Below, piece by piece: positions 1-64,000 of a stretch of DNA of 64,000 nucleotides. The position numbers were made by a program, and so were the translations under genes. The notes beneath the pieces are model-generated. The model saw only the letters and a program-made list of their open reading frames with translations. It was not told where the DNA came from and searched no databases. This stretch comes from Gammaproteobacteria bacterium. GTDB taxonomy: Bacteria > Pseudomonadota > Gammaproteobacteria > SZUA-229. The DNA is taken from NCBI GenBank assembly GCA_029882355.1, contig JAOUKV010000017.1, forward strand, positions 1 through 64,000, in the 5' to 3' direction. Positions within the stretch are counted from its first letter, which is position 1. Every line of letters starts with the position of its first letter.

Positions 1-346
1 GCGGATTGATCTTGACACCACCAAACACCACGGTAGAACGTAGCGGCAGGTTTCTACCGTAGATGGCAACGCTGTCTGCAACCTGAGCCGCTAGCTCACG
101 TGTCGGCACTAATATAAGCGCTCGTATCTGATTAGCCTGAACACCACTGCCTTTTGATAACCGCTCTAATAGTGGCAGGGTAAAGCCAGCGGTCTTGCCG
201 GTGCCGGTTTGAGCCGCCGCCAGCACATCTCGACCTTTAATGATGGCAGGGATTGATTCGATTTGAACCGGTGTCGGTTTTTTATAACCTCGCCCTATAA
301 CAACTTCAAGGATTGAGGCGGATAAGCCTAAAGAGGAAAAATTCAT
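1..346 (-). CDS. rhlE: RhlE-type DEAD-box RNA helicase, N-terminal part (cut by window edge)
   Basis: The minus strand from the ATG at 346-344 reads [16 protein letters not shown], then the Q-motif region ([20 protein letters not shown]), Walker A as [12 protein letters not shown] and motif Ia as PTRELAAQV. This is the RhlE subgroup of DEAD-box helicases, ATP-dependent enzymes that remodel RNA duplexes in ribosome assembly and RNA decay. Only about the first 115 residues lie in the window, and the DEAD box itself is beyond the left edge. Family assignment is firm. The symbol follows the RhlE-like N-terminus and cannot be checked against the missing C-terminal half. Confidence 0.9.
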
Positions 347-361
347 AAGATTATCTCAAAT

Positions 362-385
362 AGTGGCTTCATAGGTAGAGCCACT
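362..385 (-). promoter_or_regulatory. Inverted repeat in the rhlE leader
   Basis: AGTGGCT and AGCCACT form a perfect 7-bp inverted repeat with a 10-nt loop, lying 16 nt upstream of the rhlE start. It could form a stem in the 5' leader of the helicase mRNA or be an operator. No promoter elements could be assigned with confidence, so only the symmetry is supported. Confidence 0.3.
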
Positions 386-505
386 TTACTGGTAAGCATG
401 CAGCGTACAGGCCTGCAACACGCCCACTATAGAACTTTTCTTTACAGGCCGGTCGATATGACATTCATGATGCTAGCCAAAACCAGTACCGCTAAAAAAA
501 TAGAT

Positions 506-895
506 TTAATTGTATTCTTCGTATGATTTCTCTTCAACGAAATCGGAGCCCAGTTTCAGGTTAATCTCACGTTTAACTTCTGAGCGACGATCGTTGGTGT
601 AATAAACAGCACGAGCTAGTTTGATAAACTCTTCATCAAATAACTTGTTTGCTTCTTTTTCGCGAATATCATCCTCGATCACCCACAGCTCTTCATTAAT
701 GGATTTCAGCTCGGCAACCTCTGTCGCCACATCAGACCGTGAGAATGGCAGCTCTTGAAGTAGCTTATTCAAGCTATCCAGCTCCTTATTAACATTTTCC
801 AGTTTAGCGGCATCCTTGATTCTTTCGCTTTTTATCTCAAGAATAGTGATTTTATCGAAAAACTCACCAATCGAAATCTCTACATTTACGCTCAT
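506..895 (-). CDS. DUF6165 family protein
   Basis: A 129-residue soluble protein, strongly charged and helical, with the signature GEFFDKITILEIKSERI at residues 11-27. This matches small uncharacterised proteins of the DUF6165 type, which begin with a G-E-x-x-D-K-I-T-I-L-E-I-K pattern. Residues 28-85 look like a coiled coil. There is no signal peptide or membrane segment. It stands alone between rhlE and a VOC protein gene, all on the minus strand, but gaps of over 100 bp on both sides argue against an operon. Function is unknown. Confidence 0.8.
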   Translation of the reverse strand: MSVNVEISIGEFFDKITILEIKSERIKDAAKLENVNKELDSLNKLLQELPFSRSDVATEVAELKSINEELWVIEDDIREKEANKLFDEEFIKLARAVYYTNDRRSEVKREINLKLGSDFVEEKSYEEYN

Positions 896-1005
896 TATGT
901 CATTACTCAGTTTTTAGAATAGATAAAGGGTTAAATTTCCGACCCATTTTAACAGTACTGAGTAATTTTACAGGAGATTTATCAGAGTAACGCAAGCTAT
1001 CGGAG

Positions 1006-1383
1006 CTACGCTTCGATCAATTCAATCGCATTGCCATCATGGTCCCGGCAAAACAACGCACGTCGGCCAGATTTACTCAAGGTAAAGTCGAAACCAGCCT
1101 GATCAAGCCTGGATGTGATGAGAGCCAGATCGGTAACCGTCATGGCTAAATGCCGGTCACGCCCACCATGTTCGGGACGATTTTCAACAGGATCAGGGTT
1201 CGGTAATTGCAGAAGATGAATCTGGCCATCACCTACCTGTAACCATGCTCCAGGATAACCCAGATCGGGACGGCTGTGATCCTGCGCCAGCCCCAGTACG
1301 CCACAATAAAAAGTCAGCGCACGTTTGGTATCGGCAACAACAAAGCTGGCGTGGTGGATGGCGGTAATAAGGCTGTCTGACAC
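1006..1383 (-). CDS. VOC superfamily (glyoxalase/dioxygenase fold) protein
   Basis: A 125-residue, single-domain vicinal-oxygen-chelate protein. The first beta strand carries AIHHASFVVADTKRALTFY and the end carries DHDGNAIELIEA, the typical N-terminal His and C-terminal Glu metal ligands. A middle His (RHLAMTV) is also present. One module of this size normally dimerises to make two metal sites. The substrate cannot be deduced, since the family includes lactoylglutathione lyases, dioxygenases and resistance proteins. It is divergent to dapC with an 83-bp gap. Confidence 0.85.
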   Translation of the reverse strand: MSDSLITAIHHASFVVADTKRALTFYCGVLGLAQDHSRPDLGYPGAWLQVGDGQIHLLQLPNPDPVENRPEHGGRDRHLAMTVTDLALITSRLDQAGFDFTLSKSGRRALFCRDHDGNAIELIEA

Positions 1384-1393
1384 GGTGGTTCCC

Positions 1394-1422
1394 CTGATTG
1401 ATGAAGCGCTTTAGGTTATACT
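1394..1422 (+). promoter_or_regulatory. Possible sigma-70 promoter of dapC
   Basis: TATACT at 1417-1422 lies 17 bp downstream of a weak -35 (CTGATT at 1394-1399), 45 bp before the preferred dapC ATG at 1467. The element lies inside the first codons of the longer reading frame that opens at 1398, which supports the internal start. Confidence 0.4.
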
Positions 1423-1466
1423 ATGCGCCGCCTGAATCACAGATATATTGCCAACTGACACCACAC

Positions 1467-2660
1467 ATGAATCCTGACCTTTCCAAATTACAACCATATC
1501 CCTTTGAAAAACTGGCCGCTTTGAAGGCAGAGTGCCGCCCACCGCAGGATTTACCCCATATTGCACTGTCTATCGGCGAGCCCAAACATCCTGCACCCGA
1601 GGTGGCGTTGCAGCCTTTACGGGAAAACCTGGATGCCATCAATAACTACCCGCTGACCAAAGGGGTGCCCGAACTGCGTCAGGCGATTGCCAACTGGCTG
1701 CAAACTCGCTTTTCACTACCCACAGGCGCGGTTAATGTCGATGATCAGATCATTCCGGTCAATGGCACCCGTGAGGCGCTATTCGCTTTTGCCCAGGCCG
1801 TGGTCGAGCGCAGCGATGATGCACTGGTATTGATGCCTAACCCGTTCTACCAGATTTATGAAGGCGCGGCCTATCTCGCCGGTGCTACGCCCTATTTTTA
1901 TGCCACCACCCGTGACAACAACTATCAACCGGATTTTGACGCCATTCCTGAAGACATCTGGCAACGCTGCCAGCTGATCTACGTTTGCACACCGGGCAAT
2001 CCAACTGGTGCGGTGATTTCCGAAGCGGTGCTGGTCAAACTGATTGAGAAGTCAAAGCAATACGATTTCATTATTGCTTCTGACGAATGTTATTCCGAGA
2101 TTTATTTTGACGGTGTTAAACCCGCTGGCCTGTTACAGGCCGCCGTGAACAGCGGCAATGGCGATTTTAAAAACTGCGTGGTTTTCCACAGCCTGTCGAA
2201 ACGCTCCAACCTGCCCGGCATGCGTTCAGGCTTTGTCGCTGGCGACGCAGGCGTGATGAAAGCTTTTTTGCTGTTCCGCACCTACCACGGCTGCGCTATG
2301 CCACCAGTGCATCAGCTGGCGAGCATTGCCGCATGGAGCGACGAGGCACACGTTGAACAAAACCGTCAGTTATATCAGGACAAATTTGACACAGTACTGG
2401 CTATACTTGCGCCTGTTTGCGAAGCCCAGAAACCCGACGCCGGTTTTTATCTCTGGTTACACACCGACATTGATGACGCCGATTTTGCCCAGCAGTTATT
2501 TCATCAGCAAAACGTCACTGTTTTACCCGGCAGTTATTTATCACGCGACGTCGATGGCCAGAACCCCGGCAATCATCACGTACGCATGGCACTGGTCGCA
2601 CCCTTCGATGAATGCATCGAAGCCGCCAACCGAATTAAACAATTTATCGAAACCTTATAA
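1467..2660 (+). CDS. dapC: Succinyldiaminopimelate transaminase (DapC)
   Basis: A 397-residue class I/II PLP aminotransferase starting [16 protein letters not shown], the usual DapC N-terminus. The frame is open further up to 1398, but that extension overlaps a likely promoter and has no family match. Visible features are the [10 protein letters not shown] substrate loop, [12 protein letters not shown] and the PLP lysine in [17 protein letters not shown]. It converts N-succinyl-2-amino-6-ketopimelate to N-succinyl-LL-diaminopimelate in the succinylase branch of lysine and peptidoglycan precursor synthesis. dapD follows 20 bp downstream, so the two are probably co-transcribed. Confidence 0.93.
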
Positions 2661-2680
2661 GTTACCTTTTGGAGATCACG

Positions 2681-3505
2681 ATGGACAATTTAAAGAAAAT
2701 TATTGAAGAAGCTTTTGAACGCAGGGCCGACATTACCCCGCGTAATGTGGAAACGCATGTAACCGAAGCCGTCAACGAATGCATTGCCTTGCTGGACTCT
2801 GGACAGCAACGTGTTGCCGAGAAAAAAGATGGCGACTGGGTGGTCAACGAATGGTTGAAAAAAGCCGTACTGCTTTCTTTCCGTATCAACGACAACGAAT
2901 TTATCAAAGGTGGTTTCACTAACTACTACGATAAAGTTGAATCTAAATTTGCAGATTACAACACAAAAGACTTCCGTGAATCAGGTGTACGCGTAGTGCC
3001 ACCCGCGACTGCGCGTGTCGGTTCCTACGTTGCACCTAACGTGGTACTGATGCCTTCCTACGTCAACATCGGCGCTTATGTCGATGAAGGCACCATGGTC
3101 GACACCTGGGCAACCGTAGGCTCCTGCGCACAGATTGGTAAAAACGTTCACTTATCTGGTGGCGTTGGCATCGGTGGCGTACTGGAACCACTACAGGCAA
3201 CGCCAACCATTATTGAAGACAACTGTTTCATCGGCGCACGTTCAGAAGTGGTTGAAGGTGTCATTGTTGAAGAAGGCTCTGTGATTTCAATGGGCGTTTA
3301 CATCGGCCAGAGCACCAAGATCTTCAACCGTATGACTGGCGAAGTGACTTTTGGTCGCATCCCTGCTGGTTCTGTTGTGGTTTCAGGCAACCTGCCATCT
3401 AAAGACGGTACTTACAGTCTTTACTGTGCAGTCATCGTTAAGCAGGTTGATGCAAAAACACTGGGCAAGACCGGCCTTAATGATCTACTAAGAAGCATCG
3501 ACTAA
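2681..3505 (+). CDS. dapD: Tetrahydrodipicolinate N-succinyltransferase (DapD)
   Basis: A 274-residue protein with a helical N-terminus and a left-handed beta-helix of hexapeptide repeats (roughly residues 105-245, with [20 protein letters not shown] and SQIGKNVH-like turns). It is a cytosolic trimer that uses succinyl-CoA to succinylate tetrahydrodipicolinate, the step before DapC. The start at 2681 is chosen because GGAG at 2671-2674 is well placed 6 nt upstream. A TTG four codons earlier would begin before that site. It sits directly after dapC and 1 nt before an ArsC-like gene, an arrangement frequent in gammaproteobacteria. Confidence 0.95.
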
Positions 3506-3506
3506 A

Positions 3507-3857
3507 ATGACGACAACACTTTTTGGTATTCCAAATTGTGACACGATGAAAAAAGCACGTCGTTGGTTAGAAGCCAATGGCGTGCTTTATTCGTTTCACG
3601 ATTACAAAAAAGCCGGCGTCCCTGAAGAAGAGCTGAGACTGTGGGTCAAAAAAGTTGGCTGGGAAGTGCTGTTGAATCGTCGCGGAACCACCTGGCGAAA
3701 ACTGGACGATGACATCAAAAATAATATTGATGAGGCATCAGCCATTAAAGTCATGATTGAGAACCCAGGCTCTATCAAGCGCCCTGTTCTCGAAACAGAG
3801 GGACAACTTCTGGTTGGTTTTAGCGAAGATACTTACAGAGAAAGTTTTTGTAACTGA
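3507..3857 (+). CDS. ArsC/Spx-family reductase (YffB-like)
   Basis: A 116-residue thioredoxin-fold protein starting TTTLFGIPNCDTMKKARRWL. This is the ArsC-family pattern with a single active-site Cys (PNCDTMKKA), conserved Arg in LNRRGTTWRKL and PGSIKRPVLE before the last strands. YffB-like members bind glutathione and are commonly encoded between dapD and dapE. Arsenate reductase activity is not implied. Its start is 1 nt after the dapD stop, giving a dapC-dapD-arsC-like operon. Its 3' end overlaps the convergent DsrS-like gene by 25 bp. dapE is not found next to it. Confidence 0.85.
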   Translation: MTTTLFGIPNCDTMKKARRWLEANGVLYSFHDYKKAGVPEEELRLWVKKVGWEVLLNRRGTTWRKLDDDIKNNIDEASAIKVMIENPGSIKRPVLETEGQLLVGFSEDTYRESFCN

Positions 3858-4948
3858 TCAGCGATAGGATCTGTAATGTGCTTAATCTTCTTGCGCATCA
3901 TGGTTCCAATGGCATCGGTCTGTGAAAACACGGGATTGATTAACTTCACACTCAGACACGATAAAACTAACATCGCCTGAATTTTTTCTTTCATTTCAGG
4001 TACAGCAGCCAAGGTAGCACTCAACGCTTCATCTTCCGGCATATCACAGGTACAGCCTGCTTCTGTACAAATCACGGCAATATCATCAACGGTAAATGAT
4101 TCTGGTTTTATTGATTCAAAATAAACAGCAATGGCGTTTAGCAATGACTCTACCACCTGCTGATTACCGGGTTTTTTCAAGGAAATTTCTGCGGTTTGCA
4201 CAAACGCCTGACCGCTCTCACTCAGTATCCGGCCAAGCATGACCGCATAAGGATTGCCGGCATCAATCAGTGGTTGAATTTTTTCTATTACTGACTGATA
4301 AGAAGAATGTGCTTGCGCATCGACGGGGAGTTCATCCGGCAAAGCATGCATAAAACCGACAAAAAGATTACGTTTTGTTTTTGCTTTCGCCCAAAGCTTT
4401 AACTTTTCTTCTTCATCAATCAAACCCGGCTGCAACACTAAACGCACCGAATCAATCATCACGTGTGGATCTTCTTCAAAAGGCAAAAACTCAATCAGAA
4501 ACTCTGCCAGTACAGGACCGGTTTTGCCCTGCACCACGGCTTCTTTTTCTAACATACGGCGCGCATTGTCTGCTGTTGGCATTATCCACCATGCACGTTC
4601 CGCCTGTTCATCAGATAGCCCCGGTGCGTGTACCGCAGCGACCACGGCCTCCGGTTCGCCGAGCAATAATAACTGTTGCAAACTTTCATCTCTCGCCTGC
4701 CCCATGCGTGTCCAGCGTTTTAGAAAAACAGGATAGCCACCGGGCGAGCCCATCACATGCGTAGAAAATAACGCCTTTACTTCTTTAAGGTATTTTTCAT
4801 CTTTGCAATTTGGATTTAAAACAACTTTAGCTTCACCTTTATCAGTGAGCGCATGCACAATCATTTTTGATTCATCAATGCGCACGGCTTTCAGTTTCTG
4901 CGCAAGCAAAACATTGAGACGTAGATTATCTTCGGCGGAGAGTTCCAT
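3833..4948 (-). CDS. DsrS-like protein
   Basis: A 371-residue cytosolic helical protein without signal or membrane segments. The start MELSAEDNLRLNVLLAQKLKAVRIDES and the block HVMGSPGGYPVFLKRWTRMGQ resemble, from memory of the family, the protein annotated DsrS in purple sulfur bacteria, where the gene lies at the end of the dsr operon and its role is unsettled. Two cysteines occur as EAGCTCDMPEDE near residue 308. It is the last gene of a three-gene minus-strand unit after moxR and a VWA metallopeptidase, starting 3 bp after the latter. No dsrAB genes are in the window. The DsrS name is the uncertain part. Confidence 0.55.
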   Translation of the reverse strand: MELSAEDNLRLNVLLAQKLKAVRIDESKMIVHALTDKGEAKVVLNPNCKDEKYLKEVKALFSTHVMGSPGGYPVFLKRWTRMGQARDESLQQLLLLGEPEAVVAAVHAPGLSDEQAERAWWIMPTADNARRMLEKEAVVQGKTGPVLAEFLIEFLPFEEDPHVMIDSVRLVLQPGLIDEEEKLKLWAKAKTKRNLFVGFMHALPDELPVDAQAHSSYQSVIEKIQPLIDAGNPYAVMLGRILSESGQAFVQTAEISLKKPGNQQVVESLLNAIAVYFESIKPESFTVDDIAVICTEAGCTCDMPEDEALSATLAAVPEMKEKIQAMLVLSCLSVKLINPVFSQTDAIGTMMRKKIKHITDPIADQLQKLSL

Positions 4949-4951
4949 AAA

Positions 4952-6202
4952 TTAATTCAACTGTATTCTTTGTCCAAATGGTACGGTAGTTTTTCCCTTC
5001 ACCAACCAGGTCACAGGAAAGGTAGGTTCAACTTCAGGGAAGGTCCCATCAGCATCAGTAAAATAAATCAGCAAGTCGGGGGCTTTGTCCTGATCTTCTG
5101 CCCAGGCAAACACGGGTTTGAAGTTGGTACCGCCACCGCCGCGTATTTCTACATCGAATTTAAATTCATCCCACGGCGCAAAACTCCACGGGCATCCATA
5201 ATTCAAATCCGAATCACAGGTCAGCAAGGTAATGCCTGCACGCACCTGACTTTTAATCGCATCAATTTCAGAAATAAACTCCTCTATCTCCTCAACCGAA
5301 ATCGAACCACTGGTATCAACCGCAACAACGATATTGGTTTCACTGCTACGTAAGCTGGGATATACCGCCGGGTCACCACGGCGTGACGAAGGACGTGAAT
5401 AACTGTAATCATCTCTGGCAGTAGCTGACATGTAACGCGCCAGCAACATACGCCAGGGTAACTTTGGTTGTAGTAGATGATCGACCATGCGAGCCATATC
5501 ACCTTCCAGCTTGCCAGACTGTAACGCCTGCTGCGCTGCACCTGCCATACGCTGTTGCCATTGCACACTTAAATCTTCCAGCTCCTGCGGTGACATTTCA
5601 GGCGGCGGGTTAGAGCCTGTTTGCCCACCCTCTTTTGACGAATCATTTTTATTACCTTCGCCGTCCTGTTTATCATTTTTTTTGCGTTCGTTTTCACCGC
5701 CGCTGTTATCTTTATTTTCCGGTGTTTCGTTATCGCCATCTTCAGAACTGTCGTCCTTGTTCTGCTCAAGATCACGCTCACCGTCATTGTCGTTATCTTC
5801 AAGACAGGGATAAATTTCCTCAGCGGTCATACCTTCGTATTCACGCAGATGCATCGCGTCCGGCGTTGGTTTCAAACCATCATTGATCAACATCGGATTG
5901 ACGGCGTAATCGCAAGCCAGTTCCCAGCGGTGTTTTACGCGATGACCTTTTCGATAAAAATGTGAGAGCGCACAATGCAAGGCTTCGTGCGATAAAGCGA
6001 ACTGGGTTTGCTCGGCATCAAGCGCGTCGATGTAATCGTTGTTATAGAAAAAAGTTTTGCCGTCACTGAAAGTGGTTTCACACCAGGAGGAATCGGCAGG
6101 CACCATCGGCAAACGCAAAACCAGTGCACCCAGAAAAGGCTTATCCAGAATCAAGCGGGTTCTGGCGGTAGCGAGTTTAGTTTCTACGTCGGGGTATTGC
6201 AT
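4952..6202 (-). CDS. Predicted metallopeptidase with C-terminal VWA-like domain (DUF2201 type)
   Basis: A 416-residue protein in three parts. Residues 1-125 form a zincin-like domain with HEALH at 72-76 (HExxH zinc ligands and catalytic Glu). Residues about 130-205 form a very acidic, Asn/Lys-rich linker of low complexity. The C-terminal VWA-like domain carries the MIDAS motif DTSGSIS. This architecture is typically encoded immediately after a MoxR AAA+ ATPase, as here (the previous stop and this ATG are adjacent). MoxR/VWA pairs act as chaperones in the insertion or activation of metal enzymes, but the client is unknown here. The DsrS-like gene follows. Confidence 0.85.
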   Translation of the reverse strand: MQYPDVETKLATARTRLILDKPFLGALVLRLPMVPADSSWCETTFSDGKTFFYNNDYIDALDAEQTQFALSHEALHCALSHFYRKGHRVKHRWELACDYAVNPMLINDGLKPTPDAMHLREYEGMTAEEIYPCLEDNDNDGERDLEQNKDDSSEDGDNETPENKDNSGGENERKKNDKQDGEGNKNDSSKEGGQTGSNPPPEMSPQELEDLSVQWQQRMAGAAQQALQSGKLEGDMARMVDHLLQPKLPWRMLLARYMSATARDDYSYSRPSSRRGDPAVYPSLRSSETNIVVAVDTSGSISVEEIEEFISEIDAIKSQVRAGITLLTCDSDLNYGCPWSFAPWDEFKFDVEIRGGGGTNFKPVFAWAEDQDKAPDLLIYFTDADGTFPEVEPTFPVTWLVKGKTTVPFGQRIQLN

Positions 6203-7243
6203 TTAATAAAGCATAATGTCCGCAATTTTATCCGCCCAACCAGCGAATTCCGGCACGGCAAAAATATCCTGTCCCACCGCCCGATGCATATCCGAGACCA
6301 TCATCACACCCATTTCGCGCTGTGGAAAACGGCTGGCATATTTGAGTATATTGCCGTGCACGGTCATGGCATCATCGGTTTCTTTGGCGCGAATCGCGCG
6401 TCCAACTAAAGCCGTAGCAACAGCGTACTGTAAGTCGATTTCTTTAGGTGCGGCGACGTCCTCGCCTTTGACGATGGCATCCAGGTCGGGCATTTGATCA
6501 AGGCTATCGACAAAGGCTTTGACCTCGATACCGGCGGCCTTGCCGACGCAGGCCTGCAGCGCACCTAATAATAAATTATTCGACTCATCAAATTTGTGTA
6601 AAGCACGATGGGCAAATTCCCACGAACGTGGCGATGGAAAAGCTACCGGATTTTGCGCGGCATCAAACTCGAACAATAAATCCTGACGGAAACGCAAAAA
6701 CGCAATGATGCGTTCGTCGATGCCATTGGCATAAGCCCAGGCCACCCAGTCATCGAGATTGATTTCAACTTCGTAATGCGAGAATCGATTCGCCAGTGGT
6801 GCGGGCATGCTGTAAGTCACACCTCGATCACCCTGACGATTACCAGCAGCGATAATCGCCCAGCCTTCTGGCACTTCGTACTCACCCAGCTTACGATCAA
6901 GGATCAACTGATAAGCTGCGGCTGAGACGCTCGGTGGCGCCGAGGTGATCTCATCGAGGAAAAGAATGCCGCGGTTACCATGGCGCTGTAAGTTGGGCAG
7001 CATGGAAGGTACCGCCCACTCGACGAATTCATCGACACGAAAAGGAATACCACGCAGATCGCTGGGTTCCATTTGTGAGAGACGGATATCAATCAGCGGT
7101 ACACCGTGGTTTTCGGCGATCTGCGCCACCATCTGTGATTTACCGACACCGGGCGCACCCCAAAGCATCACCGGAGTGTGGTGACCGCTGTCTGCACTGG
7201 AGAATTCTTTTTCGATTACTGTTAATAGATGAGCTGGACGCAT
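6203..7243 (-). CDS. MoxR-type AAA+ ATPase
   Basis: A 346-residue AAA+ protein with Walker A GAPGVGKS at residues 29-36, Walker B GILFLDEITSAPP near residues 93-105, and the sensor region IIAAGNRQGD with an arginine-rich block NRFSHYEVEI. It is the MoxR class, which pairs with VWA-domain proteins. The stop is immediately followed by the VWA metallopeptidase ATG, so translational coupling is likely. It is the first gene of a three-gene unit ending with the DsrS-like protein. A chaperone role is inferred from the family and the client is not identifiable. Confidence 0.9.
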   Translation of the reverse strand: MRPAHLLTVIEKEFSSADSGHHTPVMLWGAPGVGKSQMVAQIAENHGVPLIDIRLSQMEPSDLRGIPFRVDEFVEWAVPSMLPNLQRHGNRGILFLDEITSAPPSVSAAAYQLILDRKLGEYEVPEGWAIIAAGNRQGDRGVTYSMPAPLANRFSHYEVEINLDDWVAWAYANGIDERIIAFLRFRQDLLFEFDAAQNPVAFPSPRSWEFAHRALHKFDESNNLLLGALQACVGKAAGIEVKAFVDSLDQMPDLDAIVKGEDVAAPKEIDLQYAVATALVGRAIRAKETDDAMTVHGNILKYASRFPQREMGVMMVSDMHRAVGQDIFAVPEFAGWADKIADIMLY

Positions 7244-7274
7244 AGAAACTTAATCTTTATAGATATTTATGAAA

Positions 7275-7733
7275 TTACTGGTCGAAACCGGCTAGCTTAT
7301 ATAGACGTTTCGCCTCGGCGAGATCTTTTTCAACCCCCTTGCCTTCTTCATACATCATCGCCAGCGTGGTCAAAGAACCCATCAAACCTTGCTCAGCAGC
7401 CTTCTCAAACCATTTGATGGCCTGCTGACCGTCCTGCTCGACACACTCACCTTCCATATACATAAAGCCCAGACCGTGCTGGGCAACGGCGTGACCCTGC
7501 TCGGCAGCTGATTTCATATATTTAAAAGCTTTCTCAGCATTGACCACACAACCCAGGCCGTTCTGCAGCATAATCGCACAACGGTGCTGAGCTTCAGCGT
7601 CACCGTTTTCAGCCACTGGCCCCAAAAAGCCCATCGCCTGAGCAAAGTTTTTGGCCTCAAACGCCGCTATACCGCTGCCAAAAGCCATATCGGCATCATT
7701 CATTTCATTATCACTGGACATCATTTTCCCCAT
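7275..7733 (-). CDS. Sel1-repeat protein
   Basis: A 152-residue soluble helical protein of about three Sel1-like repeats, seen as DAEAQHRCAIMLQNGLGC, AVAQHGLGFMYMEGECV and GSLTTLAMMYEEGKGV, spaced about 36 residues apart. Sel1 proteins act as interaction scaffolds, with no enzyme role indicated. Met codons at positions 1, 4 and 5 all precede the domain. GGGGA sits 6 nt before the fifth codon, so translation may begin at 7721. It lies 31 bp upstream of moxR on the same strand and could belong to that unit. Confidence 0.8.
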   Translation of the reverse strand: MGKMMSSDNEMNDADMAFGSGIAAFEAKNFAQAMGFLGPVAENGDAEAQHRCAIMLQNGLGCVVNAEKAFKYMKSAAEQGHAVAQHGLGFMYMEGECVEQDGQQAIKWFEKAAEQGLMGSLTTLAMMYEEGKGVEKDLAEAKRLYKLAGFDQ

Positions 7734-7862
7734 TCAAAATTCTTTCAAAACACGTAATATGTGGCGCATGCTACAGAATACAAGCTTTAATGAGAATATC
7801 TCTCATTGGAAGTATTTCTTATATGCTAGTCCAGCCCTCCCGAAAGGGATATAACTAGCGCT

Positions 7863-7891
7863 TTTACCAGACGGCAGGAATACGGTATAAT
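7863..7891 (+). promoter_or_regulatory. Sigma-70 promoter of the 64-aa protein gene
   Basis: A perfect TATAAT at 7886-7891, preceded by GG, sits 17 bp after TTTACC at 7863-7868. It precedes the small gene at 7992 by about 95 nt, implying a long 5' leader. With the strong terminator at 8211-8246 this makes a self-contained, probably highly expressed unit. Confidence 0.6.
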
Positions 7892-7991
7892 CTGCGCCCA
7901 TTGTTGGTGGTTAAACACTAAAAACAGTTTCCGATTGTAAGCATCATCGCTTTACGGCGGTGAATACAGAAAATTAATAGAGGATTTATCC

Positions 7992-8186
7992 ATGAACCAA
8001 GATTACTACAATGCTGTTACTAAGATGGAAGAAGCTGGTGTTGACGCGGATTACATCTGCGGCTGGCAGGGCGGTTACGTTTTGAACCCACCACGCGAAG
8101 AGCAACGTGTAACTGACGCTTATGAAGCTGGTTACGACGACGGCAAAGAAAAGAACGCTGACAACTTCAGCAGCTGGGCTAAATAA
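7992..8186 (+). CDS. Small uncharacterised acidic protein (64 aa)
   Basis: A short acidic protein with aromatic and glycine pairs: ICGWQGGYVLNPPREEQ in the middle and AYEAGYDDGKEKNADNF near the end. The start is supported by AGAGGA 7-12 nt upstream, a TATAAT promoter and a strong terminator after the stop. It has no signal peptide, membrane segment or cysteine pair. The A-x-x-x-G-Y-x-x-G pattern recalls small ribosome-associated proteins of the RMF type, but the motif order differs and I do not assign that function. The arrangement is that of a real, strongly expressed gene. Confidence 0.75.
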   Translation: MNQDYYNAVTKMEEAGVDADYICGWQGGYVLNPPREEQRVTDAYEAGYDDGKEKNADNFSSWAK

Positions 8187-8210
8187 GCCAGGCGACTGAA
8201 CAGCAGTACA

Positions 8211-8246
8211 AAAAAGCCGGTGTTGAAAAACACCGGCTTTTTTTTT
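8211..8246 (+). terminator. Rho-independent terminator
   Basis: AAAGCCGGTGTT and AACACCGGCTTT form a 12-bp stem with a GAAA tetraloop, followed by a run of nine T. It lies 25 bp after the stop of the 64-aa protein. The A-run on the left arm could let it also serve the convergent GGDEF/EAL gene ending at 8310. Confidence 0.93.
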
Positions 8247-8309
8247 GCCCTGAATCTAATGACAACAGCCAGGTTTAAAGTTGAGCCTGCAAATTAACGT
8301 AGCATTACC

Positions 8310-10403
8310 CTATAAATCAACAACCAGTGCATCATCCAGTTTAACTGTCATCTCATCGACAGATAAAGGCTGGCTCAACAGGAGGCCCTGCATAACATCG
8401 CAACCTTTTGATTTCAGGTACGCACGTTGAATTTCAGTTTCCACGCCATCAGCAACAATGGATAAATCCAGCGCATGTCCCAATGCAATAATGGCATCAA
8501 TAATTGCGTGGTCATCATGCGGTGATTTAATGTCACTAATAAATGATCGATCAATTCTCAGCGTGTTAACTGGCAAGCTATCTAAATCACCGAGTGACGA
8601 GTAACCCGTACCAAAATTATTCAACGCAATACCAACACCTAGCTCCCTCAGGCTGGTAAACATTTCAATCACATGATCAGTTCCAGACCGAAGCGATGTC
8701 TCGGTCAGCTCAAGCTCAAGCAGCTCAGGCGGTAATCCTGTTTCTTTAAGGCAGTTGGTTATTACCGCTAAAAGATCAAAGCGCTTAAACTCAATGGCCG
8801 AGATATTTACAGCGATGGGCACGGTTAATCGGCCATCCGAAAACCAGTCCATGCCCTGACGACAGACGTTAAGTAGCACCCATTTAGTTATTTCTGAAAT
8901 CAGGCCGCTATCTTCAGCGATGGGCAGAAAAATATCAGGTGAAATCAATCCGTCCTCGGGATCCTGCCAGCATATCAGCGCTTCCATGCCAACAATGTTG
9001 CCAGTCACAGAATCTAATTTAGGCTGGTACGCCATAAAGAACTGGTTATCGTCGATAGCACTACGCAGACGAGTTCGTATACTTAGGTGCTCGTGCATTA
9101 CCGTATCGGTCTGCTCTGAAAAGAACTGGTAATTATTTTCACCGTGTTCTTTTGCACGATACATCGCAATATCTGCGTTTTTAATGAGCTCCTGTGCGGT
9201 TAGAGAATCATCCGGATAAACGGTTGCACCAATACTGCAATTTATCAGTATGTCCTTATTGTTAACGGTTACGGGTTTTTTCAGCAGTGTTAAAATTCGA
9301 TCCGCAACAACAGTCGCATCCCACGGCCCATCAATTTGGTCGAGTAAGACAATAAAATCATCACCACCAATTCTGGCGACTATGTCATAGGTTTTATCGT
9401 GCAAATCATTAGCGCCAATCTTATTTTTCCTTAATGAGCTATTAAGCCGCAACGCCATTTCCTTTAAAACGCTATCGCCTGCTTCGCGTCCATAACTATC
9501 ATTGATCTGTCCAATATTACCCAGTTTTATAAACAACAAAGATAAACGGTATTTTTTAGTGTTAGCAATAGCGAGTATGTTTTCCAGATAAACATTAAAC
9601 ATCTTCTCGTTTGGTAAGCCTGTCAAACTATCGTGGTTTACAAGGTAGTCAGCTTCCTCACGCGTTTGTTTCAGGTTTTTACTGACATCATAAAAATTTT
9701 TAGCCAGTACGCCAATTTCGTCATTACTACCAACATTAATATCGACATCCAGATTGCCATTGCTCATTTCCTGCGCGGCAGAGTTCAGGGCTTCAACAGG
9801 CCTGATAACCAGATAGCGTAAAAACATAAACACAGAAACAAGAATGAATAGCGCCATAGAAATAGTCATAACATAAACAGGCTTGCTCAGCGCACAACTG
9901 GCTTTAATTACGTCCGCTTTGGGTAAAAAGGCAATCACATTCATACCGGAAGCAAGCGCTTTCCGGTAGGAGAATACGGTATTTCCATCGACATTTATTT
10001 CAGTGCGTATATTGCCCTGCTCAAGTGAAACCTTCTCGCCAAGCAGCTGCAAATTATTTTCCGCAGAAGACAGAGAAATACGCTTAGGCAAAAACAATAT
10101 TTCCCCCAGGGCGTCGATGACCAGAAGATAACCAGTATCACCAATAACATTGTTATTTATAACGTACTCCAGGCTGGAAAAATCTAATGCCATATCACGG
10201 CGAATTTCTTCATCACTAGCAATAAATGCAGCATCAAAGCTATTTCGGGAAATCTGATCGAGCAGTGTAGTGACGCCCGTGTCGAGACGCGCCTCAGTAG
10301 ACTGCCTTATCTTCGAGGCAGAAACCGCTCCTATCATTAAAATGGGGATTATTATCAGCGGGGTAAGTAACAGTAGCGCTTTGGATTTGAGGTTCATGGT
10401 CAT
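8310..10403 (-). CDS. GGDEF/EAL membrane protein with degenerate EAL site
   Basis: A 697-residue protein: TM helix about 8-27, short extracytoplasmic sensor, TM about 175-195, HAMP, GGDEF about 255-425, EAL about 435-690. It is a tandem paralogue of the next gene upstream. The cyclase motif is GGDDF. In the EAL domain several catalytic positions are changed: EALICW for EALxRW, NNFGTGYSS for DDFGTGYSS, VADGVET for VAEGVET. Loss of both metal-binding Asp residues predicts no phosphodiesterase activity. The sensor lacks about 120 residues present in the paralogue. It is the last gene of the operon led by the PotD-like protein. Confidence 0.88.
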   Translation of the reverse strand: MTMNLKSKALLLLTPLIIIPILMIGAVSASKIRQSTEARLDTGVTTLLDQISRNSFDAAFIASDEEIRRDMALDFSSLEYVINNNVIGDTGYLLVIDALGEILFLPKRISLSSAENNLQLLGEKVSLEQGNIRTEINVDGNTVFSYRKALASGMNVIAFLPKADVIKASCALSKPVYVMTISMALFILVSVFMFLRYLVIRPVEALNSAAQEMSNGNLDVDINVGSNDEIGVLAKNFYDVSKNLKQTREEADYLVNHDSLTGLPNEKMFNVYLENILAIANTKKYRLSLLFIKLGNIGQINDSYGREAGDSVLKEMALRLNSSLRKNKIGANDLHDKTYDIVARIGGDDFIVLLDQIDGPWDATVVADRILTLLKKPVTVNNKDILINCSIGATVYPDDSLTAQELIKNADIAMYRAKEHGENNYQFFSEQTDTVMHEHLSIRTRLRSAIDDNQFFMAYQPKLDSVTGNIVGMEALICWQDPEDGLISPDIFLPIAEDSGLISEITKWVLLNVCRQGMDWFSDGRLTVPIAVNISAIEFKRFDLLAVITNCLKETGLPPELLELELTETSLRSGTDHVIEMFTSLRELGVGIALNNFGTGYSSLGDLDSLPVNTLRIDRSFISDIKSPHDDHAIIDAIIALGHALDLSIVADGVETEIQRAYLKSKGCDVMQGLLLSQPLSVDEMTVKLDDALVVDL

Positions 10404-10453
10404 GAATATAAACTACTTGATGTGACTCGTACAGTATCTGGTATTGAGTTTTG

Positions 10454-12910
10454 TTATTCCATTACCGCTGCATTGAGCTTGAGTGTAATATCTTCCACAG
10501 ATAAAGGCCGGCTTAGGAGGTAGCCTTGCAACGAATCGCAGTTTTTTGACTTAAGATAATCACGTTGAATCTCGGTTTCAATGCCTTCGGCAACAATGGT
10601 TAAATTAAGTGCATGCCCCATTGCCACAATGGCATCAACAATTGCACTGGAATCACCACTGGATTTGATTTCACTAACGAATGATCGATCTATTTTCAGG
10701 GTGTCGATAGGTAAATTATTCAAATAACTGAGTGAAGAATAACCAGTACCAAAATCGTCTAAAGCAATACTAACGCCAATACTTTTTAGTTTAGTGAAAA
10801 TTTTAATGGCATGATCAGTTTCTGACAACAGGGAGGTTTCAGTTAACTCAACCTCAAGAAGCCCAGCCGGGAACCCTGTTGTTTCAAGGCAATTAGTTAT
10901 CAGCGCAAGCAGGTCAAAACGCTTAAACTGGATACCTGAGATATTGACAGCAATAGGCACGGTTAATCTTCCACTTGAATACCATTCCATACCCTGGGTG
11001 CAGACATTACGCATTACCCATTTAGTTATTTCTGAAATTAAGCCGCTCTCTTCAGCGATTGGAATAAATATTTCAGGAGAAACCAGTCCATCATCAGGAT
11101 CTTGCCAGCGTATCAGCGCCTCCATACCAGAAATTTCGCCGGTAATAGAATCATACTGAGGCTGGTAATTCATAAAAAATTGATTATCTTCGATGGCACG
11201 ACGTAGACGCGAGTGTATCCTCAAACGGTCATGCATTATTGTATTGATCTTTTTGGAATAGAATTGATAATGGTTTTTGCCACGCTCTTTCGCATGGTAC
11301 ATAGCAACATCAGCATTTTTAATTAGCATTTGAGCAGAAGATGCATCATCAGGATAAACGGCAGCACCAATGCTGCAACTTATATAAACATCTTCATTAT
11401 TGATGGAGACTGGTTTCTCAAGAATTTTTAAAATCCTGTCTGAAACAGCGGTCGCATCCCATGGCCCCTCAATCTGATCTAATAAAACGATAAATTCATC
11501 ACCGCCAATCCTGGAAACCATGTCACATGACTGTTCCTGAAATGAAGATGTACTGCTCTTGTTTTTTCTGAGAGAGTTATTAAGCCTAAAAGCTGTTTCC
11601 TTAAGAAGTATATCGCCACCCTGATGGCCATAGGTATCATTAATCTGCTTGAAATTATCAAGGTCAATAAAAAGCAAAGATAATTGATATTTTTTTGTAT
11701 CGGCAATAGCTATTATCTTCTCGAGATAACCGTTAAACATCACCCTGTTTGGCAAGCCAGTTAAACTATCATGGTTCGCAATATAGTTTACTTCTTCATG
11801 AGTTTGCTTAAGGTTTTTGCTCATATCATAAAATGATTTCGAAAGAATGCCTATTTCGTCATTTCTATTGAGATCTAATTCTATATCCAAATTCCCGCTA
11901 CCAATTTCCTGCACGGCGAAACTTAATGCATCAATCGGTCTCATGATTAACAATCGTAACGTTAAGAGAACCAGTAAAACAACTAAAAAAGTGACAACGA
12001 AAGTAATAACAAGAACAGTTTTTCCAAGTTCATAACTATCATTGATCAAATCACTTTCAGGTAGAAAGGCTATCAGATTCATGCCGGATGCAAGTTGACG
12101 CCAGTAAGAAAAAATAATATCGTCATTAACCTTGATACTAGACCTGGTATCGCTATCCTCCATTGGAATATTCTCAGCGAGTAATCGCATATTATTTTCT
12201 GCATCACTTTTAGTAATATTATCCGGGGTAAATAATATATTTCCAGTTGAATCAACAACTGAAAGATAACCAGAGTCACCAATGGAGTTGTTGTTAATTT
12301 CTTTATTTAGATTAGACAGATCCAGTAAAATAGCTAAAACCCCCCTGGCTTTTGGTTTGGCTCCAAGGGCATCTACAGCATCATCGCGCATTACCAGGCT
12401 ACGGCTAATTAATAACGAATATTTCTGAGTATTTTCATCAAAAATAACACGTGTGTTTTCGATATTGGTCGAATTCAATATTTCTTTAAAATAGGCTTCA
12501 TCTGCAATATCTTCCTTGATATTCTGTGTTTTCCCTGAACTCCAATACACATCCTCATAACCATCAGGAGTAATAAATTTTACTTCGACATATTCAGGCA
12601 TCGAATCTTGTAGATTCTTAAATAAAGATAAAACAGTAGGTAATAAAACGTCATAGCGGATAACTTCATCACTAGACACAGCATATTTTTTAATAATATG
12701 GTGCTCTGCAAGCATTCTCAAATTTGATTTAGCTGCCTGCTCCGCATTAAAAGTGTAGCGAGAAATCTGGTCAAGAAGTGTAATAACACGCGTATTCAAC
12801 CGAACTTCTGTACTTTCTCGCATTTTATTAAATGAAACAGCGCCAATCATTAAAATTGGAATGATGATCAATGGCATCAGTAGCAATATTGATTTTGATT
12901 TAAGATTCAT
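10454..12910 (-). CDS. GGDEF/EAL c-di-GMP membrane protein with Cache-like sensor
   Basis: An 818-residue protein: N-terminal TM (about 7-25), large extracytoplasmic sensor (about 30-280, containing GDSGYLSVVDSTGNILF typical of Cache-type folds), TM about 285-310, HAMP, GGDEF (RIGGDEF intact) and EAL (EALIRW, DDFGTGYSS, VAEGIET intact). It could both make and degrade c-di-GMP. The preceding gene, 15 bp away, encodes a PotD-like binding protein. This is the layout of the Vibrio cholerae NspS-MbaA pair, in which a polyamine-binding protein controls an MbaA-type GGDEF/EAL protein. A shortened, decayed paralogue follows 50 bp downstream. Confidence 0.92.
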   Translation of the reverse strand: MNLKSKSILLLMPLIIIPILMIGAVSFNKMRESTEVRLNTRVITLLDQISRYTFNAEQAAKSNLRMLAEHHIIKKYAVSSDEVIRYDVLLPTVLSLFKNLQDSMPEYVEVKFITPDGYEDVYWSSGKTQNIKEDIADEAYFKEILNSTNIENTRVIFDENTQKYSLLISRSLVMRDDAVDALGAKPKARGVLAILLDLSNLNKEINNNSIGDSGYLSVVDSTGNILFTPDNITKSDAENNMRLLAENIPMEDSDTRSSIKVNDDIIFSYWRQLASGMNLIAFLPESDLINDSYELGKTVLVITFVVTFLVVLLVLLTLRLLIMRPIDALSFAVQEIGSGNLDIELDLNRNDEIGILSKSFYDMSKNLKQTHEEVNYIANHDSLTGLPNRVMFNGYLEKIIAIADTKKYQLSLLFIDLDNFKQINDTYGHQGGDILLKETAFRLNNSLRKNKSSTSSFQEQSCDMVSRIGGDEFIVLLDQIEGPWDATAVSDRILKILEKPVSINNEDVYISCSIGAAVYPDDASSAQMLIKNADVAMYHAKERGKNHYQFYSKKINTIMHDRLRIHSRLRRAIEDNQFFMNYQPQYDSITGEISGMEALIRWQDPDDGLVSPEIFIPIAEESGLISEITKWVMRNVCTQGMEWYSSGRLTVPIAVNISGIQFKRFDLLALITNCLETTGFPAGLLEVELTETSLLSETDHAIKIFTKLKSIGVSIALDDFGTGYSSLSYLNNLPIDTLKIDRSFVSEIKSSGDSSAIVDAIVAMGHALNLTIVAEGIETEIQRDYLKSKNCDSLQGYLLSRPLSVEDITLKLNAAVME

Positions 12911-12925
12911 CTTAATAAAAATTAA

Positions 12926-14011
12926 CTACTTAGTGTAATGAAGAAAAATACTTGCTCTTTTTCTACTACTTTTAGGTGAGAGCTCAGCATAAAACTCTGA
13001 AAAATTTAATAATGATTTGTCAGGATAAATAACTGGATCTTCAAGGACTTCTTTAGAAAGGAGTTTCATTGCTTCAATATTTGGTGTTGCCAGATATAAT
13101 TCTTCGGCATTAACAGCTGCCCATTTTGGTTCGTTAATAAAATTTAAAAAATTTGTAGCAACACCAGTATTCGAGGAATCTGCAGATAATACAAAATAAT
13201 CTACCCAGATATTGCCACCTTCTTCCGGCAGCACATACGTAATGTTTTCATTATGCTCCGCAACATTTAATGCATCACCACCATAAAGAGTCGCTGCAAC
13301 TATCTCACCTGTAACCAGACCAGATTCTTTTTCAAGCGTCAAATAACCGAACTTTTTAACATGGGGTTTTTGAGCCATTAATAATGATTGTGTCTCATTA
13401 AGTTCATTTATATCGTTACTGTTGAGAGAGTACCCCAGTGCCTTTAAACCCATACCAATCAAATCACGTGATGATAGAACCATTAATATCTTTCCCTGCA
13501 ATTCCTTTTCAGGCTTCAGTAAGTCCATCCAGCTGGTGATTGGTTTTGAGACTAGATCTTTTCGATAGGCAATGCCCAATGTGCCCCAGAAATAAGGCAC
13601 ACCATAGTCCACAGCAGAATCAAAGGCAGTCAACCAGCGCTTATCAATGTATTTGGTATTGGGAATAGCCTTTGAGGGTAAAGGTTGCAGCCATCCCTGT
13701 CGGCGGTAGTTATTAATTGTTATGCCATTAACCAGAATCAGGTCGAAACCAAGGCCTTTAGTTTCAAGAAGAATACGGTCTCTTGTATAATCCGATTCAT
13801 AAAAAGTCTGCTTTACTTTGACATTGAATTTTTTCTCGAATGCCTTAACCATATCGGCAGAAAGGTACTCTGACCAGGTAAGAATACTTAACTCTTTTGC
13901 TGTTTCAGCGCTATATACCGGTGAGATATAAAATAAAGCAACAAAAACGAAAATACATGAACGAAGGGTGTATCTATTAAAACGTCTGACCTGTCTGCCG
14001 CGGTTATCCAT
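12926..14011 (-). CDS. PotD/NspS-like periplasmic substrate-binding protein
   Basis: A 361-residue protein from the ATG at 14011, preceded by AGAGAG. The reading frame is open 29 codons further but without a good ribosome site. A signal peptide (RSCIFVFVALFYISPVYSA) is followed by LSILTWSEYLSADMVKAFEKKF, the start of spermidine/putrescine-type binding proteins, and YFWGTLGIAYRKD. There are no ABC permease or ATPase genes nearby. A GGDEF/EAL membrane protein follows instead, 15 bp downstream. The inference is a signalling receptor like NspS, delivering ligand status to the c-di-GMP protein. The ligand is unknown and a polyamine is plausible. Confidence 0.85.
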   Translation of the reverse strand: MDNRGRQVRRFNRYTLRSCIFVFVALFYISPVYSAETAKELSILTWSEYLSADMVKAFEKKFNVKVKQTFYESDYTRDRILLETKGLGFDLILVNGITINNYRRQGWLQPLPSKAIPNTKYIDKRWLTAFDSAVDYGVPYFWGTLGIAYRKDLVSKPITSWMDLLKPEKELQGKILMVLSSRDLIGMGLKALGYSLNSNDINELNETQSLLMAQKPHVKKFGYLTLEKESGLVTGEIVAATLYGGDALNVAEHNENITYVLPEEGGNIWVDYFVLSADSSNTGVATNFLNFINEPKWAAVNAEELYLATPNIEAMKLLSKEVLEDPVIYPDKSLLNFSEFYAELSPKSSRKRASIFLHYTK

Positions 14012-14230
14012 ACTCACTCTCTGCAAAACTTTTCTACTGTTATAAAGAAATCTGCCAAATCCACATCGACAATCCTCATTTTGTCTAACTATTAACAAAC
14101 CTGTGCGTCAATAACTCCCTATATGGTTTTATCACTTCATAATTTGTCATATGAATGGGTAATACTACATGATTCAACCTAAATAGATGTAGGGTTTTTA
14201 TATTATTTGGCATCCTTTACGCCCCGATAT

Positions 14231-14245
14231 TAATGATTATCATTA
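14231..14245. promoter_or_regulatory. Fur-box-like palindrome
   Basis: TAATGATTATCATTA is a perfect 7-1-7 inverted repeat and matches the core of the classical Fur consensus. It lies about 220 bp upstream of the PotD-like gene, in the gap behind the RNA methyltransferase. The distance to the start codon is long, so iron regulation of the c-di-GMP operon is only a possibility. Confidence 0.35.
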
Positions 14246-14318
14246 CCGCAATGATTAACTGCCTTAAGTACCTGATACAACAACGTAACAGCGAATAAAC
14301 TATCGAGCCTTGATCAAT

Positions 14319-14834
14319 TTACCCTACCTTCACCGTATTATTCCTGTCCCGACTGGCAAGAATCAGCGCATTGTCATCAATCGACTGATAGGACTTAATC
14401 AGCCGGTCATAAAGCAGCACATTCACCGTCGCCGCCAGGTTCATACAGCCGATAGTCGGCACATACACCACCGCATCCGCCCTGTCGATAATGGCCTGAT
14501 TAATCGTACTGTCTTCAGGCCCGAAGATATAAAAAGCATTCAGCGGATGCTCATACTCAGGCAAAGCCATCGCATTCTCAACCAGCTCGACGCAGACAAT
14601 CTTCAACTCCCCCGCCGCCTCGATAAGATCATCGACCTCAGTCAGCGGAATATTCTCGCCCCACTTTCGGCTGATATCCGGCGCATTGGGATTAAGCGTC
14701 ATCGCACGCCTGTAACGATTACCCGTATAAAAAACACTATCGACGCCATAGTTGCCAGAGGCACGCATCACAGAGTGGACATTGTCCGGGCTTTTGGGGT
14801 TGATTAAACCGATACTGATTTTGGATTGTTTCAT
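14319..14834 (-). CDS. TrmH/SpoU-family RNA 2'-O-methyltransferase-like protein
   Basis: A 171-residue SPOUT-fold protein with the three SpoU motifs: NPKSPDNVHSVMRASGNYG near the start (motif 1), FYIFGPEDS in the middle (motif 2) and VYVPTIGCMNLAATVNVLLYDR near the end (motif 3, more usually P-x-x-G-x-x-x-S-L-N-V). The changed motif 3 suggests a divergent subfamily, so the target RNA is uncertain. There is no N-terminal RNA-binding extension. It is divergent from the DUF6629 gene, with two palindromes in the 113-bp gap between them. Confidence 0.85.
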   Translation of the reverse strand: MKQSKISIGLINPKSPDNVHSVMRASGNYGVDSVFYTGNRYRRAMTLNPNAPDISRKWGENIPLTEVDDLIEAAGELKIVCVELVENAMALPEYEHPLNAFYIFGPEDSTINQAIIDRADAVVYVPTIGCMNLAATVNVLLYDRLIKSYQSIDDNALILASRDRNNTVKVG

Positions 14835-14879
14835 GTGGGGTATTTTATAGAAGAAAGGCTTAAAGCGTCAGCCGGGACA

Positions 14880-14919
14880 CGCAATAGTGCTATTGCGGCT
14901 AATACCACCTATAGTGGTA
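14880..14919. promoter_or_regulatory. Two adjacent palindromes in a divergent intergenic region
   Basis: CGCAATAG-TG-CTATTGCG (14880-14897) and TACCAC-CTATA-GTGGTA (14903-14919) are both perfect inverted repeats in the gap between the RNA methyltransferase and the DUF6629 membrane protein. The 2-nt loop of the first favours a protein-binding site over an RNA hairpin. No regulator gene is adjacent. Confidence 0.4.
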
Positions 14920-14947
14920 ACTAAACCAGGTAACAAAAAGGAAGGTT

Positions 14948-15625
14948 ATGTGTTTTTCTGTCGGTGTTAGCCTTACTAGTGCGGTAATTTTAGTACCGCT
15001 TGGACTGTACGGTTTAAAGAAAACATTACGCGTAAATAAAGCATATTGGGCATTTGCTTTACTGCCAATTGGTTTTGGAATGCAGCAGGCATTTGAAGCT
15101 GGCGTATGGTGGGCACTTGATACCAATAACACTGAAATATTACGCCTGTCCGCATTGGGATTCTTGTTTTTTTCACACCTGTTCTGGTTAGTGTGGATTC
15201 CGCTATCCAGCTATTTTGTCGAGACCATAAAAAGACGCAGAATTTTATTTTTACTGATAGCTATTATGGGCGCTATCAGTGGCACAACCATGTTCCTATC
15301 ATTCATACTTCATTCCAGCTGGCTGACGGTATCAGTGGTTAATCATTCTATTCACTACCAAACTGCCCAGATATATGATGACTATTTTCCCGAGATCGTT
15401 CTCAGGACAGTCTACCTGTTGATGGTTTTACTCCCGCTGCTGCTCTCATCGAAGAGGCATCTCAGGCTGCTTGGCATACTCATGCTGCTCTCAATGATCG
15501 CAACACTGACATTATTCAGCTTCACATTTATTTCAGTCTGGTGTTATTTTGCAGCCTTAATTTCGCTGTATATCTATTACAGTATTCTCATAAAAAGGGA
15601 TGATATAGCGCGTCAGTCTTTGTAG
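14948..15625 (+). CDS. DUF6629-type integral membrane protein
   Basis: A 225-residue polytopic protein with about seven hydrophobic helices. The start MCFSVGVSLTSAVILVPLGLYGL and the block LLPIGFGMQQAFEAGVWW match DUF6629 proteins, which open with M-C-F-S. The ribosome site AAGGAAGG is well placed before the ATG. Function is unknown. It is monocistronic on the plus strand with no obvious partner. Confidence 0.8.
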   Translation: MCFSVGVSLTSAVILVPLGLYGLKKTLRVNKAYWAFALLPIGFGMQQAFEAGVWWALDTNNTEILRLSALGFLFFSHLFWLVWIPLSSYFVETIKRRRILFLLIAIMGAISGTTMFLSFILHSSWLTVSVVNHSIHYQTAQIYDDYFPEIVLRTVYLLMVLLPLLLSSKRHLRLLGILMLLSMIATLTLFSFTFISVWCYFAALISLYIYYSILIKRDDIARQSL

Positions 15626-15671
15626 GGTGTGGGTACAGAAAGGGGGTGTGCTGGGTTAGGGGTTTTTTTCA

Positions 15672-15700
15672 AAAACTTCATCACGGTGGTATTCAATATA
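15672..15700 (+). repeat. Diverged intergenic repeat, copy 1
   Basis: This 29-bp segment aligns with 16533-16562 on the other side of the phosphoribosyltransferase gene, both containing GTGGTATT-Y-AATATA. The differences are one gap and about six changes, all or nearly all transitions. It may be a remnant of a duplicated intergenic element. Confidence 0.3.
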
Positions 15701-15822
15701 TTCCTGATGTTGGTTATCGAGGTTTCATCATCGTTTTTAGGTGCATTGACCTATGTACCAACTAGACTAAACTTTAAACCGCCAGAGGGTGCTGTTGTTT
15801 AATTATTAACAGGATATTAGTT

Positions 15823-16446
15823 ATGAGTGAAAAACCAAAAAAATGGGAACTGGTCTCCTGGGAACTTTTTCATGATATGGCTCGCCAGCTAGCCTTCATG
15901 ATTCAGGAAGATTCTTATCAACCCGATATCATTATTGCCATTGCCCGTGGTGGCTATACCCCGGCCCGCATCCTCTCCGATTATCTGGGGGTTATGGACA
16001 TGACCAGTTTCAAGGTGAAACACTACAAGGCATCCCACAAGCAGGTAGAAGCCCGCATTGAACACCCACTGGCCGCTGATATCAGCGGGCAGAAAATATT
16101 ACTGGTGGATGATGTCAGTGACTCCGGTGATACCTTTGATGTGGCTATAAAACACATCCATGATTGTGCCAAGCCGGCAGAAATCAGAACTGCCGTGTTA
16201 CATCATAAAACCGTATCCAGATACACACCTGATTATTACACCCGCGAAGTAAAGGAATGGCACTGGATCACCTACCCCTGGGCAGTGATGGAAGACCTCA
16301 CCGAATTTATTAAAACCATGGAACCCGCAGCAACCAGCCATGAGGACGTGGCGAAAAGGCTCCGGGCTGATTATGGTGTGGAAGTCCCCACACAACTATT
16401 GCAGGACGCAATAAAACTGAACCGGCTTAAAATCTGGGGAGAGTGA
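15823..16446 (+). CDS. Phosphoribosyltransferase (xanthine-guanine type)
   Basis: A 207-residue type I phosphoribosyltransferase. The PRPP-binding motif ILLVDDVSDSGDT is at residues 92-104 and IAIARGGYTPARILSDYL at 38-55 is the PPi-binding loop region. The C-terminal 60 residues (EDLTEFIKTMEPAATSHEDV) extend past the core. This resembles Gpt-like and Rossmann-type purine salvage enzymes, which transfer the ribose phosphate of PRPP to a base. The exact base is not assignable. A weak promoter (TTGACC at 15746, TAAACT at 15768) may precede it. Confidence 0.85.
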   Translation: MSEKPKKWELVSWELFHDMARQLAFMIQEDSYQPDIIIAIARGGYTPARILSDYLGVMDMTSFKVKHYKASHKQVEARIEHPLAADISGQKILLVDDVSDSGDTFDVAIKHIHDCAKPAEIRTAVLHHKTVSRYTPDYYTREVKEWHWITYPWAVMEDLTEFIKTMEPAATSHEDVAKRLRADYGVEVPTQLLQDAIKLNRLKIWGE

Positions 16447-16532
16447 TTTCTTCCAGGGTATTTGGGGACAGGGTGCAGAACGTCTGTATAGATCACTGGT
16501 TTTTACTGTGAGCCAAATATCCCTATTTTCTT

Positions 16533-16562
16533 AAAAGCCTTATTGCAGTGGTATTTAATATA
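16533..16562 (+). repeat. Diverged intergenic repeat, copy 2
   Basis: Partner of the segment at 15672-15700. The core AGTGGTATTTAATATA is shared with GGTGGTATTCAATATA in the first copy. It lies next to the end of the convergent membrane-protein gene. Confidence 0.3.
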
Positions 16563-16566
16563 GCAG

Positions 16567-17076
16567 TCACGAAACTTTGTTTAACTTTTTCAATTTGTAC
16601 AAAACAAAATAGTATATTCCGGCGCCAGCTAAACCACTGTAAATACAAAACTTGTGCAAGTTGTCGATACTTATCGTACCAAGTAACGGCTTTGCCGTGT
16701 TTACAGGATAAAACAGCTCAACATCACCGTGCATTATCGCATCGAGTATCACGTGGCTGTAACTACCAACAAAAGCGCTCAGGAAAGTAACCCACCATAA
16801 TATTTTTACGGGGTTTTCCTTTTTAGATATCTCCAGCAACAACAGGCCAAATTCAGAAAGGTATTTACCCGTCAGCGCTGCAAATAAACCGAGCAGGCTG
16901 GCACCCGCAAACGTGTGTGAAAAACCGTGAAGGTGGCCTTCTCCACTAAGCATGACGAACAGGGGCTGAATATCCATCACAATTTGTGTCCAGCCAAATA
17001 CCATCAAACTAAAACTGCCGTGCAGGAATGATTTTATTAGGAGACCTGGGCCCATGTGGAGTGGAGTGAATGGCAT
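16567..17076 (-). CDS. Small integral membrane protein (DUF4184/YdjM-like)
   Basis: A 169-residue membrane protein starting MPFTPLHMGPGLLIKSFLH, with about four hydrophobic segments and conserved-looking histidines in GHLHGFSHTFAG and GSYSHVILDAIMHGD. The H-x-x-x-D pattern and the MPFTPxHxGPG start recall membrane-bound predicted metal-dependent hydrolases (YdjM and DUF4184 groups). The exact family is uncertain. It follows the Fic gene by 9 bp on the same strand and could be co-transcribed with it. Confidence 0.65.
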   Translation of the reverse strand: MPFTPLHMGPGLLIKSFLHGSFSLMVFGWTQIVMDIQPLFVMLSGEGHLHGFSHTFAGASLLGLFAALTGKYLSEFGLLLLEISKKENPVKILWWVTFLSAFVGSYSHVILDAIMHGDVELFYPVNTAKPLLGTISIDNLHKFCIYSGLAGAGIYYFVLYKLKKLNKVS

Positions 17077-17085
17077 GGTGGTTGG

Positions 17086-18624
17086 TTAGGATTTTTTAAT
17101 TGTATCTAAAATAAATTCAACAAACGGCACAATGTTCTCATCCCCAGAAGCCGCCTCAAGCGCAACCATATATTGATCTCTTGTTTCCTGTTTTATGATC
17201 ACCCATTTGTAACCACCGACAATGAATAAAAAATTCATTAAGAATCTGGCTGTTCGGCCATTACCGTCCATGAATGGGTGGATATAACCAAGAACAAAGT
17301 GAGCAAGAATTGCTTTAACCGGATACGAAGTCTCTTCAGCTATGCAGTCCTTTAGTGCATCCATACAATCCATCAACTGCTCACTTGCAGGTGGTACGTG
17401 TCTTGATTTTCTAATGTAAATTGGCCCTTTCCTGAAACCTGCTAAATCGCTATCACTAACTATCCCCGCAACAACACAAGGTTTGAATAATGATGTATAC
17501 CATTGAGTTATTCCTATATCGATCAATAAGTTTAGATCACCCCCGTTGTGTGCGGTCGCAATCGATTCTAAAACTTTATTAAAGGCATCATAATAACCCC
17601 TTGCAGCAAGCGCATCTTTAGCCTCATGATCACGTTCAATGGTTTCTGGTGACCAGTCACCATTACTGACACGTTCAATTAAATCAGGAGTTACTTTATA
17701 ACCTTCTATAGACAGGGAGTTATATGCATCATGAATATACACCTCACTAATCATCGCCAATGTTTCACCAATCGGCCTGGCATAAAAATCAAACTCGGGA
17801 TATTGTCCTTCATAGCGGTCCAGAATACTTCCGCGCATTTGTTGCCACATAATTCTAATTCTAGTTGCACTAGCTGCTTCCTTGATCATTCTTCCAAGCT
17901 GAACTGGTGGCTTATCGAATGGATCAACAAATTTTATCTTCTTTAGTCCAGCCCCCGACATAATTGCTTTTAATTTTTCACTCTCGGCTATCATACTCAA
18001 TACTTCATATGCGCCAATGATTCTTCCTGCTGAGGCGATATTTCTTGAACTTATTAACGCATCTGCCAGCGCATCAAAATTAGCGTTTTTTAAAGCTATC
18101 TGCATACTCAATGGATTATTTCTGTAGGCAACAGGCGTCGAACTCACTATGGCACTTTCAAGAGAATAAATATTTAGCCCACGAAAACTAATTAAACTCT
18201 CGGGCCTATTTTTACTGTTCGTCACACAAATACTCATGTTGTTTGGTAGCTCTGTTACAGTCCATATAGCCTCATCACTCAGTACAAACACAACTATTTG
18301 GCCAGGCATCGAATTATTGTCGGTCAACAGATCCAGAGAGGCTTCTGAGCTGAGCCAATAACTGTCTTTGAAACGAGATGATAAATACTGTTCTATAAAC
18401 CCCCACATTGATTCATACCAAAGTGCTGATTCACCTGCTTTTTGTGCAGACAAGTCCGCATCAAGCAAATACCATCCCTTTATTATCTTTTTAAGGTAGC
18501 CATTTTTGATCAGTAACGCTTGCTGTTTAGGTTTTATATTTTTATGGTAAACAATATGCCCAATGGCACTATCGCTGGCACTATGAAGCGCTTCAACAAG
18601 TAGTTGATTTTCTGTTTTTGCCAT
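17086..18624 (-). CDS. Fic AMPylase-type protein with AbiEi-like N-terminal domain
   Basis: A 512-residue protein. The C-terminal Fic domain carries the full motif HPFMDGNGRTAR at 449-460, with the catalytic His and ATP-phosphate-binding GNGR. An inhibitory-helix motif S-x-x-x-E-G (SLSIEG) is at 303-308, which in class II Fic proteins blocks ATP binding. Residues about 25-200 begin with KQQALLIKNGYLKKIIKGWY, like the winged-helix start of AbiEi antitoxin-type regulators. The inferred role is a self-inhibited adenylyltransferase fused to a DNA-binding or antitoxin module. A tandem repeat array lies just upstream of the start codon. Confidence 0.88.
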   Translation of the reverse strand: MAKTENQLLVEALHSASDSAIGHIVYHKNIKPKQQALLIKNGYLKKIIKGWYLLDADLSAQKAGESALWYESMWGFIEQYLSSRFKDSYWLSSEASLDLLTDNNSMPGQIVVFVLSDEAIWTVTELPNNMSICVTNSKNRPESLISFRGLNIYSLESAIVSSTPVAYRNNPLSMQIALKNANFDALADALISSRNIASAGRIIGAYEVLSMIAESEKLKAIMSGAGLKKIKFVDPFDKPPVQLGRMIKEAASATRIRIMWQQMRGSILDRYEGQYPEFDFYARPIGETLAMISEVYIHDAYNSLSIEGYKVTPDLIERVSNGDWSPETIERDHEAKDALAARGYYDAFNKVLESIATAHNGGDLNLLIDIGITQWYTSLFKPCVVAGIVSDSDLAGFRKGPIYIRKSRHVPPASEQLMDCMDALKDCIAEETSYPVKAILAHFVLGYIHPFMDGNGRTARFLMNFLFIVGGYKWVIIKQETRDQYMVALEAASGDENIVPFVEFILDTIKKS

Positions 18625-18714
18625 GACTCGTCCTACCTACATAGTGTTAAAAAAATTAGCAGCTTCATTACTTCGATATAACTATATGAAACATTTTTCC
18701 ACTGATAACAACAA

Positions 18715-19096
18715 CCAGGTTTTAGTGTCTCGCTAATACCAGGTTATTGCGGATTATACACCCAGGCTTTATCGGATCACAATACCAGGTTATTACGAAT
18801 TACATAACCAGGTTTTAATGGGCTGCAATACCAGGTTATTAGAGTACAAAATCGCAATAATAAGGTCAATCTCAAGGTTATTGAGGTTTAGAGTCAGGTT
18901 ATTAGAGCTTTATAGCCAGATTATTGGGGTTCAAGACCAGGTTATTAAAGTACAAGAGCCAGTTTATTTTGGTTCAAGGCCAGGTTATTAGGGTGCCATA
19001 GCCAGGTTATTTTGATTCAAAGCCAGGTTATTAGAGTACCATAGCCAGGGTATTGGGGTTCAAAGCCAGGTTATTAGGTTTCAGAGCCAAAGCTTT
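18715..19096. repeat. Tandem array of about 17 CCAGGTTATT units (21-24 bp period, 43-bp dimers)
   Basis: Units begin at 18715, 18739, 18762, 18785, 18808, 18831, 18873, 18894, 18916, 18937, 18959, 18980, 19002, 19023, 19045, 19066 and 19087. The first block has a 23-24 bp period; after a 42-bp step the period alternates 21/22. Within the second block, odd units end like GGTTCAAAG and even units like AGAGTACCATAG, so the real unit is a 43-bp dimer. All copies point the same way, and frame-breaking lengths make it non-coding. Most units contain CCAGG. The array fills the space between the Fic gene start and the end of the CI-like gene. Confidence 0.95.
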
Positions 19097-19116
19097 TCAT
19101 TGCAGAGAAAAAATAG

Positions 19117-19311
19117 TTAGTTTTCCTCAATATTATCAATTAACAAACTAATCATTCGATTATTCAGATCAACAGAATTTTTGTTTTCATAGGACTTTAA
19201 ATTCTGTCTTTCCGTGCCAAGTTTCCTGGCAAGTTCAGATGCCGATTTTGAACCAGATATCACTTTCAACTTCTCAATTATTTCTTTATTAGTTAGTATT
19301 TTTTCGCTCAT
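19117..19311 (-). CDS. Small CI-repressor-type helix-turn-helix protein
   Basis: A 64-residue protein from the ATG at 19311. The frame is open 18 codons further, but that part would lie across the operator and reads as unlikely protein. The whole length is a phage-CI-type HTH: KEIIEKLKVISGSKSASELARKLG followed by the recognition helix TERQNLKSYENKN. It lacks the usual C-terminal oligomerisation domain. It is divergent from a two-gene plus-strand unit. Three TGTAATA half-sites fill the shared promoter region, so autoregulation and control of the divergent genes is likely. Confidence 0.8.
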   Translation of the reverse strand: MSEKILTNKEIIEKLKVISGSKSASELARKLGTERQNLKSYENKNSVDLNNRMISLLIDNIEEN

Positions 19312-19313
19312 TA

Positions 19314-19353
19314 TGTAATAGATACCTTTACAAATGTAATAAATAGTATTACA
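19314..19353. promoter_or_regulatory. Operator of the CI-like repressor
   Basis: TGTAATA at 19314-19320 is followed by a perfect inverted repeat TGTAATA-N5-TATTACA at 19335-19353. The half-sites cover the region between the repressor ATG (19311) and the divergent gene (ATG at 19383). Confidence 0.65.
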
Positions 19354-19382
19354 GTATACACTCATTAGCGAAGGAGAGAATT

Positions 19383-19628
19383 ATGGAAGTTTTATTAGCT
19401 AGCTGTGGAAATCCCGATCATTACCAGGACCCGGATCAACCTATGTGGGGCTGTGAAAGTGATAGTAAAGTTTCAGTTAAATCACTGGAAGAAGCATCAG
19501 CAGCATGCAGGAGTTTTATAGAACGTAATGAACTAGGTAATGGAAATTGGGCTGGTGGGGATGTATATGAAGGAGATAAACATATAGCCACAATAGCCTA
19601 CAACGGTCGAATAATGGATCCGAAGTAA
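19383..19628 (+). CDS. Small protein of unknown function (81 aa)
   Basis: An acidic 81-residue soluble protein. AAGGAG 7-12 nt upstream of the ATG supports translation. Features are ASCGNPDHYQDPDQPMWGC near the start (two cysteines) and EEASAACRSFIERNELGNGNWAGG, a helix followed by a glycine/tryptophan loop. It is divergent from the CI-like repressor and probably controlled by it. I do not recognise a family. It might be a partner or toxin-like product of the repressor module, but nothing in the sequence shows that. Confidence 0.65.
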   Translation: MEVLLASCGNPDHYQDPDQPMWGCESDSKVSVKSLEEASAACRSFIERNELGNGNWAGGDVYEGDKHIATIAYNGRIMDPK

Positions 19629-19704
19629 TAAAAAAGCTTATGGCAGGACTGCCAATATTGGTCGCCCTGCTTCAAGTTTTTCTGTTAGAAGTTGAGGTTT
19701 GTTC

Positions 19705-19962
19705 ATGTATGAAAAAGAATTAATCGCTGTAGGAGTTGGTGATGTGCCTGCCTGGTTAGCTGATGAGGGTCTTGAGCTAGCTGTGGAATATTTCGAGGAT
19801 AACAGTCTCAGTCCTCAGACTTGTTTTGAAGCAAAAAATGATCAGAGTGATAGTGAGTTAGCTATGCACTGGGATAAAGCTGAGAAACTGACTAATAATG
19901 TCCTGCTTGGTGATTCACGATATGACAATTCAATGATCAGTTTAGATTTTGATGTCTATTAG
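19705..19962 (+). CDS. Small protein of unknown function (85 aa)
   Basis: An acidic 85-residue protein starting MYEKELIAVGVGDVPAWLADEG. The ATG at 19705 is preferred over a TTG two codons earlier because GAGG lies 7-8 nt before it. Near the end MISLDFDVY is a hydrophobic strand. There are no motifs I recognise. It lies 76 bp after the 81-aa gene on the same strand and may share its promoter behind the CI-like operator. It is followed by the convergent vsr gene. Confidence 0.6.
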   Translation: MYEKELIAVGVGDVPAWLADEGLELAVEYFEDNSLSPQTCFEAKNDQSDSELAMHWDKAEKLTNNVLLGDSRYDNSMISLDFDVY

Positions 19963-19990
19963 AGGACTTTCATTGATGTGGAGATAAATA

Positions 19991-20449
19991 TCAGGTCTTT
20001 TGATAATCTGATTCAAAGTAGGAGCTATCGCCTGTTTTTATCCAAACGTCCAGATTGCCAATTACATCCTGAAATACCTCAGCTTCACGCGTTGTGCATT
20101 CCCATATCACAGCAACCCGCCAACCCTGGTTTGTTAATTCATTAAGCACGCGCTGATCGCGTTTCTGATTATCCTCAAATTTATTTTTCCATTTATCAGC
20201 ATAATCCCTGTCTGAATAAGCCAGCTTACAACCTTGGTGCTGATGCCAGTAACAGCCGTGAGTAAATACCGCGACCTTAAGGCTACGCAAAACGATATCG
20301 GGTTTGATTTTACCGACTTTGCTATCAAGTCTGAAACGGTAGCCGAGTCTGTGTAGAGCCTTGCGAGTGAGCACTTCGGGTTTTGTGTTGCTGCTTCGTA
20401 TGCCGGACATCATTCGGCTACGGGTTTTTTTGTCTACGTTATCAACCAT
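19991..20449 (-). CDS. vsr: Very short patch repair (Vsr) DNA mismatch endonuclease
   Basis: A 152-residue Vsr protein: MSGIRSSNTKPEVLTRKALH near the start, the restriction-fold Asp in GKIKPDIVL, the zinc/metal-site block FTHGCYWHQHQGC, and WRVAVIWECTT. Vsr nicks next to T:G mismatches created by deamination of 5-methylcytosine, opening very short patch repair. It is divergent from a C5-methyltransferase gene with an 85-bp shared promoter region, the normal genetic partner. Length is full and key residues are intact. Confidence 0.95.
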   Translation of the reverse strand: MVDNVDKKTRSRMMSGIRSSNTKPEVLTRKALHRLGYRFRLDSKVGKIKPDIVLRSLKVAVFTHGCYWHQHQGCKLAYSDRDYADKWKNKFEDNQKRDQRVLNELTNQGWRVAVIWECTTREAEVFQDVIGNLDVWIKTGDSSYFESDYQKT

Positions 20450-20534
20450 ATAGATATATCTTGTATAAACATCTGGTGTTTGATTGAAATCCTGGTAATC
20501 TAGTCGGATTTTTCATATCCAAAAGTATCACAAA

Positions 20535-22115
20535 GTGAGCGAGCCAGTAAAAATAATCGATTTGTTCGCCGGACCGGGTGGTCTCGGCGAAGGATTCTCG
20601 GCCTATCGCCCAGAAGGCAAACAGGCTTTCAAAATAGCGATTTCTATAGAGAAGGAAGATAGTGCTCACCGCACCCTTTTGCTTCGCTCATTATTTAGGC
20701 AATTTGATCACGATAAAGTACCTGAGGCTTATTACTCATTTCTGCGCGGTGAACTTGGGAAGCATCCGGAAGATGAACTTTACCAGCATCCAGATATTAA
20801 AGAGCATTTAGAGAAAGCTAAAAAAGAAGCGCAGAAAATAGAGTTAGGTAAAGACAAACCTACAGAAGTTTATAAAAAAATACGCGATGCAATTGATGGT
20901 GATGAATGTATTCTCATTGGTGGTCCACCCTGTCAGGCGTATTCATTAGTGGGTCGTGCCCGTAATGCTGGTAAGAAAGACTATGTAGATACAGAAGATC
21001 ACCGTAATTATCTTTATAAGGAATACCTGAAAATTATTTCAAAATTTCAGCCTAAAGTTTTTGTAATGGAAAACGTAAAGGGAATACTTTCAGCCAAGGT
21101 TGGTAATGAGAAGATATTTGATTCTATTCGTGAAGATTTACAGAACCCTTATAATGCGACTAAAGTTAAAGCAGATAAAGGAAGAAAAAAACATGAATAC
21201 AAAATCTATTCTCTTGTAACAAAAACAGACGATACACCAGACCCGCATGATTTTATTATTCGCACAGAGGATTATGGTATTCCACAGGCTCGGCACCGAG
21301 TAATTTTACTTGGTGTTCGACAAGATATAGCAGACAAGCTTGACGATTTTGAAAGATTACAGACTGTAGATGATAAACCCACAGTTCGACATGTTATATC
21401 CGATCTGCCCAATTTGCGTAGTCGTTTATCCAAAAGCAAAGACTCAACTGATGCATGGCGTGACAGCATAGTCAGAATGAATGAAGAAATGCTTGGTCAG
21501 CTAAAAAATGATGATCATGTTCCGAATAAGGTCTATAACGAATTGATTGATCAGCTGGAAAAGATCTTAAAGTCACCTTCGAAAACAGGCAAAGACAAAG
21601 GGTTAAAACGAAGTAAATCTGGTTATAACGAAAAATTATCAAGTGAATTACAGAAATGGTATAAAGACGATGAATTAGGTTACTCTATTGTTAATCACGA
21701 AACACGTGGTCATATTGTAAGCGATTTACACCGATATATTTACTACAGTACATTCGCTAAAAAAATGAAAGTGTCACCCAAGTCAAATAACCTGCCTAGA
21801 GTTCTTTGGCCTAATCATGATAACTTTGATACTGGTAAATTTGCCGATAGGTTTCGCGTGCAACGCGCAGATCATCCTGGTACAACAGTTACAAGTCATA
21901 TTTCAAAAGATGGGCACTACTTTATTCATTATGAACCTAAACAATGTCGTAGTCTTACGGTAAGAGAAGCAGCCAGGATTCAGACATTTCCTGATAATTA
22001 TTATTTTGTTGGGAATCGAACTCAGCAGTATGTTCAGGTTGGGAATGCTGTGCCGCCGTTTTTGGCGTTTAAGATAGCGAAAATTGTTAATAAAATAATT
22101 TCCACTAGCTGCTAG
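20535..22115 (+). CDS. DNA (cytosine-5) methyltransferase
   Basis: A 526-residue C5-MTase with a GTG start. Motif I is DLFAGPGGLGEGF (9-21), motif IV GGPPCQAYS with catalytic Cys133, motif VI ENV (180-182), motif VIII QARHR (251-255), then LTVREAARIQTFPDNY and VGNAVPP near the C-terminus. Over 100 residues, rich in Lys and Glu, lie between motifs I and IV, more than in Dcm. The target-recognition region is about 290-450 and its specificity is not readable. No cognate restriction endonuclease is evident, so the neighbours (Vsr, receiver protein, GHKL kinase) may complete the system. Confidence 0.93.
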   Translation: MSEPVKIIDLFAGPGGLGEGFSAYRPEGKQAFKIAISIEKEDSAHRTLLLRSLFRQFDHDKVPEAYYSFLRGELGKHPEDELYQHPDIKEHLEKAKKEAQKIELGKDKPTEVYKKIRDAIDGDECILIGGPPCQAYSLVGRARNAGKKDYVDTEDHRNYLYKEYLKIISKFQPKVFVMENVKGILSAKVGNEKIFDSIREDLQNPYNATKVKADKGRKKHEYKIYSLVTKTDDTPDPHDFIIRTEDYGIPQARHRVILLGVRQDIADKLDDFERLQTVDDKPTVRHVISDLPNLRSRLSKSKDSTDAWRDSIVRMNEEMLGQLKNDDHVPNKVYNELIDQLEKILKSPSKTGKDKGLKRSKSGYNEKLSSELQKWYKDDELGYSIVNHETRGHIVSDLHRYIYYSTFAKKMKVSPKSNNLPRVLWPNHDNFDTGKFADRFRVQRADHPGTTVTSHISKDGHYFIHYEPKQCRSLTVREAARIQTFPDNYYFVGNRTQQYVQVGNAVPPFLAFKIAKIVNKIISTSC

Positions 22116-22176
22116 ATTGTTGATATAAATTCATAGTTCATTAAACAATGTTGCGGTTTAAAGTATAAAGCTATGA

Positions 22177-23241
22177 CTATTCATTGAGTACTGGTAATAA
22201 GTCATTAATTTCATTGCTAACTACGGCGATATCGAAATCGGGCGACCCTTGTCTTGCATAATAAGATGAGAAACGACTTACGATATCTTTGTAAAATGAT
22301 GTTGATATTGAGCAGATAGGTTTATATGTGTCATCAAAGTCACCTATTTTAATATTGCTTACACGCTGAAAATCTAAGACGTTAGGCGTTAGCTCGCCGA
22401 AGTTGGGTAAAAAATGATATCTCGGTTTATTATTGTTTACATACGTAGAAATAACTGCTTTTCTGGATTCATTTTTTATTTTACCTAATATATCAGTTGA
22501 TTCTAAAAGATTTACCAAATCAACTAACTGGATATGTTTGGCCTTCTCTTGGGCAAGATCACATGATGGGGTGATTATCATGGCATAATTATTATCGGTT
22601 TTATGTTTAACAATTAGACCTGCTGAGAGACCAGGTTTTACTGGCGGGTAAATATAAATTTCAGCTCGATTTCTCTTGTCATCACAACCATTATTATCAG
22701 AGGCTAAAATTTCCTGAAGATGCGAAAGTGTGTAACGAAGAAGTTGCTTCTCCTTAACCTCAGAAGCTAAATCAATTTGTTTCCAGTGCGATATAGCTTC
22801 TGGCAAGTGCTCCCAAAAAACCTTGTTTAATGCATTCTCTAATATTCCTTTGCCCCCCAATATATTTGTTAACCCAGTTTGATAAACGTTTAATAATTCG
22901 TTAAATATATCGTCATAGCCGTCTTTACCTCTAATATAAAGACCGATATATCCTGGTTCACTACACTTCATTTCACGTGGTGTTCCTGTATATACTGCTA
23001 TTGGAATTCTATATTCTTCATGAATTCTTGCTATAACTTTATTACCACCTTCCTTGTCCTGGTTCAATTTCAAATCGATAATTGCGCCATCAAAGGTACC
23101 GTCAAGCTTTTGAAAAGCCTCATCTGCATTGCTTACTTCAACTGATGATATTTTTATATTTTTTTCTATTTCGTATCTTTTTAGCGTACTTTTATAATCT
23201 TTAATGCTCTCTGGATCATCCTCTACTAATAAAATCTTCAT
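22177..23241 (-). CDS. Response-regulator receiver protein with unknown C-terminal effector
   Basis: A 354-residue protein. Residues 1-115 form a receiver: acidic pocket E7/D8/D9, phospho-acceptor Asp56 in AIIDLKL, Thr85 in VYTGT and Lys105/106 in the RGKDG loop. No classical HTH or enzymatic output follows. Residues about 195-354 carry MIITPSCDLAQEKAKHIQLVDLV and RYHFLPNFGEL, a conserved-looking domain I cannot name with certainty. It starts 2 bp after the GHKL kinase stop and is certainly co-transcribed with it. It converges on the methyltransferase gene. It is likely the phosphorylation partner of the kinase. Confidence 0.8.
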   Translation of the reverse strand: MKILLVEDDPESIKDYKSTLKRYEIEKNIKISSVEVSNADEAFQKLDGTFDGAIIDLKLNQDKEGGNKVIARIHEEYRIPIAVYTGTPREMKCSEPGYIGLYIRGKDGYDDIFNELLNVYQTGLTNILGGKGILENALNKVFWEHLPEAISHWKQIDLASEVKEKQLLRYTLSHLQEILASDNNGCDDKRNRAEIYIYPPVKPGLSAGLIVKHKTDNNYAMIITPSCDLAQEKAKHIQLVDLVNLLESTDILGKIKNESRKAVISTYVNNNKPRYHFLPNFGELTPNVLDFQRVSNIKIGDFDDTYKPICSISTSFYKDIVSRFSSYYARQGSPDFDIAVVSNEINDLLPVLNE

Positions 23242-23243
23242 GT

Positions 23244-25409
23244 TTATTTTTCCTTTTTTTGAATTCTAAAATATGCGCCTGAATCTGACTCAAAGGCTTT
23301 TAATTCCAAGTTGTTCCTTGCTGCTGCTTCACCAGCTATTGCGAGGCCAATACCAGTACCGCCCTGTTTTGTCGTAAATTCTGGTTCAAATATTAGATTT
23401 TCATCGATCAATTTGGTATCAATGCCTGGCCCACTATCTTTATAATTTAATAAATTAAACTGATTGTTTATAGCTGTTACTTTTATATCAATGCATTTAA
23501 CAGGGCACTTTTTTTCTGTGATCCAAAAAAGGCTATTATCTAACAGATTAGTTAGAATCACATATATATCACTGTCCCATCCAATAAAAGAAATGTCATT
23601 TGAACATTCAATATTAACCATCACTCCGTTCTTAATGAATTCATTTTCATAAACGGCTACAGATTTTTCTATTGCAGGTCTTAAATAGAACTCCTTTATT
23701 TTCCCTCTCCTTGCCGTAGAAAGTGGATCAAGCCTACTAAAAAGGTCGGTAAATATTTTAGAATTATATGAAACACCATTGGCAATGTTTAAGATTTCTG
23801 TAATGAGATCGTCAGATGGGTTTTTCTGAAACTCTTTTGCCCAAAAGTTTAAGTTTTTTATCTGGTTCTTGAAGAATCCAAGCGGCTTTCTTCCCTCATG
23901 CATTATCACATTAATTATTTTTCCTAGTGTTGCTTGCCCTTGGTATATAGTAACTTTCTCTTTTATATCTTCTACAAGCTTTGCGTTATCTTCTTCCTTT
24001 TGACTAAGTAACTCTATTATTTCCTCTGCTTCTTTATCATCTATCCCATTAATTTTTAATTTTTTCCTTACCTTATCTTTAATGTCATCAAAGGAAAATA
24101 ATCTTTCAAAATCTTGTTCTATTTTAAGTGCTGACCTGGTTAGGCCTGCCTTTCTTCTATATAAAAAACGCCTTTGTTGTAGTTCATTAATAACTTCTCC
24201 TACAATATTTATCAAATCGTCATAAGCCCTGTTTTCTTTTAATCCGTCACGAGCACTTTTCTCCTCTAATGATGATTTAAGTTCGTCTTCTATTTTCACA
24301 AACCCTATAACCTGATTGCTACCTATGCACATTGATGGGTTTTGTATTCTTTTGTTGTTTAATTTTAGCCAGTCGAAATCAGGATCACCCAGAGGTCTTA
24401 TGCGAAAACCGTTTCTATATACTCCAACGCCATTAGAGCTATTTAACAAATTTTTCGCTTGGGTTTTGTTTAAATAATCTCCTTCATCATTCTTGAGGCC
24501 TCTTTTTATTAAAGAATCAATTGATTCTGATTCTCTATCATAAGCTCGAATGTCAATTTCTACAGAACCACATAATGTGTCTCTGGTTAAATTAAATTCT
24601 ATTATCTCACTTTCAATATTTTTTGTTTTTTGCGATTCATATATAAGCTCGCCTTTACCTGTTGAGTCAATTTTTCCTGATATTTTATAATCAAAAAACT
24701 CAACTAACGGATAAGGCTCTATCTTCTTTTTAGCATTTAAATTAGGTTCTTCCCAAAAATTATTATATGTTAAGAAAATGTCAAATTTTCCAATTTCTTT
24801 TGACTCATGTGCGGGTGATATTAATTTCTTTAGCTCATATTCAAGTTTTTCAAGTTGCCTTTCATCCCATACATCAACGAAATCATCATGACCAGTAATA
24901 GTTATTCTTGTTCCCTGTTGCTTAACTGTTGTAGATGAGCTGATTGTTATTTCAACATCATCCATGTATTTCGCATTTTCGAAATCTTCCCAGTTCAATG
25001 ATAGCTCGGTCGTTTCGCCCGATGGGGTTGTTGTTTCTAGTAACATTTTATTTCCAAGGATTGCAGCGGCATATCTGCCGATGCCTTTTTTTCCTTGCAT
25101 TGTCCTGCCCTCAGGACTCACTTTCCTTATTAGTTTGTCATCAGTAGAAGGTATTAGCCATTTTTCAACAACCACATCTCTTGTCATTCCATGTCCGATG
25201 TCTTCAACTATTATGGTTATCTCTTCTTCATCAGGAGATAACGAAAATATGATATTAACGCTTGGAGAATCTGCGTCATATGCATTCTTAACTAACTCCA
25301 TTACGGCAGAATAATTATCTTTAATGAGGTCTCGGCCAATAGACAAAACATGTCGTCCAGCAGGCCTTAATTTATGTTTGCTAACTTGATTTGACATGTA
25401 TGTGTTCAC
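23244..25409 (-). CDS. Double-GHKL protein: MutL/MORC-like ATPase fused to a histidine kinase
   Basis: A 721-residue protein with two ATPase modules. Residues 1-200 form a Hsp90/MutL/MORC-type GHKL domain: E38-x3-N42-x2-D45 N-box, DIGHG (70-74), GKKGIG (106-111). Residues 200-420 contain an S5-like region ending GVYRNGFRIRPLGDPDFDWL. A coiled linker (450-490) leads to a kinase: dimerisation helix with His504 (IMHEGRKPL), N-box NLLDN (621-625), G1 DSGPG (658-662), F-box, and G2 GGTGIG (683-688). It has no membrane segment, so it is a cytosolic sensor. It is co-transcribed with the receiver protein and sits beside vsr and the methyltransferase. Its trigger and output are unknown. Confidence 0.85.
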   Translation of the reverse strand: MNTYMSNQVSKHKLRPAGRHVLSIGRDLIKDNYSAVMELVKNAYDADSPSVNIIFSLSPDEEEITIIVEDIGHGMTRDVVVEKWLIPSTDDKLIRKVSPEGRTMQGKKGIGRYAAAILGNKMLLETTTPSGETTELSLNWEDFENAKYMDDVEITISSSTTVKQQGTRITITGHDDFVDVWDERQLEKLEYELKKLISPAHESKEIGKFDIFLTYNNFWEEPNLNAKKKIEPYPLVEFFDYKISGKIDSTGKGELIYESQKTKNIESEIIEFNLTRDTLCGSVEIDIRAYDRESESIDSLIKRGLKNDEGDYLNKTQAKNLLNSSNGVGVYRNGFRIRPLGDPDFDWLKLNNKRIQNPSMCIGSNQVIGFVKIEDELKSSLEEKSARDGLKENRAYDDLINIVGEVINELQQRRFLYRRKAGLTRSALKIEQDFERLFSFDDIKDKVRKKLKINGIDDKEAEEIIELLSQKEEDNAKLVEDIKEKVTIYQGQATLGKIINVIMHEGRKPLGFFKNQIKNLNFWAKEFQKNPSDDLITEILNIANGVSYNSKIFTDLFSRLDPLSTARRGKIKEFYLRPAIEKSVAVYENEFIKNGVMVNIECSNDISFIGWDSDIYVILTNLLDNSLFWITEKKCPVKCIDIKVTAINNQFNLLNYKDSGPGIDTKLIDENLIFEPEFTTKQGGTGIGLAIAGEAAARNNLELKAFESDSGAYFRIQKKEK

Positions 25410-25542
25410 TTTTTAATGGTAAGTATTTTGCGTTGCTCTTCATTCTTAATATCTGTTTTTATTATTGTTTTCTTGATACTACACGACTTCAATAAAGGCC
25501 TCTACTGTTGAAAGTAGCGTGGTTAAGACATGACGAAAATAA

Positions 25543-25606
25543 CCTCACCTCACCTCACCCCAACCCCAACCAACACCCCAACCCCAAACCAAACCCCCTC
25601 CTCCCC
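25543..25606 (-). repeat. Telomere-like (GGGGTT)n low-complexity tract
   Basis: On the minus strand six runs of at least four G are separated by TT, TTT or TGTTGG spacers, giving repeated GGGGTT. Six runs are enough for intramolecular G-quadruplexes. The tract encodes the end of a methyltransferase fragment (Gly-Val repeats) and runs past its stop codon as GGTGA repeats. Confidence 0.85.
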
Positions 25607-25822
25607 AAGCAGGTTTTTGATCTCCTCCCGATGCCCTATCTCAAACTCCCTCTGCTCTTCCCCAGTCAACTGGTTCAACAACCCCCGCCACCCCGCATTC
25701 CAAACCACAACCCACCACAACTGCGCATCGGTCATCTGGTAACCCAGCGGTTCGTGGTGAACACTGACGTCAGCGGTATCAAAGCCCTGCTGGATCATTT
25801 TTTTGCGGTCGTTGTTTTCCAT
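25550..25822 (-). pseudogene. C-terminal remnant of a class I SAM-dependent methyltransferase
   Basis: The 90-residue frame matches only the end of a class of small-molecule methyltransferases: QQGFDTADVSVHHEPLGY, then QLWWVVVWNAGWRGLLNQL, then EEGVWFGVGVLV. The SAM-binding Rossmann part (about 180 residues) is absent upstream, where the HEPN gene ends 2 bp before this ATG. The last residues are altered into a Gly-Val run by the G-rich tract. It is best read as a deletion remnant; a functional micro-gene in the MNT-HEPN operon cannot be excluded. Confidence 0.65.
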
Positions 25823-25824
25823 AG

Positions 25825-26253
25825 TTATTTTATAGGTTCCATCATTTCAACAGATTTTAATAGTTCTTCTGTTATTGCTATTAGTTCTTGAAGTAAATCT
25901 GGTGTTATTTCCAGATGACCTTCATATTCGGCAAGGTTTCGTTGTTTATGGCACTTGTCCAGTACACGCCATTTTGCATTTTCAAGACCAGCTGTATGTT
26001 GTAAGCACTGGAAAACCAGGTAACGGTTATCTGAACGATAGCCATGCCAACGCATTGCTGCTAATGAAAGTGCATGTGCTGCTCCGTAGGCTAATGAGAA
26101 TGCGCTGTCTTCAGATAGACCTTCAATTTTTGCATCCCTTAGTCGTAGTCTTGCCGAAGCCAGCATGCCATCAAATTCATTTTGATTGGGCGGTTCGCTT
26201 TTAAGTTGATTAATTTCTACTAATTTATCCAGTTTCTTTAATGTCATTTTCAC
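25825..26253 (-). CDS. HEPN-domain protein of an MNT-HEPN pair
   Basis: A 142-residue helical protein. The end of the fold carries LDKCHKQRNLAEYEGHLE, the usual place of the HEPN ribonuclease motif. The canonical R-x4-6-H spacing is not seen; RN is followed by AEYEG and the next His is seven residues on. It overlaps the wHTH-MNT gene by 29 bp and is translated after it, the standard layout of these two-gene modules. In characterised pairs the HEPN protein is a toxic RNase and the MNT protein silences it by adding nucleotides to it. Whether this one is catalytic is open. Confidence 0.75.
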   Translation of the reverse strand: MKMTLKKLDKLVEINQLKSEPPNQNEFDGMLASARLRLRDAKIEGLSEDSAFSLAYGAAHALSLAAMRWHGYRSDNRYLVFQCLQHTAGLENAKWRVLDKCHKQRNLAEYEGHLEITPDLLQELIAITEELLKSVEMMEPIK

Positions 26254-26818
26254 TTCCTTTTATCCATATTTTTGGTTGTTCCATTACCTTTGTTATAAAT
26301 GCATTATTTTCTTTCAATCTGGTTTTTATTTGTTCGTTTGTGTAAATCGATGGATTAATGGGACGACCCAGGGATTTTTCTGCAGAAATTAAGACAGCCA
26401 TTAAATCTGCATAAGCCAGTGAGTCTGATGCTACCAGTAAATCAATATCACTGCTGGCCGTTTCAGTATTTTTAGCTATTGAGCCATAGATGAATGCCAT
26501 GTCTATCTTTATATCTATAGGTTTTAGTGCTGATCTGATTACTTCAGCAATGCCAAATGTTTTACTGACGATGGATAGTAATTCTTCGTAGATGGGGCAT
26601 TCAGTATTTGCCTGATAATGGTGTTGATTGCCGATTTTTGTAAAAGTTAGAATACCCGCTGCTAGCATGCGATCAAGTTCACGCTTTATCGTTGCTACGC
26701 CCATCCCCGTTAAGCGTATGATTTCTTTTGTGTAATAGCTTTTTTCAGGGTGTGCGTACAATAGACTCAAAACATTACGTTGAGTTGTTGTAAATAATGC
26801 TTCGCTAAGTTTGCTCAT
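26225..26818 (-). CDS. Winged-helix protein with minimal nucleotidyltransferase (MNT) domain
   Basis: A 197-residue two-domain protein. Residues 1-75 are a winged helix (TTQRNVLSLLYAHPEKSYYTKEI, then VATIKRELDRMLAAGIL). Residues 95-190 are a pol-beta-type nucleotidyltransferase with the active-site pattern GSIAKNTETASSDIDLLV (G-S-x10-D-x-D). Such proteins act as antitoxins, and the winged helix probably represses the operon. The gene is first of a pair with the HEPN protein. The upstream region holds palindromes with TAGTTCA half-sites, suitable as its operator. Confidence 0.85.
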   Translation of the reverse strand: MSKLSEALFTTTQRNVLSLLYAHPEKSYYTKEIIRLTGMGVATIKRELDRMLAAGILTFTKIGNQHHYQANTECPIYEELLSIVSKTFGIAEVIRSALKPIDIKIDMAFIYGSIAKNTETASSDIDLLVASDSLAYADLMAVLISAEKSLGRPINPSIYTNEQIKTRLKENNAFITKVMEQPKIWIKGSENDIKETG

Positions 26819-26833
26819 ATTCTGGCTACTTAA

Positions 26834-26873
26834 TAGTTCACAATTAGTGCACTATAGTTCATATTTTATGAAC
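26834..26873. promoter_or_regulatory. Palindromic operator upstream of the MNT-HEPN genes
   Basis: TAGTTCA (26834-26840), the perfect palindrome TAGTGCACTA (26845-26854) and the inverted repeat GTTCATA-TTT-TATGAAC (26857-26873) lie 16-55 bp upstream of the MNT start codon. Repeated TAGTTCA half-sites suggest cooperative binding by the winged-helix domain. Confidence 0.55.
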
Positions 26874-26974
26874 TTTCAAACAGTAATTCCAGTTGTAAAA
26901 ATAATCAATGTTATGATTTAAGTTTTCTAAACTGTGAGTATTCGATAATCGCTACTAAATCGATAAAACGACCC

Positions 26975-27775
26975 ATGTCCAGCTATCTAACCTCCCTCCT
27001 AATAGCCCTGTTCCTGATAAACGCTTTCATGTTCTACCAGCAACCAAACATGACCTTCTTCCCGCTGGCTAAACTGGATGGCACGCCGGCAAACTGGGGC
27101 ATGGATTACGAAGATGTAAGCCTGCAAACCACCGATGGTGTTGCCCTGCATGGCTGGTACGTACCTGCCGCCGGGTCTAATCAGGTGCTGCTGTTTTTCC
27201 ACGGTAATGCGGGCAACATTTCGCACCGTCGTGAATCGCTGGAGATTTTCCATCGCCTCGGCCTGAATGTGCTGATGATCGATTACCGTGGTTATGGCCA
27301 GAGCCAGGGTTCGCCGAGTGAGGCCGGGTTATATATGGATGCTTCGGCGGCCTGGTCTTATTTAATCGATGAGAAAGGTTTTGCTGCCAATGAGGTGGTG
27401 ATTTTCGGGCGTTCGCTGGGTGGTGTGGTGGCGGCTGATCTGGCTTCTAATGTACCGGCGCGGGGTTTGGTTCTGGAGTCGACGCTGAGTTCTTCCCGCG
27501 ACTTTGCGCACCTGGCCTTCCCTGTTTTGTCGCGGCTGGTTTTTATGCGTTATGACTTTGCCAGCGCGGCGAAGATGCCGCGGGTGAATATGCCGGTGCT
27601 GGTTTTACATAGCCCCGATGATGAGATCATGCCGTTTGAGCTGGGTGAGGCGTTGTTCGCCGCGGCGCATGAGCCGAAGGTTTTTGTGCGCATGCGCGGT
27701 GGCCATAATGATGGTTTTGTTGTTAGCCAGCCGGAGTATGAGTTGTCGCTTGGGGAGTGGTTGGGCACATTGTAA
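26975..27775 (+). CDS. Alpha/beta hydrolase with N-terminal membrane anchor (Bem46-like)
   Basis: A 266-residue protein. An N-terminal hydrophobic anchor (LTSLLIALFLINAFMFY) is followed by an alpha/beta hydrolase: oxyanion-hole motif FFHGNAGN (74-81), nucleophile elbow GRSLGG with Ser147, acid in LHSPDDEIMP and catalytic His in GGHNDG near the end. This matches the Bem46/ABHD-type serine hydrolases. The substrate is unknown. It is divergent from the MNT-HEPN module and 59 bp upstream of a fructose-bisphosphate aldolase gene on the same strand. Confidence 0.9.
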   Translation: MSSYLTSLLIALFLINAFMFYQQPNMTFFPLAKLDGTPANWGMDYEDVSLQTTDGVALHGWYVPAAGSNQVLLFFHGNAGNISHRRESLEIFHRLGLNVLMIDYRGYGQSQGSPSEAGLYMDASAAWSYLIDEKGFAANEVVIFGRSLGGVVAADLASNVPARGLVLESTLSSSRDFAHLAFPVLSRLVFMRYDFASAAKMPRVNMPVLVLHSPDDEIMPFELGEALFAAAHEPKVFVRMRGGHNDGFVVSQPEYELSLGEWLGTL

Positions 27776-27834
27776 AGCGGCTTTGATTGGGCGCATAATA
27801 TTGAGGGAACATTTCTTTTTCATGGAGGTGAGCT

Positions 27835-28848
27835 ATGAATACGCATCAGCGGTTACAGCAAACGATTAGTGATATGGTCGATGATCATCGCGGCGTTCTC
27901 GCTGCAGATGAAAGTGCACCGACCATTAAGAAGCGCTTCGCGGCGATTAATCTTGAATCCACCGAAGAAAATCGCCGTTTTTATCGTTCCCTGTTACTCG
28001 AAACACCCGGTCTGGGTGATTACATCAGCGGCGTTATTCTGTTTGAAGAAACACTGACTCAAAAAAATGCTGCGGGTATGACCATACCGGATGTTGCCTG
28101 GAGCCAGAAAATCGTGCCCGGTATTAAGGTTGATAAGGGAACTGAAGCGCTCGCCGGTGCGCCGGGTGATCTCATCACCAAAGGTCTGGATGGGCTGGCT
28201 GATCGATTAGTGGTTTATGCCGATCAGGGAGCACGTTTTGCCAAGTGGCGGGAGGTTTACCCCATCACTGCGACCAATCCGACACCGCTGGGCGTACACG
28301 CCAATGCCGAGAGGCTGGCGCATTATGCGATTGTCTGTCAGGAACTCGGGGTTGTGCCGATTGTTGAGCCAGAAGTGTTGATGGATGGTGAACATGAAAT
28401 TGCGCGTTGTTCGGAGGTGACTGAACAGGTTCTGCATGCGGTATTTGATGCACTACGGTGTTATGGCGTAACACTGGAACATATGATTCTAAAACCGAAT
28501 ATGGTGTTGCCGGGTAAGGATTGTCGAACAGCGTCGCCTGAGGAAATTGCTGAGGCGACTTTAAGGGTGTTTCGGCGAACTATTCCTGCGGCGGTGCCCA
28601 GTATTAATTTTCTTTCTGGTGGCCAGTCACCCGAAGAAGCGACGGCTAATCTAAATGCCATCAATCAGCTGGGCGGACCCTGGCAATTGAGCATTTCCTA
28701 CGGTCGCGCATTGCAGCAACCGGTGTTGCAGGCGTGGCAGGGTAAAGCAGAAAATGTCGAGGCTGCGCAGGCCGCGTTGTTGAAACGTGCTCGCCTCAAT
28801 AGCCTGGCTAGACAGGGACAATATACGACGGCGATGGAATCGGAATAA
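27835..28848 (+). CDS. Class I fructose-bisphosphate aldolase
   Basis: A 337-residue aldolase of the eukaryote-like class I type: AADESAPTIKKRFAAINLES near the start, Lys in GIKVDKGTEALAGAPGD, WREVYPI, and the Schiff-base lysine in HMILKPNMVLPG, followed by NFLSGGQSPEEATANLNAIN. It cleaves fructose 1,6-bisphosphate without metal, in glycolysis or gluconeogenesis. The strong ribosome site GGAGGTGA precedes the ATG. A REP-like palindrome lies 37 bp after the stop. Confidence 0.95.
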   Translation: MNTHQRLQQTISDMVDDHRGVLAADESAPTIKKRFAAINLESTEENRRFYRSLLLETPGLGDYISGVILFEETLTQKNAAGMTIPDVAWSQKIVPGIKVDKGTEALAGAPGDLITKGLDGLADRLVVYADQGARFAKWREVYPITATNPTPLGVHANAERLAHYAIVCQELGVVPIVEPEVLMDGEHEIARCSEVTEQVLHAVFDALRCYGVTLEHMILKPNMVLPGKDCRTASPEEIAEATLRVFRRTIPAAVPSINFLSGGQSPEEATANLNAINQLGGPWQLSISYGRALQQPVLQAWQGKAENVEAAQAALLKRARLNSLARQGQYTTAMESE

Positions 28849-28884
28849 GGTGGGCGGTGGTTTGTTGCAATTTGAAACGGTGCT

Positions 28885-28902
28885 GTGCGAATGAATTCGC
28901 AC
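28885..28902. repeat. REP-like palindrome
   Basis: GTGCGAAT-GA-ATTCGCAC is a perfect 8-bp inverted repeat, flanked by CT and CTAC. It resembles dispersed intergenic REP-type elements with a GTGCGAATNNATTCGCAC core. Only one copy is visible in the window. It lies between the aldolase gene and parE and may act as a weak terminator. Confidence 0.45.
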
Positions 28903-28942
28903 CTACTGGGTTCGCTCGATCAGGCTCTCTACCTACACCCTG

Positions 28943-29224
28943 TCACAAACGCTCTTCTTTGTGGTGCCATACTCGCAGAATGTATATTTGTTCTGTGTGT
29001 ATCAAATAGCGTGCAATGTAATTGCCGATAATTAAATCGCGGATCATTTCTGGATTTGGTGCCAGCGCTACTTCAAGGCCAAGGTAGGGAAATGTCTTTA
29101 ATTGAGAGATGCCTTTCTGTATTAATGCTGCAATTTTTTGAGCTGCTTGCGGGTTCTTACTTGCTATGAATTCCCTTAATCGTATCAAATCACCGATGGC
29201 CTCTGGTGTGTACGATAGCTTCAT
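28943..29224 (-). CDS. parE: ParE/RelE-type toxin
   Basis: A 93-residue toxin of the RelE/ParE fold: YTPEAIGDLIRLREFIASKNPQAAQKI (two N-terminal helices), then FPYLGLEVALAPNPEMIRDLIIGNYIARYLI and the final strand IYILRVWHHKEERL. The ending with R-V-W-H-x-K/R is usual for ParE proteins, which poison gyrase, but a RelE-like mRNase cannot be ruled out from sequence. Its ATG overlaps the antitoxin stop by 4 bp. Confidence 0.88.
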   Translation of the reverse strand: MKLSYTPEAIGDLIRLREFIASKNPQAAQKIAALIQKGISQLKTFPYLGLEVALAPNPEMIRDLIIGNYIARYLIHTEQIYILRVWHHKEERL

Positions 29225-29487
29225 ATTTTAGGCGGACTGAGTTCGCCTTCCTTACCCCAGCTTTCAAGCCACGCATTGACTTCTTTTTCGTCAAGCAGAT
29301 TATTTGATTTGACGGAGTCTATGGCTTCCAGGGTTTCATCCCATCTTTTTTCATCTAATAACTTGCGCTCTAAAAACTCTTTAATTGCTTGATTAATTAG
29401 ATAGTTTTTACTTCTATCGAGCTTGGTTGCGAGTTTCTCCAATGGGGCTTCTATCTCGGCCTGTAATCTGATACTGGTTACGCCCAT
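29221..29487 (-). CDS. parD: Ribbon-helix-helix antitoxin (ParD/CopG-like)
   Basis: An 88-residue antitoxin. The N-terminal ribbon-helix-helix (VTSIRLQAEIEAPLEKLATKLDRSKNYLINQAIKEFL, residues 3-40) binds DNA, and the acidic C-terminus (LDEKEVNAWLESWGKEGE) would wrap the toxin. It is first in the operon, overlapping parE by 4 bp. A perfect 11-bp palindrome lies 26 bp upstream as a likely autoregulatory operator. Confidence 0.88.
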   Translation of the reverse strand: MGVTSIRLQAEIEAPLEKLATKLDRSKNYLINQAIKEFLERKLLDEKRWDETLEAIDSVKSNNLLDEKEVNAWLESWGKEGELSPPKI

Positions 29488-29512
29488 GGTGATACCTATA
29501 CAAATAATTACT

Positions 29513-29523
29513 ATGTATTACAT
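29513..29523. promoter_or_regulatory. Palindrome upstream of parDE
   Basis: ATGTATTACAT is a perfect palindrome around a central T, 26 bp before the antitoxin ATG. This is where a ribbon-helix-helix protein would bind to autoregulate. The short length keeps confidence moderate. Confidence 0.45.
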
Positions 29524-29578
29524 TGTATGCTTCAGGCGATTTATTACAATGGTTTTGAGCTAGTTGAGCTTATTAACG

Positions 29579-29610
29579 ATGAGCCGATAAAAGTGGGTTA
29601 TTCGGCTCAT
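29579..29610 (-). terminator. Strong hairpin after the nitronate monooxygenase gene
   Basis: ATGAGCCGATAA pairs with TTATTCGGCTCAT around a 7-nt loop, with one bulged base. It begins 8 bp after the stop codon of the minus-strand nitronate monooxygenase gene. The following T-tract is poor, so a structural 3' end or attenuator is as likely as a classical terminator. Confidence 0.5.
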
Positions 29611-29617
29611 GTTCAAG

Positions 29618-30586
29618 TTATGAGTTTAGTTCCTTTATGATCTCCCCTGCCGCTCTCACCTTTGTAACCCCAGCCACACTTTTCCCCGCCTGCCAGAAGT
29701 CCCGCTTTCCGGTTTTGTCCTGCAGTGCTTTTTTCAGGTTGATGACGGAGCGCAAGGTATAGAACATGCGCATCAGGTGTTTGGTTTTTGCGCCTTTTAA
29801 TAACCATTTTGCCATCGGCCCGGCTCGTGTGCCCATGCCTTTGATGCTGGCGGTGTTGATGACGGAGACGGGTACGCCGGTGATGCGTTCGGAGAGCACG
29901 ATGTCGGTTTCCTGTGAGTCGATGATGGCCTGTTTGTAGGCATCCGAGGCGCTGCATTCTGTTGTGGCGATGAAGGCGGTACCCATTTGTACACCTTCGT
30001 AGCCGAGTTGCAGGGCGTGCTGGTAATCTTCGGCGGTGCTGATGCCACCGGCGCAGATCAGCGGCACGTTTAAGTCGGCCAGTTCTTCATAGAGTTGTGC
30101 GGCGCTTTTCCGGCCGGTGTGGCCACCGGCGCGGTTGTTGACGCAGATCAGGCCATCGACGCCATCTTCCAGGCCTTTGAGGGCGAACTTGCGGTTGGTG
30201 GTGTCGTGGTAGACCACACCACCGGCAGCGTGCACACGTTCGACGACCCAGCCGGGCTTGCCCAGTGAGGTGACGAAGAAACGGATGCCTTCTTCCAGTG
30301 CGATATCGACCCACTCCTGCATGCGCCGGTGGTAGCGTTTGCTGGATTGTTCGATGAGTGCGTTGAAGCCGATGGGTTTGTCGGTGAGTGTGCGGATATA
30401 TTTCAGGCCGGCGCGAAACTCGTAGCCGTGCACGTAGGTGAGTGAGATCGGTTGCACGATGCCGATGCCGCCAGCTTCAGAGACGGCAGCGACCAGTTCA
30501 GGATTGGAGCACGGGTACATGGCGCCGCAGATGATCGGCGCGGTGATGCCGGTGTGTTTTAACAGGCGGTTTGGTTTAGCAGCCAT
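29618..30586 (-). CDS. Nitronate monooxygenase / 2-nitropropane dioxygenase-family flavoprotein
   Basis: A 322-residue TIM-barrel FMN protein. Visible blocks are KHTGITAPIICGAMYPCSNPELVAAVSEAGGIG at the start, GLICVNNRAGGHTG in the middle (catalytic/FMN region with the conserved His) and PLICAGGISTAEDY with ALQLGYEGVQMGTAFIATTE (phosphate-binding loops). Family members oxidise nitronates or act as enoyl reductases. The first block has PCSN where classical enzymes differ, so the substrate is unsure. It is followed on the same strand by a hairpin and precedes nothing obviously linked. Confidence 0.88.
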   Translation of the reverse strand: MAAKPNRLLKHTGITAPIICGAMYPCSNPELVAAVSEAGGIGIVQPISLTYVHGYEFRAGLKYIRTLTDKPIGFNALIEQSSKRYHRRMQEWVDIALEEGIRFFVTSLGKPGWVVERVHAAGGVVYHDTTNRKFALKGLEDGVDGLICVNNRAGGHTGRKSAAQLYEELADLNVPLICAGGISTAEDYQHALQLGYEGVQMGTAFIATTECSASDAYKQAIIDSQETDIVLSERITGVPVSVINTASIKGMGTRAGPMAKWLLKGAKTKHLMRMFYTLRSVINLKKALQDKTGKRDFWQAGKSVAGVTKVRAAGEIIKELNS

Positions 30587-30604
30587 GTGCTCTGCGCAGC
30601 GGTT

Positions 30605-30859
30605 CTATGGCTGCGAGTAATCTGTGGTCTGTTCCAGTTTCTGTTGATTACTGTCGATTGAATCCTGCGCTGTAATGCCCATCTTTTTGGCCGCATCCAG
30701 TGCATCCAACTGGCTTTTGAACGGATTATCGTCACTGACTTTTTTGTGCGTGGCGGTGCTGTCTACGCTCGTTGTTTTCGGTGTTGGAGTCTCGTCCATG
30801 TCGGAGCATCCAGCGATGGCTAAAAATGCGATGACTAGTATCGACAGGTATTGGTTCAT
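30605..30859 (-). CDS. Small lipoprotein of unknown function
   Basis: An 84-residue protein with a lipoprotein signal: LSILVIAFLAIAGC, lipobox LAIAGC with the lipidated Cys at 18. The mature part (about 67 residues) is polar, Thr/Ser/Lys/Asp-rich and predicted partly helical (SQLDALDAAKKMGITAQ). It ends 18 bp before the nitronate monooxygenase gene on the same strand. The DAAKKMGITAQDSIDSNQQKLE segment might be a short coiled coil. No family recognised. Confidence 0.7.
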   Translation of the reverse strand: MNQYLSILVIAFLAIAGCSDMDETPTPKTTSVDSTATHKKVSDDNPFKSQLDALDAAKKMGITAQDSIDSNQQKLEQTTDYSQP

Positions 30860-31165
30860 TGTATCTTCCCCTGAGTATCTGTGATTTGGCTTTTTGCCGA
30901 ATCGGTTAAGTTTAACTCTAACAGATTAGCCGTATTTTACTATGCCGTAAGGTTGTTTCTGATGGTAGCGGAAATGCGTCGTTTTTCCGCTGGCAATTTA
31001 GCACAGACAAATCGCTCAAATTTTGTGTGAATTTGAATACCTGTATTTGATATACATTCGTACTTTAATGCTCACAATATGTGACCATGATCAATTATAG
31101 GTATATGGCTTTATATGCAAATAGTCTAATATACGTCCCCTTTTTAGCGGTTTGGAATAATTATT
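30860..31165. other. 306-bp divergent intergenic region before rapA
   Basis: No gene is visible. It is AT-rich and must hold the promoters of the lipoprotein (minus) and rapA (plus). Two short perfect inverted repeats are present: TGTAT-TTGAT-ATACA (31042-31056) and TCACA-ATA-TGTGA (31072-31084). No confident -35/-10 pair could be assigned. Confidence 0.5.
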
Positions 31166-34126
31166 GTGCACGAGTTTATACCTGGTCAAAGATGTATTAG
31201 TGATGCTGAGCTTCAAATGGGGCTGGGCACAGTTTTGACGGTTGAATTCCGTACTTTGACGGTGCTGTTTATGGCCACCGGTGAAACCCGTACTTATGCC
31301 AAGCTGACAGCGCCCCTCACCCGCGTCGCCTTTGAAGCTGGCGATACCATTACCAGCCATGATGGCCGCAAGGTACTGGTAAAAGAAGTCTGTGAGGTCG
31401 ATGGCCTGCTTTCTTATGTCGGCATGGATGAAGCCGGTACACTGACTGAAGTAGATGAAGGTCAGCTGGACAACTTCCTGAAGCTAAACCGACCTTCTGA
31501 GCGTTTGTTTAATGGCCAGATTGATGCCGACAAGTGGTTTGAGCTGCGTTATGAAACATTGCAGCATCGTCACCGCCTGGCGCACTCTGAGTTGACTGGT
31601 TTGACCGGTTGCCGTACCAGTTTGATTCCCCATCAGTTGTATATCGCCCATGAGGTCGCCAACCGTTATGCACCGCGTGTGCTGCTGGCCGATGAGGTGG
31701 GTCTGGGTAAGACGATTGAGGCAGGTTTGATTCTGCATCATCAGCTGTTAACCGAACGCGCTCACCGTATTTTGATTGTGGTGCCGGAGACGCTGGTTCA
31801 TCAGTGGCTGGTAGAAATGTTGCGTCGTTTTAATCTGCACTTCAAGATTTTTGATGAAGAACGCTGGCAGTCATTGCAGGAAGATTTAGACGAAGGTCGT
31901 AACCCTTTTCATTCTGAACAGCTGGTGCTGTGTAGCCTGGGTTTTTTGCGCAACAATATGGACTGCTACGAGCAGGCGATGGACGGCGAATGGGATTTGC
32001 TGATTGTCGATGAAGCGCATCACCTGGAATGGTCGGTTGAACAGCCCAGCATTGAATATCAATTGATCGAGGGTCTGGCCCTGGTCACGGAAGGTGTGCT
32101 GTTGTTGACAGCGACACCGGAACAGTTAGGTAAGGAAAGTCATTTTGCACGTTTGCGGTTGCTCGATCCAAACCGCTTCCACAGTTTTGAGCAATTTATT
32201 GCCGAAGAAGAATCTTATGAGCCGATTGCGCAGGTAGTTGAAGACTTGCTCAGTGATAAGGTACTGACCGAACGCGATATAATGACCATCAAAGATACTT
32301 TCAGCGAAGGCGATAACCAGGCTTTGTTTGAAGTGCTGGAATCGAGCTTGCAGGTTTCACCAGTAGCAACTACCGAAACACCTGTCAAAAAGAAAGGTTC
32401 AACCCTAAGCATATCAAAACGTAAAAAACCGAGTGAAGACGAAGTAAAACCAGTCGGTAATAAACAGGCGAGACTGGAGTTGGTTGAACATTTATTAGAT
32501 CGCCATGGCACCGGTCGTGTGCTGTTCAGAAATACGCGTGCAGCGGTAAAAGGTTTTCCTGAGCGCGAAGTCTTTGGTTACCCTCTTGCCCTGCCGGAAG
32601 CTTATGCCGATTTAAAGTCGGATGACGCTGCGGCGTTATTGACACCTGAGTCGAGCTTGAAAAAATCGGTGACTAAAAAAATATGGACAAACTTCGATCC
32701 AAGAATTGAATGGTTGGCCGGTAAACTTGGCGAGCTGGTTTCAGAAAAGGTTTTAGTGATCGCGGCGCATGCTGAAACGGCGCTGGATATTGCGCAACAT
32801 TTAAAAACCAAAACGGGAATTCATGCGGCGGTTTTTCACGAGGGTTTGAGTATTGTTGAACGCGACCGTGCAGCGGCTTATTTCGCCGACAAGGAAACCG
32901 GCACGCAGGTTTTGATCTGTTCCGAGATTGGCAGTGAGGGCCGCAACTTCCAGTTTGCGCATCACATGGTGCTGTTTGATTTACCATTGAACCCCGATTT
33001 ACTGGAACAACGTATTGGCCGTCTGGATCGTATTGGCCAGACCGAGACTATACGAATACATGTGCCCTATCTTGAAAACAGTGCGCAAGCAGTAATGTTT
33101 AACTGGTATCAAAATGGTTTGGCCGCGTTTGAAAAAACCTGCCCAATTGGCCACACTGTTTATTCGCGTGTTGAAGAAAGCCTAATGATGGCATTGCATT
33201 CACCTGAGTCGGATGATTCATTTTTAATAATCGAAACGCAGGAACTGCGCGATGCTTTAGTCGAAGACTTGCAACGCGGTCGTGATCGTCTGCTGGAATA
33301 TAATTCCTGTCGTACACATATCGCACAGGCATTAAAACAAAAAGCAATTGAAAGTGACGATGAAGGTATGCTGGCGGATTACATGGAAAATGTATTCGAC
33401 TGTTTTGGTGTTGATACCGAAATGCACAGCGAAAACTGTTTAATTCTTAATCAAACTGAAATGATGGTGAATAATTTCCCCGGGTTAACTGATGAAGGTA
33501 TGACCATAACTTATTCACGTGATACCGCTTTGAGTTTTGAGGACGCGCATTTTATTACCTGGGAACACCCTATGGCAGTGAGCACCCTGGATATGGTGCT
33601 GACACAGGAGATGGGGAATACCGCAGTGACAGCGGCAGACTATGCTGGTGTACCACGAGGCACTATGTTGCTGGAATGTTTGTACACGCTTGAAGCAGCA
33701 CCGGTAGAGTTTTTGCAAACTGAACGTTATTTACCACCGACGGTAATTCGAATATTACTCGATGAAAAAGGTGTTGATCACAATACTAAATTAGCGCACG
33801 AAATTATTAACGCAAAACGTGCACAGGTAGATATTGATACCGCTAATAAGGTTGTACGTGCAAAGCAGCCAGTTTTAAAAGCCATGCTGGAGCATTGTGA
33901 GAAGACAGCTCAATTGCAGGTGACTACGGCGCTGGAACAGGCACATCGGGATTCCAGTGAAGCTTTACTGCGCGAAGTTAACCGACTTAAAGCCTTGAGC
34001 AAGGTAAACCCGAATGTACGCGCATCTGAAATTGAGTTCTTTGAGAATGAGCTGGCGGCATTAACTAAGGTGTTAGATTCTGCGAGTTTGAGACTGGATG
34101 CTTTGAGGGTGATGGTCGCGACCTAG
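31166..34126 (+). CDS. rapA: RNA polymerase-associated ATPase RapA (HepA)
   Basis: A 986-residue Swi2/Snf2-type ATPase with a GTG start and FIPGQRCISDAELQMGLGTV, the usual RapA opening. Two N-terminal Tudor-like domains are followed by helicase motifs: DEVGLGKTIEAG (I), VDEAHHLEW (II), LLTATPEQLG (III), then SEIGSEGRNFQF and QRIGRLDRIGQ (V, VI). It recycles RNA polymerase stalled after termination. A Lys/Pro-rich insertion (VKKKGSTLSISKRKK) occurs near residue 410. Length matches the family. Confidence 0.95.
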   Translation: MHEFIPGQRCISDAELQMGLGTVLTVEFRTLTVLFMATGETRTYAKLTAPLTRVAFEAGDTITSHDGRKVLVKEVCEVDGLLSYVGMDEAGTLTEVDEGQLDNFLKLNRPSERLFNGQIDADKWFELRYETLQHRHRLAHSELTGLTGCRTSLIPHQLYIAHEVANRYAPRVLLADEVGLGKTIEAGLILHHQLLTERAHRILIVVPETLVHQWLVEMLRRFNLHFKIFDEERWQSLQEDLDEGRNPFHSEQLVLCSLGFLRNNMDCYEQAMDGEWDLLIVDEAHHLEWSVEQPSIEYQLIEGLALVTEGVLLLTATPEQLGKESHFARLRLLDPNRFHSFEQFIAEEESYEPIAQVVEDLLSDKVLTERDIMTIKDTFSEGDNQALFEVLESSLQVSPVATTETPVKKKGSTLSISKRKKPSEDEVKPVGNKQARLELVEHLLDRHGTGRVLFRNTRAAVKGFPEREVFGYPLALPEAYADLKSDDAAALLTPESSLKKSVTKKIWTNFDPRIEWLAGKLGELVSEKVLVIAAHAETALDIAQHLKTKTGIHAAVFHEGLSIVERDRAAAYFADKETGTQVLICSEIGSEGRNFQFAHHMVLFDLPLNPDLLEQRIGRLDRIGQTETIRIHVPYLENSAQAVMFNWYQNGLAAFEKTCPIGHTVYSRVEESLMMALHSPESDDSFLIIETQELRDALVEDLQRGRDRLLEYNSCRTHIAQALKQKAIESDDEGMLADYMENVFDCFGVDTEMHSENCLILNQTEMMVNNFPGLTDEGMTITYSRDTALSFEDAHFITWEHPMAVSTLDMVLTQEMGNTAVTAADYAGVPRGTMLLECLYTLEAAPVEFLQTERYLPPTVIRILLDEKGVDHNTKLAHEIINAKRAQVDIDTANKVVRAKQPVLKAMLEHCEKTAQLQVTTALEQAHRDSSEALLREVNRLKALSKVNPNVRASEIEFFENELAALTKVLDSASLRLDALRVMVAT

Positions 34127-34147
34127 TCGCGGCAGTTCAGTTCAATT

Positions 34148-36490
34148 CTAAAGATTTTTATTTAGGTACTTGATGAACTGACCAGCTTCCATCGGCCGGC
34201 CCAGGTAAAAACCCTGCGCAGCGTCGCAGTTAAATTCTTTAAGCTTGTCGATAATCTCCTGACTTTCGACACCTTCAGCAACCACTTTAATACCCATATT
34301 GTGAGCCAGATCAATAGTGGTTCGTACAATCACTTCATCACTCTCATCTTCGAGCATTTCCATAACAAATGAACGATCAATTTTAAGTTCATTTACGGGC
34401 AATTGTTTTAGGTATGAAAGCGATGAGTAACCCGTTCCAAAATCATCAATTGAAATACCTATACCCATGCTGCTGATGTTATCAAGAATTTTTTTAGAAC
34501 GAACTGGGTCTTTAATAAAAATATTTTCTGTGAGCTCAAGTGTGATTTGATCAGGTGTGATTTTATGGCTGAGTATTATTTTATTGATATCAGCGGGCAA
34601 TTTTGCGTCGTGCATACAGTTCATGGAAATATTAATGCTGATCTCCATTTTATGCCCCATTTTGTTCCATAACGCGCACTGTTTTGCAGCCTGCTCCATG
34701 ACCATATAGGTAATAGGTTGGATCAATCCTGTATGCTCTGCTAACGGAATAAATTCTTCGGGTGAAATAAATCCTCGTTCTGCATGATCCCATCGTAACA
34801 AGGCTTCAGCACCATAAATCTTACCTGTTTGCAGATCTATTTTTGGCTGGTAGTAAAGCTGTAACAACTTGTTGTTGAGTGCCTGCCTAAGTTCAGCAGC
34901 CAGTGCCAGGCGACTTACTGCATGACTATCTTCAGAAGATTCGTATGCACTGAAGCCGATGCGTTTGTTTTTAGCGTTATACATGGCAACGTCTGCACGT
35001 TGGATCAGGATGTTTACGTCGTCACCATGTAACGGGTACTCCACTACACCCATACTTATACCGATATCCAGGTGGTGGCCTTCAATATTAAATGGCCGCT
35101 TAAATGAATCCAGAATTTTTTTGAGAATGATAGCGGCCTGATCAAGCGTCGTATCCGCTAATATGACGCCAAACTCATCGCCACCAAGACGAGCAACCAT
35201 ATCATTGCTGCGCAGGGTTTCGTGCAATCGCTCGCCTACCTGTTGCAGAACAACATCACCAATATGATGACCGAGTGTGTCGTTTATATCCTTGAAGCGA
35301 TCAAGATCGCTAAGTATAAGAATAAATTTCTTATTAACATAGGCGCTACTCGATATCACATTCTGCAAATAGTTATTAAACATTTTGCGATTTGGCATAT
35401 TGGTCAGAGGGTCATGCAATGCCTGATGCTCTAACGCCATTGTTTCTGTTTGTATAGCTGCCATCAACAGTTCAAAACGACGCTCTAGTTCATCCAGTTG
35501 ATTTTTTTTATTTAGTTTTGGCTGTTCAATTTGCATACCTTCCGAAAACTTAACCACGCGTTGAGTTAGTTTTTGAATTCTGGACGTAATCCAGTACATC
35601 ACTAATGCGAATGAAATAATGTAGGCCAGTGCCGTTAAAATAGCTATTCGGCGATCCTCTTCCAGCACGGCATCTGTTTGCTGATACACTTCTTCGGTAG
35701 AGATAAATGAAACGAACTTTATTAATAAGTCGGATGAGCCAGTATCGAAATGACCTTCGCTGGTGATTAAATAATTTTCTTCCATTTGACTTAGTTCAGT
35801 ATTTTTAGGCACTAATTCATTATTGCTACTAACCAGTATTTTTGTTTCTTCATCTTTTAGTATGGCAATGATGGCTTCACCTGATTCAGCACCTTGAGAT
35901 AACTTCAGCAGTTCTTCATCAATAGGGCTGGCAATAAGCATGATCGGTGAGTTTTCAATTTCACCGATATACTCAGCAGAGATGACATAAGGTTGATTAC
36001 CACGCATGGTGATAAAGCTTTGTTCACGACTTAGCTCAATATCATAGAGGTTAAGATTTAGTAAGTCTTCCGGCGGCATCGGGTTTCTATAATGATAAAG
36101 CTCACGCAATTTACCTGATTTATCATAAAGCATGGCATAGTGTGGCCACAGGTAACTGCGCATTATCGATAGTTTGGGTAGCCAGACCGGTACATCTTTA
36201 TGAAGAATAAGATCAGGATCTTTATTGTTCAACCATTGTTCTGATTGAACATAATTTATTAAATTAACATTACTGACATAAGTTTTTACCGCAGGATTAA
36301 ACGAATTAAGATAGCGGTAAAAACGGGTTCGGTGCTCCCTTGCTTCCTTATTGAATCGTTCGCTTAATTTGTCCTCAAAAATAGAGCTTAATTTGTAGTC
36401 GTGATAGCTATGCGATGACGCCCACACCACCAGCCCTACTGACATAGTCAGCAGTAGCATAGAAGTAGTTAATGAAAGCCGAGGGAACAT
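34148..36490 (-). CDS. GGDEF/EAL membrane protein paired with a PstS-like binding protein
   Basis: A 780-residue protein: TM about 7-25, extracytoplasmic sensor about 30-280, TM about 287-305, HAMP-like linker, GGDEF about 350-520 with RLGGDEFGVIL intact, and EAL about 530-775 with AEALLRW, IDDFGTGYSS and VAEGVES intact. Both c-di-GMP synthesis and hydrolysis are possible. The PstS-like gene lies 6 bp upstream, so the two are co-transcribed. This gives a second binding-protein/c-di-GMP pair in the window, with a sensor unrelated in sequence to the first. Confidence 0.92.
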   Translation of the reverse strand: MFPRLSLTTSMLLLTMSVGLVVWASSHSYHDYKLSSIFEDKLSERFNKEAREHRTRFYRYLNSFNPAVKTYVSNVNLINYVQSEQWLNNKDPDLILHKDVPVWLPKLSIMRSYLWPHYAMLYDKSGKLRELYHYRNPMPPEDLLNLNLYDIELSREQSFITMRGNQPYVISAEYIGEIENSPIMLIASPIDEELLKLSQGAESGEAIIAILKDEETKILVSSNNELVPKNTELSQMEENYLITSEGHFDTGSSDLLIKFVSFISTEEVYQQTDAVLEEDRRIAILTALAYIISFALVMYWITSRIQKLTQRVVKFSEGMQIEQPKLNKKNQLDELERRFELLMAAIQTETMALEHQALHDPLTNMPNRKMFNNYLQNVISSSAYVNKKFILILSDLDRFKDINDTLGHHIGDVVLQQVGERLHETLRSNDMVARLGGDEFGVILADTTLDQAAIILKKILDSFKRPFNIEGHHLDIGISMGVVEYPLHGDDVNILIQRADVAMYNAKNKRIGFSAYESSEDSHAVSRLALAAELRQALNNKLLQLYYQPKIDLQTGKIYGAEALLRWDHAERGFISPEEFIPLAEHTGLIQPITYMVMEQAAKQCALWNKMGHKMEISINISMNCMHDAKLPADINKIILSHKITPDQITLELTENIFIKDPVRSKKILDNISSMGIGISIDDFGTGYSSLSYLKQLPVNELKIDRSFVMEMLEDESDEVIVRTTIDLAHNMGIKVVAEGVESQEIIDKLKEFNCDAAQGFYLGRPMEAGQFIKYLNKNL

Positions 36491-36496
36491 TTCTTA

Positions 36497-37537
36497 TTAG
36501 TGGTCACTTACAACATTTTGACCATCTGGCCCGGCAATCAGCTCACTGCCTTTAAATTTCCAGCCGGCTAATTTGAGTTTTTCTGCAGGGATAAAGCCAT
36601 ACTGCTCGCCATGCTTCTGCATGTAATCGTAAATAGCATCCATTAACAGCTCTGCTTTTTCATTTTTATTATTGTCGTTTGCCCAGGTCGTTAGATTATA
36701 AGTTCGATAAACCGGGTAATCCCCTGCGAGTAATATCTTTAAGTCTTCAGGTTGTTTTTTGTCAATGCTCAATATTTTTAATGCACCTTTATCTTTGTGC
36801 ACCTTCAACATATAAGGAGTTTCATAGCCGATAGCAGTGACATTACTGGAAACCTGCGAAATCATATCAACAATGGTTCCCACTGACGCAGCTCTGGGGC
36901 TTACATCATCAGGACTATTCAATAATAAACGCCAATGCCCCGGTCTTTTTTTACAGTGCAGGCGTACCACTGGCTGAATAGTTTTACCCTTGAGCTTATC
37001 TGACAGGTTCTGGTAATCGGGAACTTCTGACCAGCTGACGTATTCGCCCTTAAATATCTTCTTCGCATCTTCCGTTGAAACGTTATTGATCGGGTTGTCG
37101 ACATGGGTAACAAGTGCAACTGGGGCAATGGCAACTGTATGGAATTTTAGTCCTGGTAAACGATCAGTTTTACCCGGAGGGCAACAATAAGTGGCGATAT
37201 CCACTGACTTGTTCAGTAGCTTCTTTGCTGTGGCACCACAGGTACCCTGCTGTATCGCTACTTTAATGCCATTTTCTTTGGCAATCTGCTCAACGATCTC
37301 ATGAATAGCAGGGTATGTCTGTTGACCCAGTGATATAACAACATCAATATCATCGGCCACTTTCTTGTCATATTGTATGGTTTTTTCGAGAAAGCCTTTT
37401 TTAGGGTTAGCAATATAATCTGGATCAGAAAAAGCCTCAGCTATCAATGACCTGGTAGCTTCCGCATAAGACAGGGGAGTGACCGTAAAGCCCAGTAGAA
37501 TGGACAAACATATTGTGGTTCTATGAAAAAATGGCAT
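36497..37537 (-). CDS. PstS-like periplasmic binding protein
   Basis: A 346-residue secreted protein. The signal peptide ends near TPLSYAEA. The mature part has PstS-family features: VISLGQQTYPAIHEIVEQIAKENG, a substrate loop GTCGATAKKLLNKSVDIATYC, FHTVAIAPVALVTHVDNPINNVSTEDAKKIFKGE and VGTIVDMISQVSSNVTAIGYET. ATYCCPPGKTD has adjacent cysteines not usual in PstS. No pstCAB genes are nearby; a GGDEF/EAL sensor follows after 6 bp. A signalling rather than transport role is inferred. Ligand could be phosphate or another anion. Confidence 0.85.
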   Translation of the reverse strand: MPFFHRTTICLSILLGFTVTPLSYAEATRSLIAEAFSDPDYIANPKKGFLEKTIQYDKKVADDIDVVISLGQQTYPAIHEIVEQIAKENGIKVAIQQGTCGATAKKLLNKSVDIATYCCPPGKTDRLPGLKFHTVAIAPVALVTHVDNPINNVSTEDAKKIFKGEYVSWSEVPDYQNLSDKLKGKTIQPVVRLHCKKRPGHWRLLLNSPDDVSPRAASVGTIVDMISQVSSNVTAIGYETPYMLKVHKDKGALKILSIDKKQPEDLKILLAGDYPVYRTYNLTTWANDNNKNEKAELLMDAIYDYMQKHGEQYGFIPAEKLKLAGWKFKGSELIAGPDGQNVVSDH

Positions 37538-37685
37538 AGCAAGCCCTCACCTGACGATTAATAGATTTGTTTTTCTTATTTTTTATCATTTGAGTGTGAC
37601 AGATGCCAAGGCTAACAATAGCACACTAATAATAAGCTGTATATTTATAAAGATTAAATAGTTGTTTATTTTGAAAGTTTTAAAA

Positions 37686-38885
37686 TTATTCAGTACGCAA
37701 AGCATCAACAGGATTCATATTGGCAGCGCGCCTGGCTGGTACGACGCCAGCAAACAGGCCGACGATGATAGCCAGTGCTTCGGCCATGACGACAAAATGC
37801 CAGGGGGTATGAACGGGAATGGCCGGTGCAGCGAAGTGAATAAGTTCTGCAATGGATAAAGCCAATATCAGGCCCAATGCCCCACCCAGCGCAGATAACA
37901 GCATGGCCTCGGTGAGAAACAGCATTAAAATCTGGCGGCGTTCGGCACCGAGAGCGGTTAACAGCCCAATTTCCGAGATTCGTTCTTTCACCGCAATGGT
38001 CATAATGGTCAGGATGCCGACACCGCCAACGATGAGCGATATACCGCCCAGTGCGCCGACCGCAAAGGTTAAGATATTCAGCACTGAACTCAGCACTTCC
38101 AGCATTTGTTCCTGGGTCACAATAGTGAAATCTTCTTCACCGTGTCGGGCCATTAACGTTTTTTTAAGTAGTTCGCTGACTTTGTCTGCATCGAGGTTGC
38201 TTTTATAAAGCACATCGATTTCCATCAGGCTTTCGCGATTAAATAACTCCATCGATTTTGTCGCAGGAATATATACCGCATCATCCAGATCAAAGCCCAA
38301 CATCTGACCTTTGGATTCCATTACCCCTATGACACGAAAACGCGAACCACCGACACGCACAATTTCACCCAGTGGAACCTGATTACCAAATAGCTCCTGT
38401 TTGACTCGGCTGCCCAATACCACAAATGAACGTGCGCTACGTGGGTCATCGTCGGGCAAGAATTGGCCAGCGGAGACATTAAACTGCCAGACTTTTGGCA
38501 CATCAGTGCCGACACCAAAAATGGTGGTGCGTCGTTGCAAACCACCACCTTCTACTGCGGCGTTACCCTGTATTAAGGGCACGGCGGCAATCACCTGTGG
38601 AAGCTGTGCCAGTGCAGTAACGTCATCTAACGAAAGTGGTCGTACATTACCCATGACAGCACCCGACATGCCGTGGGTGGTTGTTTTGCCCGGCGTGATG
38701 CCAACCAGGTTGGTGCCAAACTGACTAAATTCAGCCAATACGAATCGATGTAGCCCCTCACCCACTGAGGTCAGCAGGACAACGGCAGCGATACCGACTG
38801 CAATTCCCAATGCGGTTAAGCTACTGCGTAGTCGCCGGGTTCGCACGGCGCTGAAAGATAAATTGAAAAGGTCTTTAATAAACAT
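37686..38885 (-). CDS. MacB-type ABC transporter permease (second copy)
   Basis: A 399-residue permease with an N-terminal TM (RTRRLRSSLTALGIAVGIAAVVLLTSVGEG), large periplasmic domain and three C-terminal TMs ending in VPARRAANMNPVDALRTE, the FtsX/MacB fold. It is the last gene of a four-gene export operon and lies 11 bp after a paralogous permease. Two different permeases behind one ATPase suggest a heterodimeric exporter. Substrate is unknown; such systems export peptides, lipoproteins or siderophores. Confidence 0.9.
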   Translation of the reverse strand: MFIKDLFNLSFSAVRTRRLRSSLTALGIAVGIAAVVLLTSVGEGLHRFVLAEFSQFGTNLVGITPGKTTTHGMSGAVMGNVRPLSLDDVTALAQLPQVIAAVPLIQGNAAVEGGGLQRRTTIFGVGTDVPKVWQFNVSAGQFLPDDDPRSARSFVVLGSRVKQELFGNQVPLGEIVRVGGSRFRVIGVMESKGQMLGFDLDDAVYIPATKSMELFNRESLMEIDVLYKSNLDADKVSELLKKTLMARHGEEDFTIVTQEQMLEVLSSVLNILTFAVGALGGISLIVGGVGILTIMTIAVKERISEIGLLTALGAERRQILMLFLTEAMLLSALGGALGLILALSIAELIHFAAPAIPVHTPWHFVVMAEALAIIVGLFAGVVPARRAANMNPVDALRTE

Positions 38886-38896
38886 GATTTATATAT

Positions 38897-40102
38897 TCAG
38901 CGACCGGACAGAGCCAGAACCGGATCGAGGTTGGCGGCATGTCGTGCCGGTAACAGGCCAAATATAATGCCGGTGCTCAGGGCAACACCGACCGCGGCCC
39001 ACAGTGCCCAGTCGGGTGCCTGGAATGGAAAGTCCGGAAAGTAGCCCTGTAACACCCAGTTGCCCACCAATCCAAAAATCAAACCGAGCATAGCGCCGAG
39101 CAGTGATAAACAGGCCGACTCGGTAAGAAATAATATAATGATTTGTTTGCGTGGTGCACCGAGTGCCTTTAACAAACCAATTTCTGCGGTGCGTTGAGCA
39201 GCGGCGACTAGCATCACATTCATAATCATGATGCCTGCGACCAACAGGCTGATGGCGGCAATGCCACCGAGTGAATAGGTTAATGCCGTCAGGATGCGAT
39301 CAAAGGTGCTCAATAAGGCATCCTGTGAAAGCACGGTAATATCATCTTCACCATCGTGCCTGGCACTGATAATTTCGATCACATCCTGGCGTGCTTTTTC
39401 CATCTCGTCCTGGCTGCGTGTCTCAACTAAAACTCTGAATACAGAATTAATATTGAACAGTGCCTGCGCCGACGCTGCGGGCATGATTAGCACTTCACCC
39501 ATGTCCATACCGAGTGATACGCCCTCTTCTTCCAGGACGCCGATGACGCGGCAACGGTATTCACTGACGCGAACCCATTTACCCAAAGATGAAAGGCTGC
39601 CGAATAACTCCTTATTCAGGGTGTAACCCAGTACACATACCGGTGCGGCACGGGTAATTTCCTGTTCGGGTAAAAACTGACCACGGGATAAGATTAGTTG
39701 TCGCACAGAAAATAAACTGGCGGTTGAACCCATAATCATGACTTCACGTTCAAGCTGTTGATAGGAAACGGGTGCTGCACCGACAACAATAGGCGCAAGT
39801 TGTTTGACGTATCGACTGCGTTGTAATGCCTGAACATCCTGCAAAGTTAGATCGCGTGGCGTCTCGCCCATGACGGGAGGCATGCCGCCGGTGGTCTCAG
39901 AACGACCGGGTAATACAATTAATAAATTGGTTCCCAGTGATGAAAACTGCTGGGTCACATACAGACGTGCGCCTTCACCTAAGGAGGTAAGCAAGACCAC
40001 TGAGGCAACACCAATCGCCATGGCCAACAACATTAAATAAGTTCGCGATCGATAGCCCTGCAGGGCATGAAAAGCGAACTGTATAGCGTCATTGATATGC
40101 AT
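38897..40102 (-). CDS. MacB-type ABC transporter permease (first copy)
   Basis: A 401-residue paralogue of the downstream permease: TYLMLLAMAIGVASVVLLTSLGEG at the N-terminal TM, a periplasmic MacB_PCD domain, then VVLLA-type TMs and LLPARHAANLDPVLALSGR at the end. It overlaps the ATPase gene by one base (40102). Its sequence differs clearly from the second permease, which supports a heteromer rather than a recent duplication. Confidence 0.9.
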   Translation of the reverse strand: MHINDAIQFAFHALQGYRSRTYLMLLAMAIGVASVVLLTSLGEGARLYVTQQFSSLGTNLLIVLPGRSETTGGMPPVMGETPRDLTLQDVQALQRSRYVKQLAPIVVGAAPVSYQQLEREVMIMGSTASLFSVRQLILSRGQFLPEQEITRAAPVCVLGYTLNKELFGSLSSLGKWVRVSEYRCRVIGVLEEEGVSLGMDMGEVLIMPAASAQALFNINSVFRVLVETRSQDEMEKARQDVIEIISARHDGEDDITVLSQDALLSTFDRILTALTYSLGGIAAISLLVAGIMIMNVMLVAAAQRTAEIGLLKALGAPRKQIIILFLTESACLSLLGAMLGLIFGLVGNWVLQGYFPDFPFQAPDWALWAAVGVALSTGIIFGLLPARHAANLDPVLALSGR

Positions 40103-40764
40103 CAGCTCAGCACCTTGCCATCCATCATATGAATAATTCGATGTGCACGTTCACCCAGCTCTATATCGTGTGTCACCAGCAACAGGGTAATGCCCCGTTG
40201 ATTCAGGTCTTCCAGAATATTGATGACTTCAATGCCGGAGGCGTGATCCAGATTACCCGTGGGTTCATCGGCCAACAGGACGACGGGTTTGGTGACTACA
40301 GCACGTGCGATAGCAACGCGCTGTCTTTGGCCGCCGGATAATTGATCGGGCCGGTGATGACCTCGATTGCTGAGGCTTAGCGATTCAAGTGCTTCATTAA
40401 CACGCTGCTCACGCTCGTCATGGTCAACACCGGCCAGGGTTAAAGGCAGCGCCACATTTTCTGCGGCGGTTAATCGGGGTATCAAATGAAAAGTTTGGAA
40501 AACAAAACCAATTTTTTCTCGCCTGACCCTGGCCTGTTCCAATTCGGATAACTCGGTGACATCGCTGCCGTCTAAAAGATAGCGACCTTCATCAAGTTTA
40601 TCGAGTAAGCCAATGGCGTTTAATAAGGTGGATTTGCCTGAACCGGAAGGTCCCATAATGGAAATATAGTCGCCTGCTTTAATATCAAGACTAACGTCAT
40701 CGAGCCCGTGAACCAGTTCACCGCCAACTTTAAATGTGCGAGCTACGTGTTCAAGTTTAATCAT
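40102..40764 (-). CDS. ABC transporter ATP-binding protein (MacB/LolD type)
   Basis: A 220-residue ATPase: Walker [10 protein letters not shown] (residues about 39-47), signature [14 protein letters not shown], Walker [14 protein letters not shown] and switch His in THDIELG. It belongs to the LolD/MacB group, which drives mechanotransmission rather than membrane translocation. It overlaps the adaptor gene by 8 bp upstream and the permease by 1 bp downstream, so the four genes form one operon. Confidence 0.93.
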
Positions 40765-41917
40765 TGTTTTTAGATGTATCGATTATTGCAAAGGCACCAT
40801 CTTCAACACCTTTTCGATCGACAGTAATGACAACTAGTTCATCCTGCCCAACACCGCTTATGATTTCTGTGTGATCCCAGTTTGATAGTCCTGTTTTTAC
40901 CTCACGCAATTCAAGTGACTGATCATCTGAATTAAAAACATAAAGTTGTTGTTTATCGATGATGGTTTCTGTGGGCACTCTCAATACGTTATCACGCGTT
41001 TTAAGAATAACTTCAGCATCAGAGCTATAACCCGGTAACATTTCAAGCATGTCTTCAGGGTTTTCAAAAATCACTTCAATATCAACAGTACGGGCCTGTT
41101 TTTCACGATCCAGAACGTAATTGGCAACACGCCGTACCGTTGCAGGAAATCGCCTGTCTTTAAATGCATCGAGTGTAATGCGCGCTTTCATATCCGGTTT
41201 TATTTTGGGCGCATCGACTTCATCTATTGGTGCGACCACATAAAAACAGCTGCTATCCACCATATCGATAGCGGGTAAGGTGGGAATTCCCGGTGGTGAT
41301 GGCGTCACGTACTCACCAACTTCTCCATTCACTTCTACCGCAATGCCATCAAAAGGTGCTTTTAAAAGTGTGCGTTCAAGCAGGGCCTCGGCCACGCCTA
41401 TTCTCTCGTCGCTAACCGTGGCCGAAGTGACCGATGCGAGACAATCAGCACGTTGAGATTTAGACGTGGCCACGGCCTGATCGACTAACTCTTCAGAAAT
41501 TACTTTGGTCTTGCGTAAATCTGTTTTTCGTTTAGCATTTTTTTCTGAAATATCAGCCTGTACGCAAACGCTTTTAGCACGGGCCTTCGCTGCTTTGGCC
41601 TCAGAACGTGCCAGCCCTACTTCGGCCTGGAGATCATCATTCCAGAGTGCGAGCAAGACATCGCCCTGCTTGACCGAGTCTCCCTCTTTAACGGTTAATG
41701 AGGCAATCTGACCACCCATTGCCGGTGACATCCTGGCACGCCTGCATGCTTTTACGGTGCCTGCACGCGTATTAGCCACGGTTTCTTCTATCGAACCAAT
41801 TTCCACCGCCTCTACCAAAACCTTCACTGGTTTAGCTCGGGTGCTGTATACCAATATTAAAACTATGGAAACCGCGACTGCAGAAAATATGAGCAGATGT
41901 CTGTTACGTTTTATCAC
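40757..41917 (-). CDS. HlyD/MacA-type periplasmic adaptor subunit
   Basis: A 386-residue membrane-fusion protein: N-terminal anchor (RHLLIFSAVAVSIVLILVYS), barrel-sandwich half SPAMGGQIASLTVKEGDSVKQGDVLLAL, a Lys/Ala-rich helical hairpin (about 95-165, including two Cys), the second lipoyl half, then beta-barrel and membrane-proximal domains. It links the inner-membrane permeases to an outer-membrane channel, which is not encoded here. It is first of the four-gene operon, divergent from hypC with a 207-bp gap. Confidence 0.9.
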   Translation of the reverse strand: MIKRNRHLLIFSAVAVSIVLILVYSTRAKPVKVLVEAVEIGSIEETVANTRAGTVKACRRARMSPAMGGQIASLTVKEGDSVKQGDVLLALWNDDLQAEVGLARSEAKAAKARAKSVCVQADISEKNAKRKTDLRKTKVISEELVDQAVATSKSQRADCLASVTSATVSDERIGVAEALLERTLLKAPFDGIAVEVNGEVGEYVTPSPPGIPTLPAIDMVDSSCFYVVAPIDEVDAPKIKPDMKARITLDAFKDRRFPATVRRVANYVLDREKQARTVDIEVIFENPEDMLEMLPGYSSDAEVILKTRDNVLRVPTETIIDKQQLYVFNSDDQSLELREVKTGLSNWDHTEIISGVGQDELVVITVDRKGVEDGAFAIIDTSKNND

Positions 41918-42124
41918 GCTTGACCCTCGTTAGTATTGCTCTGAATAAACGGATTTCTTATTGTTACTGATAATACACTCAGAGGTAAGATATGCAAAAG
42001 GAACGGCTTTTTAGGCGTGACGATTGACCCGGCCTGGATCTCCCCTTGACAGGTATCAGGCAGTTGATTTACTTTCTAAAGTTAGATGTACGCAATAACA
42101 CACTATTAACGGATAGATCGACTT

Positions 42125-42352
42125 ATGTGTCTAGGTATCCCCATGCAAATCAAATCCATCGATGGCTTCACCGCATGTTGTGATGCTAAAGGTGTTGAAC
42201 GTGATGTTAGCCTATTCATGATGCAGGACAATGAACTCAAGGTTGGAGACCATGTCGTCGTGCACGTCGGCTATGCTATTCAAAAGATCTCTAATCAGGA
42301 AGCACAAACTGCCTGGCAAATGTACGATCAGATGATGGATGCAAATACTTAA
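42125..42352 (+). CDS. hypC: Hydrogenase maturation chaperone HypC/HybG
   Basis: A 75-residue protein starting MCLGIPMQIKSID. The essential Cys2 follows the initiator Met and is needed for binding HypD and the Fe(CN)2CO precursor. The C-terminus VHVGYAIQKISNQEAQTAW is typical. It opens a six-gene hypCABDFE operon. The 207-bp gap to the divergent exporter must hold its promoter, but no confident element is seen. Confidence 0.95.
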   Translation: MCLGIPMQIKSIDGFTACCDAKGVERDVSLFMMQDNELKVGDHVVVHVGYAIQKISNQEAQTAWQMYDQMMDANT

Positions 42353-42353
42353 C

Positions 42354-42722
42354 ATGCATGAACTCTCAATCTGCCAGTCACTAATCAAACAGATTACGAG
42401 TGTTGCCCTGGAATGCAGTGCTCAGAGGGTGACTTCGATTACTGTCGCTATTGGGGCGTTGTCGGGTGTGGAAGCAGAATTATTGAAGAATGCTTATCCG
42501 ATTGCCAGTGCTGGTACGGTTGCAGAAAATGCAGAACTCATTATTGAAGCTTTGCCTGTACGCGTTAAATGCAATCAATGTGGCAGTGAAAGCGATGCTT
42601 TGCCCAACAAGTTAGTCTGTAAAAAGTGTGGTGACTGGCGTACCACACTGCTTAGTGGTGACGAATTAATGTTGATGAGCGTAGAACTGGAAAAAATTCA
42701 AGAGACCAAAGTAATTCATTAA
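42354..42722 (+). CDS. hypA: Hydrogenase/urease nickel insertion protein HypA
   Basis: A 122-residue HypA starting MHELSICQSL, with the nickel ligand His2. The zinc site is CNQCGSESDALPNKLVCKKCG (two CxxC). It delivers Ni to the hydrogenase large subunit with HypB. A longer frame opens 15 bp upstream, but the ATG at 42354 places His at position 2 as required. It begins 2 bp after hypC. Confidence 0.95.
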   Translation: MHELSICQSLIKQITSVALECSAQRVTSITVAIGALSGVEAELLKNAYPIASAGTVAENAELIIEALPVRVKCNQCGSESDALPNKLVCKKCGDWRTTLLSGDELMLMSVELEKIQETKVIH

Positions 42723-42739
42723 TCCATTGGAGAATGAAA

Positions 42740-43510
42740 ATGTGTGATACCTGCGGCTGTAATATTACCCACGGCAATGAAAATTTAATCAGACCCGGTG
42801 GCAAGTTAGAAAAAACTGAAAGCGGTAAAGAAGCCGTTACAGTTTTACACAGTTTATTGCATGAAAATGATCACACAGCTCAACACAACCGTGAACATTT
42901 TGACCAGCATAATGTGCTGGCAATTAATTTAATGTCATCACCCGGCGCGGGTAAAACTTCATTACTCGAAGCCACCATTCAACAGCTCGACGATAATATT
43001 CGCATCGCCGTGATCGAAGGTGATCTAGAAACAGAAAATGATGCTGAGCGTATTCGCAAACACGGCGTCAAGGCAATTCAGATTACAACCGGTAGTGCCT
43101 GTCATCTGGATGCGCACATGATTCATCAGGCATTACATAATATTAATCTTGCCGAGTTTGATGTGGTGTTTATCGAAAACGTCGGCAACCTTGTCTGTCC
43201 TGCCAGTTTTGATCTGGGTCAGCACCAGAATGTAGTTTTACTCTCTGTACCTGAGGGCGATGACAAACCGGCGAAATATCCGGTGATGTTCCGTACGGCT
43301 GATCTGGTGATGATCAGCAAGAGTGATTTATTGCCCGTGCTGGATGATTTCAAAGTGGCTAAGGCAAAAAGTTATTTACGCGATATCGCCAGTGTCGCGC
43401 CCATCATCGAACTCTCCTCCAAAGATAAATCGGGCATGCCATTATGGCTGGACTGGATCAGGCAACAGGTTGAAAAACGAAAAAAACATCTTGAGCAAAG
43501 CGTAGATTAA
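42740..43510 (+). CDS. hypB: Hydrogenase nickel incorporation GTPase HypB
   Basis: A 256-residue GTPase starting MCDTCGC, the high-affinity Ni site (CxxCGC) of HypB. The ATG at 42740 is spaced 6 nt from GGAGA. A P-loop SSPGAGKTSLLE, the switch block EGDLETENDAERI, and the metal Cys-His GSACHLDAHM follow. The His-rich linker is short (HENDHTAQHNREHFDQH). It acts with HypA in GTP-dependent Ni delivery. Confidence 0.95.
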   Translation: MCDTCGCNITHGNENLIRPGGKLEKTESGKEAVTVLHSLLHENDHTAQHNREHFDQHNVLAINLMSSPGAGKTSLLEATIQQLDDNIRIAVIEGDLETENDAERIRKHGVKAIQITTGSACHLDAHMIHQALHNINLAEFDVVFIENVGNLVCPASFDLGQHQNVVLLSVPEGDDKPAKYPVMFRTADLVMISKSDLLPVLDDFKVAKAKSYLRDIASVAPIIELSSKDKSGMPLWLDWIRQQVEKRKKHLEQSVD

Positions 43511-44607
43511 TGGCTATCGACGCAAAACAATGGCTGCAACGTATTCACGAATTGCCGCATAAAGACAAGGTGAAAATCATGAACGTCTGCGGTGGCCATG
43601 AGCGTTCGATCACCATGGCCGGTTTACGCAAGGCCCTGCCCGATTATATTGAGCTGGTACCAGGCCCCGGTTGCCCGGTTTGCATCTGTCCCGAAGAAGA
43701 TGTCTTTGAAGCGATTCAACTTGCCTTGAACGAAGACATTATTCTGGTCGCTTTCGGTGACATGTTACGCGTGCCGGTGAACGTAAAAAAAGTACAGGCA
43801 CGCACCCTGGAACAGGCCAAAGCTCAGGGCGCTGATATTCGCCCGATTGCCTCGCCGACAGAAGCGGTCAGCATCGCCAAGGCCAATCCCGATAAAGCCG
43901 TGGTGTTTTTTGCTGCGGGTTTTGAAACCACCACGGCACCGGTTGCCGCGATGATGGTTGAAGGCGTGCCCGACAATCTCGCCGTTTTATTATCCGGGCG
44001 TTTAACCTGGCCGGCGGTGGCCATGTTGCTGGAATCAGGTGAACCCGGCTTTGACGCATTAATTGCACCGGGTCACGTCTCAACAATCATGGGGCCGGAA
44101 GAATGGGGGTTTGTTGTAGAAGAGCACAACATCCCCGCTGCCATCGCTGGCTTCAAACCCGAAAGCCTGCTCGCGGCGATGTATTCTGTTTTACGCCAGC
44201 TCAACGAAGGCCGTTATTTTCTGGATAACTGTTACTCCGAATTAGTCAGGCCCGGTGGTAATAAATCCGCACAGGCTCATCTTAAAAAAGCCATGAAGGT
44301 TTATGATGCCAACTGGCGTGGTATAGGCATCATTGCCAAATCCGGATATATTTTAGAAAAGTCCTACAGCACGCACGATGCCAGAAAACTGTTCCCCTCC
44401 TACGCCAATGACGCCCGCAAACGCGCCGGCAAAATGCCACCAGGTTGTGATTGCGCACAGGTGGTGCTTGGCAAAATTTATCCCAATGAATGCAGACTAT
44501 TTGGCACAGCCTGCCTGCCCAGGAATCCGATTGGCCCCTGCATGGTCTCCGATGAAGGTGCCTGCCGTATCTGGTGGGCAGGTGGCATGCGTGAGCCTGC
44601 ACAATAA
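43510..44607 (+). CDS. hypD: Hydrogenase maturation Fe-S protein HypD
   Basis: A 365-residue HypD with the Fe-binding CGGHE block (MNVCGGHERSI), GPGCPVCICP and the C-terminal [4Fe-4S] cysteines in PPGCDCAQ, NECRLFGTACLPRNPIGPCMVSDEGAC. It is the scaffold, with HypC, on which Fe(CN)2CO is built. Its ATG overlaps the last base of hypB, and its 3' end overlaps hypF by 17 bp. Confidence 0.96.
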   Translation: MAIDAKQWLQRIHELPHKDKVKIMNVCGGHERSITMAGLRKALPDYIELVPGPGCPVCICPEEDVFEAIQLALNEDIILVAFGDMLRVPVNVKKVQARTLEQAKAQGADIRPIASPTEAVSIAKANPDKAVVFFAAGFETTTAPVAAMMVEGVPDNLAVLLSGRLTWPAVAMLLESGEPGFDALIAPGHVSTIMGPEEWGFVVEEHNIPAAIAGFKPESLLAAMYSVLRQLNEGRYFLDNCYSELVRPGGNKSAQAHLKKAMKVYDANWRGIGIIAKSGYILEKSYSTHDARKLFPSYANDARKRAGKMPPGCDCAQVVLGKIYPNECRLFGTACLPRNPIGPCMVSDEGACRIWWAGGMREPAQ

Positions 44608-46864
44608 ACAACAAACCAGCCCAACAGTTTCAGCCAGAAAGATTTTATTATCCGGTCAGGTTCAGGGCGTGGGTTTTCGGCCTTTTATTTACCGGCTGGC
44701 CTTAGAACATGATCTGGTCGGCTGGGTCAGAAACTGTGTCGGAGCTGTTGAAGTACATGTGCAGGGTGAAGCTGAAAATCTGGAAAACTTTGTAGGCGAC
44801 GTCTTTGCTAAAAAACCATCTTTGGCAAAACCCAAGCTTGAATCCGATGAGTTAACCGCCGTTGGTGAGTTTGAGATTTTTAGCATAAAAGAAAGCCAGT
44901 GCCAGGGAAACGCAAACATCAGTCTGCCCGCCGATCTTTTTCTTTGTGATGATTGTCTGGCCGAATTAAACGATCCTGCTGATCGCCGTTACCGTTATCC
45001 GTTCATTAACTGCACGCAGTGCGGCCCGCGTTATACCTTGATCAAAAAACTGCCTTACGATCGGCCCAATACCACCATGGCTGAATTTGAGCTATGCCCG
45101 GCCTGTCTGGCTGAATATCAGGATCCGGGCAATCGACGTTTTCATGCCGAACCCGTGGCCTGTCCAGATTGCGGGCCGTCGCTTTCGTTTGTCGTGGATG
45201 AAGTCATGCTCAACGATAATCAGTCCTCATTAAAAAAGGCGGTAGAGGTATTACGCCAGGGTAAAGTCATCGCCGTTAAAGGCATTGGCGGTTATCACCT
45301 GGTCTGTGATGCCAGTAATACTGATGCCGTCTCACGCTTACGTAAAAACAAGCCTCGACCGGATAAACCCCTGGCGGTGATGTTTCCGGCGCCCATCAAT
45401 AATCCATTTGAATACGCCGAGCAATCATTGTCTTTGAGCAAAGCGGATAAGGTTTTTTTACAGCAACCTGCCCGCGCTATTTTGCTGGTGCAAAAAAATT
45501 CAGCCTCTAAATTATCAGAACAAATCGCACCGGGTTTAAATGAAGTTGGCGTTATGTTGCCTTACAGTCCTTTACATCATTTGCTGTTGAACGATTTTGG
45601 CGGGCCGTTGGTGGCCACCTCAGCGAACATCTCCGGCGAGCCGGTTTTGATCCATAGTCACGATATTGAAAAACGCCTTGCCCATGTTGCCGATGCCTAT
45701 CTGCATCACAACCGATCAATTCAACGGCCCGCCGATGACCCGGTCTATAAAACCATCGCAGCGAAACCCAGGCCGATACGCACCGGTCGTGGCTCTGCGC
45801 CAATGGAATTGAGTCTGCCCTTTGAACTTGATCGACCCGTACTCGCCGTCGGCGCACACATGAAAAACACCATCACCCTGGCGTGGAAAAATCGCGCCGT
45901 GATTTCACCGCATATCGGCGAAATGGATTCAGCGCGTAGTATGGAAGTTTTCGAAAACACCATTAACGATTTGCAAAAACTTTACGGTGTGGCTGCCGAG
46001 TTAATTCTCTGCGATGCGCACCCGGGTTACAGCACAACACGCTGGGCGAAAAAACAAAATAAAACTGTGAAGAAAGTCCATCACCATCACGCCCATGCCT
46101 CTACGGCCTACTTTGAATGTGAAACAGATGAACGTGTAATGGTATTCACCTGGGACGGTGTCGGTTACGGAGAAGATGACACGCTCTGGGGCGGCGAAAC
46201 TTTTTTAGGCAAAGCGGGCGCGTGGCAACGAGTTGCCAGCATGCGACCGTTCTATCTGCCCGGGGGTGATAAAGCCGGTCGCCAACCCTGGCGCAGCGCC
46301 GCTGCGTTATGCTGGGAAATCGGTCAGGACTACGACGATATTCCAGAAAAAGACCCGCTGTTAAAACAGGCCTGGCAGAGAAAAATCAACACGCCGCAGA
46401 CCAGTTCAGTCGGACGAATATTCGATGCCGCCGCCGCATTAATCGGTGTAAGAAACGAGGCCAGTTTCGAAGGTCAGGGTCCGATGGAGCTGGAAGCGTT
46501 GTGCAATAACAGCAACCATCATATAGAACTCAATTTAGAAATCAGCAATAAATTATTGGTAACTGACTGGCAGGCACTAGTACCTGTTATGTTAGATTCT
46601 ACTTTAAGTCGAAATGAACGTGCTTCACTATTGCATACTTCATTAGCCCATGCCCTGTTGAAACAGGCAACCGCCATACGCGAGACTCACGGCATAAATA
46701 TTGTCAGTTTCGCCGGTGGCGTGTTCCAGAATCGCGTATTAAGCGAACAGGCGATAGCCTTATTAACGGCACATGGATTTGAAGCTCATCTACCAGAGTT
46801 GATACCAGTCAATGACGCGGGCATTAGTTTTGGGCAGGTTATGGAATATGGATTCAGTCAGTAA
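44591..46864 (+). CDS. hypF: Carbamoyltransferase HypF
   Basis: A 757-residue protein with the four HypF modules: acylphosphatase-like (ILLSGQVQGVGFRPFIY), two zinc fingers (CDDCLAEL...CTQCGPR and CPACLAEY...CPDCGPS), YrdC-like domain (GGYHLVCDAS) and Kae1-like domain (HHHHAHASTAYFE, DGVGYGEDDTLWGGE, FAGGVFQNRVL). It makes the carbamoyl group that becomes the cyanide ligands. The frame is open to 44378; GTG at 44591 is preferred because it has AGGTGG 5 nt upstream and gives the usual N-terminus. Confidence 0.94.
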   Translation: MSLHNKQQTSPTVSARKILLSGQVQGVGFRPFIYRLALEHDLVGWVRNCVGAVEVHVQGEAENLENFVGDVFAKKPSLAKPKLESDELTAVGEFEIFSIKESQCQGNANISLPADLFLCDDCLAELNDPADRRYRYPFINCTQCGPRYTLIKKLPYDRPNTTMAEFELCPACLAEYQDPGNRRFHAEPVACPDCGPSLSFVVDEVMLNDNQSSLKKAVEVLRQGKVIAVKGIGGYHLVCDASNTDAVSRLRKNKPRPDKPLAVMFPAPINNPFEYAEQSLSLSKADKVFLQQPARAILLVQKNSASKLSEQIAPGLNEVGVMLPYSPLHHLLLNDFGGPLVATSANISGEPVLIHSHDIEKRLAHVADAYLHHNRSIQRPADDPVYKTIAAKPRPIRTGRGSAPMELSLPFELDRPVLAVGAHMKNTITLAWKNRAVISPHIGEMDSARSMEVFENTINDLQKLYGVAAELILCDAHPGYSTTRWAKKQNKTVKKVHHHHAHASTAYFECETDERVMVFTWDGVGYGEDDTLWGGETFLGKAGAWQRVASMRPFYLPGGDKAGRQPWRSAAALCWEIGQDYDDIPEKDPLLKQAWQRKINTPQTSSVGRIFDAAAALIGVRNEASFEGQGPMELEALCNNSNHHIELNLEISNKLLVTDWQALVPVMLDSTLSRNERASLLHTSLAHALLKQATAIRETHGINIVSFAGGVFQNRVLSEQAIALLTAHGFEAHLPELIPVNDAGISFGQVMEYGFSQ

Positions 46865-46886
46865 AAATAACTAACAGGCAATAAAT

Positions 46887-47888
46887 ATGCAAGACACTCA
46901 CATTTCTCTCGCCCACGGTAATGGCGGTCGTTATATGCGCGAGCTTATCGAAGAGATTTTTGCTCGCCATCTTGCCAATGCCGATCTTGATGTACAGGCT
47001 GATGCCGTTCCCCTCTCGCTTGAAAGCAATGATCTTTTATTCACCACCGATGGATTCACCGTGCAGCCTTTAGAATTTCCCGGCGGCAACATCGGCTCGT
47101 TGGCTGTGCACGGCACCACCAACGATCTTGCCGTCGCTGGTGCGATTCCAAAATACCTGAGCCTGAATGCCTTCATCGAAGAAGGCCTGGAAATCGCGAC
47201 GCTGGATCGCATTATAAAAACACTGGCAGACACCGCCGCTGAAATCGGCGTCAAAGTTGTCTGCGGTGATACCAAAGTTTTACGCCGTGGTGAAGGCGGT
47301 GGTTTGTATCTCGCCACCACCGGCATAGGCATTCGCAATGGCCACATACTCACCATGAAAAATATCAAAGATGGCGATGTGATTATTGTCAGCGGCCCGG
47401 TCGGCGATCACGGCATCGCCGTTATGCTGGCACGTGAAGAATTCGGTCTACGCGGTGACATCCAGTCCGATGCCGCCAGCGTTTTAAACCTGACAAAAGC
47501 CGCGCACAAATTTACAGGCCTACGCTTCATGCGCGACCCTACTCGCGGTGGTATTGCTACCGTCTGTTCAGAAATGCATCGAGCTACCGGTATGGGTGTT
47601 CGATTGTCTGAGCAGAATTTGCCAGTGCGTGATGCGGTGCAATCGGTGTGTGACATGCTGGGGTATGATCCGATGTATCTCGCCTGTGAGGGCCGGGTTG
47701 TGGCGGTGGTTGATCCGTCTGAGGCAGGGGCACTACTGGAAGTTTGGCGCGGCCTGGAAGAAGGTAAAGAGGCCGCCATCATCGGTCAAATAGATTCAGC
47801 AATTGCCTACGTCTTGATGGAAACTGGGATCGGTGGCGAACGTATACTCGAGGAACTCGAAGACGATCCCTTACCAAGGATTTGTTGA
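46887..47888 (+). CDS. hypE: Carbamoyl dehydratase HypE
   Basis: A 333-residue ATP-dependent dehydratase of the AIR-synthase fold: ISLAHGNGGRYMRELIEEIF, FTTDGFTVQPLEFPGGNIGSLAVHGT, GPVGDHGIAVMLAREEFG and DPTRGGIATV. It ends in PRIC, whose last Cys carries the thiocarbamate turned into thiocyanate. It is last in the hyp operon, 22 bp after hypF. No hydrogenase protease gene follows. Confidence 0.96.
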   Translation: MQDTHISLAHGNGGRYMRELIEEIFARHLANADLDVQADAVPLSLESNDLLFTTDGFTVQPLEFPGGNIGSLAVHGTTNDLAVAGAIPKYLSLNAFIEEGLEIATLDRIIKTLADTAAEIGVKVVCGDTKVLRRGEGGGLYLATTGIGIRNGHILTMKNIKDGDVIIVSGPVGDHGIAVMLAREEFGLRGDIQSDAASVLNLTKAAHKFTGLRFMRDPTRGGIATVCSEMHRATGMGVRLSEQNLPVRDAVQSVCDMLGYDPMYLACEGRVVAVVDPSEAGALLEVWRGLEEGKEAAIIGQIDSAIAYVLMETGIGGERILEELEDDPLPRIC

Positions 47889-47919
47889 GTCAAATATTAA
47901 TAAATTGATGATCCATTAT

Positions 47920-48915
47920 TTACGTTTCATAAATGGCATGATTATCAGGCTCAACAATTGAATTCAAACCATAATCACTGCTGCGAGATTTAATATGGAG
48001 AATATCTTCAATCACTAAAAACATGTCTTTACGGCTAAAAGGTTTACTCAAAAAGTGAGCTGCCCCCATTCTGGTTGCCCAAAACTGATCCGTCGCCTGT
48101 CTATTACCACTGATAATAACAATGGGTATATGGGCGATTTGCGAGTCTTTCTTTATGTGACGAGTAGCCTGAAAACCGTTCATACCCGGCATTACTACAT
48201 CCATAATAATTAGTGCTGGCATATTTTTCTTTGCCAATATAATACCCGTTTGAGCATCATAGGCCTGCAACACTTCATAGCCTCTTTGCATCAACATCTT
48301 TTTCATCAGATACTGGACAGTTTTGGAATCATCAACAACCAAAACCTTCAATTCATTGCCAATTGTCAGATTCTTTTCTTCGTAAGACACATCTGGCTCA
48401 ACCACATCATTAGCTTCAGTGTGTAATTTTTCTGTGGAAGCGCCAGAGCTAAGCAGTTTATCAATCGATGAAAAAAGCTCCGTACTTGATAATGGTTTTG
48501 TCAGGTAATGATCTGCACCGATCTCGGAAATCCAGAATTGTTCACCCGCTTTTTCATTACCACTGACAATAATAACTGGGATATCGGCAATTTCAGGGTC
48601 CTTGCGAATCATACGCGTTGCCTGAAAACCGTTAATTCCAGGCATGACTACATCCATAAGAATGAGCGAAGGTTTGTATTGTTGAGCAAGTGCTATGCCA
48701 GACTCACCATCCATTGCCTGAAGCACATCGTAGCCTGCCCGTATAAAAATATTTTTTAAAACTTTTTGAGCCGTTTTTGAATCTTCTACGATTAAAATCA
48801 AAACACCAGAATTAGGCGTTTTCATCTCATTTTTATAATAAATATCTGATGAAGCACTATCGGGGTTTTTATTACGATGCAGTAGTTTCCCAATACTTTT
48901 TTTCAGTTTTGACAT
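47920..48915 (-). CDS. Double-receiver response regulator
   Basis: A 331-residue protein with two receiver domains in tandem. The first (about 38-155) has the phospho-Asp in LILMDVVMPGINGFQATRMI, and the second (about 188-305) in LIIMDVVMPGMNGFQATRHI. Both keep acidic pockets (VEDSK, VDDSK) and the Lys in TKPLSS/SKPFSR. No output domain is present. They are close paralogues of each other, like PilG/PilH or CheY-type sinks. No kinase is adjacent. It is convergent with hypE. Confidence 0.9.
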   Translation of the reverse strand: MSKLKKSIGKLLHRNKNPDSASSDIYYKNEMKTPNSGVLILIVEDSKTAQKVLKNIFIRAGYDVLQAMDGESGIALAQQYKPSLILMDVVMPGINGFQATRMIRKDPEIADIPVIIVSGNEKAGEQFWISEIGADHYLTKPLSSTELFSSIDKLLSSGASTEKLHTEANDVVEPDVSYEEKNLTIGNELKVLVVDDSKTVQYLMKKMLMQRGYEVLQAYDAQTGIILAKKNMPALIIMDVVMPGMNGFQATRHIKKDSQIAHIPIVIISGNRQATDQFWATRMGAAHFLSKPFSRKDMFLVIEDILHIKSRSSDYGLNSIVEPDNHAIYET

Positions 48916-49170
48916 CTTTACTTCATTCTCTTTATGGTTTTTGTTTTTAACAACATGCTCTAGTTACGAACGCTATCTTACACCGAAAAACATAACGCCA
49001 CTATTTGAACTCCCATACAAAGTCATTGCTAATAACTATATTCCATCCTTTAATAGCTACATCGCCTTAAATTATGACCCATCTCAAAACCTCCTAATCA
49101 AATGTGATTTATGCTGACCTCAACCTACGCACTTTTAATCAGAGATAAACCAATCACTTAGGCTCATAAC

Positions 49171-50349
49171 ATGACCTTCATTACCGACATTGTTTCCACC
49201 AACGTACTCGAAAGTAGCGTTTCTGGTATCAAGGAAATGACCATGCTCAGTGCCAGGGTGGAGGACGCGGCATTGCTCACCTGGGGGCTGCCCTCTTTCC
49301 GTACGCCGGAGTATATTCGCGAAGGTGTTAAAGGCTATCTCGACAGCGATTTAGCTGCCGGTAAATACACCCTGCCAGACGGCCTGCCTGAATTGCGAAA
49401 GCTGGCAGCTGAAGCCTACAAAGCTGATACTAGCATCGAGGTCGATGCCGATGAGAATGTCATGATCAGCGCGGGTAACATGCAGGCGCTGAATACTTTA
49501 TTTCATACCATGCTCGATCCGGGTGATGAAATTATCCTGACCGACCCGTGTTTTGCCTCACACATTCAGCAGATTAATTTATTTTCGGGTACACCGGTGT
49601 ACTGGCCACTGGTTGAAGATAAGGACTGGAGTCTGGATGTTGATTTACTACCTGACTTGATCACCGATAAAACTCAGGCCATCGTTCTGGTTAGTCCATC
49701 GAATCCGACCGGGAAAATATTCTCCAGAGAAGAATTAATGCGTGTCGGTGAAATCGCTAAACAACACAATATTCTGATCATCATCGATGATCCCTACAGT
49801 GATTTTGTGTATGAGAACAGGGATAAATATTTCAACCTTGCAAGCGTTGAAGAACTGAAAGAACACATGGTCTATCTGTATTCTTTTTCAAAGTCTTATG
49901 CCATGGGTGGCTGGCGCCTGTCCTATATGATTATGCCCGCTGAATTAAAACGTCAGGCAATCAAAGTGCACGACGCAACCATGATTTGTGCGCCACGTAT
50001 TTCTCAACTGGCAGGTATTATTGCACTCAGTCAACCATCGAATCATAAACAGGAATTTGAAGCGATACTGGCAGGGCGAAGGGAACTCATTTACCAGCGA
50101 CTCGACAATGTGCCGCATGTGTTCTCCAACCAGAAACCCGAAGGTGCGTATTATATTTTTCCAAAAATAATCGCCGCACACACAAACTCAAAAGAATTTT
50201 CCATTGATTTACTCAATAACGCCAAAGTTGCAGTAACGCCGGGCAGCGCATTCGGCCCCTCGGGTGAACATCATGTAAGAATTGCATATTGCGTTGAAGA
50301 AGACACCATTAACCGAGCATTTGATCGGATTGAAAAATATTTTAGCTAG
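49171..50349 (+). CDS. Class I/II PLP-dependent aminotransferase
   Basis: A 392-residue fold-type I aminotransferase. LTWGLPSFRTPEYIREGV is near the start, VSPSNPTGKIFSREEL gives the Asn of the PLP site, and SFSKSYAMGGWRLSYM holds the Schiff-base Lys. C-terminal Arg is in EHHVRIAYCV. It resembles aspartate/aromatic-type enzymes; the substrate is uncertain. It is convergent with the GH130 gene at 50376, with no operon partner. Confidence 0.9.
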   Translation: MTFITDIVSTNVLESSVSGIKEMTMLSARVEDAALLTWGLPSFRTPEYIREGVKGYLDSDLAAGKYTLPDGLPELRKLAAEAYKADTSIEVDADENVMISAGNMQALNTLFHTMLDPGDEIILTDPCFASHIQQINLFSGTPVYWPLVEDKDWSLDVDLLPDLITDKTQAIVLVSPSNPTGKIFSREELMRVGEIAKQHNILIIIDDPYSDFVYENRDKYFNLASVEELKEHMVYLYSFSKSYAMGGWRLSYMIMPAELKRQAIKVHDATMICAPRISQLAGIIALSQPSNHKQEFEAILAGRRELIYQRLDNVPHVFSNQKPEGAYYIFPKIIAAHTNSKEFSIDLLNNAKVAVTPGSAFGPSGEHHVRIAYCVEEDTINRAFDRIEKYFS

Positions 50350-50375
50350 TGTGTTGCAGTCATCATCGTCAATAA

Positions 50376-51326
50376 TTAATAAGGTGAACGACTTTTTTTG
50401 AGACAAAGATCAACCAGGTCATTAAGTCGTGCAGTTCCTGCACACATCACTGTATCCGCCCCACCCCAGTAAATTATTACATTACCCCTGTCATCTTCTA
50501 CTGCACCGCAGGTGAAGACAACATTGTGCACATAACCAGTCAGTTCCCACGGATCTTGCGGTGACAATATCCACTCATCTGAAACACCGATAATGTTTAC
50601 AGGGTTGTTGAGATCGTGCAACGCTACGCCGAGGCGATAAACTGCGCCGTCCATCGTTTCGAATACACCGTGATAAATATTGAGCCAGCCACGTTCAGTA
50701 CGAATCGGTGTGGCACCGGGACCAATTTTGCTTTCATCCCAATGATAGGCAACGGGTTTCATCACCACTTGTGAATCGCCCCAGTGAATTAAATCTGGTG
50801 ACCATGACAACCATACCGACCACGGGCTGATTTCCGAATGCGGACGATCCAGTCGTGCGTAACGTCCATTAAATTTCTCGGGAAAGATGACGACGTTGCG
50901 CATGTCGGCCTGTGTGATTATTGAAACCCGTTCGACGGTTTTAAAGTCACTTGTTTTTGCCAGAGCAATGCGCACACCGTGTTGTGAATAGACACTGTAG
51001 GTAATTAAATATTCACCATCGATGCAGCAGATCCTGGGGTCTTCAACACCGGAGGCCTCGTACTCGGCAAACACACCATCTTCTGATGGAACAATGAAAG
51101 GCTCTGGACTGACGGTGAAATTGAAACCGTCTTCGCTTTCAGCTAATCCAATAATGGAACGACCTGTGCGTAGATGTGAACGAAACAACATGATGATGCG
51201 ATCACCATAACGTGTCATGCCAGCATTGTGCACGGTCTCAACGGGGTAAGGAATATCATCTTTGGTCAAAATCGGGTTGCCCGGGTAACGCTCGATGATT
51301 GGCGGTGTTTTATTTAACGCGGTCAT
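50376..51326 (-). CDS. GH130-family mannoside phosphorylase/hydrolase
   Basis: A 316-residue five-bladed beta-propeller of GH130. The start at 51326 is chosen because GGAGG lies 7 nt upstream; the frame is open 21 codons further. Features are YPGNPILTKDDIPYPVETVHNAG, the catalytic-Asp block SGVEDPRI, and GPGATPIRTERGWLNIYHGV. Family members phosphorolyse beta-mannosides. The start overlaps the GT4-cupin gene by 17 bp, so the two are translationally coupled. Confidence 0.88.
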   Translation of the reverse strand: MTALNKTPPIIERYPGNPILTKDDIPYPVETVHNAGMTRYGDRIIMLFRSHLRTGRSIIGLAESEDGFNFTVSPEPFIVPSEDGVFAEYEASGVEDPRICCIDGEYLITYSVYSQHGVRIALAKTSDFKTVERVSIITQADMRNVVIFPEKFNGRYARLDRPHSEISPWSVWLSWSPDLIHWGDSQVVMKPVAYHWDESKIGPGATPIRTERGWLNIYHGVFETMDGAVYRLGVALHDLNNPVNIIGVSDEWILSPQDPWELTGYVHNVVFTCGAVEDDRGNVIIYWGGADTVMCAGTARLNDLVDLCLKKSRSPY

Positions 51327-52659
51327 AATCATCCTCCAGACGAATGATATCGTCCTCACCAAAATAATCACCCATCTGAACTTCGACAATTACCAGCGGG
51401 ATATCGCCGGGGTTCAAGATTCTATGTACCGCGCCTCTGGGAATATCGACCGACTCACTCGGTTTGAGAAGAATTTCATTCTCGCCTACGGTCACCAGCG
51501 CTTCACCAGCTACCACAATCCAGTGTTCTGCACGGCGCTGATGTTTTTGCAGGCTTAGTCGCTCGCCCGGATTAACGATGAGTTCTTTAATTTTATGATC
51601 ATCCCATTCGAGCAAGTTTTCGTAATGTCCCCAGGGGCGATAATTTTCTCTTTCTTCGAGTATCTGGTGATAGACCTTCACATACTCATATGCCATGCGC
51701 TTACTGGTAAAACGTCGCTCAACATCTTCACGACAATCGTGTCGGTTAAGTGAATCAATCTTGTTTACTGCCTGCACGGCGGCATCGACATCATCGACAA
51801 GAAAACCTGTTGTGCCATGGCGAATAATCTCCGGCATGGAGCCGCGCTCATAAGCAATCACTGGTGTACCACAGGCCATGGATTCAACCACACTTAAACC
51901 AAATGGCTCGTCAAAATAAATGGGGTGCAATAAAGCCAACGCGTCACCCAGAACCGTCTGCCTTTGTTCCGGGCCAACGGAACCAATGTATTCAACCATC
52001 AAACCATCAATATACGGTTCGACCTTTTCTTTGTAATAAACTTCATCCTGAATAATACCCGCGATGATCAAACGCTTGCCTGTTCTACGTGCGACCTCAA
52101 TGGCATCATGAACGCCTTTGTCGGGATGGATACGGCCAAAGAACAACAGATAGTCGCCCTGCTCTGGTTTAAACGGAAACTGTGCGAGATCAATACCGTG
52201 ATGAATGGTGGCAAGGTAATCAAGTTCAGTACATTTGTCAGCTTCGCTAATCGCCACATAATAGGTACTGTCGTTGTACTCTTTATAAACGGGCAATATG
52301 GAATCTGAAGAAAATCCGTGGATGGTGGTGACTATTGGTGTATCGGTAAAGTCACTGTAACTGAGTGGCAGAAAATCGTATTGATTGTGAATCAGGTCAA
52401 ATTCATCGGCCCGCTTGAACAACTCGGCGATATGCAGGCATTCCCAAACCTTGGCATCAATACTGGGATCTTCTGAATAAGGTCGCTCGCAGACCCAGGC
52501 AAGTTCAGCGCTGGTGAGGGAGTCTCCGGTAGCGAATAAGGTCACCTCAATACCTAACGACACCAGTTGCTCGGTGAGCAGGCTGACCACGTTTTCCCAG
52601 GGGCCGTAATGACGTGGTGGGGTACGCCAGGATAGTGGACTTAACATCGCAATCTTCAT
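51310..52659 (-). CDS. GT4 glycosyltransferase fused to a mannose-6-phosphate isomerase-type cupin
   Basis: A 449-residue fusion from the ATG at 52659. Residues 1-335 form a GT4 (GT-B) transferase: PRHYGPWENVVSLL, FFGRIHPDKGVHDAI and the donor-site EPFGLSVVESMACGTPVIAY. Residues about 340-449 are a cupin starting YRPWGHYENLLEWDDHK with HQRRAEHWIVVAGEALVTVG and IPRGAVHRILNPGDIPL, matching the C-terminal domain of type II phosphomannose isomerases. The domain may bind a mannose phosphate or the GDP-mannose donor. The frame is open 17 codons upstream of this start without family match. Confidence 0.88.
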   Translation of the reverse strand: MKIAMLSPLSWRTPPRHYGPWENVVSLLTEQLVSLGIEVTLFATGDSLTSAELAWVCERPYSEDPSIDAKVWECLHIAELFKRADEFDLIHNQYDFLPLSYSDFTDTPIVTTIHGFSSDSILPVYKEYNDSTYYVAISEADKCTELDYLATIHHGIDLAQFPFKPEQGDYLLFFGRIHPDKGVHDAIEVARRTGKRLIIAGIIQDEVYYKEKVEPYIDGLMVEYIGSVGPEQRQTVLGDALALLHPIYFDEPFGLSVVESMACGTPVIAYERGSMPEIIRHGTTGFLVDDVDAAVQAVNKIDSLNRHDCREDVERRFTSKRMAYEYVKVYHQILEERENYRPWGHYENLLEWDDHKIKELIVNPGERLSLQKHQRRAEHWIVVAGEALVTVGENEILLKPSESVDIPRGAVHRILNPGDIPLVIVEVQMGDYFGEDDIIRLEDDYDRVK

Positions 52660-52932
52660 GGAAGAACTGCCTGCACAGCATCGCCGCGCGTTGTTTTTAT
52701 TGACCAGCAACCAAATCTTATAACACAGTATAATGATTCCTACAAAATAAGATAATCATGAACTTGATACAAAGCACTTTGCTGGGTAAATAAATATAAC
52801 AGACATCAAATATTTGTAGATTGTTTCACAAAAAGACTAAGATTCATTCATAGAAAAAGTGGTTTATTTAAGAGTTAATTCGGTTATTGTTGTCTTACCA
52901 ATATATAGTTTGTAGTTCATTGGGGTGTACTT

Positions 52933-54432
52933 ATGACAGAAGCTAATTCCATTCCTCCTGTTCCTCAGGCACGACGTAAACCTATCGTCATCAATGCCGA
53001 GATCAATCGTGTCATAACTCGCCCGTATATTCCGCACACCGAGGAGCGCATCCGCAATATTATCAACCGCATATTAGATTTGGGTGAAGACGATGCCTGT
53101 ACATTACTGGATGCTGTGCTGAATAATTTTTCTCATCGTCATCGTTATTTCAGAGAAGCGTTACAGCGAAACTTTGATAACGTGGCCAGATATATACCCG
53201 ATGGCTGTACGCTGTCTGAACAACGGGAACTCCTTATTGGTTCCTATTTTACCGCTGAATATTCTGTGGAAGCGGCCGCCCTGTTCAACCCTTCTGTGGT
53301 TCGGGTGGCCAATCTTGAAACTGACCCGGCAGGTGCCTGTCGTTTCATTATGAGTTTTCGAGGTGTCGGTGAAGGACATATCTCATCCATTGAATTTCGT
53401 GGTGGATATATTGATGAAAATACAGATATTTATTTTGACCCGCTGAGTAATCACGTCCGCACGCCGACAATTCATACCGACTCAAGTTATGACCGTGCCC
53501 TGTTTCGATTAAAGCTTCAGGATATTGGCGCCAATAGTAATGTAGCAGACTGGTTACTCGGTGATTTCCCTGACGAATTCACTTTTAGTGAGTTACAGGA
53601 AAGAATTTCATCCCCTTATACGGGTAAAAAAATCCGAGAAAAAGATAAAGAAGAAGCTATTGAAAAAGCCATGTGGATAGCTCGATCCAATTATCACATT
53701 TCATTTCGTGAAGAGCACCCTGTTTCAGAACGAGTGATATTTCCAGTCTCACAATCCGAAAGCCAGGGAATTGAAGATGCCCGCTTTGTACGTTTCATCG
53801 GAGATGATGGCGCGGTGACTTATTATGCTACTTATACTGCGTACAATGGTGAAACCATCCTGCCACAATTGATAGAAACCTGTGATTTTATCAGTTTCAA
53901 GGTTAGTACCCTGAATGGAAAACAGGCGAATGGTAAAGGCATGGCGCTGTTCCCCAGAAAGATTGGTGGCAAATACGTGATGTTGTCACGTCAGGATGGT
54001 GAGAATAATTCAATTATGTTTTCGGACAACTTATATTTCTGGAAAAAATCCGAAATGCTACAAACACCTCGTTTTCCCTATGAGTTTTTTCAGGTTGGCA
54101 ATGGTGGCTCCCCCATTGAAACCGACGAGGGCTGGCTGGTGATTACTCATGGTGTTGGCCCAATGCGAACTTATAGTCTCGGTATTGAATTGCTGGATCT
54201 GGATGATCCAAGCAAAATTATCAGCCGTATTGATGAACCTATTCTAGTACCGAATGAACACGACCGTGAAGGTTATGTGCCAAACGTTGTTTACAGTTGT
54301 GGCGCAATGATTTTTCAGAATGAATTAATTATTCCCTATGCCTCAGCCGACCAGCGCTGTGGTATTGCAACACTGAATATGCCAGCGCTTATGGCCAGAC
54401 TGCTTTACAACAAAAGCGCACAATGGCAATAG
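52933..54432 (+). CDS. GH130-related protein, long form
   Basis: A 499-residue protein. Residues about 1-170 are an N-terminal helical region (RITRPYIPHTEERIRNIINRIL-like start) not found in the short GH130 copy. The rest has GH130 propeller features: GIEDARFVRFIG (catalytic-Asp position), FPRKIGGKYVMLSRQDGEN, GGSPIETDEGWLVITHGVGPM and GYVPNVVYSCGA. Like other large GH130 forms it may act on mannosyl oligosaccharides. It is divergent from the GT4-cupin gene, sharing a 273-bp gap. Confidence 0.85.
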   Translation: MTEANSIPPVPQARRKPIVINAEINRVITRPYIPHTEERIRNIINRILDLGEDDACTLLDAVLNNFSHRHRYFREALQRNFDNVARYIPDGCTLSEQRELLIGSYFTAEYSVEAAALFNPSVVRVANLETDPAGACRFIMSFRGVGEGHISSIEFRGGYIDENTDIYFDPLSNHVRTPTIHTDSSYDRALFRLKLQDIGANSNVADWLLGDFPDEFTFSELQERISSPYTGKKIREKDKEEAIEKAMWIARSNYHISFREEHPVSERVIFPVSQSESQGIEDARFVRFIGDDGAVTYYATYTAYNGETILPQLIETCDFISFKVSTLNGKQANGKGMALFPRKIGGKYVMLSRQDGENNSIMFSDNLYFWKKSEMLQTPRFPYEFFQVGNGGSPIETDEGWLVITHGVGPMRTYSLGIELLDLDDPSKIISRIDEPILVPNEHDREGYVPNVVYSCGAMIFQNELIIPYASADQRCGIATLNMPALMARLLYNKSAQWQ

Positions 54433-54472
54433 CTAATGGTAATAGAATAACGCCAGCGTCAAATTATTTAGA

Positions 54473-56794
54473 TCACTGAGCCAGATTCTTTTCATCCACC
54501 CGTTTGATCTCGCCCCGCCCACGGTGTTTATATATAGCCAATAAAGCCATGAGCCAGCACAAGGTAGATTCAGCACCCTGATTTTCATTGACGCCATGCG
54601 ACATTAATCCGTCTCGACAGCCTCCAGTGGCGTGATCGTAGAGTGAAAGATGCAGTTCGTTTTCGCCCTGATACCAGTTGAGACAGCGGTAGGCATACGT
54701 AATCCATTCTTCGTTACGTGTTAATTTAAATGCATCTATACAGGCATCGATCATCGCAGCTGCCTCAATCGGTTGCTGATCAAACTGTGCCTTATTACCA
54801 CCCCTGGTGTACCAGCCATGATTACCAATTGCGGAAAAATATCGATCCAGATCATCGTGCTGAATTTTTTTCAGCCAATCGAGTGTGCTTAGTGCGGTAT
54901 TAATCATTTCATCATTTTCCAGCCACTGTCCTGACAATAATAATGCCTGCGGTAAACGTGCATTATCGTAGGTCAAGGTCTCCTCACACCAGAGCCAATC
55001 TCCACTGGCATCATTTCTTAACCATTGCATCAACCGCTCTGAAAGTATCCTGCAGGTATTTTCTATCTGGCTACTTTCACGGTTGCTCTTTAGGTAGGCA
55101 TGAATACCAATGATGGTGAAAGCGACAGCTCGTGGTGAGTTAAAATGCTCAACCGCGGGCAAAGCACGTTGGAATAAATCGGCGGCGTGATTGACCTGGC
55201 CTTCATTCCTGCCTAAAGCAACAGCTACGCCCAGCCCCCACAGCGCACGTCCATGAGAATCTTCAGAGCCCTGCTCTTCTATCCAATGACGTTCGTAAGA
55301 CATAAAATTACGAAACAGCCCTGTATCGCTATTGAAAGCATGATCTATAAAACTTAAATAGACAGAAGCAAGCTCATTTAAAGATACGTCTCGTGGCTGA
55401 AAATTCTGAGCGGTAACCACAACAATCAGTGCGCGTGCATTGTCATCAACACAGTAACCATGTTCACGATCGGGCACGGTATATTTAGAATGTTGCAGCA
55501 TGCCCACTCCATCAGTCATGCGCAGCAAATGATCGAGTTTGATTTCCGGTAATGATTGCTGGCGCAAACCGAGCGGACCCAGACCAAATCCTGGTACAGA
55601 TTTACGTAGGCGATGCTGTCGTGATTGTTCGAATGTTTCGATGTAACGGCTAGCGACATTACTCCAGATCATCTGCCTTCCGTATTCATAGGCTTTACGC
55701 TGTATGAGGCGAAGCTCATCAGGATTATCCAGCAAATCGATAACATCGCTGGCGAGCTGAGCATGATCACGGAATGGAATCAGCCTGCCCCGACCGTCCT
55801 CGAGTAACTCTTCTGCATGCCAGTAAGGTGTGGAAATTATGGCTTTGCCCATACCCAGAGCATAAGCAAGCGTACCGGAGATAATCTGAGCCTCGTTCAA
55901 ATATGGCGTGATATAAATATCAGATGCACCAACAAACTCCAGCAGATCTTCGTCCGTCACAAAATGATTATGAAAAATCACATGGTCCTCAACACCGAGC
56001 TTTTTCGCATGCAGGTGAAGACCAATTCTGTAATCCTCTCCCTGTTCTGCCTGGAGGTGCGGATGAGTAGCGCCAACCACCATATAAATAACATCCGGGT
56101 GGATTTTCAGTATTTCTGGCAGAGCATCGATCACCACCTCGATACCTTTACCGGGTGAAAGTAGTCCTAATGTGAGCATTACTTTCTTTCCGGATACACC
56201 AAATTTATCTTTATAAGTTGCAGACTCAAGCAGAGGTACATCAGGAATACCATGATGAATCAGAACAATTTTTTCAGCGTCCACCTCATAGATGTCTCGT
56301 AAAAATTCAACTGAGCGCTCACTCATCACCACTAACCGATCAGACAGGTCGGCCAGTTGTTTGATGATATGTCGCTCCCTATTACCAGGGTTCTTCAAAA
56401 TGGTATGCAACGTAGTCACAATCGGCATTTTAAGATCGCTAAGCAATTCGAGGATGAAGCTGCCTCGCTGACCACCGAATATGCCGTATTCATGCTGAAC
56501 ACAGACTACATCAATCTGGTTGAGGTTGAGCTGGTCGGCAACCATGCTGTAATCCCTGAGATGATCCTGATTGATTTCGAGCCGTACCTGTGGCGGATAA
56601 TCATAACCTTCTGGTCGGTCACTCATCGCAACTGCCCAGCAGTCTGTATGAGCTGCTTTAAGTGCGATTGAATCAAGAAGATGCGTGGTGAACGTAGCGA
56701 TACCACAGAGTCTGGGCATGTGATTACCGATCAGAACGATAGAGTTCAGTACTTTGTTTTCTGGATGGTTACCAGACTCGCTGTGATTATCCAT
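54473..56794 (-). CDS. GT4 glycosyltransferase with C-terminal helical glycosidase-like domain
   Basis: A 773-residue protein. Residues about 17-400 are a GT4 transferase (IGNHMPRLCGIATFTTHLLDS, GLLSPGKGIEVVIDAL, NEAQIISGTLAYALGMGKAI). Residues about 415-760 are all-helical with repeated Trp-containing blocks (GYCVDDNARALIV, EDSHGRALWGLGVA, WLWCEETLTYDNARLPQALL, ENQGAESTLCWL), resembling an (alpha/alpha)6 barrel seen in glycosidases and epimerases. It is convergent with the long GH130 gene. Together with the neighbours it suggests synthesis and phosphorolysis of a mannose-containing glycan. Confidence 0.85.
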   Translation of the reverse strand: MDNHSESGNHPENKVLNSIVLIGNHMPRLCGIATFTTHLLDSIALKAAHTDCWAVAMSDRPEGYDYPPQVRLEINQDHLRDYSMVADQLNLNQIDVVCVQHEYGIFGGQRGSFILELLSDLKMPIVTTLHTILKNPGNRERHIIKQLADLSDRLVVMSERSVEFLRDIYEVDAEKIVLIHHGIPDVPLLESATYKDKFGVSGKKVMLTLGLLSPGKGIEVVIDALPEILKIHPDVIYMVVGATHPHLQAEQGEDYRIGLHLHAKKLGVEDHVIFHNHFVTDEDLLEFVGASDIYITPYLNEAQIISGTLAYALGMGKAIISTPYWHAEELLEDGRGRLIPFRDHAQLASDVIDLLDNPDELRLIQRKAYEYGRQMIWSNVASRYIETFEQSRQHRLRKSVPGFGLGPLGLRQQSLPEIKLDHLLRMTDGVGMLQHSKYTVPDREHGYCVDDNARALIVVVTAQNFQPRDVSLNELASVYLSFIDHAFNSDTGLFRNFMSYERHWIEEQGSEDSHGRALWGLGVAVALGRNEGQVNHAADLFQRALPAVEHFNSPRAVAFTIIGIHAYLKSNRESSQIENTCRILSERLMQWLRNDASGDWLWCEETLTYDNARLPQALLLSGQWLENDEMINTALSTLDWLKKIQHDDLDRYFSAIGNHGWYTRGGNKAQFDQQPIEAAAMIDACIDAFKLTRNEEWITYAYRCLNWYQGENELHLSLYDHATGGCRDGLMSHGVNENQGAESTLCWLMALLAIYKHRGRGEIKRVDEKNLAQ

Positions 56795-56937
56795 AAGCGT
56801 TATTTACCGTTATTGGCATTAGTCTTGCAAATACATCCGATCAAGCATCAGATATCAGAAATGTAATGATTTGAATCAGTAAACAATTGATATTTTACAG
56901 TTTCAACTAAATTTTTTATTTAGCCTATTCGTACTTG

Positions 56938-58110
56938 ATGTATGATGATGAAAGTATTTATAACATATATCGCAATGTTAAGTCATTGTTCAGGACATTC
57001 GAAAATGGAGTCAGAGCATTGTTTTTTCAGACTGATCAATTGCAACATCTACTAAGCGCCTTATCGTCAAAAGGTTATAACTGCATTGGGCCTCAGGTCA
57101 GGGATGATGCAATCATCTACGACGAACTCCATGCTATCGATCAACTGCCTCAGGGTTTCAATGACCAGCAGGCACCGGGAAGTTATACGTTAAGCAGGAA
57201 CAATTCTACAAAATTTTTCGACTGGGCCAATGGCCCACAGGCAATCAAGCCAAATCTATTTTCACCGCGTGAAAAAATCTGGCAGTCAGAACAGGCCGCT
57301 GACGGTGCAATCTCTTTTAACACCACAGAACCTGATCCCAGACCAATAGCCATTATCGGCGCACGAGCCTGCGACGTTGCCGCCATGAAAATTCAGGATC
57401 AGCATTTTCTTGAACAGGAATTTATCGACCCTTATTACAAAACACGACGGGAAAGTTTATTGGTCGTTGCCGTCAACTGTAGCCACCCTGCCGACACCTG
57501 TTTTTGCTATTCCACTGGCGATGGGCCTTTTGTTGATGATGGTGCCGACATTGTGCTAACAGAATTAAACCAGGGTTTTTTAATTGATACGTACACCGAT
57601 CAGGGCAAAGAAATACTCAAGGCACTGACTCTGCTAGAGAGTACTAGTGAACATATTGAACAGGCCGAATCGATTAAAGCGAAAGCTTCGGCGCAAAAAC
57701 GTAGCCTGCCTGCATTTGAAATTAAAACGCGTTTGTTCAATGAGCTAAACAATGATGCCTGGCATGAAATTGCGACTAAATGTTTAAGCTGCGGAAACTG
57801 CACCTCGGTCTGCCCTACCTGTTTTTGTCATAGTGAAACTGAAGTGCCCGAACTCGATGGAAAATCATCGACCCATTATCGGCAATGGGATTCGTGTTTT
57901 TCTCAGGGCCACAGTTATATTCACGGCATCACCATTCGCAGCGAAACCAGTCAACGATATCGTCAGTGGTTAACACACAAGTTTGCAAGCTGGCACGAAC
58001 AGTATGGCCGCTCGGGCTGTGTCGGTTGCGGTCGTTGCATCACATGGTGTCCTGTTGGTATCGATGTCACCGAATCCTTGAAAAATTTTGAGGAAAGACG
58101 CCGTGATTAA
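56938..58110 (+). CDS. hydB: Group 3b hydrogenase beta subunit (iron-sulfur, HydB)
   Basis: A 390-residue iron-sulfur subunit. VRDDAIIYDEL near the start and the block RPIAIIGARACDVAAMKIQDQHF are typical of the 4Fe-4S dicluster subunit of sulfhydrogenase-type enzymes. The C-terminal third has two ferredoxin clusters: CLSCGNCTSVCPTCFCH and CVGCGRCITWCPVGID. It passes electrons between the hydrogenase and the flavin subunit. The gene opens the hydB-G-D-A operon and overlaps the next by 8 bp. A TTG one codon earlier is an alternative start. Confidence 0.9.
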   Translation: MYDDESIYNIYRNVKSLFRTFENGVRALFFQTDQLQHLLSALSSKGYNCIGPQVRDDAIIYDELHAIDQLPQGFNDQQAPGSYTLSRNNSTKFFDWANGPQAIKPNLFSPREKIWQSEQAADGAISFNTTEPDPRPIAIIGARACDVAAMKIQDQHFLEQEFIDPYYKTRRESLLVVAVNCSHPADTCFCYSTGDGPFVDDGADIVLTELNQGFLIDTYTDQGKEILKALTLLESTSEHIEQAESIKAKASAQKRSLPAFEIKTRLFNELNNDAWHEIATKCLSCGNCTSVCPTCFCHSETEVPELDGKSSTHYRQWDSCFSQGHSYIHGITIRSETSQRYRQWLTHKFASWHEQYGRSGCVGCGRCITWCPVGIDVTESLKNFEERRRD

Positions 58111-58936
58111 CCCTTACGAACCTCAGGAAGCGATTATTCTTGATCGTATTCAGGAAGCCTCTAACCTGTTCACCTTGCGATTAAATTTTACCGACCCGGA
58201 AATTCAGAATGCCTACGAATTTGAACCCGGACAGTTCAATATGCTGTATTTATACGGGGTCGGTGAAGTAGCTATTTCAATCGTATCTGATCCTGAATGC
58301 AGCCATATTATTGATCACACCATTCGTATTGTAGGTCGTGTAACTAGAGGTATAGCCAATCTTAAAAAAGGTGATCGTATTGGTTTGCGTGGGCCTTATG
58401 GCCGTGGTTGGCCAATGCTCGAATCAAAACAAAAAGATGTTGTGGTGGTCACCGGTGGTCTGGGTTGTGCGCCGGTAGTTTCGGTTATTAATTATATTGA
58501 ACAGCGGCGCGAGGAATTTGGTCACCTGAACATTGTGCAGGGCGTTAAACACACCGCTGATTTCATCTGGAAGCATCGCTATGATAACTGGCGTGAAATG
58601 CCAGACACTAAAGTGCTACTCGCCGCTGATGTCGGCGAAGCATTATGGCCATGGCACGTTGGTCCGGTCACTTCGCTTTTTGACCAGCTTGAATTTGATC
58701 CGAATAATGTATCGGTAATGATGTGCGGCCCCGAAGGTATGATGCGAGTAGTTTGTGATCACATGCTGGATAAAAGCGTGCCGGCATCACAACTTTTTTT
58801 GTCGATGGAAAGAAACATGCAATGTGCCGTCGGGCATTGTGGCCATTGCCAGTACGGCAGCAAGTTTATCTGTAAAGACGGCCCGGTATTTAGTTACGAG
58901 AAGATTCGTGATTTATTTGAGACCAAAGGTTTTTGA
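58103..58936 (+). CDS. hydG: Group 3b hydrogenase gamma subunit (FAD/NAD(P)-binding, HydG)
   Basis: A 277-residue ferredoxin-NADP-reductase-type protein. FEPGQFNMLYLYGVGEVAISI is the FAD site, VVVVTGGLGCAPVVSVINYIE the NAD(P) phosphate loop, MMCGPEGMMR the nucleotide site, and CAVGHCGHCQYGSKFICKDGPVF a [2Fe-2S] cluster of four Cys. The GTG at 58103 has GAGGAA 7 nt upstream and overlaps hydB by 8 bp; a TTG at 58088 is the longer option. It couples H2 to NAD(P)H. Confidence 0.92.
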   Translation: MINPYEPQEAIILDRIQEASNLFTLRLNFTDPEIQNAYEFEPGQFNMLYLYGVGEVAISIVSDPECSHIIDHTIRIVGRVTRGIANLKKGDRIGLRGPYGRGWPMLESKQKDVVVVTGGLGCAPVVSVINYIEQRREEFGHLNIVQGVKHTADFIWKHRYDNWREMPDTKVLLAADVGEALWPWHVGPVTSLFDQLEFDPNNVSVMMCGPEGMMRVVCDHMLDKSVPASQLFLSMERNMQCAVGHCGHCQYGSKFICKDGPVFSYEKIRDLFETKGF

Positions 58937-58937
58937 T

Positions 58938-59714
58938 ATGAGCAAACCAACCGTTGCAGTTCATAAATTCAGCTCCTGTGATGGCTGTCAACTGGCGCTG
59001 ATTAATCTGGGCGAACCTTTGCTGGTATTGACTGAGCTGGTCGATATTCTTCACTTTGCCGAGGCCGGCCCAGTCGATGAAGATGCCAAAGTTGATATCG
59101 CCATTATCGAAGGCAGCATATCCGCCTCACACGATATCGAACGCATCAAAAAAATTCGTGACAACAGCACCTACTTAATTACCATCGGTGCCTGCGCAAC
59201 GTCTGGCGGCATACAGGCGCTACGCAATATGGCAGACACCAATCAATGGATTGCAGGCATCTACGCCAATCCATCGGTCATTGACACTTTAGACAACAGC
59301 TCAGCGATTAAAGACTACGTCAATGTTGACCTTGAATTATGGGGTTGCCCTGTCAGTCAACGACAAATCATCAATGCCATACGCGCCCTACTATTTGGCG
59401 TCATGCCGGTTGAGGAACACGACAAAATTTGCATGGAATGCAAACGCCATCAAACAGTTTGCGTGATGGTGACGAAAGGTGAACCCTGCATGGGGCCAGT
59501 AACGCGCACCGGCTGCGGTGCACTCTGCCCCAGTGTCGGACGAGACTGTTACGGCTGTTACGGCCCGGCAGAAAATCCGAATACACAGGCCATGGCCAAT
59601 CGACTAGAAGGGCTTGGACTGGTCAGCGATGAAGTCGCCCGACGCTTTCTGTTCATCAACAGTGGCGCCGATGCATTTCATCAACAGGGCTTGCTTAGTA
59701 AGGAGACGGATTAA
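58938..59714 (+). CDS. hydD: Group 3b hydrogenase delta (small) subunit HydD
   Basis: A 258-residue [NiFe] small subunit starting MSKPTVAVHKFSSCDGCQLALINL, with the proximal cluster CxxC. IGACATSGGIQALRN and ELWGCPVSQRQIINAI supply the other proximal ligands, and the C-terminal cysteines (CMECKRHQTVC, GPVTRTGCGALCPSVGRDCYGCYG) the further clusters. No Tat signal, so a cytosolic enzyme. It begins 1 bp after hydG and ends directly at the ATG of the large subunit. Confidence 0.95.
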   Translation: MSKPTVAVHKFSSCDGCQLALINLGEPLLVLTELVDILHFAEAGPVDEDAKVDIAIIEGSISASHDIERIKKIRDNSTYLITIGACATSGGIQALRNMADTNQWIAGIYANPSVIDTLDNSSAIKDYVNVDLELWGCPVSQRQIINAIRALLFGVMPVEEHDKICMECKRHQTVCVMVTKGEPCMGPVTRTGCGALCPSVGRDCYGCYGPAENPNTQAMANRLEGLGLVSDEVARRFLFINSGADAFHQQGLLSKETD

Positions 59715-61478
59715 ATGTCAACCGATACCATCAAAATTAACGTCCCCATACTCACGCGTGTTGAAGGTGAAGGTGCACTCGATTTAACCATCGAAGACCA
59801 GAAAATCACCAAGCTTAATTTGCGCATCTACGAACCACCACGTTACTTCGAAAAATTTCTCGAAGGCCGTAACTATTACGACGTGCCCGATACCGTCGCC
59901 AGAATTTGCGGTATCTGCCCCGTCGCATATCAGATGAGCGCATCACACGCGATTGAATCGATATTTGATGTCGAAATCACACCCTGGATTCGCGCCATGC
60001 GTCGCCTGTTCTATTGCGGTGAATGGTTACAGAGTCATGCTCTGCATATTCATTTATTGGCTGTACCCGATTTTCTCGGCTTTAACAGCGTTATTGAAAT
60101 GTCTGCAAAATATGGTGACGAAGTTCGCCGTGGTTTAAAACTGCAGGCGCTGGGTAATGATCTTATTGCCCTGTTTGGTGCGCGTTCTGTTCACCCCGTC
60201 GGTGCCAAGATCGGCGGCTTTAGCAAATCGCCTAATCAGAAAGATGTCGACGAATTATTGCAGCGTGTCACAAAGGCAAAGCAGGATTCGATTGATTTAA
60301 TTCACTGGCTGGATACGCTGGAGCTACCGGAAGATAATCAGGACTTTGTCTCCGTTGCTTTGCACCATGATGATGAATATCCGCTCAATGAAGGTCGCTT
60401 AATCAGCGACCATGGACTCGATATCCCCATCAGTAAATTCGAAAAACATTTTAAGGAAATGCATGTCGATCACAGCACCGCCCTGCATTGCCTGTTAGAT
60501 GGCAAGCCCTACCTGGTTGGGCCGCTGGCAAGAGTTAATTTAAATGCAGCTCAACTACCCGACGACACTAAAGCCATCATGCACAACCTTAAAACGCGCT
60601 TCCCTTCGAAGAACATGTTCCACAGCATTATTGCACGCGCCATTGAAATTCACTTCACCCTGATTGAAGCCGAAGAACTGCTGGTGAATTATGATTATAC
60701 CAATGAACCTTGCATGACATTTAAACCAAAGTCAGGCACCGGCTACGGCTGCACCGAAGCACCCCGCGGCATACTCTGGCACCGTTATGATATGGACAAA
60801 CACGGTTGCGTTAAAAAAGCCGTCATCGTACCACCCACCAGCCAGAACCAGCCGCGTATCGAACAGGACTTACAAAACTCGCTAATCAAGTTTGGTCTGG
60901 ACAATGAAAAAAAAGATTTACAACTGCACGCAGAAAAAGTCATCCGCAATTACGATCCCTGTATTTCCTGTGCAACACATTTTCTTAATCTTAATTTAAT
61001 TCGTGACGGTGTTGTTGAGCAGAGTGGGAAAAAAGAAACCTTGTTTAATAACGTTAATTTAAATAAAACCGCCATCATCGGCATCGGCTCACCCAATGAT
61101 GGCGATAAACTCGGCTGGCAGGTAATTGATAAGTTACAAAATGACAAACGTATTAGCGAATTAAAAAAGAAAGGCCTGAGCTTATTTAAACTTGATAGAC
61201 CTGGTGTTCTTCTAGGTGAAAGCATTAAAGATTATGAACATGTATTGATTATTGATGCCATCAAGCCAGGTACGACGACTGCTTCTTTTATATTTATCGA
61301 TGGTAAGCAGGTAAATTCAACCTCCTCCCAGCTCTCCAGTCATGAAACAGGCGTTATTGAATCCATGGGCTTGCTTAAAGCCTTAGAGTTATTACCGGAG
61401 GAACTGGTATTAATTGGTGTTTCTAAAATAAGTGACGAGTTGCTAGAAAAAATACTAGAGCTGATCAAAATACGTTGA
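59715..61478 (+). CDS. hydA: Group 3b hydrogenase alpha (large) subunit fused to an M52 maturation protease
   Basis: A 587-residue protein. Residues 1-425 are the [NiFe] large subunit: L1 motif RICGIC (63-68) and L2 motif DPCISCATH (414-422), the four Ni-Fe cysteines. Normally a protease cuts just after this His. Here the frame runs on through a 28-residue linker into residues 451-587: KTAIIGIGSPNDGDKLGW, LIIDAIKPG, LSSHETG, the M52 (HycI/HybD) fold with metal-ligand positions Asp464, Asp514, His543. A self-processing precursor is inferred. No stop or Met separates the parts; a TTG at 61041 could give a free protease. Confidence 0.9.
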   Translation: MSTDTIKINVPILTRVEGEGALDLTIEDQKITKLNLRIYEPPRYFEKFLEGRNYYDVPDTVARICGICPVAYQMSASHAIESIFDVEITPWIRAMRRLFYCGEWLQSHALHIHLLAVPDFLGFNSVIEMSAKYGDEVRRGLKLQALGNDLIALFGARSVHPVGAKIGGFSKSPNQKDVDELLQRVTKAKQDSIDLIHWLDTLELPEDNQDFVSVALHHDDEYPLNEGRLISDHGLDIPISKFEKHFKEMHVDHSTALHCLLDGKPYLVGPLARVNLNAAQLPDDTKAIMHNLKTRFPSKNMFHSIIARAIEIHFTLIEAEELLVNYDYTNEPCMTFKPKSGTGYGCTEAPRGILWHRYDMDKHGCVKKAVIVPPTSQNQPRIEQDLQNSLIKFGLDNEKKDLQLHAEKVIRNYDPCISCATHFLNLNLIRDGVVEQSGKKETLFNNVNLNKTAIIGIGSPNDGDKLGWQVIDKLQNDKRISELKKKGLSLFKLDRPGVLLGESIKDYEHVLIIDAIKPGTTTASFIFIDGKQVNSTSSQLSSHETGVIESMGLLKALELLPEELVLIGVSKISDELLEKILELIKIR

Positions 61479-61546
61479 ATTATTCATAATTGAGCCCATG
61501 CCTGATCCGTGTTATAAATATTCACAAACTACAAGGAGCATAGAGC

Positions 61547-61639
61547 ATGTTCGAAGGAAGAAACTACAAGACCTTAGTTAACCTGATATGCGGATTCCGT
61601 CTATCACGTTATTTGGGGTTTCCGTATAACATACGTTAG
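61547..61639 (+). CDS. Possible 30-aa peptide ORF running into an attC site
   Basis: ATG at 61547 has AAGGAG 9 nt upstream and the frame reads MFEGRNYKTLVNLICGF, continuing through the attC-like site to a TAG in its R' box. The latter half is just the translation of the attC. It may be a small cassette-borne peptide or a chance reading frame. Only the ribosome site supports it. Confidence 0.35.
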   Translation: MFEGRNYKTLVNLICGFRLSRYLGFPYNIR

Positions 61640-61641
61640 GG
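61576..61641 (+). other. attC-like recombination site 1
   Basis: R'' box AGTTAAC (61576-61582) and R' box GTTAGGG (61635-61641) flank inner arms TATGCGGATTCC and GGTTTCCGTATAA, which pair with a few mismatches, as in integron attC sites. The predicted crossover is after G61635. It sits about 100 bp after the hydrogenase operon and opens the cassette run. Confidence 0.6.
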
Positions 61642-61651
61642 TATAAAAACA

Positions 61652-62089
61652 TTGACAGACAGAAATTCAAATGAATTTATTGGTCGTTATACGCGGTTCG
61701 CGTTAGCTAAAAAAACGTATTCTGAAATCGCTAATACAATTGCATCATTTGATGAAGAAAAAAGGATACAGCTTAAAATAGCAATTTTTGTATTTGCGAT
61801 ACTAATAGCATTTTTTGCCTCATCTATATTTTATATAGGCTGTGTAAAACCTTGGAACCACTTTGTAGGCTACCATCATGGATCAATTACAGGTTTACAC
61901 AAAGACTCCTGTACGAACAAAAAGTATTTTTATATGCGCACTGAAATAAATAATGATAATGTTATGGTTCAACTAAATTGTAGCAGTGGTCACAAAACTG
62001 GTGATACAGTTACAATAGCAGAGTACAAATGGAATGATAATTTAACAACATACAAGGAAGCAGAAACTATATGCCTACTAAAACCCTAA
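61652..62089 (+). CDS. Cassette gene 1: membrane-anchored protein of unknown function
   Basis: A 145-residue protein with a TTG start 11 bp after the first attC-like site, as usual in cassettes. A charged N-terminus leads to one TM (QLKIAIFVFAILIAFFASSIFYIG, about 57-80) and an extracytoplasmic part with four Cys (one near the TM exit, DSCTNK, LNCSSG, ETICLL). Codon use is AT-rich compared with the hydrogenase genes. The stop codon lies inside the R'' box of the following attC. No family recognised. Confidence 0.65.
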   Translation: MTDRNSNEFIGRYTRFALAKKTYSEIANTIASFDEEKRIQLKIAIFVFAILIAFFASSIFYIGCVKPWNHFVGYHHGSITGLHKDSCTNKKYFYMRTEINNDNVMVQLNCSSGHKTGDTVTIAEYKWNDNLTTYKEAETICLLKP

Positions 62090-62173
62090 CAAATCAATCA
62101 AGCTCGCCCACAAAAAGCGTGGGCTGGGACTAGGCGATACAGCCCGCCGCGCCCCTTATTTCAAACGTTAGCA
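62084..62173 (+). other. attC site 2
   Basis: R'' is CCCTAAC (62084-62090) and R' is GTTAGCA (62167-62173). Between them are GCCCAC...GTGGGC and GGGCTG...CAGCCC stems and the L-box region TTATTTCAAAC. It is about 88% identical to the next site (62740-62829), as expected of sites from one integron platform. Confidence 0.85.
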
Positions 62174-62195
62174 CTTATAACAAGGAGAAAAAGAA

Positions 62196-62732
62196 ATGCA
62201 TATAGTATTATCAGTTTTGGGAGTAATCGTAACTATCCTGATTTTACTCAATCGAATGAACGATGGAGGGATTGATATAGGTTGGCTTAACCCCTTTGCA
62301 TGGAAAAGACGGAAAGATTGGGCTAAAAAATATCATGCAGATCCAATTTACTCACTTGAAAGCCCAATGGATGTAACGGCAGTTCTAATAGTCGCTTTGG
62401 CCAAAAGTGAAGGTGAAATAAGTTCTGAACAAAAGTCTGAAGTATTAAGAAAATTCAACGAGGTATTTCACCTGGATGATAATGCCTCTGCTTCTTTGCT
62501 TCGCTCTAGCACATTTTTATTAAAGGATAATATTTCATCTATTGAGAACATGCAGAAATTGATGGCACCAAGTAAAGAGTCATTCAGTATAGAGCAGATC
62601 ACATCAGCTTTTTCGCTTTTAAAGCATATAGCTAGCTATGAAAGCCCACCTAATTCATTCCAAAAAGGCATTATTAAATCATTTAAAAAATATTTTGACT
62701 CCACTTTAAATGATGTGCCTGAGTGGTCATAG
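62196..62732 (+). CDS. Cassette gene 2: membrane-anchored TerB-like protein
   Basis: A 178-residue protein with AAGGAG 9 nt before the ATG. An N-terminal TM (VLSVLGVIVTILILLN) is followed by a helical domain VTAVLIVALAKSEGEISSEQKSEVLRKF, resembling TerB/DjlA-type acidic helical bundles. It ends before a second attC almost identical to the first. No enzymatic residues evident. Function unknown. Confidence 0.7.
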   Translation: MHIVLSVLGVIVTILILLNRMNDGGIDIGWLNPFAWKRRKDWAKKYHADPIYSLESPMDVTAVLIVALAKSEGEISSEQKSEVLRKFNEVFHLDDNASASLLRSSTFLLKDNISSIENMQKLMAPSKESFSIEQITSAFSLLKHIASYESPPNSFQKGIIKSFKKYFDSTLNDVPEWS

Positions 62733-62739
62733 GGAGAAG

Positions 62740-62829
62740 TGCTAACAAATCAAACAAGTTCGCCCACAAACAACGTGGGCTGGAACTAGGCGATACAGCC
62801 CGCCTAGCACCTTATTTCAAATGTTATAT
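62740..62829 (+). other. attC site 3
   Basis: R'' is TGCTAAC (62740-62746) and R' is GTTATAT (62823-62829). Internal stems GCCCAC/GTGGGC and GGGCTG/CAGCCC are shared with the previous site. The site ends inside the start region of the next gene. Confidence 0.85.
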
Positions 62830-62835
62830 TTAAAC

Positions 62836-63516
62836 ATGATGAAACACAATGACTTAATTACTGAGTCCGAACTAAGAAAACCAATTAAGACAACGGAAGC
62901 TGAAAAATGGGTAAGATCTTTATTAGAAAGGTATCATGATACTGAAGATAAAAAACGATATTTAATACTTAAAAATGGTATCGTAAAAAAAGTTGTTGAT
63001 GAACTTATTCCATTATCTAGATACTCAAAACATGAATATAATCAATCATCCATTTACTTAAAATATTATCCTGATTCAAGGCAATCATTCGATGCAGAAT
63101 TTATCGATAAAAACAATAATGTAATAGAGCGCGTAGAAGTTACTATGGCTATAAGTGGCCAAAACAGAAGAATTCAAGATGAGCACTTCATAAAGTATTC
63201 TCATACGCCACTATTTAAAACACTTAAGTCCTCAGGAAAAGTGGGAGATAGAGTTTTAAATGAACATGAATTAAGTTGTATTGACCAGGAAACAATTATA
63301 AAAATCCAGTCAGATCTTCTTCAAAGTGCGTATGATAAAAAGCAATGTAACATAACTAAATATCCAGATACTACATTATTGATTGGCCTAGATATCCCTG
63401 TACATATGAAATCAGAATTTCATCAAATTATTAATACATTCAAACCAGAAATAAATACTTTTAAAGCAATAAAGTGTGTGAGTATTTGTGGGCTACATTA
63501 CAGTTGCTTGCAATAG
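62836..63516 (+). CDS. Cassette gene 3: unknown protein, possible nuclease-like core
   Basis: A 226-residue soluble, AT-rich-encoded protein starting MMKHNDLITESELRKP. The frame is open to an ATG at 62821 inside attC, but the tandem ATGs at 62836/62839 are the likely start; no good ribosome site is visible. FDAEFIDKNNNVIERVEVTMA (about 87-107) has a D-x(n)-E-x-T hairpin like a PD-(D/E)xK core, an inference only. C-terminal TLLIGLDIPVHM follows. No family recognised. Confidence 0.6.
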   Translation: MMKHNDLITESELRKPIKTTEAEKWVRSLLERYHDTEDKKRYLILKNGIVKKVVDELIPLSRYSKHEYNQSSIYLKYYPDSRQSFDAEFIDKNNNVIERVEVTMAISGQNRRIQDEHFIKYSHTPLFKTLKSSGKVGDRVLNEHELSCIDQETIIKIQSDLLQSAYDKKQCNITKYPDTTLLIGLDIPVHMKSEFHQIINTFKPEINTFKAIKCVSICGLHYSCLQ

Positions 63517-63519
63517 AAA

Positions 63520-63580
63520 ATATAACAAGGCAATTAACGGCGACCACAAAAAGCGCGTCGCGTTATCTCAAACGTCATAC
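63520..63580 (+). other. attC-like site 4 (short, divergent)
   Basis: R'' is ATATAAC (63520-63526), followed by AAGGCAATTAACG and a CGAC/GTCG stem, then GTTATCTCAAAC and GTCATAC at the R' position (63574-63580), where GTT would be usual. It is about 61 bp, unlike the two 90-bp sites, so it came from a different cassette source. Confidence 0.6.
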
Positions 63581-63597
63581 CAAAAAGACCTGATTTC

Positions 63598-64000
63598 ATG
63601 CCTAAACCCGATGCGCCTAAAACGATGACCTTTAAGTCACTAAAAGAGCTGAGTAAGTGGCTGCAAGCAAACCATGCCACCGAAAGCGAACTTTTGATCA
63701 AGATGTTCAAGAAGGGAGCTGGGATTCCGAGCGTGAACTGGAACGAAGTCGTGATTGAGTCGCTGTGCTGGGGGTGGATTGACGGTGTCAAGAAGTCGCT
63801 CGATGACCAGACCTACCTTCAACGGATCACTCCAAGAAAGGCTCGGAGTAATTGGTCAAAGAGAAATACAGAACATGTCGATCGCCTGATAATTGAGGGA
63901 CGGATGAAGGAGTCGGGGCTTGTGCATGTTCGTGCGGCGAAGGAGGACGGTCGGTGGGAGAACGCCTATAAGACAAGTGAAATGAAAGTGCCGGCGGATT
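63598..64000 (+). CDS. Cassette gene 4: YdeI/OmpD-associated family protein (cut by window edge)
   Basis: The frame from ATG 63598 reads MPKPDAPKTMTFKSLKELSKWL, then NWNEVVIESLCWGWIDGVKKSLDDQTYLQRITPRKARSNWSKRN, the hallmark of YdeI/OmpD-associated proteins (sometimes linked to bacteriocin tolerance). Such genes are commonly found in integron cassettes. The 134 visible residues run off the right edge. Higher GC than the three genes before it, consistent with a separate origin. Confidence 0.88.
   Translation, partial: MPKPDAPKTMTFKSLKELSKWLQANHATESELLIKMFKKGAGIPSVNWNEVVIESLCWGWIDGVKKSLDDQTYLQRITPRKARSNWSKRNTEHVDRLIIEGRMKESGLVHVRAAKEDGRWENAYKTSEMKVPAD

Follow-up and report, generated by a model that had tools for sequence, protein, structure and literature searches.

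Introduction

In the maturation of [NiFe] hydrogenases, nickel must be in place before an endopeptidase cuts the large subunit after the histidine of the DPCxxCxxH motif; after the cut, the tail closes the active site (PMC12134894, PMC6769069). Cleavage after this histidine of the L2 motif is established for the family (PMC6769069), and in enzymes of the processed type it permits the C-terminal cysteine to close the active site (PMC12134894). The M52 endopeptidases, including HybD, HycI, HyaD and HoxW (TIGR00072), are free proteins in the literature consulted, where reviews as well as experimental papers deal with the protease as a protein in its own right (PMC6769069, PMC5299533, PMC12134894). 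How the endopeptidase senses nickel is not settled: the metal is called a recognition motif, yet the proteases bind large subunits that lack the C-peptide (PMC6769069, PMC5299533, PMC12134894).

In this study we describe a gammaproteobacterial gene that joins both partners in one reading frame. The closest described proteins are the alpha subunits of the group 3b or sulfhydrogenase-type enzymes (HydA, ShyA), such as Pyrococcus furiosus SH-I and Thermococcus HyhL, with which the locus shares the large-subunit domain, the L1 and L2 motifs and the HydBGDA gene order. The start of the C-peptide (FL) is common to the fusion and the proteobacterial members of the group. However, nearly all surveyed group 3b members end 7-12 residues past the cleavage-site histidine, whereas the protein described here continues for 165 residues beyond H422, the protease among them. 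With the M52 endopeptidases the fused protease domain shares the domain match, the three metal ligands and the expected substrate site; unlike them, it is covalently attached to its substrate through the peptide that is to be removed. The same two genes occur in the same order as separate pairs on a Burkholderia savannae plasmid, on a Rhodococcus plasmid and in Marinobacterium, but these pairs overlap by 4 bases, lie in different frames and make two proteins instead of one. A more distant likeness, by analogy and not by homology, links the fusion to autoprocessing proenzymes such as viral polyprotein proteases and inteins. Here, too, a protease within a precursor would release itself, yet, in contrast to those systems, the release would be gated by the insertion of a metal cofactor.

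Both domains of the fusion belong to known families. As far as tested, the new element is their arrangement, i.e., a metalloenzyme precursor joined to its own maturation protease by a cleavable peptide. The fusion is not described in the open literature searched, and prior notice is possible in subscription journals or domain-architecture databases.

Architecture of the fused gene and its operon

The window, a stretch of 64,000 nucleotides (positions 1 to 64,000 of contig JAOUKV010000017.1), harbours a single uninterrupted frame of 587 codons, coding for 587 amino acids, at 59715-61478 on the forward strand. The initial annotation had read this frame as a [NiFe] hydrogenase large subunit fused to its own maturation protease. 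The reading was borne out, since the frame is open and both domains score above the curated Pfam cut-offs. Residues 1-422 (59715-60980, +) form a group 3b large subunit of the HydA/ShyA type according to Pfam and NCBIfam models, phmmer and the predicted structure. Its L2 motif DPCISCATH (residues 414-422) lies at 60954-60980 (+), exactly where it had been placed, and is invariant in fused and unfused relatives; the expected scissile bond, H422-F423, follows base 60980. The next 28 residues (60981-61064, +) comprise the former C-peptide FLNLNLIRDG and a variable linker, and are predicted to be disordered (pLDDT <50 for residues 417-440). The M52 hydrogenase maturation endopeptidase domain (residues 451-587; 61065-61478, +) starts near residue 451, 28 residues past H422 as previously noted. 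The distance from DPC to the stop codon amounts to 174 residues, including the M52 domain.

The large-subunit part of the protein is matched by Pfam NiFeSe_Hases (E 5e-29) and, over residues 7-425, by the NCBIfam sulfhydrogenase alpha models ShyA (E 3e-79) and HydA (E 2e-65), whose scores lie below the equivalog cut-offs and support an assignment at the family level only. A phmmer search retrieved Thermococcus and Pyrococcus alpha subunits (E 2e-61), and the nearest solved relatives are the alpha subunits of the soluble hydrogenases from the same two genera (PDB 5yxy/9nez, E about 1e-60). The predicted structure of the large subunit superimposes on chain H of 9nf0 over 413 residues (Z 52, 1.8 A). 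All four cofactor cysteines are present, C65 and C68 in the L1 motif RICGIC and C416 and C419 in L2, and they are invariant across the fused clade.

The genes for the beta, gamma and delta subunits are all located upstream of the fused gene on the same strand and were assigned with NCBIfam models: a HydB-type Fe-S beta subunit (56935-58110, +), a HydG-type FAD/NAD(P)-binding gamma subunit (58088-58936, +) and the hydrogenase small (delta) subunit HydD (58939-59714, +; sulfhyd_HydD/ShyD). The open frame listed for HydD begins at 58755, which is too early; the NCBIfam match starts at residue 66 of this frame and places the true start near 58939. Judged by its sequence, the fused gene encodes the alpha subunit of a cytosolic group 3b (sulfhydrogenase-type, HydBGDA) [NiFe] hydrogenase. 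The short C-peptide cut by a separate endopeptidase, a usual though not strictly defining trait of the group, is absent here, which makes the protein a variant, and still a member, of group 3b. Downstream of the hydrogenase genes (61652-63516) follow three frames of 145, 178 and 231 amino acids, none of which matches Pfam; the first and the third are also without a PADLOC or NCBIfam match.

Identity and integrity of the protease domain

The C-terminal domain is recognized by Pfam HycI (PF01750) with an E value of 1.4e-7 and a score of 31.9 (curated cut-off 23) and by the hydrogenase maturation protease model TIGR00072 with 57 bits (cut-off 47.45), the E value being 1.9e-15 with the domain alone. 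A profile built from the domain and its relatives matches HybD (1cfz/2kml; E 2e-13). The metal ligands Asp464, Asp514 and His543 had been positioned correctly: in the alignment they fall on the metal-ligand positions of M52 proteins, and none of the three varies among the 37 M52 domains compared (14 fused and 23 free). Likewise, H422 and F423 are invariant in all aligned large subunits. The register of D464 relative to HybD is ambiguous by one residue, as this subfamily lacks one residue of the metal loop, a feature that the fused domains share with the free M52 proteins of group 3b operons. D464 is the sole invariant acid in the metal loop of the M52 alignment and would correspond to Glu16 of HybD.

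The ratio dN/dS is 0.12-0.21 for the M52 domain versus 0.04-0.08 for the large subunit, values that are rough, with several pairs near synonymous saturation. In the main fused clade, M52 divergence is about 2.9 times that of the large subunit; three sets of unfused gene pairs give values of 2.0-3.4. Purifying selection acts on the fused M52 domain. Neither such dN/dS values nor a divergence ratio in the range of unfused pairs would be expected of a domain without a remaining role. A degenerate protease was rejected on account of this rate comparison, the dN/dS values and the intact ligands.

An AlphaFold2 model based on 65 sequences comprises two well-folded domains (mean pLDDT 86.8). In the joining stretch (residues 417-440), the confidence is too low for the model to reveal a docked state before cleavage. 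The M52 domain is modelled mostly with high confidence as alternating strands and helices, and the Foldseek list obtained with the model is filled by large-subunit matches. In all fused proteins measured, from both fused groups, 41-53 residues span the distance from the scissile histidine to the ligand aspartate, which is ample for looping back to the protein's own active site.

Recurrence of the fusion in related bacteria

A search for further proteins of this architecture was successful. The fusion occurs among uncultured and mostly marine bacteria, and at least 21 of their genomes carry it: 14 from the family of the window genome, two near relatives (L007, L040), one representative of another family (G110) and four Ectothiorhodospiraceae-type MAGs (L012, L013, L014, L030). 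The assumption that the two genes are otherwise separate holds for nearly all hydrogenases; the fusion, however, is not confined to the window genome and marks a whole clade. A sample of 398 genomes from the phylum was surveyed as well, and the group 3b matches inspected there included no fusion outside the Gammaproteobacteria.

A complete copy is present in 11 genomes of the family, the window genome included, and in each of them the gene is one uninterrupted frame of 583-610 codons. In G018, the gene is split over two contigs that match exactly over a 127-base overlap within the gene and lead on into the M52 domain, and partial copies in G042 and G021 span the join. Independently assembled relatives have the join at the identical place at 68-82% full-length identity. 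In unfused relatives, the large-subunit stop codon lies 7-12 residues past the cleavage-site histidine, close to the start of M52, and this position would suit a stop codon lost, or an indel acquired, in a single assembly. Yet many independent assemblies share the architecture, with the span between the domains kept and the linker sequence diverged. The possibility of a missing stop or an indel between the domains was thus excluded by the relatives, and the probability of an artefact is negligible.

The genome of L003 (same genus) contains, about 11 kb from its intact fused gene, a 79-codon fragment (G039:C24:6685-6909) with 48% identity to residues 509-583 of the fusion, which may be a second, decaying copy of the M52 end.

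Probable origin from overlapping gene pairs

Unfused large subunits of group 3b relatives end 16-21 residues past the start of the DPC motif. Where an adjoining M52 gene is found, it usually lies in another frame and overlaps the large-subunit stop codon by 4 bases. Such an overlapping pair is the likely ancestral state as judged from these gene arrangements, and the fusion would most simply be derived from it through loss of the stop codon and a shift of frame, a new linker having formed between the two parts.

The large-subunit tree groups the main fused clade with G110 (support 97). In the M52 tree, a single clade of the main group and the Ectothiorhodospiraceae group is rejected (AU p 0.0185) and a single clade of all fused M52 domains is not (p 0.126); in the large-subunit tree, a grouping of the main clade with the Ectothiorhodospiraceae group is not rejected either (p 0.36). 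The fused domains of the Ectothiorhodospiraceae group adjoin the free M52 protein of L034 in the M52 tree (support 95), and due to this placement the trees favour at least two fusion events. The four Ectothiorhodospiraceae-type fusions also carry a different M52 subtype, in which a Cys-x-x-Pro-like segment replaces LDRPG and which resembles the free M52 proteins of L017, L021 and L034. This difference in subtype suggests a separate fusion event.

Other maturation genes and proteases

The hyp maturation operon is located at 42125-47888 (+) and consists of hypC (42125-42322, with a model match), hypA, hypB (42734-43510), hypD (43510-44607), hypF (ending at 46864) and hypE (46887-47888). As the initial annotation had pointed out, no protease gene is found among these six genes, and this observation extends to the entire genome (2.88 Mb, 98.5% complete): searches with PF01750 and TIGR00072 at E values up to 10 yielded no second M52 match, which ruled out a separate M52 gene elsewhere in the assembly. 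The scenario of a separate protease specific for this enzyme next to a fused domain devoid of ligands does not apply, as there is no other M52 protein and the ligands are intact. Since the fused domain is the sole M52 match, nothing else of this kind is available for cutting the precursor. The genome encodes one large subunit above the family cut-off. In two further genomes of the genus, G041 (97% complete) and G044 (98% complete), the fused domain is also the only M52.

Five relatives (G002, G009, G018, G040, G050) possess an additional free M52 gene besides the fused one, in each case on the same contig as another hydrogenase-like large subunit, which is the likely client of the extra protease. 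In these genomes the free M52 protein could also act in trans on the fusion.

About 9 kb separate the hyp operon from the hyd operon. The intervening region (50376-56794) contains, by eye, glycosyltransferase-like and GH130-type mannoside phosphorylase-like genes without an obvious connection to hydrogenases.

A model for self-processing of the precursor

The existence of the fusion and the competence of its protease are well supported by the sequence comparisons. We put the probability at roughly 75% that the gene product is an autoprocessing precursor, in which the "C-peptide" would be the protease itself, carried on a disordered tether of about 28 residues and gated by the insertion of nickel; that the cut is made in cis is what we infer. 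HypCD and HypAB would load Fe(CN)2CO and Ni, while the large-subunit domain stays open and the M52 domain hangs on its flexible tether of about 28 residues. With Ni in place the tail would become accessible, and the tethered protease would dock on its own large subunit and cut the H422-F423 bond, most likely in cis. Subsequently, C419 would swing in and bridge Ni and Fe, the site would close, and the M52 domain (about 18 kDa) would come free with the old C-peptide still on its N-terminus. As the fusion makes protease and substrate 1:1 and permanently close, the nickel dependence of the cut would have to reside in a gate, catalytic or conformational, rather than in selective binding. A stricter version, which we offer tentatively and at somewhat less than even odds, is a single-use, nickel-triggered and cis-acting proenzyme that stays latent until Ni arrives, cuts once, leaves self-blocked by its C-peptide and evolved more than once from overlapping pairs.

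The most serious competitor, though an improbable one, is processing in trans, whereby the fused M52 domain cuts other precursors, or a few released domains act with multiple turnover, the benefit of the fusion being confined to co-expression and stoichiometry. As a rule, M52 proteases act in trans, and they are able to form a stable complex with the large subunit (PMC5299533); the ancestral pair already overlapped by 4 bases and was probably translationally coupled, and the mechanism need not have changed; and other M52 proteins are kept in some members of the family. However, a flexible tether should create a very high local concentration, such that the encounter in cis would dominate unless the geometry forbids it, and the C-peptide on the N-terminus of a released domain could block its cleft. 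Some [NiFe] hydrogenases need no C-terminal processing at all (PMC12134894, PMC7654741), and the M52 moiety might accordingly stay uncleaved as a lasting part of the mature subunit, or else be a vestige. This is very unlikely, given that the cleavage-site His-Phe pair and the three ligands are invariant in every aligned fused protein, that the domain is under purifying selection, and that closure of the active site by the C-terminal cysteine depends on cleavage in processed-type enzymes (PMC12134894). Even less credit is due to the notion that the frame gives rise to two products, with free M52 also being made from a start codon inside the linker. The linker of the window gene contains a TTG codon and some relatives have other possible starts, yet none of these starts is found at a conserved position, and in L003 the stretch from L2 to the M52 motif is devoid of start codons; an internal start was therefore rejected.

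The self-processing precursor, if it works as proposed, bears on nickel sensing, as the covalent pair removes the binding step and parts recognition from catalytic gating within one chain. Moreover, the fusion would offer a one-gene route to the expression of a hydrogenase large subunit that needs no additional protease gene, and, equipped with a ligand mutation, a natural construct for the structural trapping of a precursor-protease complex.

Further features of the window

Two adjoining genes at 8310-12910 have nearly identical N-terminal starts (MNLKSK...PLIIIPILMIGAVS) and apparently represent tandem duplicated membrane sensors. A possible defence island extends over 17086-25409. It includes genes for a Fic-domain protein (17086-18624), a Vsr nicking endonuclease (19991-20449), a DNA cytosine methyltransferase (20535-22115), a response-regulator-like neighbour (22177-23241) and a GHKL-ATPase protein with two HATPase domains (23244-25409), which is weakly similar to a type II restriction enzyme model.
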